NCBI GenBank assembly: GCA_903813345.2
Contig: CAIIXF020000005.1
Coordinates: forward strand, 41,143,394-41,207,393
Reading direction: 5' to 3'
Source of the DNA: Owenia fusiformis
Lineage: Eukaryota; Annelida; Polychaeta; Sabellida; Oweniidae
DNA: 64,000 nt
The number at the start of each line of letters is the position of its first letter. The stretch's first letter is position 1. Positions 1 through 64,000 of the stretch are shown one piece after another. Position numbers and translations under genes: made by a program. Under the pieces are notes generated by a model that saw only the letters and a program-made list of their open reading frames with translations, was not told the DNA's origin and ran no database searches.

Positions 1-345
1 AGAATTTCCACTGATTTCCACCGATTTAAACCAAAACAGTGATAAATACTGCTTTTTTCTCAAAAATTCAAAATTGCCACCAAGTAATTTACCCAGTATG
101 CCAAAAGATCTTGACACTAGTCTGTTCTTACATCTGTAAAACTCAAGTTAAACAGGTAAGCTATTTTCTTGGAATTTCGATGACATGATTTATATGGAGC
201 CCTCCAGTCCAAATGCAACCACGCCCATCAGCATAACATGATGCAAACTGAGATATTTTATATTTTATTATATTAGTTGAAATAATAAAACCAGTTCACT
301 AACCATTAATATAAATAGTCATTAAAACACCTATTATCAGACAAT

Positions 346-520
346 TACAGCAAAACCTGTCTACATGGAACACCTTTGGTATCTAGTGTTCCACTTAGGA
401 GTTGTTTCACTTTATAGAGATTCATTTAACATTAGGTCAGTTGGTCTTGGGACTCTCAAAAGTGTTCAACTAACAGAGGTGTTCCACTTCTAGGTGTTCA
501 ACCTTACATGTTTCACTGTA
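346..520. mobile_element. Small foldback element (MITE), copy 1
   Basis: 175 bp bounded by the inverted ends tacagcaaaacctgt and acatgtttcactgta. It shares most of its body (CTTTGGTAT, GTCAGTTGGTCTTG, GTGTTCCACTTCTAG) with the copy at 30791-30970, whose 15-bp ends are perfectly inverted. The ends include TA, the usual target of mariner-like elements. It lies in a DPP7-like intron just beyond the exon 5 donor. Confidence 0.75.
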
Positions 521-533
521 GTTAAAACCTTAC

Positions 534-621
534 CTTTTTTCCCACTCTCTGCCAACTTTGCCATGTCAGTGAATGCTTTACGTGCACTAGTGACACTCTC
601 TTGATTAGCTGCATAGATATC
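534..621 (-). CDS. DPP7: DPP7-like exon 5
   Basis: 88 nt encoding [17 protein letters not shown] and [12 protein letters not shown], flanked by acceptor tatatacag and donor G|GTAAGG. It starts in phase 0 and ends in phase 1. It corresponds to the helical region after IAASAP in family S28, where DPP7 has a stretch of the type 'C-x3-IRxAF'. This is the last exon of the gene inside the window; the remaining exons lie off the left edge. Confidence 0.75.
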
Positions 622-3600
622 CTGTATATAAGGAAACATATCACTATCAGTACAACTTAAAAGTTCATAAAAAACATTTTAATACCAATTGCAGGAAGTC
701 AAATTACATTGATATCTGTTTACAACTATCTCTTACATCTGTTACAGTTTTGAAGAACGCATATGGATCAGTTTTTCCTGCTACAAGGTATATCGGGGCA
801 CTAGCTGCAATGGCGCCATCTACCAGGTTGGGGTACTTGAACCGCATGTAAGCTGAGAGCATGCCTCCATAGCTGGAAAATATCATTCAAAAACTAACTG
901 TATGTAATGACACTGCCATCTTTATTAAAATACCAAAAGCCTAAAATTAAAATATGTTGGATCGTCAAATAAACATCTCAGCAAAATGTTACAGAAATAC
1001 TCATTTACATTGTGAAATCATATTTTAAATGGTGTATTATATCTTCTACTTTTGCTCTAATTTTCCTTGCATACTCTAGTTCCTGAATTCTATACCCTAT
1101 ATATTAACTAATTCATTCCTCTTATAGATGGCGATTAAATTCCAGTAAGACACATGATTTTCATTTCAATTTTCTGATTTATTAGAAAAAATGCTTCAAC
1201 CCTGAACCGAATGTACAAACACACGCACATGCAAACTGCATAGCCTTTGATATCTGCTAAATAGATATCTACTGATAAATGCCATTTGGTTGGATAATAA
1301 AAATATAATTTTGCTTTCAAGCTGTTTAGCTCTCAGTGTAATAATGTTCTATAACAATGGTCTTAATGCCTATAGAGGTTATTGCGCCTCATTCTGAATC
1401 TTCAATCTAAAGTCAATCAAGCATATGCATGTACATGTACTATCATTGTACGTGCATATTTACATGTTATATGTATAAAATCAAATAACTGTTTGTCCTT
1501 TTTATGCTTTCATGTATTCTATTTCAAAATTGATAAAAGTTCAATTGTGGTTGTTACACTAAAATTGATTGAGTAGACTATTCTATTTGTATGTAAGATA
1601 GCTGTGTCATATTTTAAAGATATACATGGTATAATGAAAAGTGCTGCACATGTATTTCTTTACATCATCCTAAAAACAAGGAAATCTGTCATTTTGAAGA
1701 GAGCAAATTCAAGGTCAGGACCAGAGGGTGGGAATATATGACCATTACTCCCAGAGTAGGGAATTGACAACCAATATTTTTTGTCAAAATCCCATTCTCA
1801 CACAAACCTTTGAATGGTACTTACTTGCTGTTAACATGGGAAGGTGTTTTGCAATGGAGGTGTACAATTTAAATCAGCCCTCTAAAAATTCAGTCTTCCT
1901 CAGGACCAGACAACAATGGTAAATAGATATGTAGAGTACAAGGCCCATATTTAGCCTACCATCTACCCTCATGTACCCCCAATTGGCATACCCCCCCCCC
2001 TAACATAACAAGAAATATAAGGGACCATAGGCTTGTTGGACTAGAGTAGCACATGATTGAAATGTACCTTCCTCCAAAGGTAATCACTGGACACTTGGTT
2101 GCGTTCATTGTTTCTTTGATGTTGGATATGAGGTGAGCATAATCAGCCATGGCTTGTTCAATGGTAAGCAGACCGATGTATGGGTGCTTGAAACTCCACT
2201 CTGGGCCCCACTCTGAGAAGGGAGCAGACCCGCCATAGAATCTCTGCAAGTACATTGGGAATATACATGAAAACTGAGTATTATAATATACTACTCTTTC
2301 TCAGAGCTGCAGTTCATATCTACACTCTTTAGATTGGAAAACATTCCTTAAACTTAACGAACATCAAGAAATATCACTATGTTTTATTCTCTGCTAGTAA
2401 ATAGCTAATATTTATTAATTCACATTTAAACATCAGTATACGGCCACAAAAAAAGTCTTAACGAGATGACTAAAATTTCATCAGAATCGAAGCTGTAAAA
2501 TTATCTGCAATTATCAGAGGTGTAGTATACCTGGCTGATGAGCGCAGGGTAATAATATACCTGCTTTGAGTGAATGCAATATCTAAATGCATCATAAAAC
2601 TCTTGCCAAGTCCTCAAGGAAAAGCCATATATTGCATGTTGCTAAGTAATAACTGTCCATTTCTACTCCCAACATCCTGACAACAAATTATATGGAAACA
2701 ATTCCAAAAATCAATGTGCTATAATATTACAGTTAGAAGGTCACAATAACCTAGATTCTTGTCATACATATTTTGGAAAAAGCATGCTCATGTTTGGAAA
2801 TAAGGTAATACGAGAAGTAGCCCAGTTTTAGAAACATATATTTTTACCTACTACCTTTATATACACTGTAATTTGTTATGTTACGTTATGATATTGAGGT
2901 AGACTGGATGATAAAAAATCTTTTTTGACTATAATGGCCAATTAATGAAATGGATAATATTATACATGATGGAAGATAAAATAGTGCTAATCAAATAAAT
3001 TGTATTTTAATTAAATATTTAATGGCATTTTCCTAATTACGGTATTTGTTTTTTGACTATTTGAATTGGTGGAACTACCTTAAGCCCTATGATTATTTCA
3101 CAAGAAGACTATTTACTATTTTGAATTCCTGTACAGTTTTCTAACTAATTAGTAATCAAATATTCAAGTTGTCCCCCTGACTGCCACTGCCACTAAGCAT
3201 AACAATAAGCACTGAGGAAATCACATTTAATTCCTATTTTTAAACACTTGCATTTCATTGATGAATCAATACACTGAGAAAACTGTCATTTATATCTGCC
3301 ACAATGCCACTAAATATTTAATTCTAAAAATTAAGCCACAGTATGAAGTGAGACCTGAGATGGAGGAAAATAATATGAATTCCTGAGGTTCAGATTCTTA
3401 TCAAGTATTTCATTGATTGAGAAGTAGAGCACTTAGACTTACCTGCGATATTAAGATGGGATAATAAGTAAAATATAATTGATTTGTCAGTTTGTATTGA
3501 TTCTGATAATGGATAACTGGTTTGATTACCAGATTTTTTAGAATTTTTCTACAAAAGTGTGATATATTCCTGTTGGTAATAAATTATTGCATTTAAAATA

Positions 3601-6600
3601 ACAAGTCAAAAAATAAAATGTAAATATCAATAATGTTACTAAACTAACAATATTAAGAACTAATAATATGATTTTTCAAATATCTATTTTAATACGTCCC
3701 ATGTGTGATAAGACTGTCACAAAATATATGATGGCTTAGCATACTTAGATACAGAGTCATTACGAGTTGATTTATCCCAGCTATAATAACAGAGAATGTC
3801 AACCTGTCAGAGTTTTAGTGAAGAAAAATAAGGTTTCTAATAAGCTAAGCCAAGGAGTTATTATAGAAGCTGCAAAACTACAATTTCACAAATGATAACT
3901 AACAGATTACTGTAACCTTGGAGAACTTCCATGATTCAATATCAAGATTTTCTGATTTTTAAATGTCTTGTGCGATTATATTTCATGATTAAAGACATTT
4001 GGACAATTTTTGAAGTGATAATGATTCAGATTTAACTGAATTATTGCTTCCTCCGCCAATTACAATTAACAAACTCTCATCAATGTTTTTGACACTCTCA
4101 AACATGACTGAAGTCATTAATGCTATATCCATTTTTACAAAGAATTTCGCACAATCTACATTTTGTGAAAATGCTACACTCATGAACATTTGAAACTTGA
4201 TGTTTTCTAGATTTACAGTATGCCTGTAGCGAAGAACAAATGAGAATGAATACAGGAAATAATATCTGAACTTAATGGCATATTGCATACTTTAGTATTC
4301 ACGCTATTGTTTCCTCAGCAATAAAGATTTATTTCATGCTGATGTTATAAATCAAGACTGATTAAATCATTAATCAATAGCTCTAGAATTTGGAGAATCA
4401 GATTTAGACCTGGGGAACTATGACTTTTGCAGCAAGAAAACACAACATGTTGCATACCACTAGCCATTGTTTGCAAACTTCTGGCATAAAAATACAACAA
4501 ATTGGTTGCTCAAAAGGCCCTCTGGTATGTTTATATTTTGTTAACAAAAACAACCTTGTTGACATTTTATAACTAAAAGGGATCCAGTCATCGAGATTTC
4601 TTTCCCACCGGACAATCAGTAATGTCCCAATATAACTGCTCATATAACATCTTACATACCTGAGGTATCTTGAGACCAAATTATGGACACAGTATAACCA
4701 ATATATTGAGGAAATCAACAGGACAACCAACAGAACACCAACTGTCAGAATTGAATGCAATAAGTGTAAAACAACATAAAATCGATTTTATCAATTCATC
4801 TATATTTTAAAGCCCCTGGAAGTAATAAATATGGCTTGCTAAAAGGATAAAAAATGTGTTATGGTTAAAAAAACAATGGTTGCAGCCCAGAATCGAACCC
4901 CAACCTTTGTGTCCAATAGATCACTGGAGTCAAACGCGCTATCCATTGTGCCACACAATCACTATATATCGCATCCTTCAAATTCTTTACCCATATCTTC
5001 AAATTCTTTACCCATATCAATAGTTTCTAAAAGTTATATAAGTAGGCTTTTTATTTGAAAATGATCAGTTAAATGACTGATAATTTTGAAATGAATATTT
5101 TTTCATCTCAATTTAAGAAAAACAATGTTTTATTGAGCATAGAATTTCCCATCGCGCGCCGTCTCTCTAAGCCAAATACAATCATTTGCTAAGGATATTG
5201 AGCCCAGGCAGCCAATCAGATTGGAGCAAACTGAAGTGGGTCATTTTAATTTTATTTCCAATTTCTCGACTATGAGGCCTGGAATAATGGCTGGGAACAT
5301 CATGAAAACTGAGACTGTTTACAAATTAATTGAAGCCTCACCATTGGTAAGTAAATAGACAAACTTGTTCAACATCAAATAACTTGAAAATATCAAGGGG
5401 CAATTGTCCATATGAAGGGCAGTTTTCATTTGTCTAAAAATTGGCAATGGACGGATGGATATAAGGATGAACAAGAATACAAACAAGGAAAACAAACCCC
5501 AACTATCCTCAACCATGATCTAGCTTGAAAAGAAACAAGGCACAGAGGTGAACAATATCGTACCTAAAACACAGCATTGTGGTCTTGTTGACCAAGAAAG
5601 CAAGATGGCCGCAGAAAAGTTAATCAGCTCTAGAACTTATCACTGTGTAACATATGTAAAAATTTGAACGGTTTGGCTGGAAACCTGTAGACAAGCCTCG
5701 ATAGACAAGATTTTAGGACGGAAAATCTAAAATGGCAACCTTAACATTTACCCAGAATGCCCAAAAACTAATCAGTTCTTGACGTTGATATGTAGAAACA
5801 TCCCTGAAAATTTCAGATGAATCCCTCAAATGGATTGGCTGTAAACCTGTAGACAAGTCTTGAAAGTGAAGATTTTAGGATGGAAAATCCAAAATGGCCA
5901 CCTTAAAATTTACCCAGAATGCCCAAAAACTAATCAGTTTTTGACGTTGATATGTAGAAACATCCCTGAAAATTTCAGATGAATCCCTCAAATGGTTTGG
6001 CTTGAAACCTGTAGACAAGTCTTGAAAGTGAAGATTTTAGGACGGAAAATCCAAAATGGCCGCCTTAACATTTACCCAGAATGCCCAAAAACTAATCAGT
6101 TCTTGACGTTGATATGCAGAAACATCCCTGAAAATTTCAGATGAATCCCTCAAATGGTTTGGCTGAAAACCTGTAGATAAGTCTTGAAAGTGAAGATTTT
6201 AGGACTGAAAATCCAAAATGGCCACCTTAAAATTTACCCAGAATGCCCAAAAACTAATCAGTTTTTGACGTTGATATGTAGAAACATCCCTGAAAATTTC
6301 AGATGAATCCCTCAAATGGTTTGGCTGGAAACCTGTAGACAAGTCTTGAAAGTGAAGATTTTAGGACGGAAAATCCAAAATGGCCATCTTAAGATTCACC
6401 CAGAATGCCCAAAAACTAATCAGTTAACTTTGATACGTAATAAAAAAATCCCTGAAAATTTCAGATGAATCCCTGAAATGATTTGGCTGGAAACCTGTAG
6501 ACAAGCTGAAAAGTGAGACGCCGCCCGCCGCTCGCCCGCCCGTCAAGCTGACTACAATATCGTACCTCTTGTTAGGTACAATAAAAATGTCTAATTACCC

Positions 6601-9600
6601 ACTCCCAACCATCCAAGTACCATTTTGATCCCTATTTCTCAACCCATGAATACCTTAGAGAGTTTGTCCAAACTTTGAATATACAATTACAAAAGCCAAA
6701 GCAAGTCATCTGAGACAAAGATGCCATCTGTTTGGTGAATTTTCCATGGAAAACATGGTCAATAATATTTTACTTAGCCTCTACTTACAAGTACTACTTT
6801 GATTAATAAGGAAAAGATAAGTGCTTTTGTTACGTCTTGATTACGTCATCCCTGTCTGTATTCAATACCTGATGCCTGATGCATTAATACATCAGCACAT
6901 GCAATATAAATAAAACAAGTGTTACAAATGTTGGTAGATCATGATTAATTGTGAAATTCTCCTGAATAATTCATGCCATTTCTTTATTGCAAGCATACTG
7001 TATAAAGCCAAGAAGGTCATTGCTCGACTAGCAATTTTCTTAAACTTAGGATCATATGCCAAGAGTAGTATTAAGTAGTATTAAGCCAAATCTAGAAAAA
7101 TCAGGATCATTTGTGCTATTGATACCACAAGGGTAATTAGTCGTAGTGGCATTTGCTGCAATGTGGTGTCCGTTGATGTCATTTGTCAAAGACCACCTGG
7201 CATTGTTTCACCTTAACAGTGTTTCATTGTTTTAAAATGCAAGGGATGATATGAAATGAGACACTTATATTATCACATGACCAAACCAGTTTGTATTTGT
7301 TGTTTACCACATAACACATACATCTAGCAGGTGCTGTTACCAATAAAGAATAAAAAATGAGCCTTCGGATAAGTATCATTATACATGTACAATGTACATG
7401 TATGGGCTTAAGATGTTTGCCTTTTTGTGATGCTTTTGGACCTTAAAAAATTATCACTCTACCTAAATGACAACTCTATATTTTATATGAAGTATGCATT
7501 ATCTTAAGAGATTTTCCAGATTTATCTTCTTTCCGTGAGTTTTCAAAATAGGACCAGGTTAGGGCTAATTGATGATGGGATCGCATGACCTTCCAGGATG
7601 TAACAGAGAAAGATAATGCTTATATACATGTATAGTCAAGTAATAATAAGTCTGTGAGAGATAGAGTTGCCATTATTCTGGTCGAGCTGACACTGTAATC
7701 AGTGTAATACTTTAATAATAACATACCCTCCAGGTTCATAACTGATTAATACAGAACACTCATTGTGAATTCTATGAAGAATGTACACCTAAACATTTTA
7801 AACATTTTCATTTTTTAATCTATAGTTCTTTAATAAAACAGCACTATTCCCTTAGCTCACATTGCTAAGAATGTTATATTTTGGTCACAAAAAATTATAT
7901 TTCTCTAAAACTGTGCAAAAGGAAGAACCAAAAAATAATTGTCAAAGAGTGGTTCACATTTTGAGATACCTAATATAAAAAATGAACATATTGTTTTCAT
8001 GCTCATATTGGCATATTCCGATTTGATTATTATTATTAAAAATATTTTATTCGTCTATATATTTTACATACATTATATTAATACAATTCCGATTTGATGA
8101 ACTCTTATTATCGTTTCTCCTAGTTTCTTTTCCGCTTTGCTTCTGCTGTTATTGTTATTTTCTTGGTCTTGATCTTCTTTATTCAACATTAAAAGAAACC
8201 AGAACAACGGCAACGCCAAAGCGTAGCAAATCCCATCGAACAGAAATGGCTGGCATTTTTACAAACAAATAGCAAATATCATAAAACAACACGCCAGAAA
8301 GGCCACCATTTTCAAAATGGTTGCTCACTAGCCAAGTTGTGATCAGAAGAAATAATATGCTTTTAAGTAGCCACCTCTAAAATTTTTGAAAAATCGCACA
8401 CGTACTTGTAAAATAACACACATAAAAATGGTGGCAATTTTTCAAAATGGCCGACTACTCCCCAAAGTTTTATTAGACAATGTGCCATGCTTAAAGTATT
8501 CACATATCAAATATGAACAAAATCGCTCCACTACTTTACGAGTTATAGTAAAATACATTAAAATGGCGGCCATTTTTCAAAATGGCCACTGTCTACCAAA
8601 AGCGTCATTAGAAATAGACAGTGTGCCATGCTTATAGTATTCACATACCAAATATGAACAAAATCACTCAACTACTTTTCGGGTTATAGTAAAATACATT
8701 AAAATGAAGGCCATTTTTCAAATTTTTTTTCAAAATGGCCACCTTCTACCAAAAGTGTCATAGGACAGTGTGCCATGCTTATAGTATTCACATACCAAAT
8801 ATGAACAAAATCGCTCCACTACTTTTCGAATTATAGTAAAATACGTTAAAATGGCAGCCATTTTTCAAAATGGCCGCCTTCTACCAAAAGTGTCTTTAGA
8901 CAGTGTGCAATGCTTATAGTATTCACATACCAAATATGAACAAAATCGCTCCACTATTTTTTGAGTTATAGCAAAAATCGTAAAATGACGAGTAAAGGCC
9001 GCCATTTTTCAAGATGGCTGCCATGTGCTTCTTTAATATCTACATTTGTAGCATTATTAATGTCCTTTATAATTTTTTTACATTTAAAACATATTGCTAT
9101 TACAGTTTTACATATTACACCTAAATTACTGTAAAATCGGCACTAAAATGGCCGCCATTTTGAAATGAGCGGCCATTTTGAAAATTTGCTTTCGAGCAGA
9201 ACTTCTACCCCCATAGGGTATATGTGTACAAAATATGAACAAAATCGGGCCAACGGTATTTGAGTTATTGCCCGGACGGACGGATGGACAGACAGACGGA
9301 CGGACGTACGTACGGACGTACGTACGTACGGACGGACGGACGGAGGCGTTCCCTATATCCCTCCGAACTTCGTTCGATGGGATAATAATACTCAGTTTTC
9401 CATAATGTTCCACTTTATTCAGAAATATCTATTTATTTATTTTTTATTTAGATTTTATTTGTTCAGGGATATCTAATAAGAAAAAACATATATTTTCTTG
9501 TTTCCATTAAAAATTCAGCACTGAAACATATTAGTTGTGCTTTTAATACATCTCTGTTTTTCCCAAGTCATCTCTTAATGGTGCCTCATTAGGGTGAGTT

Positions 9601-12600
9601 ACATCAAGTTGCATGCAATATTAAAATCATAAAATCAATAATTCCTGGCCCTTCAAGTTTCTCGAAAAGGCAAATAATATCACCACCTTGAAAAATGAAA
9701 TAATTCTTGTATTTCTTCAAAAGAGGAGGCCCAAAAGATTTTCCTTATAAGGTCAAAATATTTCCCATGATGCAGTTTGCGGAGGTAAAAATTCATACTT
9801 CCTTGTTTTCCCCCATTGGTTTAACATGGGGATCTTCACACCTATTTTTGAATCGATGTATTTGTTCATATTCCCATATGGGAGTACAGAACTGACATAT
9901 ATTTTTTCATTGTTTTGATATAGCGTGGTGAAAATGATGACTGAAAAGTGAGAAAATATTCCAGAAGAGAAGGTGATACCTGATCAGTTGACTAGTCGCC
10001 ATATTGGAAAAATAATTTCTTTTGACTTTCCACACTTTCATTTCAATCTTACCACACTACAAACTGCAACCAACATCGATGCAACAACAGAATAAAAGTA
10101 CTCATCTTCAAATTCCATTGTAGAGTTGCGTTGAAAACCCACAAACAAGTGAGCAGTTGACCAAAGAATATGCGTCGTTATTATCTAGGTCAATCGGTTC
10201 AGTGTCCAAAAGCAAATCTATGGTGCTCGTTTCCAAATTTTGTTGTTCATTATACAAGCTTTTCTTGATTATACTCAGTATACTGACCATTAAAGCAATG
10301 ACAAAGAACAATACTTCCGATGGTGTCATTGTTTTATTTAACGTGCAGGTACGATGTAAAAACAAAATTGCGTAATTACTTTGATTTACAACTTTCGGAT
10401 CACACAAACAGTTATGCGAAATGTATTGTGGGAATAAATTGATCAATCAAATTTTGTCCTTTTTGAGGGCTTTTTAAGTACATATTTAGTGCCTTCTCGA
10501 TTAAAGAGGGAACTATGAAATGGAAAATTGTTACTACACACACTGGTGCCACGCTGATATTACCAACCAGGCAATTTTTTGTAAAATTCTCAACAATATA
10601 TAGTATATAGTACCAGTAAAGCAATTCTTATTCCATTGAATAATAAATGTTGTTTGTAACTAGGGGTCACACGGTTTGAGATTTCACGGTTCGGTTCGGT
10701 TATTGTATTTCATAGTTCGGTTTGGTTCTGATTGCGGTTCTCACGGGCCTCGTGAAATGAGCAAAAATATATGAAATTGATCCGAAAATCAGAAAACATA
10801 CTAAGTGTGTCACAGTGTTTTATTGTATTCAGTATTGTAAGTATCCAGTTTCACACAATGTTTGTTTGTTTGTTCAGTCTTTTTTCCCTCCTCCCTCCCA
10901 AAATATCTGTGTGTTCACTGTGTTGATCTTCTTGTTTGATGTTCAAGTTTTTTCAACACATAAAATAACTTGTCAACTGTTGGCAAAATTAGCACAGTAC
11001 TTCACTAAACTGAATAAATGTTTTCTTTAGAAATATAACTTAAGTTCAACACTTTGTCAGGACTCAACATGGATCAAAGGCGAACGTAATACACAGAACG
11101 TGACTCGTTCGCAAATTCAATGCATTCGGCGTTCGGCTTTTTACAGTATACTGTTCTATCAACCAATAGGATTGCGCGAAATGTTTAGCGTAGGTCACTT
11201 CCGGGTCAATATGCCGGTGAAATTTATCAACATTTTCCTTTTGTTTTTGTTATCTGCCGTCTATATCAGAAGATCGTCGTAAATATCAGATATGGTTCGC
11301 ATTATTGCATGATGATTAACGATTCCAGACGATGTTTAGTTAATTGGTATTACACGAAAGCTTGAAATGGAGTTTAATTCCGAGTTTACATTTTTATTTT
11401 TCTGAAGTGAAACTGAAAATGTCACGGTTCTTCAAGAACCGCGGTTTTCAAGATTGTGTGCGAGCTAACCGTCGTGGAGGTATGAACCGCGGTAACCGCA
11501 AGCCACGGTTAACCGTGTGACCCCTATTTGTAACAGGCAATGCAATTTTTTATCTGCTTATTAGGAAAAACTCTAAAAAGTTGGTTTTGAATCTTCTTGT
11601 TTGTTTTATATAGAATATACCTAAAAAATATGATATATGATCGCACATTCCATCACAATTCCATGGAAGAGATTACGTTACATGAACAAGATATATATAA
11701 ATAGAATTTTTGTAAACCAATATCCAGCATAAGATGATAATCAGGTTTGCTTGACGTAATAAATGAAGGTTGGGTAGTGCACAAAGTAAACTGATTGAAA
11801 GAAAGCCATTACTGTATTTCCTCTAGCACGATTCTAATTACAGTTTTCATGTCGCTAGAAATAACCGAGTCAATGCAGAATGTTTCACGGAGAATAATAA
11901 TCTCGGAAGCAATTTGAGTAGGTACTCTTCCAAAACAAATTGGATGTACATCATGACTGCAAAAAGAAGGCTGAGAGTCAAAACATATAGCTCATAAACA
12001 TGCTAATAATGCCAAACATAAAAAATTATGAATTTTGACAAGTTGCTTAATAGTAAACTTTGCTCTTTCAATCCCATTGAGTCTCCTTCAAAAAACTTAC
12101 TAGACAACTCAATTTTGCATTCATCTAGGTTATAGCTATTTGCTATGACATGTGGTTAGAACCCTTCTTAATGAATAAATTAAAATAGAAATATTTTCTA
12201 TTTTGTCTGTCAAATAGATATATTTAGATTTTCAAAAAACGGTAAGGATTCCAAATGTACAAAACTGAACATTTCAAAAATGTTCACTTGTAAATTTTTT
12301 TATTTTTTTATCTTTTATATCAGTAGATGTACGAGTAACATTGGGTGATTAAGTTATTACAAAGAACCATCTTCAAGTACTAATCGCCACATGGGCATTA
12401 TAAGCACAAATATATACATAATTTTGCCTGGTCTATAATGGAGAAGATAAAATAATAGTACAATAATGTCATTTCAAAGGGCAATAAAGTGAAATATTGA
12501 ACCAAGGGCAGAAGGCCCGCAGAAATGACGTTATTAGTATTATTGCCACAGTTTATGCCAAGGGCTGAAAGAGCAAGAACTGAGTACCACTGAATGAAAA

Positions 12601-15600
12601 TTATATGCATTGAATGATATCTCATTTCCAGGGGAACATTGTCGGACGTTAATCCATTATTGACCCGCCACTATGGCCCGCGACTATGACGTCACATATT
12701 GCTCAGGTCAATATAGTAAAATAAATGCCTTCTAAACTAGTACTAATACCCCTAGAACAGGCCCGGCAAGGTGGTAATAATGAGTTTTACAGTTTTAAGA
12801 GTTGTATCTGATGATTGAGATATCTAAAGGTTTATTTCTAAAATGGCAGGAAACCAAATATTTGAAAATCATAACAGTTATAAGTTGAACAACATATTTT
12901 TCAAAAGTCACATTTCCAAAAAATGTTCCAAGTTGTAATATTTGAAAAAGGCATTAACATGAAAACATGTCACCACCTAGTTGCTCACAAATGAGTTCAA
13001 TCTTAAGTCAGATTTGAATTTCTGAGATGATTTTGAAATAATAAATCGGTCAATTTGAAGCAACTTGAAAAAAGACCCTTTTTGACCCTGAAAAGGTCAA
13101 ATCTATAGTCAGATTTGAACTTTTGCACTCTTAAAAATTATTACTTGGATTTCCTTATATTGAGAAATTGTACTACTCAATTTAAGTCAAAAATTACTTA
13201 AATAATCTTGAACTACTGAATAATTTTTAAGTAATTTTTAAGTAATTCATTTATGGTGAATTTACTAATGCAAGGAGAGAAATTGAAATACGTATTACTT
13301 ACTGTAGTAATTGTAATACTCATTTACATAATTAAGCAATTAAAAAACTCAAAATGACAATATAAGTTAAACCTAAGTAAAATGAAGTAAAACTAAGTAT
13401 TTAACTTTAAGTAATTTTTATACTTGGGAAATACTCAAGTAATTCATTTTTAAGAGTGTGTGAACTTGTAGATGATTTTGAAAAAAAATTGGTCAATTTA
13501 AAGCAAGTTGAAAAAATACCTTTTTTTGACCTTGAGAATGTCATTGGAGGTCAAATCTTCAGTCTCCGAGCCTTTCGTCCAGTGCCATCCGTACCTCCTG
13601 TGCCTTACCTCATGCAGATCTTTAAATTCCCGGGAAATTTACCCTTCTAAATATTTTGACCTGCTTCAAAAAATATATTTCTTTGTGTTTGCTACTGATT
13701 TTATTCGTTGTATTTTATAGAATGTTTATTTCTAATGTAGTAAGAATTCGTTTATAAGAAAAATATTAAGGAATTCGTAACAAACTGTTAAAATGAATAC
13801 TTAGGAATTTGCAAGGTCAGAAATTGTTTATTAACACCGTTGCTATGCAGTTCGTTTTGAAGTGACGTCATCCCCATATTCGTAATTTTAATCGTCTAAT
13901 AAACGAATACCACATGTCGATGTGATGTTTTAATCGATAAAATTGAATTTCTTACATATTTCTTTATCTTGTTATTAGATAACACGTTATGATATTGGTG
14001 AACTCGCCAGAAATTAACATAATATTATTTGAAGCGTTTTTGGAAAATTTTGACACCGCCATCTTGAAATCGTGTAATAATGTTGAACCCAGTGATTATC
14101 GATCTTGACATTTTACAATTTGTTGCTCTGCGGAGATTTTTACTTAAAACACATCAAATACAACATTGATTACCAATTTCGATGGTAAAATCATTTGTAA
14201 ACGTCATGATTAATGTTATATTAAAGTTTTGGCGTTGTTGATTTCGTAATAAAGAAAGTACTAATTTCTGAAGCTTTCTAAGATCGTGCCCCGGGAATTT
14301 TTGAACTATTTTAACAACGTCAGAGAGGTAGTGAAGGTACGCAACGAACGAAATGAATTTTGAGAATGTCAAATCTTAAGTCAGATTGGAACTTCTGAAA
14401 ACTTGTAGATGATAATGAAAAAAAATTGATCAATTTGAAGCAAGTTGAAAAAACCAAAGACCAATTTGAAATAAAACAGCATTATATGCAGATGATTGCA
14501 CACTTTTCCTTGCAGATGAGCATTCCATAAAGAATGCTATGAAGAAAATAAATATATTTTGCTCTGTCTCTGGAATGAAGCTAAATTTAGAAAAAACTGA
14601 GGCAATAGGGCTTGGTAAATGGAGTGACAAAAATGGCAAAGGAGTTGGGTAAACTAGCAACAGAGAGTGCCCCAATTGAAGTGTGAAAAAAACTTTTTTT
14701 AAGAATAGGAGAAAAAAACATCAGAAATGCATAGATTGAAGTCTATATTTTTGGGTAGTATTTTTAAAAAAATTTAGAAAAAATTGTTACGGTGTCTGGA
14801 GACCTTCAAAGAGGGTGGGGGCCAGAAGGAAAAAAATTCACATATTTTACAACCCTCTTGATGAATTCCAATAGGATAGTTTCTAAATAGCAGAAAAATC
14901 AATGAAATCTCGTGCTGCCATCTTTTATTCAGCTTTTAACTCTGGCTAGAGCTCCATTCACTTACATGCTAAAATCTTGGAAAAGTGGCTTAATTTCATG
15001 ATTTATCAAAGTGTGTTTGTTGAATCTGTATAAAACTTGAATGATATACCACATGATGACCCTGTTTATGAACATGTTGTGATTAAACATGCTAATGTTG
15101 ATTGACATACAAATAATCCACGGTTTTAAAGAATTTTAGCATTGCATCTATGGACATTTGGCCCAACTTTTTTTAAATTGTCATAGAAAATTATTCAAAT
15201 TACATAACTGTGTAAAACAAAGCTATTTTAGGAGAAAACATTCCACTGAATTCAAATATACCATTTAAAAGAAGGTAATGTAAGTCATTAGAGGTCTAAT
15301 ATGCAAGTCTCTTAAAATCTCACGAAAAACGAGATTTAGCGAGATTTCAAAAGCTATATGGAAACTATACTATTTACTCAGCTATGAATGAATGTTTTTG
15401 ATTTATCTGTCCAGGATTATGTAAATATATATTTATTTGATCCATACATACAATTGATTTAAACAATATGTACAGTTTAGAGGTAAGTAAAGCTTTGAAA
15501 GGACATTTCATGCTGAGTCTGGGTGACATTTTTATTCACTGGAGGTAGTAATCCTTTGAGTGTTTTCACATAGAGCATAACAAGTCTCCACTCTAATAAG

Positions 15601-18600
15601 TGCTTCTTTAGTTACATAAATGTTATATTGTTGCATACAAAAAATAATTTTGATGGAGACTTATTATGCTCGATGTGAATTTTAGAACTTTATAGAAAAT
15701 TTTGCCTGCCATTTTTGTTGATTATTCAAAATGGCCAAATGCTATTCATGCTGCATATGTAGGACGCAGGTAAATTCTCCTAGAAAACGGAGAAAGGTTA
15801 CAGAAGATTTAGCTTCACAAGTCAAGACTATTGCAACTAATAATAGAAGTGATATTGAGGTAATATAAGCTTGATTTGGGAGGAGATTGTTGTGATATTT
15901 GGTTGATATCAGAACTTATATTTTTTGATATTGCTTATGTAATGGCAATATGTTGGTAATTGGGCAGATATAAAGTTAATATTGGATTGATATTTGTCAG
16001 AAATTGCTATCGAATTGGGCTTATATTTGGGTGATATTGCTATAATATTGGGCTAATATTTGGGTGATATTGGATTGATATTGGGCCAATATTTGCTTGA
16101 TATTTAGGTGATATTGCTATCACATTGGGCCAATATTTGGGTGATATTGGATTGATATTGGGGTGATATCGCTATCATATTTGGTCCATTATTTGGCTCA
16201 TATTTGGCTGATATTGGATTTACAGTGGGATATTATTACAATCAGAATAATTGGGTGATATTTGGTAAATAAGAGGGTTGATATTGGACTGTTACTTAAA
16301 TAATATGAGGCCAATACTTGGGTTATTTTGGATTGATATAGAGTGACATTTGATTGACAATTGGTTGATGTTGCTATGATATTAGGACATTATCTGGGTC
16401 ATATTTGGGCGATATTGAATTGAGTGATATTGCTATTGAATACATAGAGGTTATATAATGGGAGGGATGGAATATGAATTTTATCCTGAGGGAAAATATG
16501 ATATTGGCAGAGGAAAATCATGAAATGTACATTCTGAATTTAAATGAATTAAAAATAATAAAGTATTTTCATTATTTTAGGTACTTTTGTTCTCTTTCAG
16601 TGTTGCAAGGGAAGGGCGGAATATATTAATATAAATATCTCATTATTGGCAAATTGCCAATTTACTATATATTGTAATTCCAAACTCTATGAGACTAAAT
16701 TCCTACAGATATTTGTGATATTTTAACCAAAAAGGTATATTTTGGTAGAAAATAATGAATTTTTTAATTTGACCTTGACCTGGGGAATATGACCTTGACC
16801 TAAATTTTCATACATTTTTGAAACACATATATCACATAGATTAATAAAATAAAGAGAAAACTTGAAAATCAGGTGGGGCTTAAAATGGCCTTGTTTACCC
16901 AACTCCTTTCAAAATATACAGTTTAAATCTCAACCCATAAAATATCTTGGCATTTATATTGGATATGACAACAATCAATGTAAGATGAAAAATTGGGATG
17001 AAAAAATTGAAGATATGCAAACTTTTTTAGAAAAATGGAAAAGAAGAGATTTAACCATTTTTGGAAAAACATTAATAATAAAGTCACTTGCACTCCCAAA
17101 ACTTATTTATAGTGCATCTATTCTTCCAATTCCAAAAGATATGATTTTAAAAATAAATACAATACTATTTAATTTTATTTGGAATGGCAAAGACCGGATT
17201 AAAAGAAATATACTATATAAAGATATTTCAGAAGGAGGTGTGAATATGATTAATATCGAAAATCAATTCAGTGCTTTAAAAGCATCTTGGATAGATAGAA
17301 TTTTCCATCCTGGTGAAAAAAATCAGTGGAATATTTTACCCCTGTGGAATTTTAATAAAATAACATTGAATAATGAAATACTCCTTAGAATGAATTTTAA
17401 TTCTGCTAAAGAGATGCCACTTTTATTAAGTATCCCTAAATTTTATCAAGAAATATTATTAGGTTTCAATAAATGTAAAGACAGAGGGAATACTGTAGCT
17501 ATAAATCACGACAAACTCTGTCAAGAATCTATTTTTGGAAACTATTTGTTTAAGAAAAATAATGGAGAGTGTCTGTCTTTTAAATCTTGGATTAAAAGTG
17601 ATATTCTTTATGTAAAGGATATTATAGATGTGAATAATGAAACTTAAAATTGCTAAGTTTGTAAAAATTATGAAAGGACAATTTTTTTACACAAATAATA
17701 AAAAAGTATTCTTCAAAGATCAAAAATCTAAGTTTTTCTATAATATCCTGGAATATCAAAATAAAGAAAGGATGTACACTAAAGATAAATGGAAGATTGA
17801 TTTTAAATTTCACATAAATTGGAAAATGTATTTTAATAACAAGATTATAGCAATTGTTGATAAAAAAGTAGCTTACTTTAACTTCAAATTATTTCATAAT
17901 GTTCTTCCATCTTCCATAGATCTTTTTAAGTGGAAATTAGCAGATTCAAAAATTTGCAATTTTTGTAAGGTTGAAAATAATTTAAAACACATTATTTTAG
18001 AGTGCGATCAAATAAAAGACTTGTGGACCTATATTTCTTCAAAATTCAAATTTCATGGAAAAATATTGTTATTGGCAATAATATTATTTTTAAAAGAAGT
18101 CATGAAAATGTCATTGATCTTATAATATCAACATTTGCATATAACAGCTATAAATCATGGCTCATTAGCAAAGAAAAAAATTGTCCAAGATTATGGAGGA
18201 ACACATTATATTATTCAATCGCACACCTATGTATTTATGAAAAGTCAACCTATGAAATTAAAAATATTAAATCATATATACAAAAATTAAAAGAATGAGG
18301 TGTTCATGCCGCAGTCTTAGGCCTTAACCTTTATTTGTAACCCCACTATCCATTCTTTGGGGAAAATTGTAATTTCTATTATTTTGGAATAAAAAAATAA
18401 TAATAATAAAATAAAATTTAAAAAAAATTAAAAAAAAGTTGAAAAAAAAACCTTTTTGACCTTTTTTGACCTTGAAAAGGTCATTAGAGGTCAAGCCTTA
18501 AATATAAAGTCAGATTTAACTTCTAAAAACTTGTAGATGATTTTGAAAAAAATTGAAGTCAGTCTGAACAGTATTAGATATCAGCCAGATAGATTGACTT

Positions 18601-21600
18601 TGACTAACTGACAGAACGCTTTACTAACTTCACCTAACTAAACAGGATAACAATATTAGCAGAACAGGTACAAGTACAAGGCCAGCTCCATGCAGGATGC
18701 TTCAAATGATTTTACTTCACATTGCTTGCTTATTCCATTCTCTCCTTGTGATTTATTACCCCCCAATTTAGCTATTCCTGTCTGCTGATTACCTGTTATA
18801 CTGACATTCATATTGACACATTATGTTCACACTAAAACTAATCTAAACTCCTTCAACAACTGCAAAGGAGAACTACAAATTGTAAACCAATGCGCTCAAT
18901 GGGATCGTTACTGGCCGAGATGCAAAGCATTATTTTTTACCTTACCTGGTCAGAATATCCAAATTAATATGATTTTTCAAAATTTGCACGATAATTTTTG
19001 ACAGTATTTGAGTGCAAGCAAATAGATTTTCAACTGATCAACACATATATGACATATCAACAAATTAATGTTCTCATGAGCTCTCAGTACAGTTGGTGTA
19101 GAATGTCACTTTTATTTGCTACTTTCATTCATAAATTAGATAATGTTTAGTTAATGAGTACCCTTTCCAATTGCACAACTTCACTTCTTAAAAGAGGGTT
19201 TCACCTTTTAGTCTGTTTTAGCTAAAATAAGATACTGAGCAAGGGTCTATTTTTTCTTCCTTTTTACTCCATATGAAAATGTCAACATGAAAGTGAAATG
19301 ATAAAATTAAATGCCCCTTCCTCTTTAATGGTAAAGAAAAAACTCTGACAATTACAGAGGGCTTTGGGTAGAACTCATGGTTACTACTAAACAAACATTT
19401 AATTGGTATGGGCCTAATCTTACCAGAGCAGAACTTCAGATAAAAGTGCAAGAATATTTAGACAAGAAAATATGTGAATGTTAAGTTAGAACAACCATAC
19501 TAAATGCAACATTTTCGAGACTTTTTGTAAAAAATTGGACTTTTATCATGATCTTTGTCATGTCTATTTTTGAGGAGCCTTACAATCAATCAATTCTCAA
19601 AATCTGAAAAATTGCTAGTTAATCTGCCACACAATATCTATATAGCATATTTTTATTTAACCTGTGATGATAAAGGACAATGTAGTTATTTTATCATACT
19701 GATTAACTTGATTTCATCACTATGAAGGTCAAAAAATTTAACAGAATTCCTCTGATCAATCCTGGCCTGAACTATATAACTAAACCAAATAGTAAGTGTA
19801 TAAATACTCAACAACTCGTTAAAGTGAATTAACCTCGAAATGTGGAATCTTTTATCATTCCTATTTTATAAATAACTGCAATCAGTTAATTTTGATAAAT
19901 TCCAAGATTTTCAGGAAAACTGAATCAAAATTCTACAGATAAGAAGGAATGTAATATCTGAATAAAGCTGCTAGGAGAATGGAACAACCCAGTCTTCCAG
20001 AATCATGAAATAACATTTAAACTTATTGCACTGGCATTGGCTCGAGGTTGAACACCATTGTGTAATTTTTTGGGCATATTCATTTAATTATATTACTGAT
20101 ATGTACTAGAGAAAGATTAATTAGACTTATATTTTTCGTGATTTTCATAGATTCATCAGAAATAAACATGGAAGAACTGGTTTAAAAAGTTTTGAATAAT
20201 AACCGTTTTATTATTTTATTATTTGATTTATCAATGGCCTACAGGGATTAGAGGGATTTCTGGCTCTATCTTCCAGGCTAATTACACTAATAACGACCAT
20301 ATACTGTATATACGGGATATACCCAAGAGTTATTGCTCACAACATACAAAATACAATACAATACGATTCACATTTATTTGCATTCTTCTAGTCTAATATG
20401 TGAAGTTCTTATGGGCCCGGGCTCATATACATGTGTAAACCTGATGCAAGATTTAATGCAAGACTAGAAAGGCAGAAACCTGATGCAAGACTATTGAAGC
20501 AGAGACTTGATGCAAGACTAAAGAGGCAGAGACTTGATGCAAGACTAGAGAGGCAGAGACTTGACGCAAGACTAGAGACGAAGAGATTTGATGCAAGACT
20601 AGAGAGGCAGAGACTTGATGCAAGACTTGAGAGGCAGAGATTTGAAGCAAGACTAGAGAGCCTGAGATTTGATGCAAGACTAGAGAGGCTGAGACTTGAT
20701 GCAAGACTAGAGAGGCAGAGACTTGATGCAAGACTAGTGAGGCAGAGACTTGACGCAAGACTTAAGGGGCAGAAACTTGATGCAACTCTAGAGAGGCAGA
20801 GACTTGATGCAAGACTAGAGAGGCAGAGACTTGATGTAAGACTAGTGAGGCAGAGACTTGATGCAAGACTAGATAGGCAGAGACTTGATGCAAGACTAGT
20901 GAGGCAGAGACTTGACGAAAGACTTGAGAGGCAGAGACATGATGCAAGACTTGAGAGGCAGAGACTTGATGTAAGACTAGAGAGGCAGAGACTTGATGCA
21001 AGACTAGAGAGGCAGAGACTTGATGTAAGACTAGAGAGGCAGAGATTTGATGAAAGACTTGAGAGGTGGAGACTTGATCCAAGACTAGTGAGGCAGAGAC
21101 TTGGTGCAAGACTAGAGAGACAGAAACTTGATGCAAGACTAGAGAGGCAGAGCTTTGATGCAAGACTAGTGAGGCAGAGACTTGATGTAAGACTAGAGAG
21201 GCAGAGACTTGATGCAAGACTAGAGAGGCAGAGACTTGATGCCAGACTAAAGAACCTGAGATTTGATGCAAGACTAGAGAGGCTGAGACTTGATGCAAGA
21301 CTTGAGAGGCAGAGACTTGATCCAAGACTAGTGAGGCAGAGACTTGATGCAAGACTAAAGAGACAGAGACTTGATGCAAGACTAGAGAGGCAGAGACTTG
21401 ATGTAAGACTAGAGAGGCAGAGACTTGATGCAAGACTAGAGAGGCAGAGACTTCATGCCAGACTAAAGAACCTGAGATTGGATGCAAGACTAGAGAGGCT
21501 GAGACTTGATGCAAGACTTGAGAGGTAGAGACTTGATCCAAGACTAGTGAGGCAGAGACTTGATGCAAGACTAGAGAGACAGAGACTTGATGCAAGACTA

Positions 21601-24600
21601 GAGAGGCAGAGACTTGATGCAAGACTAGATAACCTGAGATTTGATGCAAGACTAGAGAGGCAGAGACTTGATGCAAGACAAGTGAGGCAGAGACTTGATG
21701 CAAGACTAGAGAGACATAAACCTGATGCAAGACTAGAGAGACCGAAACTTGATGCAAGACTAGAGAGGCAGAGACTTGATGCAAGACTAGAGAGGCAGAG
21801 ACTTGATGTAAGACTTGAGAGGCAGAGACTTGATCCAAGACTAGTGAGGCAGAGACTTGATGCAAGACTAAAGAGAAAGAGACTTGATGCAAGACTAGAG
21901 AGGCAGAGACTTGATGTAAGACTAGAGAGGCAGAGACTTGATGCAAGACTAGAGAGGCAGAGACTTCATGCCAGACTAAAGAACCTGAGATTGGATGCAA
22001 GACTAGAGAGGCTGAGACTTGATGCAAGACTTGAGAGGTAGAGACTTGATCCAAGACTAGTGAGGCAGAGACTTGATGCAAGACTAGAGAGACAGAGACT
22101 TGATGCAAGACTAGAGAGGCAGAGACTTGATGCAAGACTAGATAACCTGAGATTTGATGCAAGACTAGAGAGGCAGAGACTTGATGCAAGACTAGTGAGG
22201 CAGAGACTTGATGCAAGACTAGAGAGACATAAACCTGATGCAAGACTAGAGAGACCGAAACTTGATGCAAGACTAGAGAGGCAGACACTTGATGCAAGAC
22301 TAGAGAGGCAGAGACTTGATGTAAGACTAGTGAGGCAGAGACTTGATGCAAGACTAGATAGGCAGAGACTTGATGCAAGACTAGTGAGGCAGAGACTTGA
22401 TGAAAGACTTGAGAGGCAGAGACATGATGCAAGACTTGAGAGGCAGAGACTTGATGTAAGACTAGAGAGGCAGAGACTTGATGCAAGACTAGAGAGGCAG
22501 AGACTTGATGCAAGATTAGAGAGACAGAAACTTGATGTAAGACTAGAGAGGCAGAGATTTGATGAAAGACTTGAGAGGTGGAGACTTGATCCAAGACTAG
22601 TGAGGCAGAGACTTGATGCAAGACTAGGGAGACAGAAACTTGATGCAAGACTAGAGAGGCAGAGCTTTGATGCAAGACTAGTGAGGCAGAGACTTGATGT
22701 AAGACTAGAGAGGCAGAGACTTGATGCAAGACTAGAGAGGCAGAGACTTGATGCCAGACTAAAGAACCTGAGATTTGATGCAAGACTAGAGAGGCTGAGA
22801 CTTGATGCAAGACTTGAGAGGTAGAGACTTGATCCAAGACTAGTGAGGCAGAGACTTGATGCAAGACTAGAGAGGCAGAGACTTGATGCCAGACTAAAGA
22901 ACCTGAGATTTGATGCAAGACTAGAGAACCTGAGACTTGATGCAAGACTTGAGAGGTAGAGACTTGATCCAAGACAAGTGAGGCAGAGACTTGATGCAAG
23001 ACTAAAGAGACAGAGACTTGATGCAAGACTTGAGAGGTAGAGACTTGATCCAAGACTAGTGAGGCAGAGACTTGATGCAAGACTAGAGAGGCAGAGACTT
23101 GATGCCAGACTACAGAACCTGAGATTTGATGCAAGACTAGAGAGGCTGAGACTTGATGCAAGACTTGAGAGGTAGAGACTTGATGCAAGACTAGAGAGAC
23201 AGAGACTTGATGCAAGACTAGAGAGGCAGAGACTTGATGCAAGACTAGAGAGGCAGAGATTTGATGAAAGACTTGAGAGGTAGAGACTTGATCCAAGACT
23301 AGTGAGGCAGAGACTTGATGCAAGACTAGAGAGACAGAAACTTGATGCAAGACTAGAGAGGCAGAGACTTGATGCAAGACTAGTGAGGCAGAGACTTGAC
23401 ACAAGACTTAAGGGGCAGAAACTTGATGCAACTCTAGAGAGGCAGAGACTTGATGCAAGACTAGAGAGGCAGAGACTTGATGTAAGACTAGTGAGGCAGA
23501 GACTTGATGCAAGACTAGATAGGCAGAGACTTGATGCAAGACTAGTGAGGCAGAGACTTGATGAAAGACTTGAGAGGCAGAGACATGATGCAAGACTTGA
23601 GAGGCAAAGACTTGATGTAAGACTAGAGAGGCAGAGACTTGATGCAAGACTAGAGAGGCAGAGACTTGATGCAAGACTAGACAGACAGAGACTTGATGTA
23701 AGACTAGAGAGGCAGAGATTTGATGAAAGACTTGAGAGGTGGAGACTTGATCCAAGACTAGTGAGGCAGAGACTTGGTGCAAGACTAGAGAGACAGAAAC
23801 TTGATGCAAGACTAGAGAGGCAGAGCTTTGATGCAAGACTAGTGAGGCAGAGACTTGATGTAAGACTAGAGAGGCAGAGACTTGATGCAAGACTAGAGAG
23901 GCAGAGACTTGATGCCAGACTAAAGAACCTGAGATTTGATGCAAGACTAGAGAGGCTGAGACTTGATGCAAGACTTGAGAGGTAGAGATTTGATCCAAGA
24001 CTAGTGAGGCAGAGACTTGATGCAAGACTAAAGAGACAGAGACTTGATGCAAGACTAGAGAGGCAGAGACTTGATGTAAGACTAGAGAGGCAGAGACTTG
24101 ATGCAAGACTAGAGAGGCAGAGACTTGATGCCAGACTAAAGAACCTGAGATTTGATGCAAGACTAGAGAGGCTGAGACTTGATGCAAGACTTGAGAGGTA
24201 GAGACTTGATCCAAGACAAGTGAGGCAGAGACTTGATGCAAGACTAGAGAGACAGAGACTTGATGCAAGACTAGAGAGGCAGAGACTTCATGCAAGACTA
24301 GATAACCTGAGATTTGATGCAAGACTAGAGAGGCAGAGACTTGATGCAAGACTAGTGAGGCAGAGACTTGATGCAAGACTAGAGAGACATAAACCTGATG
24401 CAAGACTAGAGAGACAGAAACTTGATGCAAGACTAGAGAGGCAGAGACTTGATGCAAGACTAGAGAGGCAGAGACTTGATGTAAGACTAGTGAGGCAGAG
24501 ACTTGATGCAAGACTAGATAGGCAGAGACTTGATGCAAGACTAGTGAGGCAGAGACTTGATGAAAGACTTGAGAAGCAGAGACATGATGCAAGACTTGAG

Positions 24601-27600
24601 AGGCAGAGACTTGATGTAAGACTAGAGAGGCAGAGACTTGATGCAAGACTAGAGAGGCAGAGACTTGATGCAAGACTAGAGAGACAGAAACTTGATGTAA
24701 GACTAGAGAGGCAGAGATTTGATGAAAGACCTGAGAGGTGGAGAGGCAGAGACTTGATCCAAGACTAGTGAGGCAGAGACTTGATGCAAGACTAGAGAGA
24801 CAGAAACTTGATGCAAGACTAGAGAGGCAGAGCTTTGATGCAAGACTAGTGAGGCAGAGACTTGATGTAAGACTAGAGAGGCAGAGACTTGATGCAAGAC
24901 TAGAGAGGCAGAGACTTGATGCCAAACTAATGAACCTGAGATTTGATGCAAGACTAGAGAGGCTGAGACTTGATGCAAGACTTGAGAGGTAGAGACTTGA
25001 TCCAAGACTAGTGAGGCAGAGACTTGATGCAAGACTAGAGAGACAGAGACTTGAGGCAAGACTAGAGAGGCAGAGACTTGATGCAAGACTAGATAACCTG
25101 AGATTTGATGCAAGACTAGAGAGGCAGAGACTTGATGCAAGACTAGTGAGGCAGAGACTTGATGCAAGACTAGAGAGACAGAGACCTGATGCAAGACTAG
25201 AGAGACAGAAACTTGATGCAAGACTAGATAGGCAGAGACTTGATGCAAGACTAGAGAGACAGAAACTTGATGCAAGACTAGAGAGGCAGAGAGTTGATGC
25301 AAGACGAGAGAGGCAGAGATTTGATGCAAGACTAGAGAGGCTGAGACTCGATGCAAGACTAGAGAAGCTGAGACTTGATGCAAGACTAGAAAGGCTGATA
25401 TTTGATGTAAGACTAGAGAGGCAGAGACTTGACGCAAGACTAGAGAGGCAGAGACTTGACGCAAGACTAGAGAGCAGAGACTTAGACAACACTGATATCT
25501 TTCAAATGCCCTCAATGCTCTTGCTCATTAGCAGAACACTCATGGCTAATAATTAGGCAAAATTGGTTGGTCAATATTAATAAGTGAAGGATCTAATTTA
25601 GTTGTTAAACAGGCAAAATTAAAGAGCTCCATCAACGTAAGTGGTACATTTAGAGCTGAATTGAAACTATTACTGTACTATTAATAATACAACATGGTGC
25701 ATTGATTCCAGTGCTCTAGTTATATTCAGTTTCCAAGTAAATAATGTGAGTGCCTGGTGAAAATTGCTACTCTTGTCTCCATAACCATACAAAATAGCAT
25801 AGATACTTGCAATTCATCTTTTAGATTGATTTGAATGATACCATTTTCATCAAGCAGTTGAAATCAATCTCAGCAGAAGTGAGAGAAGCAAATCTCCAAA
25901 TTTAATTTCCGAAATATATATTTAAATCAAATTTTTTCAGTTGTTATCTCACAAGTAGTGGTATTTTCTTTGAAGTTCAGTAAGATAATAAAAATACAAA
26001 TGTAACTGTCTGAAAAACCATTGATTTGGACCCAAATCTTGACACATTTTTCAAAATGTCAGACTTATTACCTCAACCATCAAAAATATCGTTTAAATAG
26101 TGAAATACAGCATCTGAAATCTGATTGTTAACAATTTTTTATTACTCGATTTAAAACAAGGGTGATCATAAGTTGAAATGTTTGATAAGCACCCTTTAAC
26201 TAGGGAATTAAAAGAACTCATGGAGATTGAATTTGCACTCTCTGACTCTTCTCACTCATACAAATTTCATGTCCATTTGGCGATCGTATCACCAATACCT
26301 CATAGAATATCCTCAATAATATACACGATGTGGACAAGATGTGGAATAACCTGGAATGTTTCAAATGAATCAAGTGATACGTCATGCAAATCTGAATTAT
26401 AAAATATGTACTCTATGTCCAAATGTAATTATTACGCTACACCAGCATACTCCCACGTCAATCTCAAAAGATGTGGGATGATGGAAGGAATAATGGCAGA
26501 TGTGGTTTCCATTTAATAATAAATGGCATTTATAGATTGATTACGACATCAAATAAAAAGATGATATGGGTAGAATGAATTAATAAGGTAAAACAAGTAG
26601 ATATGGGCAGAATAAATTAATTATCAATTTTAATAAATTTTTAATAAAATTTTAATTTTTCTCTTAAACTAATTATTGAAAACATTCTGAAAAGGAAACA
26701 CAGTCCTTGATGTAATATTGACTGATTGACAACATTTTTTTGTACAATTGTGCAAAAAAACAAAAAAAAGATAAAAATTAAGATAAAACCTTTTATTTCA
26801 TCAACAAGATACCTTTTTAAAGTCAACCATAATTTCCTTTGTACAATTACAATATTGTCATTTTGTTCCAATGAGGTTAGGAAAGATGTTTCATTTCATT
26901 CCGAATATATGATACCAAGAACAAAAGAAGTGTCTGATGTGTTTTCGAAAACAATATAGAGAAAAGTAAATATATATATATATTTTTCAAATTATATTGT
27001 TACCATTCAAAAGATGACCAGTAAATTGACGATTTTTTAAAATTTTTAGAATTTTTTGATGACTGGTTTAAGAGAAATGTGTGTTCAAAAAGTTCACCAT
27101 ATCCTGTCTACAAATAAGATTCTCATTCAAAGAATTTGTTTTGACTTTACACAAAAAGCACAGACACTTGTAACAGCTTTGCTTGTGGCTTGAATGAACA
27201 AGCAGGGTGAAGAAAAAAATGTAAACAAAAACTCCAGATGGAATATTATTAGTAAGAGGGGAAAACAAATAAATACAATGTCCAACACACGTAGTAGTTA
27301 ATACTTTGAATCTAAATGTGGCGATCAAGTTAGACATTTGCCATAACATTAGACCTATATTGAAACCAGAAATCATAGAAGTTTGTATCATTAATATAGA
27401 TGATATCAAGTGTCACCTATTTGAATAACACTCTCTAAATACGAGTGGACATTGTAAGAGCTCTCACTAAGAGTAACATACATGGACATAAGTTATTTAT
27501 CCAGGGTAACCTTGGCAATGTTAAGCACAATTTCACACCGTACTTCAAATTAATTATCTACTCAATAGCACTTAATTTTAATAATTAATGAACTTCATGC

Positions 27601-30600
27601 ATTTTTTGTCTGAGCCATGCATTAATCGGTTGATGAAATATCTTCCTGGCTTTTAAGATGATTGCTTTGTCTAACAACTTCTCTGATGGTTTTAATTTCC
27701 AAATATGCATATGCACAAGTAAAACTTGTCTTAGTGAACACCTTTCTGGCTCTTTCTCTAGTGAACACCTGTCTCTAATGGACATCATTCCTCACCACAT
27801 ACTCAACCAACTTCTGTATAAATCACCTTCTCTGTAGTGAACACCTAGTTTAAGTGAACACATTGTGGCTCCGTAGGTGTTCAATGTACACAGGGTTTAC
27901 TGTAATTGCATTCAAAGGCTGAAGGAAAGTGAAAATACTCATTATTATATATAATAGAATGTCAGACTGTTTCTTATGGAAATAATAATGTTCAATTGAA
28001 AACTGTAAAGAATTGTTCAAATCCTCTGTAGATTTTGTGATAAAGTTCATTGAACGTGACATAACGACGAATCGTCAATTATAATACATCAAAATGTAAA
28101 TGTATCCAGATAATGAAACTGGAAGCCTCGATTTCTTCACATTTTTCATTCACAATATAAATAGATATTAGACAAGGTAATCAGCAGTGAAAGAATTGGA
28201 ATCATAAATAAGGAAAGTAATCAGAAAATGCTGACATAAGAGCAATTCTGAGCCATTTTCATTAAACTAATCAAACATAGACGATGTGCAGTAAGTGTAA
28301 GATAATGGATTGAAATTATAAAATATTTGAACAATTTACTTCTATTTGATATGCCAGCTTAACCCGATCTATAAAATGCAAGCAATAAGATATGTAAATA
28401 GAACAGATGAGTAAATAATCTATCAACTCATCATATAAAGCTGGGATTATATGATACACTGATCCGTTCCTTTAATTAATAATCAAGTACCCAATTGATA
28501 TTAAGGAAGTTGACCAGAGCAAGAGTGCATTCCCATATGCTCTGATACACCACTTCTTACATGCCCCTTGATTGGATTAAAAATAGCATGAAATGAGAAA
28601 CATAATATGAGCGTTAATAACAGATCCATTGCAGCATCGAAAAGATGAACAAGACTACATGCTAAGAGCTACTAAAGGTGTGATATTTATACACTTGAAA
28701 AACAACACGAGAAACTTACAACTTTATTGCAATTGTTGGAAGCAAATTAGCACTGAAAGTCAGGTAAACCACTCAGCTGTATGGCTTAAAGTCTACTACC
28801 TGGAAACTAGTTGATATAAGAGGAACATGGATAGATTATGGTTAGCACCTTGAACTGAATATTTCACCTAAATCCGTGTTGCCTTCAAACAAGGCCTATT
28901 TCTGGTACACCATAAATGCTCTAAAGCATGCTATATAATACATGTATAAGTGGATGCAACACAAAACCTCGCTTTGCACATGCAATATAATAATAACCCA
29001 TAATTATTGTTTTCACATGGAGAGACAACTAGAGAAAGATAAGATGATTTACTCATTTTGTAGAATATGTAGGAGTGTCGGTTAACATTGAGAACAGTAT
29101 GGGATAAACATGCAGCATTGAGGCGATGGCGTTTTATTAAGCAAATGACATTTGGAACAATACTCGCCATGCTAGAAACAACATTAATCAAAGAACATTA
29201 GTTCTGCTAAGCTGACTGAGAGGGCGGAGTGTTATTTACTATATTAATCGGTATGCAAGCAATACTCAGTTCTTGAATTCTCAATTTTCAGATTCTCAAT
29301 TCTAACATGAACAATTATTGCAAGGAATACTGCGGATTGCTGAACAAGATGCTATAATACTACATTACTTAATCTAACCATCTCAACGTACCAGATTACA
29401 AATAATTTCTGTAATATCCACACCTAAACGGAATTTAATCACGATGATTTGGGGTATTACAGTCTTATGAGGATCAATGCAGCCCAGCAGCCGCCAGCAA
29501 TAACTTTCTAAGCTGTCTGTTATGATCTATGGAAACCTTACTAATGTAAAATCAATTTACAGGTTATTTCATAAACATCATAGCTAAACTGAATATATGC
29601 ACCAGATTGCAAACTGGATTTTAACCAACATTAATTAATGGAATTAAAAACCTGAATTTGTAATATTGGATACAGAGGATGGATGGATATCAATACCAGC
29701 AGAAGATTGAATATGGATACGACAACCATATAAATAAATAAGTGTGACATAGCAGGATACTTTTTAAGCCAGGTTATAATATAATGTCAAATATAGATAT
29801 TTGATTGTTAGACATTGTATGATCTCAAAATGGATGTAGAAAAGATCAGGTTCACTGCGGAGAGTTTCATCATACTCTTATTAACTATAGGGACCATAGC
29901 ATCAAACATTATCATTCTCCTGATTTACTTCCGTACTGATGCACTTGTATCCATGAACAAATTCTTCTTTGGATCGTTAATATTCTGTGATCTGTTTTTT
30001 GGATTATTTGTAACACCATTTTCATTTTGGACATCAATGTTTGATGAGTGGCTCTATGGACCAGTATTTTGCCATATTGAGGCGTACGTGATAACAGCGC
30101 TATGGATTGCGAGTTTGTACTCGCTGATGTGGATCTCCATAGACCACCATATGGCAATAAGGAAACCACAAAGATACGAAAATATGCTAGGATCAGTACG
30201 AAGTTTATGCTGGATGTTAACAATTTGGGTAGTCGCGATATGCTTTTGTTGTCCACCCTTATTTGGCATGCAGCGAGCAACCTACTACCCCGAAGCATAT
30301 ATTTGCTTACTAGACTGGAATACCGGGACAGCATTTCTCGTGACGGCTTGTCTTATTGTTTTCATTCCACCATTTGTGGTGCTACTATGGTGCCATCTAT
30401 ATATGCTAACGAAAGGTTATGCGCAGAAGAGACAAACCTTTGAAAAAGGCGCTGATTTCCAGGCACTTTCCCGACCACAACAATACAGTGTCAGTCTAGC
30501 ATTCTCCATAACGAATCTAATTATATGGTTGCCATGGCTATTATTGCAGTTTTATGATGTCATAGACCATCACAGACAGAATTATTCCCCCACGTGGCAT

Positions 30601-33600
30601 TTTGCAACTATGTGGTTGGTGCTTGGTAATTCCTTCTGGAAATTCCTTGTATACCTTGGTGTTAGTCCAAGCTTTAGACAAGGACTGAAAATGCTTTGTA
30701 AGACATGGTGTAGAGAAACAGAGGTTTCATAAGAATTAATACTGACCGTAACAAATAATATGTTATACATGTAATTTACTCATAACAAAATACAGTGAAA
30801 CCTGTCTAAATGGAACACCTTTGGTACCTTAAAAAAGTTCTACTTGGGAGGTGTTCCACTTATAGAGGTTCATTTAACATTGAGTCAGTTGGTCTTGAAA
30901 CTCTGAAAAGTGTTCCACTAGCAGAGGTGTTCCGTTTCTAGAAGTGTTCCACTTTACAGGTTTCACTGTATGCTATACATGTAATTAACCCATTTATTAT
31001 ATAATTTAGACCAATATATAAAGATCAACCATATAAGAAACCTTTCTATTTGCAGCAAAAAATGGACCAATTTCAGTCACAGTTGCTATAAACATGAGAA
31101 ATAGTAATGCTTTCTATATAAGCTGCTCTAAACATATAGGATTTATAAGTTACCATAGGGCCATTTTAAAATTGAAACATTTTTTAAAAGAATTTAGGCT
31201 TATTTTTCAAACATTGGAGCACATTTTCTCGAAAACTCATCACAAAAATTATATTTCAAAAATATGCCCAAAGTCATGGTTCACTGTCCTATATCACTAT
31301 TACACTCAGGATATGTTTAGAGAATGCAATCTGATAAACTGTAGTTAAGGTTCGTTTATTTGAATTATTTACTCCTGGCCAAAATTGTGGCCAAAAAAGA
31401 TCTCATGTTTATTATAACAAGTGTATGAATATAAGCAAATAAAAATGTAAACATAAACATGTACGATATTATTCAATGGGTATGGGAGATTTACAACAGA
31501 GATTTTAGACCCAAACTGTAAGGTATACATGCCCATAGCCAGCTTTTTGTTAGGGGGGGAGGCTTGACCCCTTGAATCCCAAAATTAGGCCCATTTTTGG
31601 TAATTTGGCCTACAATTAAAAATAAGGGCCAAATTATGCCTATGCCTATTACCAATGAGGCCCTCCAAAAATCTTTGACAACAAAATTTTGAGTTCACAA
31701 ACATGTCTTCAACTACCAACCCATTTCATAAAATTAATTGAGTATAATATAGACTGAAACACTGAGTTTGCCTTACACAACCAATAAACCAGGTACTTTT
31801 GTTCTAAATCAACCTCTGAATAAGTTCGATGATTTTACTGTTTATCCGGTCCCCCTTCTAGGTATGCCTGTCCACATTTTGATTATCATTGCATCGTTAT
31901 GTTTTTCAACTGGCAACATGATCTCAGGACTGAGAGAAATCAGATTAAATGAGATAGTTCATCATAATAGTCTCTCCACACCCACCCTTTTGAAACTACT
32001 CATTTACCAGTGTATGTTCTGCCATCTTTTTAGCTTTAGCAAACATTTTGAAAATAGCTATTGTATGCTGTGCCATCTTTCTAACATACTAACTCTACTT
32101 CAACATATGTGGTACATCAAGTTTATGTTGGATTTAATAATAGCTTTGGGTGCCATATTTACATTGTTTTTTATCAACATTAAACTAAATGTCTCGATTA
32201 TACAGGGGATGCCATTACATTTTAACCATTGACAGCATTTTTCACTCACCAACACTACAGAATATAAGATCATATAGTGAAACTACAGAATACGAGATCT
32301 TATACAAGTAACTACAGAATACAAGGTTGTCATCGAAAGAATTGTCCATATACTAGTTTTCATAAAAACACTAAGAAAACTTCACAAATAATTTTAAACT
32401 CATATACCTACTCCATGCAATGAGTTTATCATTAGTGGGTAACCTTCACTTCTGTTTTAAGTCCTATAATGCTATGAGTAAAAGCTATTGAAAATGGCGC
32501 AAGAGTATCATACTATAAAAATTAATGTACCATTTATTTTTTAACTTTTTAATGGCACAATATACATCCCTAAAATGCAATCTGATTTTCGACCCCTTTT
32601 CGTCACCGTTTCTGTGCCGGAACGGTTTTTCGATGCCGAAATGGCGCCAAATTATATTGGCTGTGAGATCTAGATATTAGGTCTTTTTAATTTTTTTTAT
32701 ATAAGTTTGTTTTAATTTTTCATCCAGTGTGGGGGAACAGTTTCAAATGTAAAATATATAAAGATTCCTAATATTATATCTTTTACAATTACACTTTAGA
32801 GGAGAGAATGTTTCAAACCCCTTTCCCATACCGACATACTGTATTAGCTGTGATTGGCGCCCGGCCACTAAAAGTAAGTCAAAACAGTTTAAAAACTTAT
32901 TAGTGCCCATATGAGTTCCGACTGAGAAAAATTGCCGGAGTTTCAGAGAAAAAGAAATAAGAAAAAATTAAACCTACTGAATTTCTTCTCAGCCTCGTTA
33001 AGGATTCCATATCCAGACCGACTATTTTCAACACATACCGAAACAAGGAAGCAAGAATCTAGATTACAGGAAAAGTCAAAATAATGGATATAATAATGGA
33101 TATAATAATATGCATTTGACCCTAATGATCGTTGATTCTTCACCTAGGGACTCACCCTTGAGCCTCCAAAAATCTGGGGGGGGGGGCACTAATAGGGACA
33201 TGGGTACCAATTACGGCTAATATGGTAGTTTTCTTTATGTTTTTGTGATGTGCAAATACAATATTGGCTTTAACTTATTTTAACCTATTTTGACTAAATT
33301 TCTCCAAAATATTTCCAAAATTGTGACAAACAATCCCAATAAGCCTTCAACTAAAAAAATTAATCTATAAGATGGAATGTACTTGTATTACTAACAAAAA
33401 TCAAGTTCATGTACTTGTATAGCACAAAATTATCTTATGCAGAACAATGTAATTTCAATTGATTAATCTTTGATTTGACATCTACTAAAGTTCCATATAA
33501 AGACTGATGAGGCTAGTATCAAAATACATGCAGTTAAAGAGAATAAACTAGAAAACCGCAAATTCACTGAGTAGCAAGTCCCTATGAACAATTCATTCAT

Positions 33601-36600
33601 GAATCTGATATATGTCAAAATATCATGTTCCAGTATAATAGATCTCCTATAGCCTAATTAATGAGAATTCTCGCATGAGCTGACACTTTTAGATTATATG
33701 AAGCACAAAAAAAGATAAACGATATAATATTTGGATCTACTCTGAAAGAAAATATATATTTGATTGGTGTATATACCACAATCGCTGTACTTGGCGCATA
33801 CCCCCCCCCCCCCCTAATAAGCTTCATGCTTCATAAAATTCAAGAAATATCGTGGAATGAACAAGTAAACAAATCTACATGTACATCAGAGAGATATTGA
33901 GTTTCTAAAAAAATCAACATAATAATAGAGAACTTACACTAAAATGTTATAAAAGTGACACATTTTTTCATTCAAAGCGCATCTTCCCAAAAATATCTAT
34001 CATTGGGTACTTTACACACCACACTAAACTAATATTCTCTAGTCCAAAAACTGAACAAAGAAAATGATCAAATTTTCAAGTTTCAAAGTTCAGGAAATAT
34101 TTAGACTAAGTTTCAAAACGATTGGTCCAGCAGTATTGAAATGGGAACATCTTTGATGTTACTTCTGGATCACTCTGTAATTGAGACAATTATAAGACAA
34201 ATAACTTACATGTTCAGCGAAGACTACAAGTGCATTAAACTTGGGCGCGATCTCCATGATAAAGCCAGAGTTGGCCCAGAACTCTTCAATATTTCCCTCA
34301 TTTCCTGTGTAGAAAAATATTGGCCCCTCCCCTGCCTTCCACCACTTATCTACAATAGAGAGTAAAGACAATAAAAAGTCAATGGATTTTCAATGTTTTT
34401 CTATTTTCAAAAAATGATTATATACCTTCATAGGTGCACAAGCAAATCATATCGAGCCACGTACAAGCTTGAACAAGGCTCGAAAATTAGGAGTCATTAC
34501 GGTCAAAAAGGAGCACACTGCTCGTATGGGGCTCATTTTCGATGCCCATACAAGCATGAGGCCCATTATTATCATTTTGAAGCCTGTACGAGCATGTAAG
34601 AGGCTCAGAAATTATGGGTTCTAATGGGGCTTGTAATCACAAACTAGTATGAGGCTCGGAAATTACGAGTAATTACGGGACACATTACTAGACCCGTACA
34701 AGGTTGTACAGCCTCGTACAACCTCGTACATCCCCCGATGTAATTTGTCTGTGTAAGCAGCATGTTTTTAGAGAAACAACTCCTCCAACAATCTACCGAA
34801 GACATACTGTCATGTCACATAAAAAATAGCCAGTCCATTTAAGTATCTCCTTTTGCAAAAATGGAACCATACAGTTCACGTGTGTTGAAGGCTTATGCTT
34901 CAAAATAAGGTAAAAGTAGGAGCTGGGACCTAAAGTCTGATTCTGCCCAAATTCCACGAAAATGGAATTGAGAATATTATGAATGAGAAAATCGAGACAA
35001 ATCATGGAAGACAACCTAACAAATACACACTACTATACCCCCATACTGTATCCTGTATTGAAATACAGGCTACAGCGAAGTTGCAAATGGAGGACGTTTG
35101 TTTATTTCCATAGTTCTGAAGGTATACTAGATTTTACATATATTCCAAGTCCTTGGTGTAATTCTAGATGAGAATTTAGAATACAACCTACACGTAGAAG
35201 ACAGAACTAAAAAGGGCTTCTCGGCACTGAAAAGAATCTCCGACTCCACAAGTGCAAACGCTGGATGCACACAGTCAGCTTTTGTGTACCTATATAAAAA
35301 TCTAGTTTTACCAAACATAGATTATGGCTGTGTCTTACTAGCCTGTACACATAGAGAAGCTACACTACAATTTCAGAAAGTCCAAAGGCTGGCTTTACTG
35401 AAAGCATCAGGGTGCATGTACACAACAAGCTCTGATGCACTGGATGTCATAACAAACTGCCAACCTATTGACATACACTTAAGAAAGCATCAATGCCAAG
35501 AATTTACCAGAGTTCTATGTAAAAATGAAAATGATCCTTTAACAAAAACTCTGAACTCATGGAAAGAGAAATCCCAAGCAACAATTGAAAAAAAAACCAC
35601 AACCTTCAACATTTTAAACTCCAGACTCAGGGAATTTAACCCATCTAGAGACACATGTTATGAAAAGGAATTCAAAACAGATTTAGAATTTCCACCATAT
35701 CAACTTAATATCAAGGAAGGTAGTGACACAACAGGGGTGAGTAAAACAGAACAATGTAAAATAATTGAAGAAAAGATAAAAACATTGAACAATAAATCTG
35801 TGATTGTCTTCACTGACGGTTCAACTTTGACTAATCCAGGACCAACAGGGTCTAGCGCGATCATATTTCTAGCCGGAACAAAGTCTGATCCTGTTTGCTT
35901 GAAAAAAGCAGTCAGTGCGAAAAGCAATAACTTTAGTGGGGAGGTTCATGCTTTACACCTTGTTGCACTTGATTTCCTGCACACTTTACCTATTAACAAT
36001 TCTGAAATTCACATCTTTGGCGATTGCCAACCTGCACTTTTAAGTACTTTCAGAAGTAGCAAACCCAGGTCTGAAATTCAATGCATAGAAAATTCTAGGT
36101 ATTTGGTCCACTGCCTGAGTGCAAGCTGTAATGTATTAACCTACTACTGGGTGCCAAGTCATCTCGGAATTCAAGGCAATGAATTAGCCGACACATATGC
36201 CAAGGAAGCAGCGGCGGAAGCAGCGACCCTGCCAACCTCTATGAAACAAAGCAAAGAGGAGGTCTACAGAACCATTAAAAAGACTGCCTTGAAAGATTGG
36301 CAGAATCTTTATGACAATTCTACAAAAGTTAAATTCATCCAAGAGATTATAGAGACTGTAGATGTACAAAATAATCTCTGTGAGAGCAATAGAACAGAAT
36401 TCTGCAAAATAAACCAAATCATAACAGGTCACTCAAAGCTGAATCACCACCTAGCAAAAGTTCAAACTGACATTTCCAATCTATGTGAGCACTGTAATCG
36501 GGCAGAGACAGTCCAACATTATATTTTTGATTGTGAATTATATCAGGAAGATCGTGAACTTATGCTCCACAAGGCAGAGACTATACTTTTAGGGGTAGAG

Positions 36601-37559
36601 AGCCCCAACCCATCTATTGACCTAAAATTGCTCTCAGGATTTAATCAATCACTAAACAGGACCCAAAATCAAAGTATGAGACATTTGTTAATGGCATACT
36701 TAAAAACAACCAAAAGAATATAACAAACCAAAAACACGATACAGATAGTGACTGTGTAAACAGAAAGTGACTGTATAAATAGATAGTGGCTGTATAAACA
36801 GAAAGTGACTGAATACAGTGATTTAATATTATAATTATAATTTCTTCTTTTATGAGAGAGACAATCAAGACATACAATATATATAAATAATGGAATACAA
36901 AATCTGCGCAACAAGTGTAAATTGAAGCACAAGAGAGAGCATAAAGAGAATTTACAGTACACGAGACGAACTGCCGAGGAAACAGCGGCTTATGCAACAC
37001 AACAACAACAAGAATGCATAGGCATGAAGTCTTACTGGAGAATGGAATTGTAACAATTGCATTATATTTAATTGTAACGACCCATGCCTCTGGGGAGCTG
37101 TCATATAACAAGACAGATACTGGACATGAAAGGGGTGTGCTAATTTCAAAACCCTGTGCAGGAATTAATCCAGAAAATTCTGCTGCAAATTCCAATGATC
37201 TAGACCGCTCGATATTGCCTCCAAATCCTCTAATAGCAACTTACTATCGAGGGTCGTTACAGAAAGAAGTTCTTGGAAGAAGTTCTTATCAGGCAATACA
37301 AGTTCCTGCAGTAGAGAAAATATGCCCGGGGAAATATGGTCATATGACCGAGGGAATATTTTTGAGTGAACTGAAAAACAAATCTACCTTGAATCAAATA
37401 CCGCTCCGTAAATCCAGTAACCTCTCCAAACGCTTTAGCAGAGTCGAAGTTAAAGTGATCTAAATATTGATCAACATATCTTTCCTCAAATGGAACTTTT
37501 TCACATTGTATTTGTGAAAACAAATGTAGCAAAAATATTATTTTGAAAAGTGCAGCCAT
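534..37559 (-). CDS. DPP7: DPP7-like dipeptidyl peptidase II gene, 5' part (five exons, join 37388-37559, 34210-34349, 2068-2243, 737-872, 534-621)
   Basis: Family S28 serine peptidase: DPP7/DPP2 removes N-terminal dipeptides (X-Pro, X-Ala) in lysosomes or secretory vesicles. Spliced in order, the exons give about 204 residues: a signal peptide, [28 protein letters not shown], then [19 protein letters not shown] with the nucleophile serine, and [12 protein letters not shown]. All exon phases agree (1, 0, 2, 0, then 1 at the last donor), which supports the model. The close relative PRCP shares the fold, but the residues after IAASAP and the run [15 protein letters not shown] look closer to DPP7. 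The catalytic Asp and His lie further 3', beyond the left edge, so the gene is incomplete here and not necessarily broken. Intron 2 spans about 32 kb and hosts another gene on the opposite strand. The family assignment is from recalled family sequences, with no search run. Confidence 0.88.
737..872 (-). CDS. DPP7: DPP7-like exon 4 (after the nucleophile elbow)
   Basis: 136 nt. Acceptor ttttccag|C, donor GAT|GTAAGAG. The first base completes the serine codon begun in exon 3 (AG|C). It encodes [19 protein letters not shown] followed by [13 protein letters not shown] and [11 protein letters not shown], one of the most conserved stretches of the S28 family. Confidence 0.9.
873..2067. other. DPP7-like intron 3, no feature recognised
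   Basis: AT-rich intron sequence. I see no convincing exon, RNA gene or repeat apart from a short C run near 1990. Confidence 0.6.
2068..2243 (-). CDS. DPP7: DPP7-like exon 3
   Basis: 176 nt. Acceptor cttgcag|AGA, donor AAG|GTACAT. It encodes [16 protein letters not shown], then [15 protein letters not shown] and CPVITFGG, and ends two bases into the catalytic serine codon. The motif LLTxEQAxADxAxLI is typical of DPP7 and PRCP. Confidence 0.9.
2244..4870. other. DPP7-like intron 2, left part, no feature recognised
   Basis: Very AT-rich sequence without recognisable coding content. The minus-strand open frame at 4404-4760 has no family features or splice support, and I treat it as chance. 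Confidence 0.55.
4873..4964 (-). pseudogene. tRNA-like sequence, degenerate (A box and B box kept)
   Basis: On the minus strand the sequence reads like a tRNA: TGGCACAATGGATAGCGC (D arm, A box), TTTGACTCCA (anticodon arm, CCA possible), about 12 extra bases where an intron would sit, then AAAGG, and GGTTCGATTC (T loop, B box). A run of seven T follows, as in a pol III terminator. The acceptor stem has a mismatch and the T stem does not pair well. A pseudogene or the head of a tRNA-derived SINE is therefore more likely than a working tRNA-Trp. Confidence 0.5.
5552..6567. repeat. 162-bp tandem array (about 5.3 copies), flanked by a 14-bp direct repeat
   Basis: The string AAACCTGTAGA(C/T)AAG recurs at 5681, 5843, 6005, 6167, 6329 and 6491, always 162 bp apart. 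Each unit also holds AAAATGGCC and CCCAGAATGCCCAAAAACTA. The array ends in a GC-rich tail (about 6513-6545). The string ACAATATCGTACCT occurs at 5552-5565 and again at 6554-6567, just outside both ends, and may be a target-site duplication. Confidence 0.85.
6568..8385. other. Intron sequence, no feature recognised
   Basis: AT-rich intron of the DPP7-like gene. There is a short palindrome ACATGTACAATGTACATGT near 7384, and no coding or RNA feature that I can support. Confidence 0.5.
8386..9380. repeat. Imperfect 135-147-bp tandem repeat ending in an ACGG microsatellite
   Basis: Units share AAAATGG(C/T)(G/A)GCCATTTTTC, then ACAGTGTGCCATGCTTATAG and ATATGAACAAAATCGCTCCA. Comparable ATG positions are 8428, 8563, 8704 and 8851. 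The last part turns into a GACGGACGGACGTACG microsatellite (about 9266-9345) and ends with CCGAACTTCGTTCGATGGGA. The short open frames here are repeat translations and not genes. Confidence 0.8.
9414..10107. other. Intron sequence, no feature recognised
   Basis: AT-rich intron. The open frame at 9707-9895 has no recognisable features. Confidence 0.5.
10108..10329 (-). CDS. Hypothetical 73-residue ORF with an N-terminal membrane segment
   Basis: I do not recognise this protein. The frame begins with ATG after aaaaca and encodes [19 protein letters not shown], a plausible membrane or signal-anchor helix, then an acidic hydrophilic tail with [18 protein letters not shown] and two cysteines before TGA. 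It could be a first exon or a chance frame. It overlaps an open frame on the other strand and sits in intron 2 of the DPP7-like gene. Nothing around it indicates splicing or a promoter. Confidence 0.2.
   Translation of the reverse strand: MTPSEVLFFVIALMVSILSIIKKSLYNEQQNLETSTIDLLLDTEPIDLDNNDAYSLVNCSLVCGFSTQLYNGI
10661..11526. mobile_element. Non-autonomous hAT-type DNA transposon with 8-bp target duplication
   Basis: 866 bp with 16-bp perfect terminal inverted repeats TAGGGGTCACACGGTT and AACCGTGTGACCCCTA. It is flanked on both sides by TTTGTAAC (10653-10660 and 11527-11534). An 8-bp duplication with TAGGGGT-type ends is the hallmark of the hAT superfamily. No transposase frame is present, so it is a deletion derivative moved in trans. 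The intact ends and duplication argue for a fairly recent insertion. Confidence 0.9.
11535..12980. other. Intron sequence, no feature recognised
   Basis: AT-rich, with a slightly GC-richer patch near 12490-12700. I see no gene or clear element. Confidence 0.5.
12985..14455. repeat. Tandem repeat of about 120 bp with AGGTCA motifs, interrupted by insertions
   Basis: Units share AGTCAGATTTGAA, AGATGATTTTGAA, GGTCAATTTGAAGCAA and TTGACC(C/T)TGAAAAGGTCA. The array is interrupted by a foldback element (13126-13458), by about 0.8 kb of other sequence (roughly 13566-14345) and by a LINE (14456-18435). It resumes at 18436-18565. Confidence 0.7.
13126..13458. mobile_element. Foldback element (MITE)
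   Basis: 333 bp with inverted ends: CACTCTTAAAAATTATTACT on the left, and on the right the complement of CACTCTTAAAAATGAATTAC. The interior is rich in AAGTAATTTTTAAGTAATT. It splits one unit of the surrounding 120-bp tandem repeat, which confirms insertion. No clear target duplication is left. Confidence 0.75.
14473..14652 (+). pseudogene. LINE reverse transcriptase fragment with YADD catalytic box
   Basis: The frame reads [14 protein letters not shown] (YADD at 14485-14496), then [20 protein letters not shown] and LGKWSDK, the palm-to-thumb stretch of a non-LTR reverse transcriptase. The two catalytic aspartates are present. The frame stops at TAA (14650-14652), where the sequence leaves the LINE. 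The rest of the domain resumes near 16850. Confidence 0.85.
14869..15374. repeat. Dispersed repeat, copy A (pair of 42647-43156)
   Basis: Begins CAATAGGATAGTTTCTAAAT and ends GGAAACTATACTATT. It is nearly identical along its whole length to 42647-43156, in the same orientation, with a few substitutions and small indels. Confidence 0.9.
15840..16450. repeat. Degenerate GATATTGG-type tandem tract
   Basis: Words such as TTGGGTGATATTGGATTGAT, GGGCCAATATTTGG and TGATATTGCTAT recur throughout with irregular spacing. This is a decayed simple or minisatellite tract. Confidence 0.7.
16850..18298 (+). pseudogene. LINE ORF2 C-terminal part with two frameshifts
   Basis: The frame opening near 16850 gives [48 protein letters not shown] and [13 protein letters not shown], typical of L1/Tx1-clade ORF2. 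It runs to 17647, shifts frame near 17640 (continuing to 18125 with [19 protein letters not shown]), and shifts back between about 18000 and 18125, ending at 18298. Two frameshifts and the upstream interruption make it inactive. Confidence 0.85.
18436..18565. repeat. Continuation of the 120-bp AGGTCA-containing tandem repeat
   Basis: Carries TGACCTTGAAAAGGTCA (18467-18483), AAAGTCAGATTTAACTTC and AACTTGTAGATGATTTTGAA, as in the part before the LINE. It shows the LINE landed inside this array. Confidence 0.8.
18566..20436. other. Intron sequence, no feature recognised
   Basis: AT-rich intron between the LINE and the 27-bp minisatellite. The short frames at 18813-19001 and 19218-19451 have no supporting features. 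Confidence 0.5.
20437..25487. repeat. 27-bp minisatellite, about 187 copies, with higher-order repeats
   Basis: The unit is AGACTTGATGCAAGACTAG plus AGAGGCAG. Because 27 is divisible by three, frames stay open for long distances on both strands: on the plus strand a 9-residue repeat RQRLDARLE with occasional TAG stops, on the minus strand SLVLHQVSA or SLASSLCLS for up to 880 residues. Variant units show higher-order periods: CTTCATGCC at 21451 and 21964 (513 bp, 19 units), and GGGGCAGAAACTTGATGCAA at 20766 and 23412 (2646 bp, 98 units). A small indel near 24735 breaks the register. The array lies in the DPP7-like intron 2. Confidence 0.95.
25488..27674. other. Intron sequence, no feature recognised
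   Basis: AT-rich intron. There is a short (TA)n near 26970; the open frames have no recognisable features. Confidence 0.5.
27675..27902 (-). mobile_element. Diverged relative of the TACAGTGAAACCTGT foldback family
   Basis: One end reads ACACAGGGTTTACTGTA, close to the ACAGGTTTCACTGTA end of the elements at 346-520 and 30791-30970. Motifs of the type AGTGAACACCT recur four times, like GTGTTCCAC in that family. The other end is not clear. Confidence 0.4.
27903..29829. other. Intron sequence upstream of the nested GPCR, promoter not identified
   Basis: AT-rich. It should contain the promoter and any 5' untranslated exon of the GPCR at 29830-30732, but I see no distinctive promoter element. Confidence 0.45.
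29830..30732 (+). CDS. Class A GPCR, GPR52/GPR21-like orphan receptor, intronless
   Basis: Predicted 300-residue seven-helix receptor. TM1 about 13-34 (ASN in place of the usual GN), TM2 with the conserved Asp54 ([14 protein letters not shown]), Cys81 at the start of TM3 and a matching cysteine in the second outer loop (YICLLDW), TM3 ending in DHH (105-107) where most receptors have DRY, and TM5 with [19 protein letters not shown]6 has [17 protein letters not shown]7 has [21 protein letters not shown], with Lys replacing the Asn of NPxxY. The TM7 to helix 8 stretch [23 protein letters not shown] is most like vertebrate GPR52/GPR21, recalled and not searched. The start is the first ATG after an in-frame TAG at 29809. 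It is nested in an intron of the DPP7-like gene on the opposite strand. The altered DRY and NPxxY motifs suggest unusual or constitutive coupling, or a diverging receptor. Confidence 0.88.
   Translation: MDVEKIRFTAESFIILLLTIGTIASNIIILLIYFRTDALVSMNKFFFGSLIFCDLFFGLFVTPFSFWTSMFDEWLYGPVFCHIEAYVITALWIASLYSLMWISIDHHMAIRKPQRYENMLGSVRSLCWMLTIWVVAICFCCPPLFGMQRATYYPEAYICLLDWNTGTAFLVTACLIVFIPPFVVLLWCHLYMLTKGYAQKRQTFEKGADFQALSRPQQYSVSLAFSITNLIIWLPWLLLQFYDVIDHHRQNYSPTWHFATMWLVLGNSFWKFLVYLGVSPSFRQGLKMLCKTWCRETEVS
30791..30970. mobile_element. Small foldback element (MITE), copy 2
   Basis: 180 bp with perfect 15-bp inverted ends TACAGTGAAACCTGT and ACAGGTTTCACTGTA. It is homologous along its length to 346-520. 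It sits 58 bp after the GPCR stop codon and may lie in its 3' untranslated region. Confidence 0.85.
30971..34209. other. Intron sequence, no feature recognised
   Basis: AT-rich, with homopolymer runs of G (about 33176-33186) and C (about 33800). A 154-residue open frame at 31768-32232 starts with TTG and resembles no family I know. Confidence 0.5.
34210..34349 (-). CDS. DPP7: DPP7-like exon 2
   Basis: 140 nt. Acceptor ctattgtag|AT, donor CAT|GTAAGT. It encodes (D)[18 protein letters not shown], then [16 protein letters not shown] and NALVVFAEH. The aspartate codon is shared with exon 1 (G|AT). This is the N-terminal part of the alpha/beta hydrolase fold. Confidence 0.92.
34430..34735. repeat. 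Imperfect short repeats with GAGGCTCG and AATTACGAG words
   Basis: Words such as AGGCTCGGAAATTACGAG, AAGGCTCGAAAATTAGGAG, CCGTACAAGGTTGTA and CCTCGTACAACCTCGTACA recur with irregular spacing. It looks like a degenerate local repeat beside exon 2 of the DPP7-like gene. Confidence 0.5.
35131..36723 (+). pseudogene. 5'-truncated LINE ORF2: reverse transcriptase end, RNase H and zinc knuckle
   Basis: An uninterrupted frame of about 530 codons after a TAG at 35128. It begins with the reverse transcriptase thumb ([20 protein letters not shown], then [16 protein letters not shown]). It continues with an RNase H domain showing all acidic residues: FTDGST (Asp codon at 35815), [16 protein letters not shown] and [20 protein letters not shown]. 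It ends in a C-x2-C-x8-H-x4-C knuckle ([18 protein letters not shown]). RNase H behind the reverse transcriptase points to the I/R1/Loa group of non-LTR elements. There is no start codon and the catalytic YxDD part is missing, so this is a truncated insertion in intron 1 of the DPP7-like gene. The lack of stops suggests a young copy. Confidence 0.88.
36724..37387. other. Rest of DPP7-like intron 1; possible 3' tail of the LINE
   Basis: Directly after the LINE stop codon come short repeats of AGTGACTGTATAAA (36745-36815), probably its 3' untranslated region. The element's end is not obvious; AACAACAACAAG near 37000 is a candidate. Confidence 0.45.
37388..37559 (-). CDS. DPP7: DPP7-like exon 1 (start codon and signal peptide)
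   Basis: 172 nt from the ATG to donor AAG|GTAGAT, phase 1. Residues 1-19 ([19 protein letters not shown]) form a classic signal peptide. They are followed by [19 protein letters not shown], the N-terminal signature of the S28 family, and TERYLIQ. I chose this ATG because the hydrophobic core starts at once behind it and the family motif follows at the expected distance. Confidence 0.9.
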
Positions 37560-39273
37560 TTTCAAGTGTTTACATACCGGTAGTATTTTGGCGAAGTACA
37601 ACTTGTGACTTTCCTGGCGGGAAATTCAAATTTATGAAAGTTTCAAACTACAAACATTTTCTTCTCTGTCCAATTTTATCTGCTGATGTAATACTATATT
37701 CATTGGATAACACCGTTGACCTAATGCAAAATGTTTTCCATACAATGTTAGTCAATGCTCTTGCTTAAATGATTGGAATGAAATCCGTTAAGTTCCCAGG
37801 TAAATGTCATCAATGGTAAATGGGGGGGGGGGGTAGGGGGCTTGTGCATCATAAAGAGACGAAAGATCATATTCAAAATCTCCATGAACCTAGTCCATAT
37901 TATGCATGTTATATCATTTCATTGAGCATCAAAATGGACAGCTAAGGATAAAATGCATGATTGTTTCATTAACCTTTCCACAAGGACAATTCAGAGAGTG
38001 AATAGGTCTCATGTAAAATAATTGCAAGTTTAGTTGTGCACATCATGAATATAACTTTGGAATCAACACAACATTCTCTCTGAACCCTTTTATTTTTGTG
38101 AAATAAATGTCTCTTTAGTTCAAATGAACAGATTAAAAGTGGTTTTGTCTTTTATTGATTTTGGAAGGACGTTCCACGTCATTATGACAGAGTTAATTAA
38201 AGAGTTTTGATGGAAATTACTTTTAACTAGTATTTATTGTGTGTTTTACATATTAGTGGTACATTGTTAAAGAGATAGTCAGGAAATAAAGTAGGGCAAA
38301 AAATACCAGTAAAATCAAGTGTGCACATGAAATTCCAATACTAAGGATAAACTGAAATTAAAACAAATGTGTGGCATATTCCTAGATGTAACAATATCTT
38401 TGTAGGTATTCTAGTTAACAGAGCACAGTTAACAGAACAATTTTATATGTCTCTGATGTTGAATTAATGTTTTTCTAAATTTTTAGATTTAGACATATTT
38501 CTCATAACAGTCCATTCGAATTGGTAAAAAATAGCTGTGCATTAGGTTTGCTCAACATTCTTGGTCTAAGCACTTTTATTTAGATAAAATTAGTCAATGG
38601 TCTAAAGGTCACTCTGTTGATAGCAGAAGAAAATCATTTATCTTGAGCACTCTTGGTATGCTCTGGATGTGATTGCGTTGAACCAATAAAATGCCACACA
38701 ATAAAAGCCCATATAAATTATATATAATATACCCTATATATGACATTAATGTGGGTTTTACGAGACTCATTTGTATGGAAGGCAATTAACACCATTCCAC
38801 ATGTTCCAAGAATGGATAACCTAGGATCCATCATGTATACATTATTCCCCTGAAATGCCACTGCTTTAATTAATTAACTAAAACATTGTTTATTATCTTG
38901 CTTGCTGTATTGACTCAACATACTGTATCTTATATTTTTTACCTTTGTTTCACTTGAATAGTCTTGGTTTGCTCTATAGATTAAACATGTCATATATCTA
39001 GCCAATATTATAACTAGGCTTGTCTTGGTTTGCTTTTTTGAGCAAAAATGTCTCAAATATATGACTTATATATTTTAATGTTTCTTCAAATATATCTTAA
39101 ACTCAATCAATATATTTTATAAAGACAGAAAAGGGGGGTCACTTTGGAGCTGAAGAAAAAATTATGAATATCTGGCAGTTCGGCTATCAATCACCTTGAC
39201 TATCTTAGTTCGGCTATCAATCACCTTGGCTATCAATCACCTTGACTATCTTATTGAACAAGATGGGTGCACC
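37560..39273. other. Upstream region of the DPP7-like gene, no gene recognised
   Basis: It should hold the DPP7-like promoter, but I see no distinctive element. There is a G run at about 37818-37833. No coding feature is supported. Confidence 0.5.
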
Positions 39274-39378
39274 CCAGTTGTCCGAAACCCAGTTGTCCGA
39301 AACCCAGTTGTCCGAAACCCAGTTGTCCGAAACCCAGTTCTCCGAAACCCAGTTGTCCGAAACCCAGTTGTCCGAAAA
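39274..39378. repeat. 15-bp minisatellite, locus 1 (7 copies)
   Basis: Unit CCCAGTTGTCCGAAA repeated seven times, one copy with CTC for GTC. The same unit occurs in inverse orientation at 44230-44440. Confidence 0.95.
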
Positions 39379-40123
39379 ATTTAGTCATAATTTACCAGAT
39401 AAAGGGGGACGCACCTCAAGCCAGTTTCATGTCATGTATTTGGCAAAATTAATGGCATGGACGCATTCTGATGTATAGATCTCTCTCTCACTTTGAATTG
39501 CATCCATTACACGGCGTTACCAGAATGACAGGAACGGGGGATTTATTTTACATTGTGATTCTAAAAAAGGTCATCAAAACACAATATATATTATGGAACA
39601 GTTGATCTTATCTTATTCAATATATTTTATATAGGCAAAATAAAATGAAACATTTTGAAACCGATAAAATAAGTTAACGCATAAAACTTTAAGAATAAAC
39701 AGTACACATATTACGTTGTCAAAATGTTTCGTCGCATTTAATTTCTTAGTCTCTGTCTCTTATCAAATCGTAAAATGTAAAAGAACAAAACATTCTAAAC
39801 GTAATCACTTAGGATTAACTGGAAACGAAGACAGGCTGTCCTCGTATCAAATTGGATGTTCTCCCATTCGCAAGAAGTTTCATTTTCGCCATGTACTCAC
39901 TTCATCTTTTTGAATCTAATCTCTATTTCTCGAACAGAGTACCTACATGTTCGTACGTTTGATCAAAGTAATTTTACGATGAAGATCATGCAAATCTACC
40001 GACGGAGGAAATGTATATTATACGTTGAAATATATGTCGCAAGAATATAAATTCATATAGAAATTCATATAGGTTTTATTAACAAATCCTGTGTTTGATA
40101 TTGCTTGATATTCATTCGTTTTG
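39379..40123. other. No feature recognised
   Basis: AT-rich sequence between the minisatellite and the LINE 3' end. The small frames have no support. Confidence 0.45.
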
Positions 40124-40722
40124 TATTTTTTTTTTCATTTCTCATTTATTCCAAATATAACATAAAATACATTACAATATTATTGCCTACGTTTTTCAAC
40201 ATTGTCGGCAATATACAAAACATATAAAAATGGAAACAATGAAAATACAATAGATAAGGTACATAATATTAATGGCAGGGAATGTTAGAGGCTTTCAGGG
40301 GGGGGGGGTTAATCTAAAATATCAAGAGCCTGGCAGATGTAATGGCTAACTATATGAATAATTTGTTCATTATCAGTTACAGTGAGATTTCTGTCTCCAA
40401 ATAATAAAAATTGAATTTTTTCATGAGAGTTTAAATTTTGGAAACGATTAAAAAATCCTAAGGTTTTTAGTCCTGCTAGGAGAGTGCATCTTTCTTGTTG
40501 CAGCAGAGGGCAGTTTAATAAAAAGTGATGCGTTGTTTGTTGTATGTCACCACATACGCAGAAAGGGTCATTTACTGTCACAAAGTTATGGGAATATAAA
40601 TGTGCTTTTAGAATCAGTCCAGCTCTAAATCTATTGAACAGAATTTCAATTTTCCTTGGCATTGTCATATTCATTTTATATATTCGTTTTGTATGATTGA
40701 AGGTACAAATGTACATGGTCAT
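40124..40722 (-). mobile_element. LINE 3' end (ORF2 C-terminus, poly-A tail), 5'-truncated
   Basis: The minus-strand frame 40309-40722 ends ORF2 of a non-LTR element: MPRKIEILFNRFRAGLILKA, then CVCGDIQQTTHHFLLNCPLL, a terminal C-x-C-x8-H-x4-C knuckle. It is followed by an untranslated tail with AATAAA and a run of A (T run in the plus strand at about 40126-40136). It is a different family from the two other LINE pieces in the window. Confidence 0.8.
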
Positions 40723-41517
40723 TCCTTAATATATTTGTGAATATTCAGTAGCTAAAACGTATAATTCACAGCTGTGAGGAGTTACATTGATGATTGTGTC
40801 ATTCCAACTATTTCTGACCGTATGGATATGGAATGCGGGCCCAACAGTTGGATACGTATATTCTGACCGTGTGCAATCAGAAACATTATCTTTATACACT
40901 GATGTTTATAATTTCAAAATAACATTAAAAACTGCTTGTAAGGTAAAATTAGGAAATAGTATACGCACAAATCAAACTTAGGATATTTTAAGTTATGTTG
41001 CTTCAATAAATGATGTTGCTTTTTAATGTAGCACGTGTAGAATAATGATATGCATCTCTTTTTTATTTATTTTCTCCTTGTTATGGGGAGAGATTTTCAC
41101 AAATGGTGTTACGTTTCAAATTAACAATAAAAAAAGTTTTCTTAGTAATAATAATAATAATGTGTCAAGGCTTTGATTTATTAAACTCAAAGGAACTTTG
41201 TAATAAATCTATAAGAATGATTTTCTACGGAATAAGGGCGTTTATTTGAAAAACGGTAGTATGGAAAAGTTTCCCCCTCTTAATAAAGACCCATTGGTGT
41301 TTTTTGAATACTTCTTAATAAGAGGAAAACTTAACTGACAATTGGCGAAACATTCGAAAAAAGGAATCAAATAGCTTATCGTCCACCCAAACGGAAAAAT
41401 ATTTTTCCCTATTAATAAAGTACCACAAGCGTTAATTAAATGTTCTTTCAAATAAACGCCCTATGCAAAATAAACGCCCAGTAGGCTCATTTGCGTGAAA
41501 AGCCGGTAGTTGTATTT

Positions 41518-42183
41518 ATACACTCCCCTCCATAAGTTTGGCAACCTTAGCTCCCCCATTGAACTACGTGTTAAAGCCTCTTTACGTTTGAATTTTTATT
41601 TACGATGAAATAGCGTATAATATTGATGGAAACGTAACTTTACTTCATTTCCAATACCTCCAAATTTTCTAGATTTTTTTCCTCCATAACAAGAGATCGA
41701 AAACTGATGATAAATTTGATAAATTTTTTAAAATCGTCATTTCCGTATAATCCAAGGGGAAATAGAGAGTTCGGGGCAAATCAGAATCTTTTCAGTAAAA
41801 GATTCAGCAAAAAATTTTTGGTATAAAAAAATTGAATTGTCTAACTTTTTTGTTCACTAAGTTTTAATTTATTTGATGAATACTAAATTTGTAGCGCTTC
41901 AAAGTCATTTTTGAAAATAATTTTTCGACTCCTGTGTTATTTCAATGGGAGAGTTTTCTTGAAAACCAATTTTGACTTTAAAGCCCTGTTACTTTATTGA
42001 ACCTGAAGAAACATATCAATTCTTTGTTAAATAAAGTTAGCAAATTCAATTGCCTGCCTTACTCATATTTTGCAAGGACTCGGAGGTATTGGAAATAAAG
42101 TCAAGTTACGTTTCCATCAATATTATAAGTTATTTCATCGCCGGTTAAGTAAATAAAAATTCAACTTATGGAGGTGAGTGTAT
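41518..42183. mobile_element. Large foldback element with Tc1/mariner-like ends
   Basis: Outer inverted ends ATACACTCCCCTCCATAAGTT and (right, complement) ATACACTCACCTCCATAAGTT. Inverted matches continue inside, such as AATATTGATGGAAACGTAAC and TTTCCAATACCTCC on both arms. The ends resemble Tc1-type termini (CCAxAAGTTTGG). There is no transposase frame. Confidence 0.8.
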
Positions 42184-42646
42184 CTTCTATTGACGGAGGA
42201 TAATGTTTAAAGGGGCTACAGTGCCTGTGCGTAGGAAAACTACGCTTGCCTTGGGGCCTCCGTACGCCGCAGGGTCGCCGTATAGAAATTATAACTCGGA
42301 GTTATAATATTTGTTCATTTCTGAGGTCCCGTAGAAATCAACTGGCTCAACAAGATTGAATCATTATTTGTCAATGTTTCACGATCACTTTTCATTTAAT
42401 ATTACATCCTAGCACTATGAATAACATTTATAAATTGCCCTGATGTAAATAAAATGAAAAAAGTATTATTTATCAACAGAAATTTAAAATTCACCGTGCG
42501 GCTGCCGTGGGAAGTCCTATTGATCCTCATAAATTATCCCCTACTCATACCAAGTTAAAAACGGTGCAGTAGGCCTATGAGACTCGTAATTGATTTTCAA
42601 ATATCCGGTAGGTCAAAAATTAACGGTCGAAGTTAGGACCGCGTGG

Positions 42647-43156
42647 CAATAGGATAGTTTCTAAATAGCAGAAAAATCAATGAAATCTCGTGCTGCCATC
42701 TTTTATTCAGCTTTTAACTTGGGCTAGAGCTCCATTCATTTACATGTTAAAATCTTGGAAAAGTGGCTTAATTTCATGATTTATCAAAGTTTGTTTGTTG
42801 AATCTGTATAAAACTTGATGAAAATGATATACCACATGATGACCCTGTTTATGTACATGATGTGATTAAACATGCAAATGTTGATTGACATACAAATAAT
42901 CCACAGATTTAAAGAATTTTAGCATTGCATCTATGGACATTTGGCCCAAGTTTTTTAAATTGTCATAGAAAATTATTCAAATTACATAACTGTGTAAATC
43001 AAAGCTATTAAAGGAGAAAACATTTCACTGAATTCAAATATGCCATTTAAAAGAAGGTAATGTAAGTCATTAGAGGTCTAATATGCAAGTCTCTTAAAAT
43101 CTCACGAAAAACGAGATTCAGCGAGATTTCAAAAGCTATATGGAAACTATACTATT
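42647..43156. repeat. Dispersed repeat, copy B (pair of 14869-15374)
   Basis: 510 bp nearly identical to copy A, with one small insertion (AACTTGATGAAAATGATA). Flanks differ completely on both sides, so both borders are mapped by the comparison. It codes for nothing obvious. Confidence 0.9.
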
Positions 43157-44229
43157 ATATCGAGTGACAACGTACTAACGACGAACAGGACGTGGGGCAA
43201 AGGTTGAACTGTCTCAGAATGTATTGGGAACGAGGTAGAAATAAAGAATTCATATGAACGAGTCATGCAAGATACTAAAGAGATACAAATGCATTTTGAT
43301 ACTCAGTTTTTGGGCAATTAAAACTCCCTGTCTGCATATAGTTATTTATTGTCCGGTGTATAATTTTGAAACATTATCCTAATTTTTCACAAAACTTTTT
43401 TTGATTCTGCAATAGTTAATGGTTGACATCTATGGCACACTAAAAACGAATTTTTTTTATGCAGGGTACGTACATGATACAGATCAAATCTTGGCTCTAC
43501 TACAAACGATTACACGCTTACTTCAACAGTTCAATATATCGCAAAAACACAGTTTTGATTTTGAACAATATCACCAATGGGAGAAATTCTTAAATCTAAA
43601 TGTTTGGAAAGGAATACGTTTCTACTAAAACATACAAACCTCTTATATTATGATGAAAAAAGGATAGACATCTTATATATATATGCCACATATATAAGTT
43701 ATACGAAATTAGCATATTTTATTGATTTATCGAAAATTTGGACGAAATCTTAACAATTGGTGGTACTGAACAATCAAAATCTTCTTTTTAGATATTTTTC
43801 AGGGTAGAAATATTATCAATTGATATTGGAAAACATAATTAACCATATTTTATTGAGAAAAGGGAATGAAAAAAATTATCAAATGAATATATATAATTGT
43901 CACGGACGTCCATACGTTATTCTAATGAGATAGATATTCCTTTCGCCAGAATATTCTCATCGACTGTGATAGTTGTCTAAAATGTTGGCGGCAGTCTTGA
44001 ATTTTCACCAAGAAGGAGTGCGATTCGTGCTGGACAATGCGGTTCAAAATTTGTAGAATGTCCATATAAGTGTATGTGCCGAGAATTTAGTAAGAATATA
44101 TATATGATCGTGAACTTTCGGACCCATTATTGACCGGGCTAACCGATGTCAACGTGATACCAATGTTATGCTGTCCTGATTCGCGAAGTTGCGACAAGAT
44201 TAGTTACTAAGACATTTAATTTTTTAATT
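43157..44229. other. No feature recognised
   Basis: AT-rich sequence. The frame at 43419-43628 has no family features. Confidence 0.45.
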
Positions 44230-44440
44230 TTCGGAGAACTGGGTTTCGGAGAACTGGGTTTCGGAGAACTGGGTTTCGGAGAACTGGGTTTCGGACAACT
44301 GGGTTTCGGAGAACTGGGTTTCGGACAACTGGGTTTCGGACAACTGGGTTTCGGAGAACTGGGTTTCGGACAACTGGGTTTCGGACAACTGGGTTTCGGA
44401 CAACTGGGTTTCGGACAACTGGGTTTCGGACAACTGGGTT
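44230..44440. repeat. 15-bp minisatellite, locus 2 (14 copies, inverse orientation)
   Basis: Unit TTTCGGA(G/C)AACTGGG repeated about 14 times, the reverse complement of locus 1 at 39274-39378. GAG and GAC variants are mixed along the array. Confidence 0.95.
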
Positions 44441-45481
44441 GACCCCGAACAGATAAGAAACTATTTTGTTCTGAATAAGTGCAAATACAGTTTGATCCTA
44501 TATGCAATGATTGATGCTGCCAATATTACAATGATAATACTATTAAATCACTTAGTGGTATTTTCAACGCACCTGCCATTGATATAAAACATATTATAAC
44601 ACTTATTACGCACAAATCATCTGGAGGACTATAATTCAAATAACCAGCATAGCCCCATTTCATACCCAGGATTTAATTCATGTCATTCTATAGATATAGT
44701 AACCATAGCAACAAAAATAATTCTGTTTTATATATGTTTTGCTTCTACTCTCCATCGTGCAATCATTTATAATTAATGAAATAATATTCTTTTATATATA
44801 TACTGGTTAGTAATTGTACAGTAAATGTTTTTATGTGCATGGTATTTGTTCACTCTGTGGAGCAAACTAAAATATTGCTTTAAAGGGGCAACAAATATTA
44901 CTGATGTGTTGAGAGTAACTTTCTCAAAGAATTGTCACCATTTTTTACATTTTTAGCTCATAAATTCCATATCATGGATATTTTCTAAAAAGTCAGTTCT
45001 CACAATGTTGACTAACATCATGACAGTGTTTCAATATTTAATGTTTTTTTGGCAATCATTTTGAAAACTAGACGTCCCCATTTTTTATATCAGATATATC
45101 TTATATCATGCTTTTTGTAGATTGCTTCCAACAATTTACACACCCTATTCTTTGTTGTCCCTTTAAGAGAACACCACCCTGTAAACATCCCTGATACAAC
45201 AAAGGGGTTAACTAAACAGTAATTTCACTGTAAGAATGTTAATAAATGTGTTTTCTCACTTTCTAATCAGGGGTTACACTATTTTCTAGCTAGTGTAAAG
45301 GTTAATTGAAAAACGATGTAGAAAAACTGATTAATCATTTTCTACTGTATTATGTAATTAGGTATAGAAAAACAATATTATTCAATGAAAATGAATAAAC
45401 ACTGAAGAAAACAGATTCTGTGAATTACAACTCCTTTAACAAATCAAATATCTATTACATTGATTAGGTAGACATGCTACT
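44441..45481. other. No feature recognised
   Basis: AT-rich sequence with no supported gene, RNA or element. Confidence 0.45.
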
Positions 45482-45714
45482 ACACTCCCCTTCAAAAGTT
45501 TGGTAACTTTGAGTTCCCTTTTGGACCATATGTTAATTAGGTGATCCAGTGCCAGGATAAAGCCTGTTATGATGGGCAATTTCAGAGCATTAATCAAAAT
45601 CATATTTACCCAACCTATTTCAATTGATCAAAGAACTAAATTAGGGTTAAGATATAGACTTTAAATGATTTCCAATGGAAATTGCAAATTACCAAAGTTT
45701 TGTAAAGGGGTGTG
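45482..45714. mobile_element. Small foldback element related to 41518-42183
   Basis: Left arm ACACTCCCCTTCAAAAGTTTGG; the right arm is complementary to CACACCCCTTTACAAAACTTTGG. The ends match those of the larger element at 41518, so both probably belong to one Tc1/mariner-like family. Confidence 0.65.
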
Positions 45715-46255
45715 CCACACACTGCGTGCAACATCACTGCCAGCCATATAATAATAATATAAACCCATTTGGCTTATTACAGAAATAGGATCAAGCATCT
45801 AATCAAAACGGATGCAATGAATTAAGATGGATGCAATGGATAAACAAAGACAACATTCTCTGCATTGAGCTTTTATATAAAATATGTCTTTAAGCAGGGA
45901 ATATGACAACATGACTGTACTTATTGACCCAAATAAAGGGACACCCGCCTTTACATATTTTTCAGAATATGGAGAAAGGATGAAAAGTAGGTGAAACATT
46001 ACATATTTCGTATTGTTTAGAATGTAAAAAAACATGATAGAAATTCATGAATAAACAAACATACATTTAAAGACTGCAGTTTTTTAAATTAAATTTCATT
46101 TATATTATCAAAATTAGTGTTTTGCATAGTACTAGTTAGGTTTAATAGTTTTGATATTTTCACTAAGTTTTAATTGAAACAAATATACAAATACAGTATT
46201 GCAAAAATTACAATATACAACTTTGATAAATGTTTATTTCGCCTTTGTGACCTTG

Positions 46256-46352
46256 AAAACTCACTCACTCACTCCACACTCACTCACCCAATCACTCACT
46301 AACCCAATTACTCATTCATTCACTCGTTCATTCACCCACTCACTCACCCATA
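46256..46352. repeat. ACTC-type microsatellite
   Basis: Interrupted CACTCACT and CATTCACT repeats over about 95 bp. Confidence 0.9.
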
Positions 46353-48079
46353 GAGGTCATTAGCATAGCATTGAAAACTTGTATTCACAGAGAAACTATA
46401 TTTTAGATCAATATGACATTAATTTGAACTAGTAAAACAATTGTTGAAAATACTGATGAACAAAGATAAGTAGTAGAAGTATGTTCAAACACTTATTGCT
46501 ATAGATTAATCTGCTAATATCTTGTTTTAGGACATTCCTAATATCCTACCATTATCTAAATGCGCTTTATCACTACTTCTAGTCAATATGAACAAACAGA
46601 GATAAAGGATGCCATCAATGTCACTTCGATAAAATAGATTTCCTGTAGTTCTCGTCAAATGGTTTACCATTTATTGGTTCAATTCCAGATTCTTTCTACA
46701 ATTAAGGCACACTGTAGAACAAAGTTTATCATTCAAAATTGTTTATTGCATCTACCATTTTTGAAACATTTATTTAATTCTTAAATTAATTAATAGATGA
46801 ATAAAATATATTTGGAATCAATACATCTCAACATTTCACAGGTATTCATAGGCATAGGGCTATATTTTGAGTTGGTACGCACACTTGGTGATGCCTGCAT
46901 CGCGGGGGGTCCGGGGATATTCTCCCCCGGGAAATTTTTTTTCAAGGATTTTATTTGATGGAATCCAAGCGTTTTTATCAACTTTAAATGTTGACAATGG
47001 TAAACATACAGATACGTTAGGAAGCATCAATAAATTCGCAAATAAATTGATGCATTTTAACACAATTTTAATTTTTTCAAATTCAATGACAAAATCGTGC
47101 AAATATAAGTAAGAATATTGCTGATATCATGCTTATGTAAGCAAGATTCAAATTGTAATTCTAAATCATGATTGGTTGTTGAAAGTAATAACTTGTCAGA
47201 ATTATATTGATATATCTTTGTTTTGGCTGAATTTATAGTAGCGTAGGGATTCCCCTGTACTAGAACAAACTGAGGTCTAAAATTAAAATAGTCGTCATTA
47301 ATCATAAGAGTGCAGCAAGATCTTTACAATGTTTGAATATCAGCTTAATATAAATAATATTTATATTGGATATAAATAATTAATAAATAATGAGAATTAT
47401 ATATAATTAAATATAATTACGTACTGACCGTACTTACATAATGTTTCCATGACAATATTTATTTTATTTTCTGGAAAATCAGGTTACTTTTACATTGATA
47501 TTTTATCTGTTTTGAGATGTGGGAAGTTACTTGTAGAGCTTTGTAAACAGGTAAAAGATAATGATTAATTAATCAGGAATTTATTTTATCTCAGATTCAG
47601 CATGATGTTGCAAATAATAAACAGAAAATGACAAACACAAATGATAAGATTCAGGAATATGATCCTTTCCCGTAAACAGAAAAAAAATCAAATGTAAAAC
47701 AACAAATAAAATTGATTAAGGTCAAGTCAAGAGGCATATGATTTCACAGAGCGAACTGCAGATTAATTACATTTTGTTTCTCCTGAGCAAATTGATTTGA
47801 CATAAATATTGAAAAATTCAAAGATAATTCTATCCTTAGGCCTATAGCATCCACTTATTTAATTTTGCTTCAGAAGGACAAGCTACAAATGTGAACCCAT
47901 CCACTGGGAAATGGGCCAAATAGATACCCAAATAAGAAGAAATACTAAAATATGAATGTGTTTTTCCATATATATGATACTACACTGAGGTCTTTTGATT
48001 GTTTATTTTTAAGGTTTTATTGCCACACAACCTTATTGAAAAGGACTGCAGTAGTTCATAAATGATGTTATTCTTGCAG
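46353..48079. other. Upstream of the TM1 exon; first exon of the GPCR not found
   Basis: AT-rich with a GC-rich patch at about 46898-46937 that looks like the end of a dispersed repeat. The receptor with exons at 48080 and 60074 needs at least one more upstream coding exon ending in phase 1. I could not identify it here. Confidence 0.45.
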
Positions 48080-48147
48080 ATCAGGAGTACTTGGAATTAA
48101 TGGTGTTGATGACCATATGTACAACCAGTGTCATTGGCAATAGCCTG
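48080..48147 (+). CDS. GPCR TM1 exon (68 nt), founder-like first unit of the 78-bp array
   Basis: Acceptor TTATTCTTGCAG precedes ATCAGGAGTACTTGG, and donor CTG|GTAAGAG follows. Read in phase (two bases complete a codon from an upstream exon) it encodes QEYLELMVLMTICTTSVIGN then SL. This is a membrane helix ending in the GN motif of class A TM1. Spliced in phase 0 to 60074 it gives GNSL-VIAAVMKKRSMRNPTNY, a normal TM1 to first-loop sequence. There is an in-frame TAG just upstream and no ATG between, so the exon must be spliced at its 5' side. All later units lack an acceptor, so this is the only copy with both splice sites. Splicing here is inferred and not demonstrated. Confidence 0.75.
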
Positions 48148-51100
48148 GTAAGAGATTGTATGTATTACTTGGAATTAATGGTGTTGATGACTATATGTAC
48201 AACCAGTGTTATTGGCAACAGCCTGGTAAGAGATTATATGTATTACTTGGAATTAATGGTGTCGATGACCATATGTACAACCAGTGTCATTGGCAATAGC
48301 CTGGTAAGAGATTATATGTATTACTTGGAATTAATGGTGTCGATGACCATATGTACAAGCAGTGTCATTGGCAATAGCCTGGTAAGAGATTACATGTATT
48401 ACTTGGAATTAATGGTGTCGATGACCATATGTACAACCAGTGTCATTGGCAATAGCCTGGTAAGAGATTATATGTATTACTTGGAATTAATGGTGTCGAT
48501 GACTACATGTACAACCAGTGTCATTGGCAATAGCCTGGTAAGAGATTATATGTATTACTTGGAATTAATGGTGTCGATGACTACATGTACAACCAGTGTC
48601 ATTGGCAACAGCCTGGTAAGAGATTATATGTATTACTTGGAATTAATGGTGTCGATGACCATATGTACAACCAGTGTCATTGGCAACAGTCTGGTAAGAG
48701 ATTATATGTATTACTTGGAATTAATGGGGTTGATGACCATATGTACAACCAGTGTCATTGGCAACAGCCTGGTAAGAGATTATATGTATTACTTGGAATT
48801 AATGGTGTTGATGACCATATGTACAACCAGTGTCATTGGCAACAGCCTGGTAAGAGATTATATGTATTACTTGGAATTAATGGTGTTGATGACCATATGT
48901 ACAACCAGTGTCATTGGCAACAGCCTGGTAAGAGATTACATGTATTACTTGGAATTAATGGTGTCGATGACCATATGTACAACCAGTGTCATTGGCAATA
49001 GCCTGGTAAGAGATTATATGTATTACTTGGAATTAATGGTGTCGATGACCATATGTACAACCAGTGTCATTGGCAATAGCCTGGTAAGAGATTATATGTA
49101 TTACTTGGAATTAATGGTGTCGATGACCATATGTACAACCAGTGTCATTGGCAATAGCCTGGTAAGAGATTATATGTATTACTTGGAATTAATGGTGTCG
49201 ATGACCATATGTACAACCAGTGTCATTGGCAATAGCCTGGTAAGAGATTGTATGTATTACTTGGAATTAATGGTGTTGATGACTATATGTACAACCAGTG
49301 TTATTGGCAACAGCCTGGTAAGAGATTATATGTATTACTTGGAATTAATGGTGTCGATGACCATATGTACAACCAGTGTCATTGGCAATAGCCTGGTAAG
49401 AGATTATATGTATTACTTGGAATTAATGGTGTCGATGACCATATGTACAAGCAGTGTCATTGGCAATAGCCTGGTAAGAGATTACATGTATTACTTGGAA
49501 TTAATGGTGTCGATGACCATATGTACAACCAGTGTCATTGGCAATAGCCTGGTAAGAGATTATATGTATTACTTGGAATTAATGGTGTCGATGACTACAT
49601 GTACAACCAGTGTCATTGGCAATAGCCTGGTAAGAGATTATATGTATTACTTGGAATTAATGGTGTCGATGACTACATGTACAACCAGTGTCATTGGCAA
49701 CAGCCTGGTAAGAGATTATATGTATTACTTGGAATTAATGGTGTCGATGACCATATGTACAACCAGTGTCATTGGCAACAGTCTGGTAAGAGATTATATG
49801 TATTACTTGGAATTAATGGGGTTGATGACCATATGTACAACCAGTGTCATTGGCAACAGCCTGGTAAGAGATTATATGTATTACTTGGAATTAATGGTGT
49901 TGATGACCATATGTACAACCAGTGTCATTGGCAACAGCCTGGTAAGAGATTATATGTATTACTTGGAATTAATGGTGTTGATGACCATATGTACAACCAG
50001 TGTCATTGGCAACAGTCTGGTAAGAGATTATATGTATTACTTGGAATTAATGGTGTGGATGACCATATGTACAACCAGTGTCATTGGCAACAGCCTGGTA
50101 AGAGATTATGTGTATTACTTGGAATTAATGGTGTTGACGACCATATGTACAACCAGTGTCATTGGCAACAGCCTGGTAAGAGAATATGTATTACTTGGAA
50201 TTAATGGGGTTGATGACTATATGTACAACCAGTGTCATTGGCAACAGCCTGGTAAGAGATTATATGTATTACTTGGAATTACGGTGTCGATGACTACATG
50301 TACAACCAGTGTCATTGGCAACAGCCTGGTAAGAGATTATATGTATTACTTGGAATTAATGGTGTCGATGACTACATGTACAACCAGTGTCATTGGCAAT
50401 AGCCTGGTAAGAGATTATATGTATTACTTGGAATTAATGGTGTGGATGACCATATGTACAACCAGTGTCATTGGCAACAGCCTGGTAAGAGATTATGTGT
50501 ATTACTTGGAATTAATGGTGTTGACGACCATATGTACAACCAGTGTCATTGGCAACAGCCTGGTAAGAGAATATGTATTACTTGGAATTAATGGTGTCGA
50601 TGACCATATGTACAAGCAGTGTCATTGGCAATAGCCTGGTAAGAGATTACATGTATTACTTGGAATTAATGGTGTCGATGACCATATGTACAACCAGTGT
50701 CATTGGCAATAGCCTGGTAAGAGATTATATGTATTACTTGGAATTAATGGTGTCGATGACTACATGTACAACCAGTGTCATTGGCAATAGCCTGGTAAGA
50801 GATTATATGTATTACTTGGAATTAATGGTGTCGATGACTACATGTACAACCAGTGTCATTGGCAACAGCCTGGTAAGAGATTATATGTATTACTTGGAAT
50901 TAATGGTGTCGATGACCATATGTACAACCAGTGTCATTGGCAACAGTCTGGTAAGAGATTATATGTATTACTTGGAATTAATGGGGTTGATGACCATATG
51001 TACAACCAGTGTCATTGGCAACAGCCTGGTAAGAGATTATATGTATTACTTGGAATTAATGGTGTTGATGACCATATGTACAACCAGTGTCATTGGCAAC

Positions 51101-54100
51101 AGCCTGGTAAGAGATTACATGTATTACTTGGAATTAATGGTGTTGATGACCATATGTACAACCAGTGTCATTGGCAACAGTCTGGTAAGAGATTATATGT
51201 ATTACTTGGAATTAATGGTGTGGATGACCATATGTACAACCAGTGTCATTGGCAACAGCCTGGTAAGAGATTATGTGTATTACATGGAATTAATTGTGTT
51301 GACGACCATATGTACAACCAGTGTCATTGGCAACAGCCTGGTAAGAGAATATGTATTACTTGGAATTAATGGGGTTGATGACTATATGTACAACCAGTGT
51401 CATTGGCAACAGCCTGGTAAGAGATTATATGTATTACTTGGAATTAATGGTGTCGATGACTACATGTACAACCAGTGTCATTGGCAACAGCCTGGTAAGA
51501 GATTATATGTATTACTTGGAATTAATGGTGTCGGTGACTACATGTACAACCAGTGTCATTGGCAATAGCCTGGTAAGAGATTATATGTATTACTTGGAAT
51601 TAATGGTGTCGATGACCATATGTACAACCAGTGTCATTGGCAACAGTCTGGTAAGAGATTATATGTATTACTTGGAATTAATGGTGTTGATGACTATATG
51701 TACAACCAGTGTCATTGGCAACAGCCTGGTAAGAGATTATATGTATTACTTGGAATTAATGGTGTTGATGACCATATGTACAACCAGTGTCATTGGCAAC
51801 AGCCTGGTAAGAGATTATGTATTACTTGGAATTAATGGTGTTGACGACCATATGTACAACCAGTGTCATTGGCAACAGCCTGGTAAGAGAATATGTATTA
51901 CTTGGAATTAAAGGTGTTGATGACTATATGTACAACCAGTGTCATTGGCAACAGCCTGGTAAGAGAATATGTATTACTTGGAATTAATGGTGTCGACGAC
52001 AATATGTACAACCAGTGTCATTGGCAACAGCCTGGTAAGAGAATATGTATTACTTGGAATTAATGGGGTTGATGACTATATGTACAACCAGTGTCATTGG
52101 CAACAGCCTGGTAAGAGAATATGTATTACTTGGAATTAATGGTGTCGACGACCATATGTACAACCAGTGTCATTGGCAACAGCCTGGTAAGAGAATATGT
52201 ATTACTTGGAATTAATGGTGTTGATGACTATATGTACAACCAGTGTCATTGGCAACAGCCTGGTAAGAGAATATGTATTACTTGGAATTAATGGGGTTGA
52301 TGACCATATGTACAACCAGTGTCATTGGCAACAGCCTGGTAAGAGAATATGTATTACTTGGAATTAATGGTGTTGACGACCATATGTACAACCAATGTCA
52401 TTGGCAACAGCCTGGTAAGAGAATATGTATTACTTGGAATTAATGGTGTTGATGATCATATGTACAACCAGTGTCATTGGCAACAGCCTGGTAAGAGATT
52501 ATATGTATTACTTGGAATTAATGGTGTTGATGGCCATATGTACAACCAGTGTCATTGGCAACAGCCTGGTAAGAGATTATATGTATTACTTGGAATTAAT
52601 GGTGTCGATGACCATATGTACAACCAGTGTCATTGGCAACAGCCTGGTAAGAGAATATGTATTACTTGGAATTAATGGTGTTGATGACCATATGTACAAC
52701 CAGTGTCATTGGCAACAGCCTGGTAAGAGATTATATGTATTACTTGGAATTAATGGTGTTGATGACCATATGTACAACCAGTGTCATTGGCAACAGCCTG
52801 GTAAGAGATTATATGTATAACTTGGAATTAATGGTGTTGATGACCATATGTACAACCAGTGTCATTGGCAACAGCCTGGTAAGAGATTATATGTATTACT
52901 TGGAATTAATGGTGCTGATGACCATATGTACAACCAGTGTCATTGGCAACAGCCTGGTAAGAGAATATGTATTACTTGGAATTAATGGGGTTGACGGCCA
53001 TATGTACAACCAGTGTCATTGGCAACAGCCTGGTCAGAGATTATGTGTATTACTTGGAATTAATGGTGCTGATGACCATATGTACAACCAGTGTCATTGG
53101 CAACAGCCTGGTAAGAGAATATGTATTACTTGGAATTGTGTTGATGACCATATGTACAACCAGTGTCATTGGCATCAGCCTGGTAAGAGAATATGTATTA
53201 CTTGGAATTAATGGGGTTGACGGCCATATGTACAACCAGTGTCATTGGCAACAGCCTGGTCAGAGAATATGTATTACTTGGAATTAATGGGGTTGACGGC
53301 CATATGTACAACCAGTGTCATTGGCAACAGCCTGGTCAGAGATTATGTGTATTACTTGGAATTAATGGTGCTGATGACCATATGTACAACCAGTGTCATT
53401 GGCAACAGCCTGGTAAGAGAATATGTATTACTTGGAATTAATGGGGTTGACGGCCATATGTACAACCAGTGTCATTGGCAACAGCCTGGTCAGAGATTAT
53501 GTGTATTACTTGGAATTAATGGTGCTGATGACCATATGTACAACCAGTGTCATTGGCAACAGCCTGGTAAGAGAATATGTATTACTTGGAATTAATGGTG
53601 TTGATGACCATATGTACAACCAGTGTCATTGGCAACAGCCTGGTAAGAGAATGTGTATTACTTGGAATTAATGGGGTTGAGGACCATATGTACAACCAGT
53701 GTCATTGGCAACAGCCTGGTAAGAGAATATGTATTACTTAGAATTAATGGTGTTGATGATCATATGTACAACCAATGTCATTGGCAACAGCCTGGTAAGA
53801 GAATATGTATTACTTGGAATTAATGGTGTTGATGATCATATGTACAACCAGTGTCATTGGCAACAGTCTGGTAAGAGATTATGTATTACTTGGAATCAAT
53901 GGGATCGATGACCATATGTACAATCAGTGTCATTGGCAACAGCCTGGTAAGAGAATATGTATTACTTGGAATTAAAGGGGTTGATGACCATATGTACAAC
54001 CAGTGTCATTGGCAACAGCCTGGTAAGAGAATATGTATTACTTGGAATTAATGGTGTTGATGACTATATGTACAACCAGTGTCATTGGCAACAGCCTGGT

Positions 54101-57100
54101 AAGAGAATATGTATTACTTGGAATTAATGGTGTCGACGACCATATGTACAACCAGTGTCATTGGCAACAGCCTGGTAAGAGAATATGTATTACTTGGAAT
54201 TAATGGGGTTGATGACTATATGTACAACCAGTGTCATTGGCAACAGCCTGGTAAGAGATTATATGTATTACTTGGAATTAATGGTGTTGACGACCATATG
54301 TACAACCAGTGTTATTGGCAACAGCCTGGTAAGAGATTATATGTATTACTTGGAATTAATGGGGTTGATGACTATATGTACAACCAGTGTCATTGGCAAC
54401 AGCCTGGTAAGAGATTATGTATTACTTGGAATTAATTGTGTTGATGATCATATGTACAACCAGTGTCATTGGCAACAGTCTGGTAAGAGATTATGTATTA
54501 CTTGGAATTAATGGGATTGATGACCATATGTACAACCAATGTCATTGGCAACAGCCTGGTAAGAGAATATGTATTACTTGGAATTAATGGGATTGATGAC
54601 CATATGTACAACCAATGTCATTGGCAACAGCCTGGTAAGAGATTATGTATTACTTGGAATTAATGGTGTCGACGACCATATGTACAACCAGTGTCATTGG
54701 CAACAGCCTGGTAAGAGAATATGTATTACTTGGAATCAATGGGATTGATGACCATATGTACAACCAATGTCATTGGCAACAGCCTGGTAAGAGAATATGT
54801 ATTACTTGGAATTAATGGGGTTGATGACTATATGTACAACCAGTGTCATTGGCAACAGCCTGGTAAGAGAATATGTATTACTTGGAATTAATGGGGTTGA
54901 CGGCCATATGTACAACCAGTGTCATTGGCAACAGCCTGGTCAGAGATTATGTGTATTACTTGGAATTAATGGTGCTGATGACCATATGTACAACCAGTGT
55001 CATTGGCAACAGCCTGGTAAGAGAATATGTATTACTTGGAATTAATGGGGTTGATGACTATATGTACAACCAGCGCATTGGCAACAGCCTGGTAAGAGAA
55101 TATGTATTACTTGGAATTAATGGGGTTGACGGCCATATGTACAACCAGTGTCATTGGCAATAGCCTGGTAAGAGATTATATGTATTACTTGGAATTAATG
55201 GTGTCGATGACCATATGTACAACCAGTGTCATTGGCAACAGCCTGGTAAGAGATTATATGTATTACTTGGAATTAATGGTGTTGATGACCATATGTACAA
55301 CCAGTGTCATTGGCAACAGCCTGGTAAGAGATTATATGTATTACTTGGAATTAATGGTGTCGATGATCATATGTACAACCAGTGTCATTGGCAATAGCCT
55401 GGTAAGAGATTATATGTATTACTTGGAATTAATGGTGTCGATGACCATATGTACAACCAGTGTCATTGGCAACAGCCTGGTAAGAGATTATATGTATTAC
55501 TTGGAATTAATGGTGTCGATGACCATATGTACAACCAGTGTCATTGGCAACAGCCTGGTAAGAGATTATATGTATTACTTGGAATTAATGGTGTCGACGA
55601 CCATATGTACAACCAGTGTCATTGGCAACAGCCTGGTAAGAGAATATGTATTACTTGGAATTAATGGTGTCGATGACCATATGTACAACCAGTGTCATTG
55701 GGAACAGCCTGGTAAGAGATTATATGTATTACTTGGAATTAATGGTGTCGACGACCATATGTACAACCAGTGTCATTGGCAACAGCCTGGTAAGAGAATA
55801 TGTATTACTTGGAATTAATGGTGTCGACGACCATATGTACAACCAGTGTCATTGGCAACAGCCTGGTAAGAGAATATGTATTACTTGGAATTAATGGTGT
55901 TGATGACCATATGTACAACCAGTGTCATTGGCAATAGCCTGGTAAGAGATTATATGTATTACTTGGAATTAATGGTGTTGATGACCATATGTACAACCAG
56001 TGTCATTGGCAACAGCCTGGTAAGAGAATATGTATTACTTAGAATTAATGGTGTTGACGACCATATGTACAACCAATGTCATTGGCAACAGCCTGGTAAG
56101 AGAATATGTATTACTTGGAATTAATGGTGTTGATGATCATATGTACAACCAGTGTCATTGGCAACAGTCTGGTAAGAGATTATGTATTACTTGGAATTAA
56201 TGGTGTTTATGACCATATGTACAACCAGTGTCATTGGCAACAGCCTGGTAAGAGATTATGTATTACTTGGAATTAATGGTGTTGATGACCATATGTACAA
56301 CCAGTGTCATTGGCAACAGCCTGTTAAGAGATTATATGTATTACTTGGAATTAATGGTGTGGATGACCACATGTACAACCAGTGTCATTGGCAACAGTCT
56401 GGTAAGAGATCATATGTATTACTTGGAATTAATGGTGTCGACGACCACATGTACAACCAGTGTCATTGGCAATAGCCTGGTAAGAGAATATGCATTACTT
56501 GGAATTAATGGGGTTGATGACCATATGTACAACCAGTGTCATTGGCAACAGCCTGGTAAGAGATTATATGTATTACTTGGAATTGTGTTGATGACCATAT
56601 GTACAACCAGTGTCATTGGCAACAGCCTGGTAAGAGAATATGTATTACTTGGAATTAATGGTGTTGATGACCATATGTACAACCAGTGTCATTGGGAACA
56701 GCCTGGTAAGAGATTATATGTATTACTTGGAATTAATGGTGTCGACGACCATATGTACAACCAGTGTCATTGGCAACAGCCTGGTAAGAGAATATGTATT
56801 ACTTGGAATTAATGGGGTTGATGACCATATGTACAACCAGTGTCATTGGCAACAGCCTGGTAAGAGATTATGTATTACTTGGAATTAATGGTGTTGATGA
56901 CTATATGTACAACCAGTGTCATTGGCAACAGCCTGGTAAGAGAATATGTATTACTTGGAATTAATGGTTTTGATGACCATATGTACAACCAGTGTCATTG
57001 GCAACAGCCTGGTAAGAGATTATATGTATTACTTGGAATTAATGGGGTTGATGACCATATGTACAACCAGTGTCATTGGCAACAGCCTGGTAAGAGAATA

Positions 57101-58811
57101 TGTATTACTTGGAATTAATGGGATTGATGACCATATGTACAACCAATGTCATTGGCAATAGCCTGGTAAGAGATTGTATGTATTACTTGGAATTAATGGG
57201 GTTGACGACCATATGTACAACCAGTGTCATTGGCAACAGCCTGGTAAGAGATTATATGTATTACTTGGAATTAATAGTGTCGATGACCATATGTACAACC
57301 AGTGTCATTGGCAATAGCCTGGTAAGAGATTATATGTATTACTTGGAATTAATGGTGTCGATGACCATATGTACAACCAGTGTCATTGGCAATAGCCTGG
57401 TAAGAGATTATATGTATTACTTGGAATTAATGGGGTTGACGGCCATATGTACAACCAGTGTCATTGGCAATAGCCTGGTAAGAGATTATATATAATACTT
57501 GGAATTAATGGTGCTGATGACCATATGTACAACCAGTGTCATTGGCAATAGCCTGGTAAGAGATTATATGTATTACTTGGAATTTATGGGGTTGACGGCC
57601 ATATGTACAACCAGTGTCATTGGCAATAGCCTGGTAAGAGATTATATATAATACTTGGAATTAATGGTGTTGATGACCATATGTACAACCAGTGTCATTG
57701 GCAATAGCCTGGTAAGAGATTATATATAATACTTGGAATTAATGGTGTTGATGACCATATGTACAACCAGTGTCATTGGCAACAGCCTGGTAAGAGATTA
57801 TATGTATAACTTGGAATTAATGGTGTTGATGACCATATGTACAACCAGTGTCATTGGCAATAGCCTGGTAAGAGATTATATGTATTACTTGGAATTAATG
57901 GGGTTGACGGCCATATGTACAACCAGTGTCATTGGCAACAGCCTGGTAAGAGATTATATGTATTACTTGGAATTTATGGGGTTGACGACCATATGTACAA
58001 CCAGTATCATTGGCAATAGCCTGGTAAGAGATTATATGTATTACTTGGAATTAATGGGGTTGACGGCCATATGTACAACCAGTGTCATTGGCAATAGCCT
58101 GGTAAGAGATTATATATAATACTTGGAATTAATGGTGTTGATGACCATATGTACAACCAGTGTCATTGGCAATAGCCTGGTAAGAGATTATATGTATTAC
58201 TTGGAATTAATGGGGTTGACGGCCATATGTACAACCAGTGTCATTGGCAACAGCCTGGTAAGAGATTATATGTATTACTTGGAATTAATGGGGTTGACGA
58301 CCATATGTACAACCAGTATCATTGGCAATAGCCTGGTAAGAGATTATATGTATTACTTGGAATTAATGGGGTTGACGGCCATATGTACAACCAGTGTCAT
58401 TGGCAATAGCCTGGTAAGAGATTATATATAATACTTGGAATTAATGGTGCTGATGACCATATGTACAACCAGTGTCATTGGCAACAGCCTGGTAAGAGAT
58501 TATATGTATTACTTGGAATTAATGGTGTTGATGACCATATGTACAACCAGTGTCATTGGCAACAGCCTGGTAAGAGATTATATGTATTACTTGGAATTAA
58601 TGGTGTTGATGACCATATGTACAACCAGTGTCATTGGCAATAGCCTGGTAAGAGATTATATGTATTACTTGGAATTAATGGTGTTGATGACCATATGTAC
58701 AACCAGTGCCATTGGCAACAGCCTGGTAAGAGATTATATGTATTACTTGGAATTGTGTTGATGACCATATGTACAACCAGTGTCATTGGCAACAGCCTAG
58801 TAAGAGAGTAC
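48080..58811 (+). repeat. Tandem array of about 139 copies of a TM1 exon end with its splice donor (78/76-bp units)
   Basis: Each unit is about 60 bp of exon (TACTTGGAATTAATGGTGTT...ATTGGCAATAGCCTG) followed by 18 bp of intron start (GTAAGAGATTATATGTAT), in total 78 bp. Units with GTAAGAGAATATGTAT are 76 bp long and dominate between about 51.8 and 57 kb. Almost every unit keeps TTSVIGNSL in one frame and GTAAGAG at its end; rare exceptions are CTGTTAAGAG near 56323 and GTCAGAG variants. Blocks recur at higher order: GATTGTATG at 48154 and 49246 lies 1092 bp (14 units) apart. The first and last borders share GAGTAC (48085-48090 and 58806-58811), a possible duplication seed. Long frames through it (847 codons from 48091) are a consequence of the 78-bp period. 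Confidence 0.95.
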
Positions 58812-60073
58812 ACAGTCTTTGTTGTTATTCAGTCTAAACAACCTTTCTTCATTGATTACCTTGAATCCCCTTTGCAAAATCAATTGTAATATTAAGGATG
58901 ATTGTGGAGGATGTGTATATAAGCAATAAAGAAAAAAAAGTATCGTCAGTTATGTCAATTAAATTGATTAAAATATTGAACCCTAAATTATAATACCTTG
59001 ATTTGCAGGTATGTTTGTTTTTCCAAGACTTAATCAATAAATTGTATGCAGTTACAATCAAGTAGAAACCTGCATACCTTGAAATAACAGCTATCTGCTA
59101 CCCTTTTCAAGAATTTGGTTTGAGAATCTAGTTACAAACTAACAAAGCTCTCTTTCAAGATGTGAAGTCAAATGAATGCAAGGGGTATGGATGCTAATAA
59201 GAGCTAATTCTTTGAACTCCATAAAAAGTCAAACCACTTTTGGGGTCATCTACTTCGTATCAGCATCATTTTATCCTACATAGACAGAGGGTAATAATTA
59301 TTATTATTATTTATTTGGCATCAGGGTTGTATGATTAAATCAATTTTTGGTTATTGCTATTTATATTGTTTATACATACTTAATATCATGTTTATTTTAT
59401 GTTACATGTATATCTTTCTATGAAGTTCTAGATCTACTTTTCTTGGAATTATCTTGAATATACATTTGCACAAATGACAATTAAAAAGTAATAAGAAAGA
59501 GTAGGGAGAAAACATTCCAAAGCAACCTATTAAGTCTGTTGATTCATAATTAAATAATAAATATCTTTAATGGACCAGGATTATTTAGGAAGAGAATAAT
59601 GCAGCTTTAAGTAAAATTTGTGTGATTAAATTAATTTTGATTTTTGCTAGTGTTACTTATTTCCTTTGAGTTGATTTCTCTAGATCTACATTTCCTGTAC
59701 TTAACATTAATGGATAATAGATGATTGCATGAATGAAATTTCAGAAGCAATATAGAACAATAGGAAGGAGAAAGGAGGGAGTATTTCAAAACAACCTATT
59801 AACAAACTTGAAGAGCCAATTGCTTTTACCCTAATCTTAAATAACCCTTAAATAACCCTTTTCTTGTTTTTATCATTGGAAATGTTATTCAGAATGCACC
59901 AGAGAGGGTCTAAATTTGAAAATTTTCTGGGGGCATAATACCCCCAGACTCCCCTCGGTTGCGCCGCATGCATCGCATGCTTCACGCACGACCCATCCGT
60001 ACCCAAAAGTCGCCCCCACTCTTGGGAAATCTTTCTGACGCCTCTGTAATCTGCTCATTTGAAATTGTTTCAG
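58812..60073. other. End of the GPCR intron, with a GC-rich dispersed repeat near the acceptor
   Basis: AT-rich down to about 59900. Then come CTGGGGGCATAATACCCCCA and CGCCGCATGCATCGCATGC, a GC-rich patch that looks like a repeat end, and finally the acceptor TTTGAAATTGTTTCAG at 60058-60073. Confidence 0.55.
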
Positions 60074-60961
60074 GTTATAGCAGCTGTAATGAAGAAGCGC
60101 TCAATGCGTAATCCAACCAACTATCTTATTGTCAACTTGTCGATGTCAGACCTTCTCTTTGTCATGATGACCCCATTTATCATGACGACTAGGATTACAG
60201 TCAATTGGAAACTAGGAGGCTTTCTCTGTAGAATAGTGTCTTATATACAATTTTTCTCTGCAGCCAACTCAATCTTAACCATGATGTTAATAAGTATCGA
60301 CCGCTATCGATCAATATGTATTATAAATGTGACAAAATTGACAACAAAAGTCGGAGCAGTTATTATATGCTGTGTATGGATGGTATCATTGACGATGACC
60401 CTCCCGATAGCATTATTCAGCATCGAAACACATATCACACAATGGGGAAAAGAGCATGTATTCTGTGGTCTTGTTTGGCCAAAGGAGGCAAATCCTGACA
60501 TATATTTCTCTGTCCTTGCCTTATTCCTCTTTATTATGCCAGTCACAACATTGATAGTAAACTACTGCAGAATTTTCAACACTGTCAGAAAATCAAGCAA
60601 AGTTAAGGTCATCAAGGTCACAAGTAAAGATAACCATAAAGAACAAGATCAGATCTCATCTAAACAAATAAAACTATTGAAAATGTTTGTATTGATTGTG
60701 GCATTGTTTATAGCGATGATATTACCATTCTTTGCAGCCTCGTTTGTAGTGCTTTTTACGGACACAATGACCTCAACTATATTTACTTGGTCTGTGACCT
60801 TGACATTGGCAAATACAGCCATCAATCCAATCATATATGGATATTTCAATACCAAGTTCAAACAAGCATACAAAGAGTTGCTCTGTAAAAGGTGCACAAG
60901 AAAAGTGGGCCATGAAAGAAGTATCAGCAATTCACAAGGAACACATACAGATGGAGAATAG
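60074..60961 (+). CDS. Class A GPCR, main exon (TM2 to C-terminus), peptide-receptor-like
   Basis: 295 codons and a TAG. It starts at a GTTTCAG acceptor with VIAAVMKKRSMRNPTNYLIV, the first inner loop. TM2 has LSMSDLLF (Asp26 of this exon), then NWKLGGFLC with the TM3 cysteine, and a canonical DRY at 76-78 (ISIDRYRSI). ECL2 has the partner cysteine in VFCGLVW. TM5 has LFLFIMPVTTLIVNYCRIF, the third loop is Lys-rich, TM6 keeps its proline (AMILPFF) but lacks the usual CW. TM7 has NTAINPIIYGYF. Together with the exon at 48080 it makes a near-complete rhodopsin-class receptor lacking only the N-terminus. The overall pattern is that of invertebrate neuropeptide receptors; I cannot name the ligand. 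It is intact, which argues that the gene still works despite its repeat-filled intron. Confidence 0.9.
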   Translation, partial: VIAAVMKKRSMRNPTNYLIVNLSMSDLLFVMMTPFIMTTRITVNWKLGGFLCRIVSYIQFFSAANSILTMMLISIDRYRSICIINVTKLTTKVGAVIICCVWMVSLTMTLPIALFSIETHITQWGKEHVFCGLVWPKEANPDIYFSVLALFLFIMPVTTLIVNYCRIFNTVRKSSKVKVIKVTSKDNHKEQDQISSKQIKLLKMFVLIVALFIAMILPFFAASFVVLFTDTMTSTIFTWSVTLTLANTAINPIIYGYFNTKFKQAYKELLCKRCTRKVGHERSISNSQGTHTDGE

Positions 60962-61577
60962 ATGTAAGGTTAAACTTGTAACAAAACATCTGACCTTGAA
61001 AATCTTTATCAGCACAAGAATCATCCAATGCAGCTTTTGCCAAGGGGGTTCACTTTTAAAAAAATCCAGGGGGTTCACATTTAACAACTTTGGCCCAAAA
61101 TCAATTTAAAAGTGTTCAGAATGGTGAAAAACCACATGATTTTGAAAGAAATTTGGGCCAGGGAGAGGTTCGCTCGAGCCGCCTGCACCCCCTGGTTTTG
61201 AAGCTGATCCAATTTATAGTACCAAAATGACAGGTCTCAGACTGTGATAGGTCCCCATAATCTATTGAGAACCTCATTATGTTAGCTCACAGATGAAACA
61301 ATTTTTATGTTGTCCTATACAGATTTGCTTTGAGTGCTTTCTCATTTTGATATGCTAACAGAAAAAATAATAAACCAGTTTAGGTCTATAACGCAGAGAT
61401 ATATTTTAGGAAACAATTTTTGCTCATAAACAACACTAGCCTACATTGTTGTATAATCTATGGCATATTGTACAAACGGAATAAATATACATTGTAAAAA
61501 TTTGATATAGTTCTTAGTGTTAAAATAATATGATGTCAATAAAAGCCATTATGTTACTACATACCAGCAAATATGTA
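60962..61577. other. 3' flank of the GPCR
   Basis: Probable 3' untranslated region and flank. Possible polyadenylation signals AATAAA near 61480 and 61539. No gene is recognised. Confidence 0.5.
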
Positions 61578-61846
61578 CAGGGTGGGCCAAAAAACAATAC
61601 CCAACTTCAAATCAGGATAAAAATAGTTACGTTCAATATGGTACATTGGCTTATATATCATTTTAAAGGTTATGTATTTTCAAACAATTTGGTATACCTT
61701 AACTAATGATTTTATGACATAGTGTTATACACCAAATTGTTTGGAAATGTATTACCTATAAATGATATATAAGTCAATGTACCATATTGAACGTAACTAT
61801 TTTTATCCTGATTTAAAGTTGGGTATTGGTTTTTTGGCCCGCCCTG
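61578..61846. mobile_element. 269-bp foldback element (MITE) with about 115-bp arms
   Basis: The left arm begins CAGGGTGGGCCAAAAAAC, and the right arm is the complement of CAGGGCGGGCCAAAAAACC. The arms stay complementary through AAAAATAGTTACGTTCAATA and ATGGTACATTG to the CAAACAATTTGGT stretch, so the transcript would fold into one long hairpin. CAGGGTGGGCCAAAA ends are common in mariner-like elements. The left flank is TA; a right TA is not preserved. Confidence 0.88.
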
Positions 61847-62961
61847 AACATGTGTAATAATTAATACAAAAAATTAATAACTTTTCATCATACATGTACA
61901 CAAACATACATCATGGGATCAAAAAAGAGTACAAAATATTGAAATCCTCAAAATGCACGCCAATTTTTTACAAGGCTAAATCTGAAAAAGAACATAATAT
62001 GGAAGATTTTAGATGAAGAAATCTTCACATTTTAGAAAATAAACATAAAATAGAATGTTGATAGCAAAAAATATTTTAAATTGTGACAGGTACTCTAAAC
62101 TGGTCTTTGGTGCCCCTTTAACATAACATTCATATAATATCTTAATAATATATTTCATGGAATATATTATATAAAAAGGGTATATTGATAAAATAAAATA
62201 TTTAACTAAAATGTAGTATACATATAATTTACATGCTTGAATGAACTGGAAGAACCTGTATATACTTTTTCTACATCTGGATGACACCTGAGTCAGAACC
62301 CAACTGTAATATTACACATTATATTCATTAAGTCACAATCAAGATTAATAGCATAATGGTCTGGAAATTATGAGACCTTTTAAAAAAAATCATTAACAGA
62401 CAATCTGTATTAATACATCATTTCATAATGGCACCCTAATGGCACAATGTTGTGAAAAATATTATTACACAATATTCAACAAAATCAAAAACATATCCTT
62501 GGCAATACATCATACACTGGTACAAAATACAATTGCATGTGTTGCAATATAATGCAAGGCATTAACATGCAAAATGTCACAACCTGCCATTTGTTAGATG
62601 CCTGTTACAGACACCTAACACCTACTGCAAAACACCAACCAATGTGGGAGACCATAACAATAACATAACACCATAACATAACAATATGTCACTACTTCTG
62701 GTAAAATACAAGCCTGATATAAGACATGAGAGATTTATTATTCTTATACATGTACAAAACTTTTGTATATAGTCATGGGCTTTCAAAAGAAAGTACATGA
62801 GTATAACAAATTAACATAACATTAAAAAATTAAAATTAAATTAAAAGAAAATTGTGTTTAATATTGTGACAGTGGTGGGTAGTTATTGTTCAAAGCACTA
62901 GGTCTTGAAGGACTTTTCATTGTACATGGGAACAAACTGATTTCATTGTTGGCTCAATGAT
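61847..62961. other. Region between GPCR and NHLRC2-like genes; probable 3' untranslated region of the latter
   Basis: AT-rich. On the minus strand a possible AATAAA lies near 62734, about 230 bp past the NHLRC2-like stop codon. No other gene is supported. Confidence 0.5.
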
Positions 62962-63233
62962 CTAGCTGTCTATGTTATAATTGAACATCTTGCTTTGCAC
63001 TTTAGTCCGTTCGGTGGAAGTTATATGTATCGGTTGTTTAAAGACAATCCCCTTCATTTTACACACTCCAATATTGTCGCAATAATAGAGCATATATTCA
63101 ACAGTCAGTTCGGTGTATGAGTTGTCAATCCAAGATGGTGGGAATGTCAAGGTCACCATGGGATGATCTTCAAGGCCAAGGAAGAGGCCCTGAGTGTTGT
63201 CTGCACCTGCCAATAATTCCGACATCTTTTCAT
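62962..63233 (-). CDS. NHLRC2: NHLRC2-like last exon
   Basis: 272 nt from acceptor TTTATTTCAG|AT to TAG. It encodes (D)EKMSELLAGADNTQG, then MVTLTFPPSWIDNSYTELTV and YMLYYCDNIGVCKMKGIVFK, QPIHIT. The pattern YYC-x5-C-x-MKGI-x-F-x-QP-x-x-IT matches the C-terminal beta-sandwich of NHLRC2, a protein with an N-terminal thioredoxin-like domain and an NHL propeller. Those domains lie beyond the right edge. The first aspartate codon is shared with the exon before. Confidence 0.8.
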
Positions 63234-63711
63234 CTGAAATAAAAATATTCATATTTTGACTGAAAAAAAACAATTCTTTTATGATACGTGTTGTCACAAT
63301 AGCTAGAACAATTGAATAGTTGTTTTCTGTTTTTTTTTTACAATTAGAATCACAACAAAGACCCTGATTTTATGATTTATTACAAATATATGACCTCAGA
63401 TTTTATTCTGGCCATTGTCGAAGACCTCAATCGTGACAACAATTAACATATACAACATCGTACGTGCACATCCTTCTAGTCATGTGAGAGCATGAATATT
63501 AGAAAATGTAATATTGTTTAACCAGAATAAATTTGGTTTACCCCTATACTAACTGGCATTATACTTTCTGTAATTACATTTATTACTATAAAATAAAACT
63601 ACTACCAATACAATGACCAATACTACTTTTACATCACATAAATTAACAGTACATGTATAAAACTTATGTTTTACACCTGACATGACAAAATATACTCTCT
63701 AAATAAGATAC
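63234..63711. other. Intron between the two NHLRC2-like exons
   Basis: 478 bp with a GTATCTT donor and a TTTATTTCAG acceptor on the minus strand. Nothing else is seen. Confidence 0.8.
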
Positions 63712-63946
63712 CTTCTGAGGATACAAGCCAAGCACTTGGTGCGCCATCTGTCAGACTGAGATCTCCACTTAACGAAATCTGAGGTAAAATCACAACTTTC
63801 CCACCAGGGGGAGCTGCTAAACAATCCATTTCTATGACACGAGCGCTTTTGGGTGTGATGCGTTTTGGTTTGGTGATTTGTGATAAAGCAATTGAGAGGT
63901 CAGTGACATCCACAGCTTTCTTTGTGTCAGGATATTGAATCTGAAG
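63712..63946 (-). CDS. NHLRC2: NHLRC2-like penultimate exon
   Basis: 235 nt with acceptor TTTTTTCAG|CTT and donor GAAG|GTATCTT, phases 0 and 1. It encodes LQIQYPDTKKAVDVTDLSIA, then CLAAPPGGKVVILPQISLSG and LSLTDGAPSAWLVSSE. The run LTDGAPSAW corresponds to the LTEGAPSxW stretch that I recall from vertebrate NHLRC2. It links the end of the propeller to the C-terminal beta domain. The gene continues past the right edge. Confidence 0.78.
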
Positions 63947-64000
63947 CTGAAAAAATAAATGATTGTACAAGCACAAGTTTTAGTTTAATGATCTGTGTAG

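Follow-up and report, generated by a model that had tools for sequence, protein, structure and literature searches.

The end of a short exon coding for part of TM1, together with its 5′ splice site, is repeated about 139 times within the adjoining intron of an annelid gene that, as judged from its sequence, is a class A (rhodopsin-like) GPCR. The copies form a tandem array of 10.7 kb, which occupies about 89% of its host intron. The array is probably a minisatellite that arose from a working exon-intron border, with splicing of the gene occurring mostly at the first donor. Coordinates refer to the window, i.e., the whole stretch of 64,000 nt of DNA that was analysed.

Results

Exons and reading frame of the receptor gene

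The 68-nt exon (exon 2; 48080 to 48147, + strand) is preceded by TTATTCTTGCAG, which sets an acceptor at 48079/48080; it encodes the outer part of TM1, reads (n)AT QEYLELMVLMTICTTSVIGNSL and ends in phase 0 before the donor GTAAGAG, as the initial annotation had described. The exon was scored against a TM1 profile made from 26 of 29 paralogue loci (L024, L025, and L030 gave no motif and were left out), with a small bias in the paralogue set as the query contained the exon 2 peptide. The donor at 48148 was found to yield 17.5 bits, and leave-one-out scores of the 26 real TM1s ranged from 9.3 to 44.6 bits. When all other GT sites with 66 open bases upstream were examined on both strands of the whole window, leaving out the plus strand of the array, 0 of 1,873 reached 17.5 bits (best, −1.9). 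Thus, the exon is backed by the paralogues, since a TM1-like peptide is obtained from none of the remaining open GT sites in the window. The donor is strong by a simple frequency matrix, with a score of 5.3 that was reached by 1 of the 805 GT sites in 30.8 to 48.0 kb.

The main coding exon (exon 3; 60074 to 60961, + strand) opens after TTTCAG and is intact, with 888 nt including the stop codon that encode 295 residues from the end of TM1 to the C-terminus. Translation, together with a Pfam 7tm_1 match that begins at GNSL and spans the junction, bears out the claims that this exon begins with VIAAV, carries on the receptor and belongs to a class A protein: exon 3 alone scored 165.5 bits, while exons 2 and 3 joined scored 174.1 bits over the full profile (positions 1 to 260 of 260). 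Class A receptors are marked by GN in TM1 (GNxxV at this position), D in TM2, DRY, and NPxxY; the joined translation has GNSL (TM1), NLSMSD (TM2), DRY, and NPIIY. The best 60 of 800 PDB matches included SSTR4 (2.9e-34) as well as NPFF2 and NPY2 (both 2.6e-32), with the somatostatin, NPFF, NPY, and orexin families considered, and the gene appears to be class A peptide-receptor-like.

Splicing from the first donor would remove an intron of 11,926 bp (48148 to 60073, + strand) that ends at the one acceptor downstream of the array (60073/60074). An intron common to the paralogues was rejected, as a single open frame covers both TM1 and TM2 at 26 of the 29 loci. A dispersed repeat lies within the intron (59890 to 60053, + strand; at least 39 other matches at 74 to 83% identity), and its longest matches stop about 20 to 27 bp short of the acceptor. 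Derivation of the acceptor from this mobile repeat was ruled out, since none of the 39 other listed matches extends as far as the acceptor. For structured RNA, no Rfam family was detected at gathering score in 47500 to 61500.

A search of ATG-to-donor open stretches in 30.8 to 48.0 kb did not reveal an upstream coding exon. With minimum values of 20 aa for length and 0 for donor score, 31 open stretches were counted on the gene strand vs 23 on the control strand in all phases, so no candidate first exon stood out; in this search the donor matrix was a simple one and codon usage had low power (0.08 bits per codon for exon 3). A candidate at 45884 to 45986 (+ strand; MSLSREYDNMTVLIDPNKGTPAFTYFSEYGERMK, phase 1) is offered as a lead, with similar stretches occurring at about the same frequency on the control strand. 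As no first coding exon was identified in this region, the frame of the first part of the 68-nt exon, and expression of the gene, are putative, which counts against the reading of a working border.

Anatomy and location of the array

Tandem Repeats Finder placed the array at 48088 to 58807 (+ strand) with a period of 78, 138.9 copies and 94% matches. Parsing gave 139 units, including 88 of 78 bp, 46 of 76 bp, 3 of 72 bp, and 1 each of 77 and 75 bp, and the roughly 139-fold copying of the exon end and 5′ splice site inside the gene's own intron was thereby confirmed. The common unit forms consist of (i) the last 60 bp of the TM1-coding exon; and (ii) the first 16 to 18 bp of the intron, which upholds the exonic part of the unit initially proposed and widens its intronic part from a fixed 18 bp. 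The proposed length likewise held, while the edges were corrected to 58807 on the right and, on the left, to 8 bp inside the exon. With unit 1 beginning at this point, the copies have donors but no acceptor. The left flank of the array is the acceptor side of the exon and the right flank is continuing intron.

The border GGTAAGAG was unchanged in 132 of the 139 units; the seven deviating borders were GGTCAGAG (five units), GTTAAGAG (one unit, with the first intron base altered) and AGTAAGAG (the last unit). The GT donor was in place in 138/139 units, and many near-identical donors do face a single acceptor, as had been claimed. AATG was present in 136/139 units. The last unit (58744 to 58807, + strand), which lacks AATG and runs into unique intron, was the most diverged from the consensus, with 12 differences compared with 2 for the first unit and a median of 4.

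The whole genome holds 105 occurrences of a 28-base border pattern, and the window accounts for all 105; they therefore sit in one array, which is at a single place in the 498-Mb assembly. That the satellite is older than the exon and the gene recruited one of its units, as in the mirage intron-gain model published for amphioxus globins (PMC3087553, in excerpt), is extremely doubtful, given that the unit resembles the TM1 of 26 paralogues, that the border pattern is confined to the array, and that an origin of the array from the exon is the simpler course.

Within the array, blocks of 816 bp (lag 1092) and 547 bp (lags 1165 and 2257) recur without a mismatch. These could in part be assembler duplicates, yet a false expansion of the copy number is highly unlikely when 77 distinct unit sequences follow in irregular order and exon 3 has one full match (the next of 125 scored matches at 30% identity). 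The long exact blocks show recent block duplication within the array. GAGTAC hexamers at both bounds (48085 to 48090 and 58806 to 58811) raise the suggestion of an origin by microhomology; this origin predicts a first unit of 69 bp vs the 78 bp present and leaves an extra TTATATGTAT-like stretch unaccounted for.

Variation among the units and in-frame donors

Alleles in the exonic 60 bp comprised 24 nonsynonymous and 12 synonymous changes (expected synonymous fraction 0.269, P = 0.45), by which variation among the copies looks neutral. The donor segment had 3 alleles vs 6.2 expected, a shortfall that counts against neutrality but is not significant (P = 0.14). In the receptor frame, each 78-bp unit reads as 26 codons uninterrupted by a stop, and the open frame from the acceptor reaches 50634, with a stop after 850 residues. 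Donors 2 to 27 and 29 to 32 hold the receptor frame free of stops (48166 to 50634, + strand), which with donor 1 gives 31 of 139. When the inner units were shuffled (20,000 shuffles), the in-frame run after unit 1 averaged 1.9 units and a run of at least 25 had a frequency of 5e-5. Long runs of 78-bp units were present at both array ends (units 1 to 26 and 118 to 138), and an in-frame run beside the exon thus requires no selection. The array as a coding repeat was rejected, as 47/139 unit lengths are not divisible by 3, the variation fits neutrality, and the frame meets a stop.

These data bear on whether the array could be a working splice-choice device, in which donors 1 to about 32 would be used in varying proportions to add anywhere from zero to many TM1-like segments of 26 residues, with array length tuning receptor output or topology. 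The stop-free unit, the 31 in-frame donors and the rarity of the run under random order are in its favor, as is the report that VNTR length alters both expression and splicing of ABCA7 (PMC5954066, in excerpt). Counter to this reading, which we regard as improbable, the units have spread in blocks, their order is non-random with a 21-unit run of 78-bp units at the far end, and the alleles show no sign of protein-level constraint. Exons many hundreds of bases long are, mainly in vertebrates, poorly defined, which also counts against it. A length-variable donor bank could operate, since a 78-bp unit contributes exactly 26 codons free of stops, but is very improbable. In such a bank, 0, 1, 2 or more additional TM1-like helices would extend or flip the topology, and the length of the array among individuals of the population would tune both the mix and how much normal receptor is made.

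The form of the first unit was also examined. A unit without AATG scored 25.95 bits on the TM1 profile vs 17.5 bits for the present first unit, and for the outer 17 residues the values were 14.7 vs 6.5 bits (16.2 to 31.3 bits for the 26 profile members, not left out). The better TM1 of the AATG-less form counts against our preferred explanation. It would fit a frame-shifted first unit, in which the ancestral exon lacked AATG (SGVLGIVLMTICTTSVIGNSL), the AATG form entered the exon from the array by conversion, and the gene was either disabled or saved by the use of different splice sites; the right boundary unit, also without AATG, agrees. We consider this unlikely, as 17.5 bits falls within the leave-one-out range, AATG is nearly universal among the units, exon 3 is intact, and a single loss of AATG seems, by eye, simpler than a gain, with flanks that by eye hold no slippage repeat. 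The 7tm_1 score was also 174.1 bits with the last array unit in place of exon 2, so the gain in this score cannot separate the two forms.

Discussion

A minisatellite born from a functional exon-intron border, as first proposed, is supported by its sequence make-up, with use of the donors, the first included, being predicted. This explanation is favored by (i) a unit of exon tail plus intron head with matching flanks; (ii) the TM1 homology of the unit to 26 paralogues, the rise in 7tm_1 score on joining exon 2 and the single genomic location; (iii) the donor strength, the neutral-looking alleles, the unit lengths off a multiple of 3 and the recent block duplication; and (iv) precedents, namely the undisturbed splicing reported for amphioxus mirages and the canonical first donor of the ABCA7 VNTR. 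The border within TM1 of a peptide-receptor-like gene would have been tandemly duplicated and may then have grown to 139 units by unequal exchange or slippage. As the copies lack an acceptor, only unit 1, beside 48079/48080, would make a normal short exon, and exon definition should favor donor 1. Splicing from 48148 to 60074 would then give the normal receptor, and rare splicing from the following donors would add 26 in-frame residues per unit.

The array offers a natural experiment in the choice of 5′ splice sites, with as many as 138 near-identical donors alongside one short exon and a single acceptor, whereas competition among 5′ splice sites is usually studied with few sites. Per-donor junction counts would directly measure how the choice among equal sites depends on their distance from the upstream acceptor and on transcription order, and the array could reveal how cells pick among near-identical splice signals.

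The kind of element is already known from smaller versions in other animals, as excerpts of the literature describe. Amphioxus ‘mirages’ (Adh3, the globins BflGb6 and BflGb9, TnC, and PGBD5) are minisatellite-like tandem exon-intron boundaries, reported in excerpt to leave regular splicing undisturbed and to be unstable in length (PMC3087553, PMC3902484); the array here is known from one haplotype. Tandem units across the boundary are common to both, a 3′ exon boundary in BflGb9 among them, whereas the chordate BflGb6 mirage has 6 and 3 units in two haplotypes compared with 139 units and 10.7 kb in a GPCR gene of an annelid. Boundary units of mirages escape homogenisation; in the present array the last unit stands out by its divergence and the first does not. 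Our findings suggest that mirage-type boundary minisatellites occur beyond lancelets and can fill most of an intron. Introns are reportedly gained, in the Rogers model, through tandem duplication of AG/GT-bearing segments. As outlined in PMC3087553, this model shares with the array the tandem duplication over a splice border but yields a new intron, of which the array has no sign.

The repetition of a GT donor from unit to unit likens the array to human IFI6 (6-16) and ABCA7. The IFI6 repeats are short and few. In the IFI6 minisatellite, downstream units act as alternative donors, and three mRNA species result (PMC4526556, citing Turri 1995). The VNTR in intron 18 of ABCA7, for which a 9711-bp allele is mentioned, starts with the exon 18 donor GT; its first donor is canonical, an isoform retaining one unit via the next donor was observed, and longer VNTRs were associated with reduced expression and more frequent skipping of the following exon (PMC5954066, in excerpt). 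This precedent is therefore not neutral, which counts against our preferred explanation. The ABCA7 unit is 25 bp, intronic and without an exonic coding part, whereas the unit here carries the TM1 coding tail; one retained unit is out of frame in ABCA7 but in frame here. Variable repeats at exon-intron boundaries have also been discussed for human paralogues (PMC2812944). Dog MCHR2, also a receptor gene, has an intronic VNTR of a different type (33 bp, 1 to 3 copies), with no donor array described in the excerpt (PMC8912139), and the metallothionein genes of earthworms, whose first intron holds minisatellites, were rejected as an annelid parallel, no splice-border repeat being described in the excerpt (PMC12783039). 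The initial annotation was aware of no earlier description of a donor array like this in a receptor gene; none was found among the best matches of the longer literature lists, but mirages, ABCA7, and IFI6 place the kind itself in print. What is new is the size of the array, the presence of a TM1 coding tail in every unit, a unit length of 26 codons by which 31 donors stay in frame without a stop, and the annelid host.

Tandem array of an exon-intron border

A tandem array with a period of 78 was identified at 48088-58807 by Tandem Repeats Finder, within an intron of a putative class A GPCR gene, and was parsed into 139 units representing 77 distinct sequences. This copy number agrees with the initial annotation, which had proposed an approximately 139-fold amplification of an exon end and its 5' splice site. 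Units of 78 bp (n = 88) and 76 bp (n = 46) were accompanied by units of 72 bp (n = 3), 77 bp (n = 1), and 75 bp (n = 1). The common unit was composed of 60 bp near-identical to the final part of the 68-nt exon at 48080-48147, followed by intron sequence starting GTAAGAG; the exon tail plus intron head proposed earlier as the unit was thus recovered, with an intron part of 16-18 bp instead of a uniform 18 bp. GGTAAGAG was unchanged in 132 of the 139 units, and the donor GT was in place in all except one (138/139). When the assembly (498,259,871 bases, 525 contigs) was scanned with a 28-base pattern spanning the border, 105 occurrences were detected genome-wide and 105 in the window, which is located on contig C5, the two totals being in agreement. 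In this assembly, the annelid-associated erythrocruorin linker family Eryth_link_C gave three matches, each scoring above the cut-off and one interrupted by a stop, against none in 14 control genomes, in keeping with an annelid host.

Unit 1 begins 8 bp inside the exon; thus, the copies carry a donor but lack an acceptor. To the left, the array is flanked by the acceptor side of this exon, and to the right by the continuing intron, an arrangement expected from tandem duplication of the exon-intron border. The hexamer GAGTAC was found to bound the array on both sides (48085-48090 and 58806-58811); these boundaries would imply a first unit of 69 bp versus the actual 78 bp, and the surplus TTATATGTAT-like stretch is similar to CATATGTAC within the exon.

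The receptor gene and its TM1 exon

When 48082-48147 was joined to the main coding exon (60074-60961), the translation read QEYLELMVLMTICTTSVIGNSL|VIAAVMKKRSMRNPTNYLIVNLSMSD... and was open up to a stop. Pfam 7tm_1 covered its whole profile length on this translation at 174.1 bits, compared with 165.5 bits when only the main exon was scored, consistent with the earlier proposal that the exon at 60074 continues the receptor. Replacing the first unit with the last likewise gave 174.1 bits. Among the PDB matches listed, somatostatin, neuropeptide FF, NPY, and orexin receptors scored alike, which marks the predicted product as a peptide-receptor-like class A GPCR not placed in one family. A second class A GPCR (7tm_1, 119.7 bits) was detected as a single open frame on the same strand at 29815-30732. 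Shortly upstream of the acceptor, a dispersed repeat (59890-60053) was found with at least 39 other genome-wide matches at 74-83% identity.

A TM1 profile was generated from 26 of 29 paralogue loci (the other three gave no motif) and scored on the 22 residues ahead of each GT preceded by 66 open bases. The first-unit donor scored 17.5 bits, which falls within the range spanned by the paralogues in leave-one-out scoring (9.3-44.6); none of the 1,873 such GT sites outside the plus strand of the array reached this score. TM1 and TM2 share one open frame in the 26 paralogues; among the genes examined, the intron is thus peculiar to the array gene.

Predicted reading frames of the donors

The 4-bp stretch AATG, whose absence changes the reading frame of the first part of the exon, was present in 136 of the 139 units and missing from units 66, 111, and 139. 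Without it the exon would read SGVLGIVLMTICTTSVIGNSL, which scored 25.95 bits with the TM1 profile, above the present form. No first coding exon was found among ATG-to-donor open stretches at 30.8-48.0 kb; the present first unit would be out of frame if the upstream phase were 2 instead of 1.

Counted from the exon, donors 1-27 and 29-32 (31 of 139) yield a stop-free in-frame exon when reading begins at the 48080 acceptor. Donor 28 breaks the frame, and every donor from 33 onward gives an exon containing a stop. The predicted exon is 68 nt for donor 1 and 68 + 78k nt for donor k+1 while the units are 78 bp. Exon definition favours a short exon, and would here favour the 68-nt form via donor 1.

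Growth and variation of the units

Blocks in the 5' part of the array have been duplicated recently, as shown by perfect self-matches spanning 816 bp (lag 1092) and 547 bp (lags 1165 and 2257), and unit similarity fell slightly with distance, from 0.942 at lag 1 to 0.918 at lag 80. In 20,000 shuffles, the first unit was followed by a run of 25 or more in-frame units at a frequency of 5e-5; however, a run of 21 units of 78 bp lies at the opposite end and spread is block-wise, so the run near the exon is not read as selection. Of the alleles in the exonic part, 24 were nonsynonymous and 12 synonymous (P = 0.45 for an expected synonymous fraction of 0.269). In the donor segment, 3 alleles were observed versus 6.2 expected (P = 0.14). 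By these weak allele tests, there is no good evidence of selection on the copies.

Other repeats and elements of the window

A 27-bp array (20449-25483; about 186 copies, each equal in length to 9 codons and RLDARLERQ-like in translation) keeps potentially coding, stop-free frames hundreds of residues long on either strand, for instance a minus-strand frame of 880 aa. At 39265-44446, a stretch of about 5.2 kb lies between inverted 15-bp tandem arrays, CCCAGTTGTCCGAAA / TTTCGGACAACTGGG, of 7 and 14 copies, with one 105-nt arm pair 100% complementary; it may represent a mobile element whose ends consist of repeats. A retrotransposon-like ORF (35284-36723; RNase H domain, 41.9 bits) and, by eye, a hairpin-like element (61580-61850) of two inverted copies of about 100 bp starting GGGTGGGCCAAAAAAC were also observed.

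Comparison with known systems

Tandem copies of exon-intron borders are already published as the 'mirages' of amphioxus, as are donor-bearing VNTRs and donor-bearing minisatellites. Passages of the mirage papers report that regular splicing is undisturbed (PMC3087553, PMC3902484). For the human ABCA7 intron 18 VNTR, passages of the source (PMC5954066) describe the first VNTR donor as the canonical donor, an isoform retaining one repeat unit, and, with longer alleles, reduced expression and more frequent skipping of the following exon. By analogy with these length effects, a receptor-intron array of such size need not be silent. Among the matches listed in the openly licensed literature, no receptor or annelid gene with a comparable donor array was found; the relevant passages of an annelid paper on intronic minisatellites (PMC12783039) and of a study of a receptor gene whose intron holds a short VNTR (PMC8912139) describe none. 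The initial view that no receptor gene with such a donor array had been described stands among these matches, although the phenomenon itself is already published, and we rate the receptor-intron donor array as a new, extreme form of a published phenomenon.
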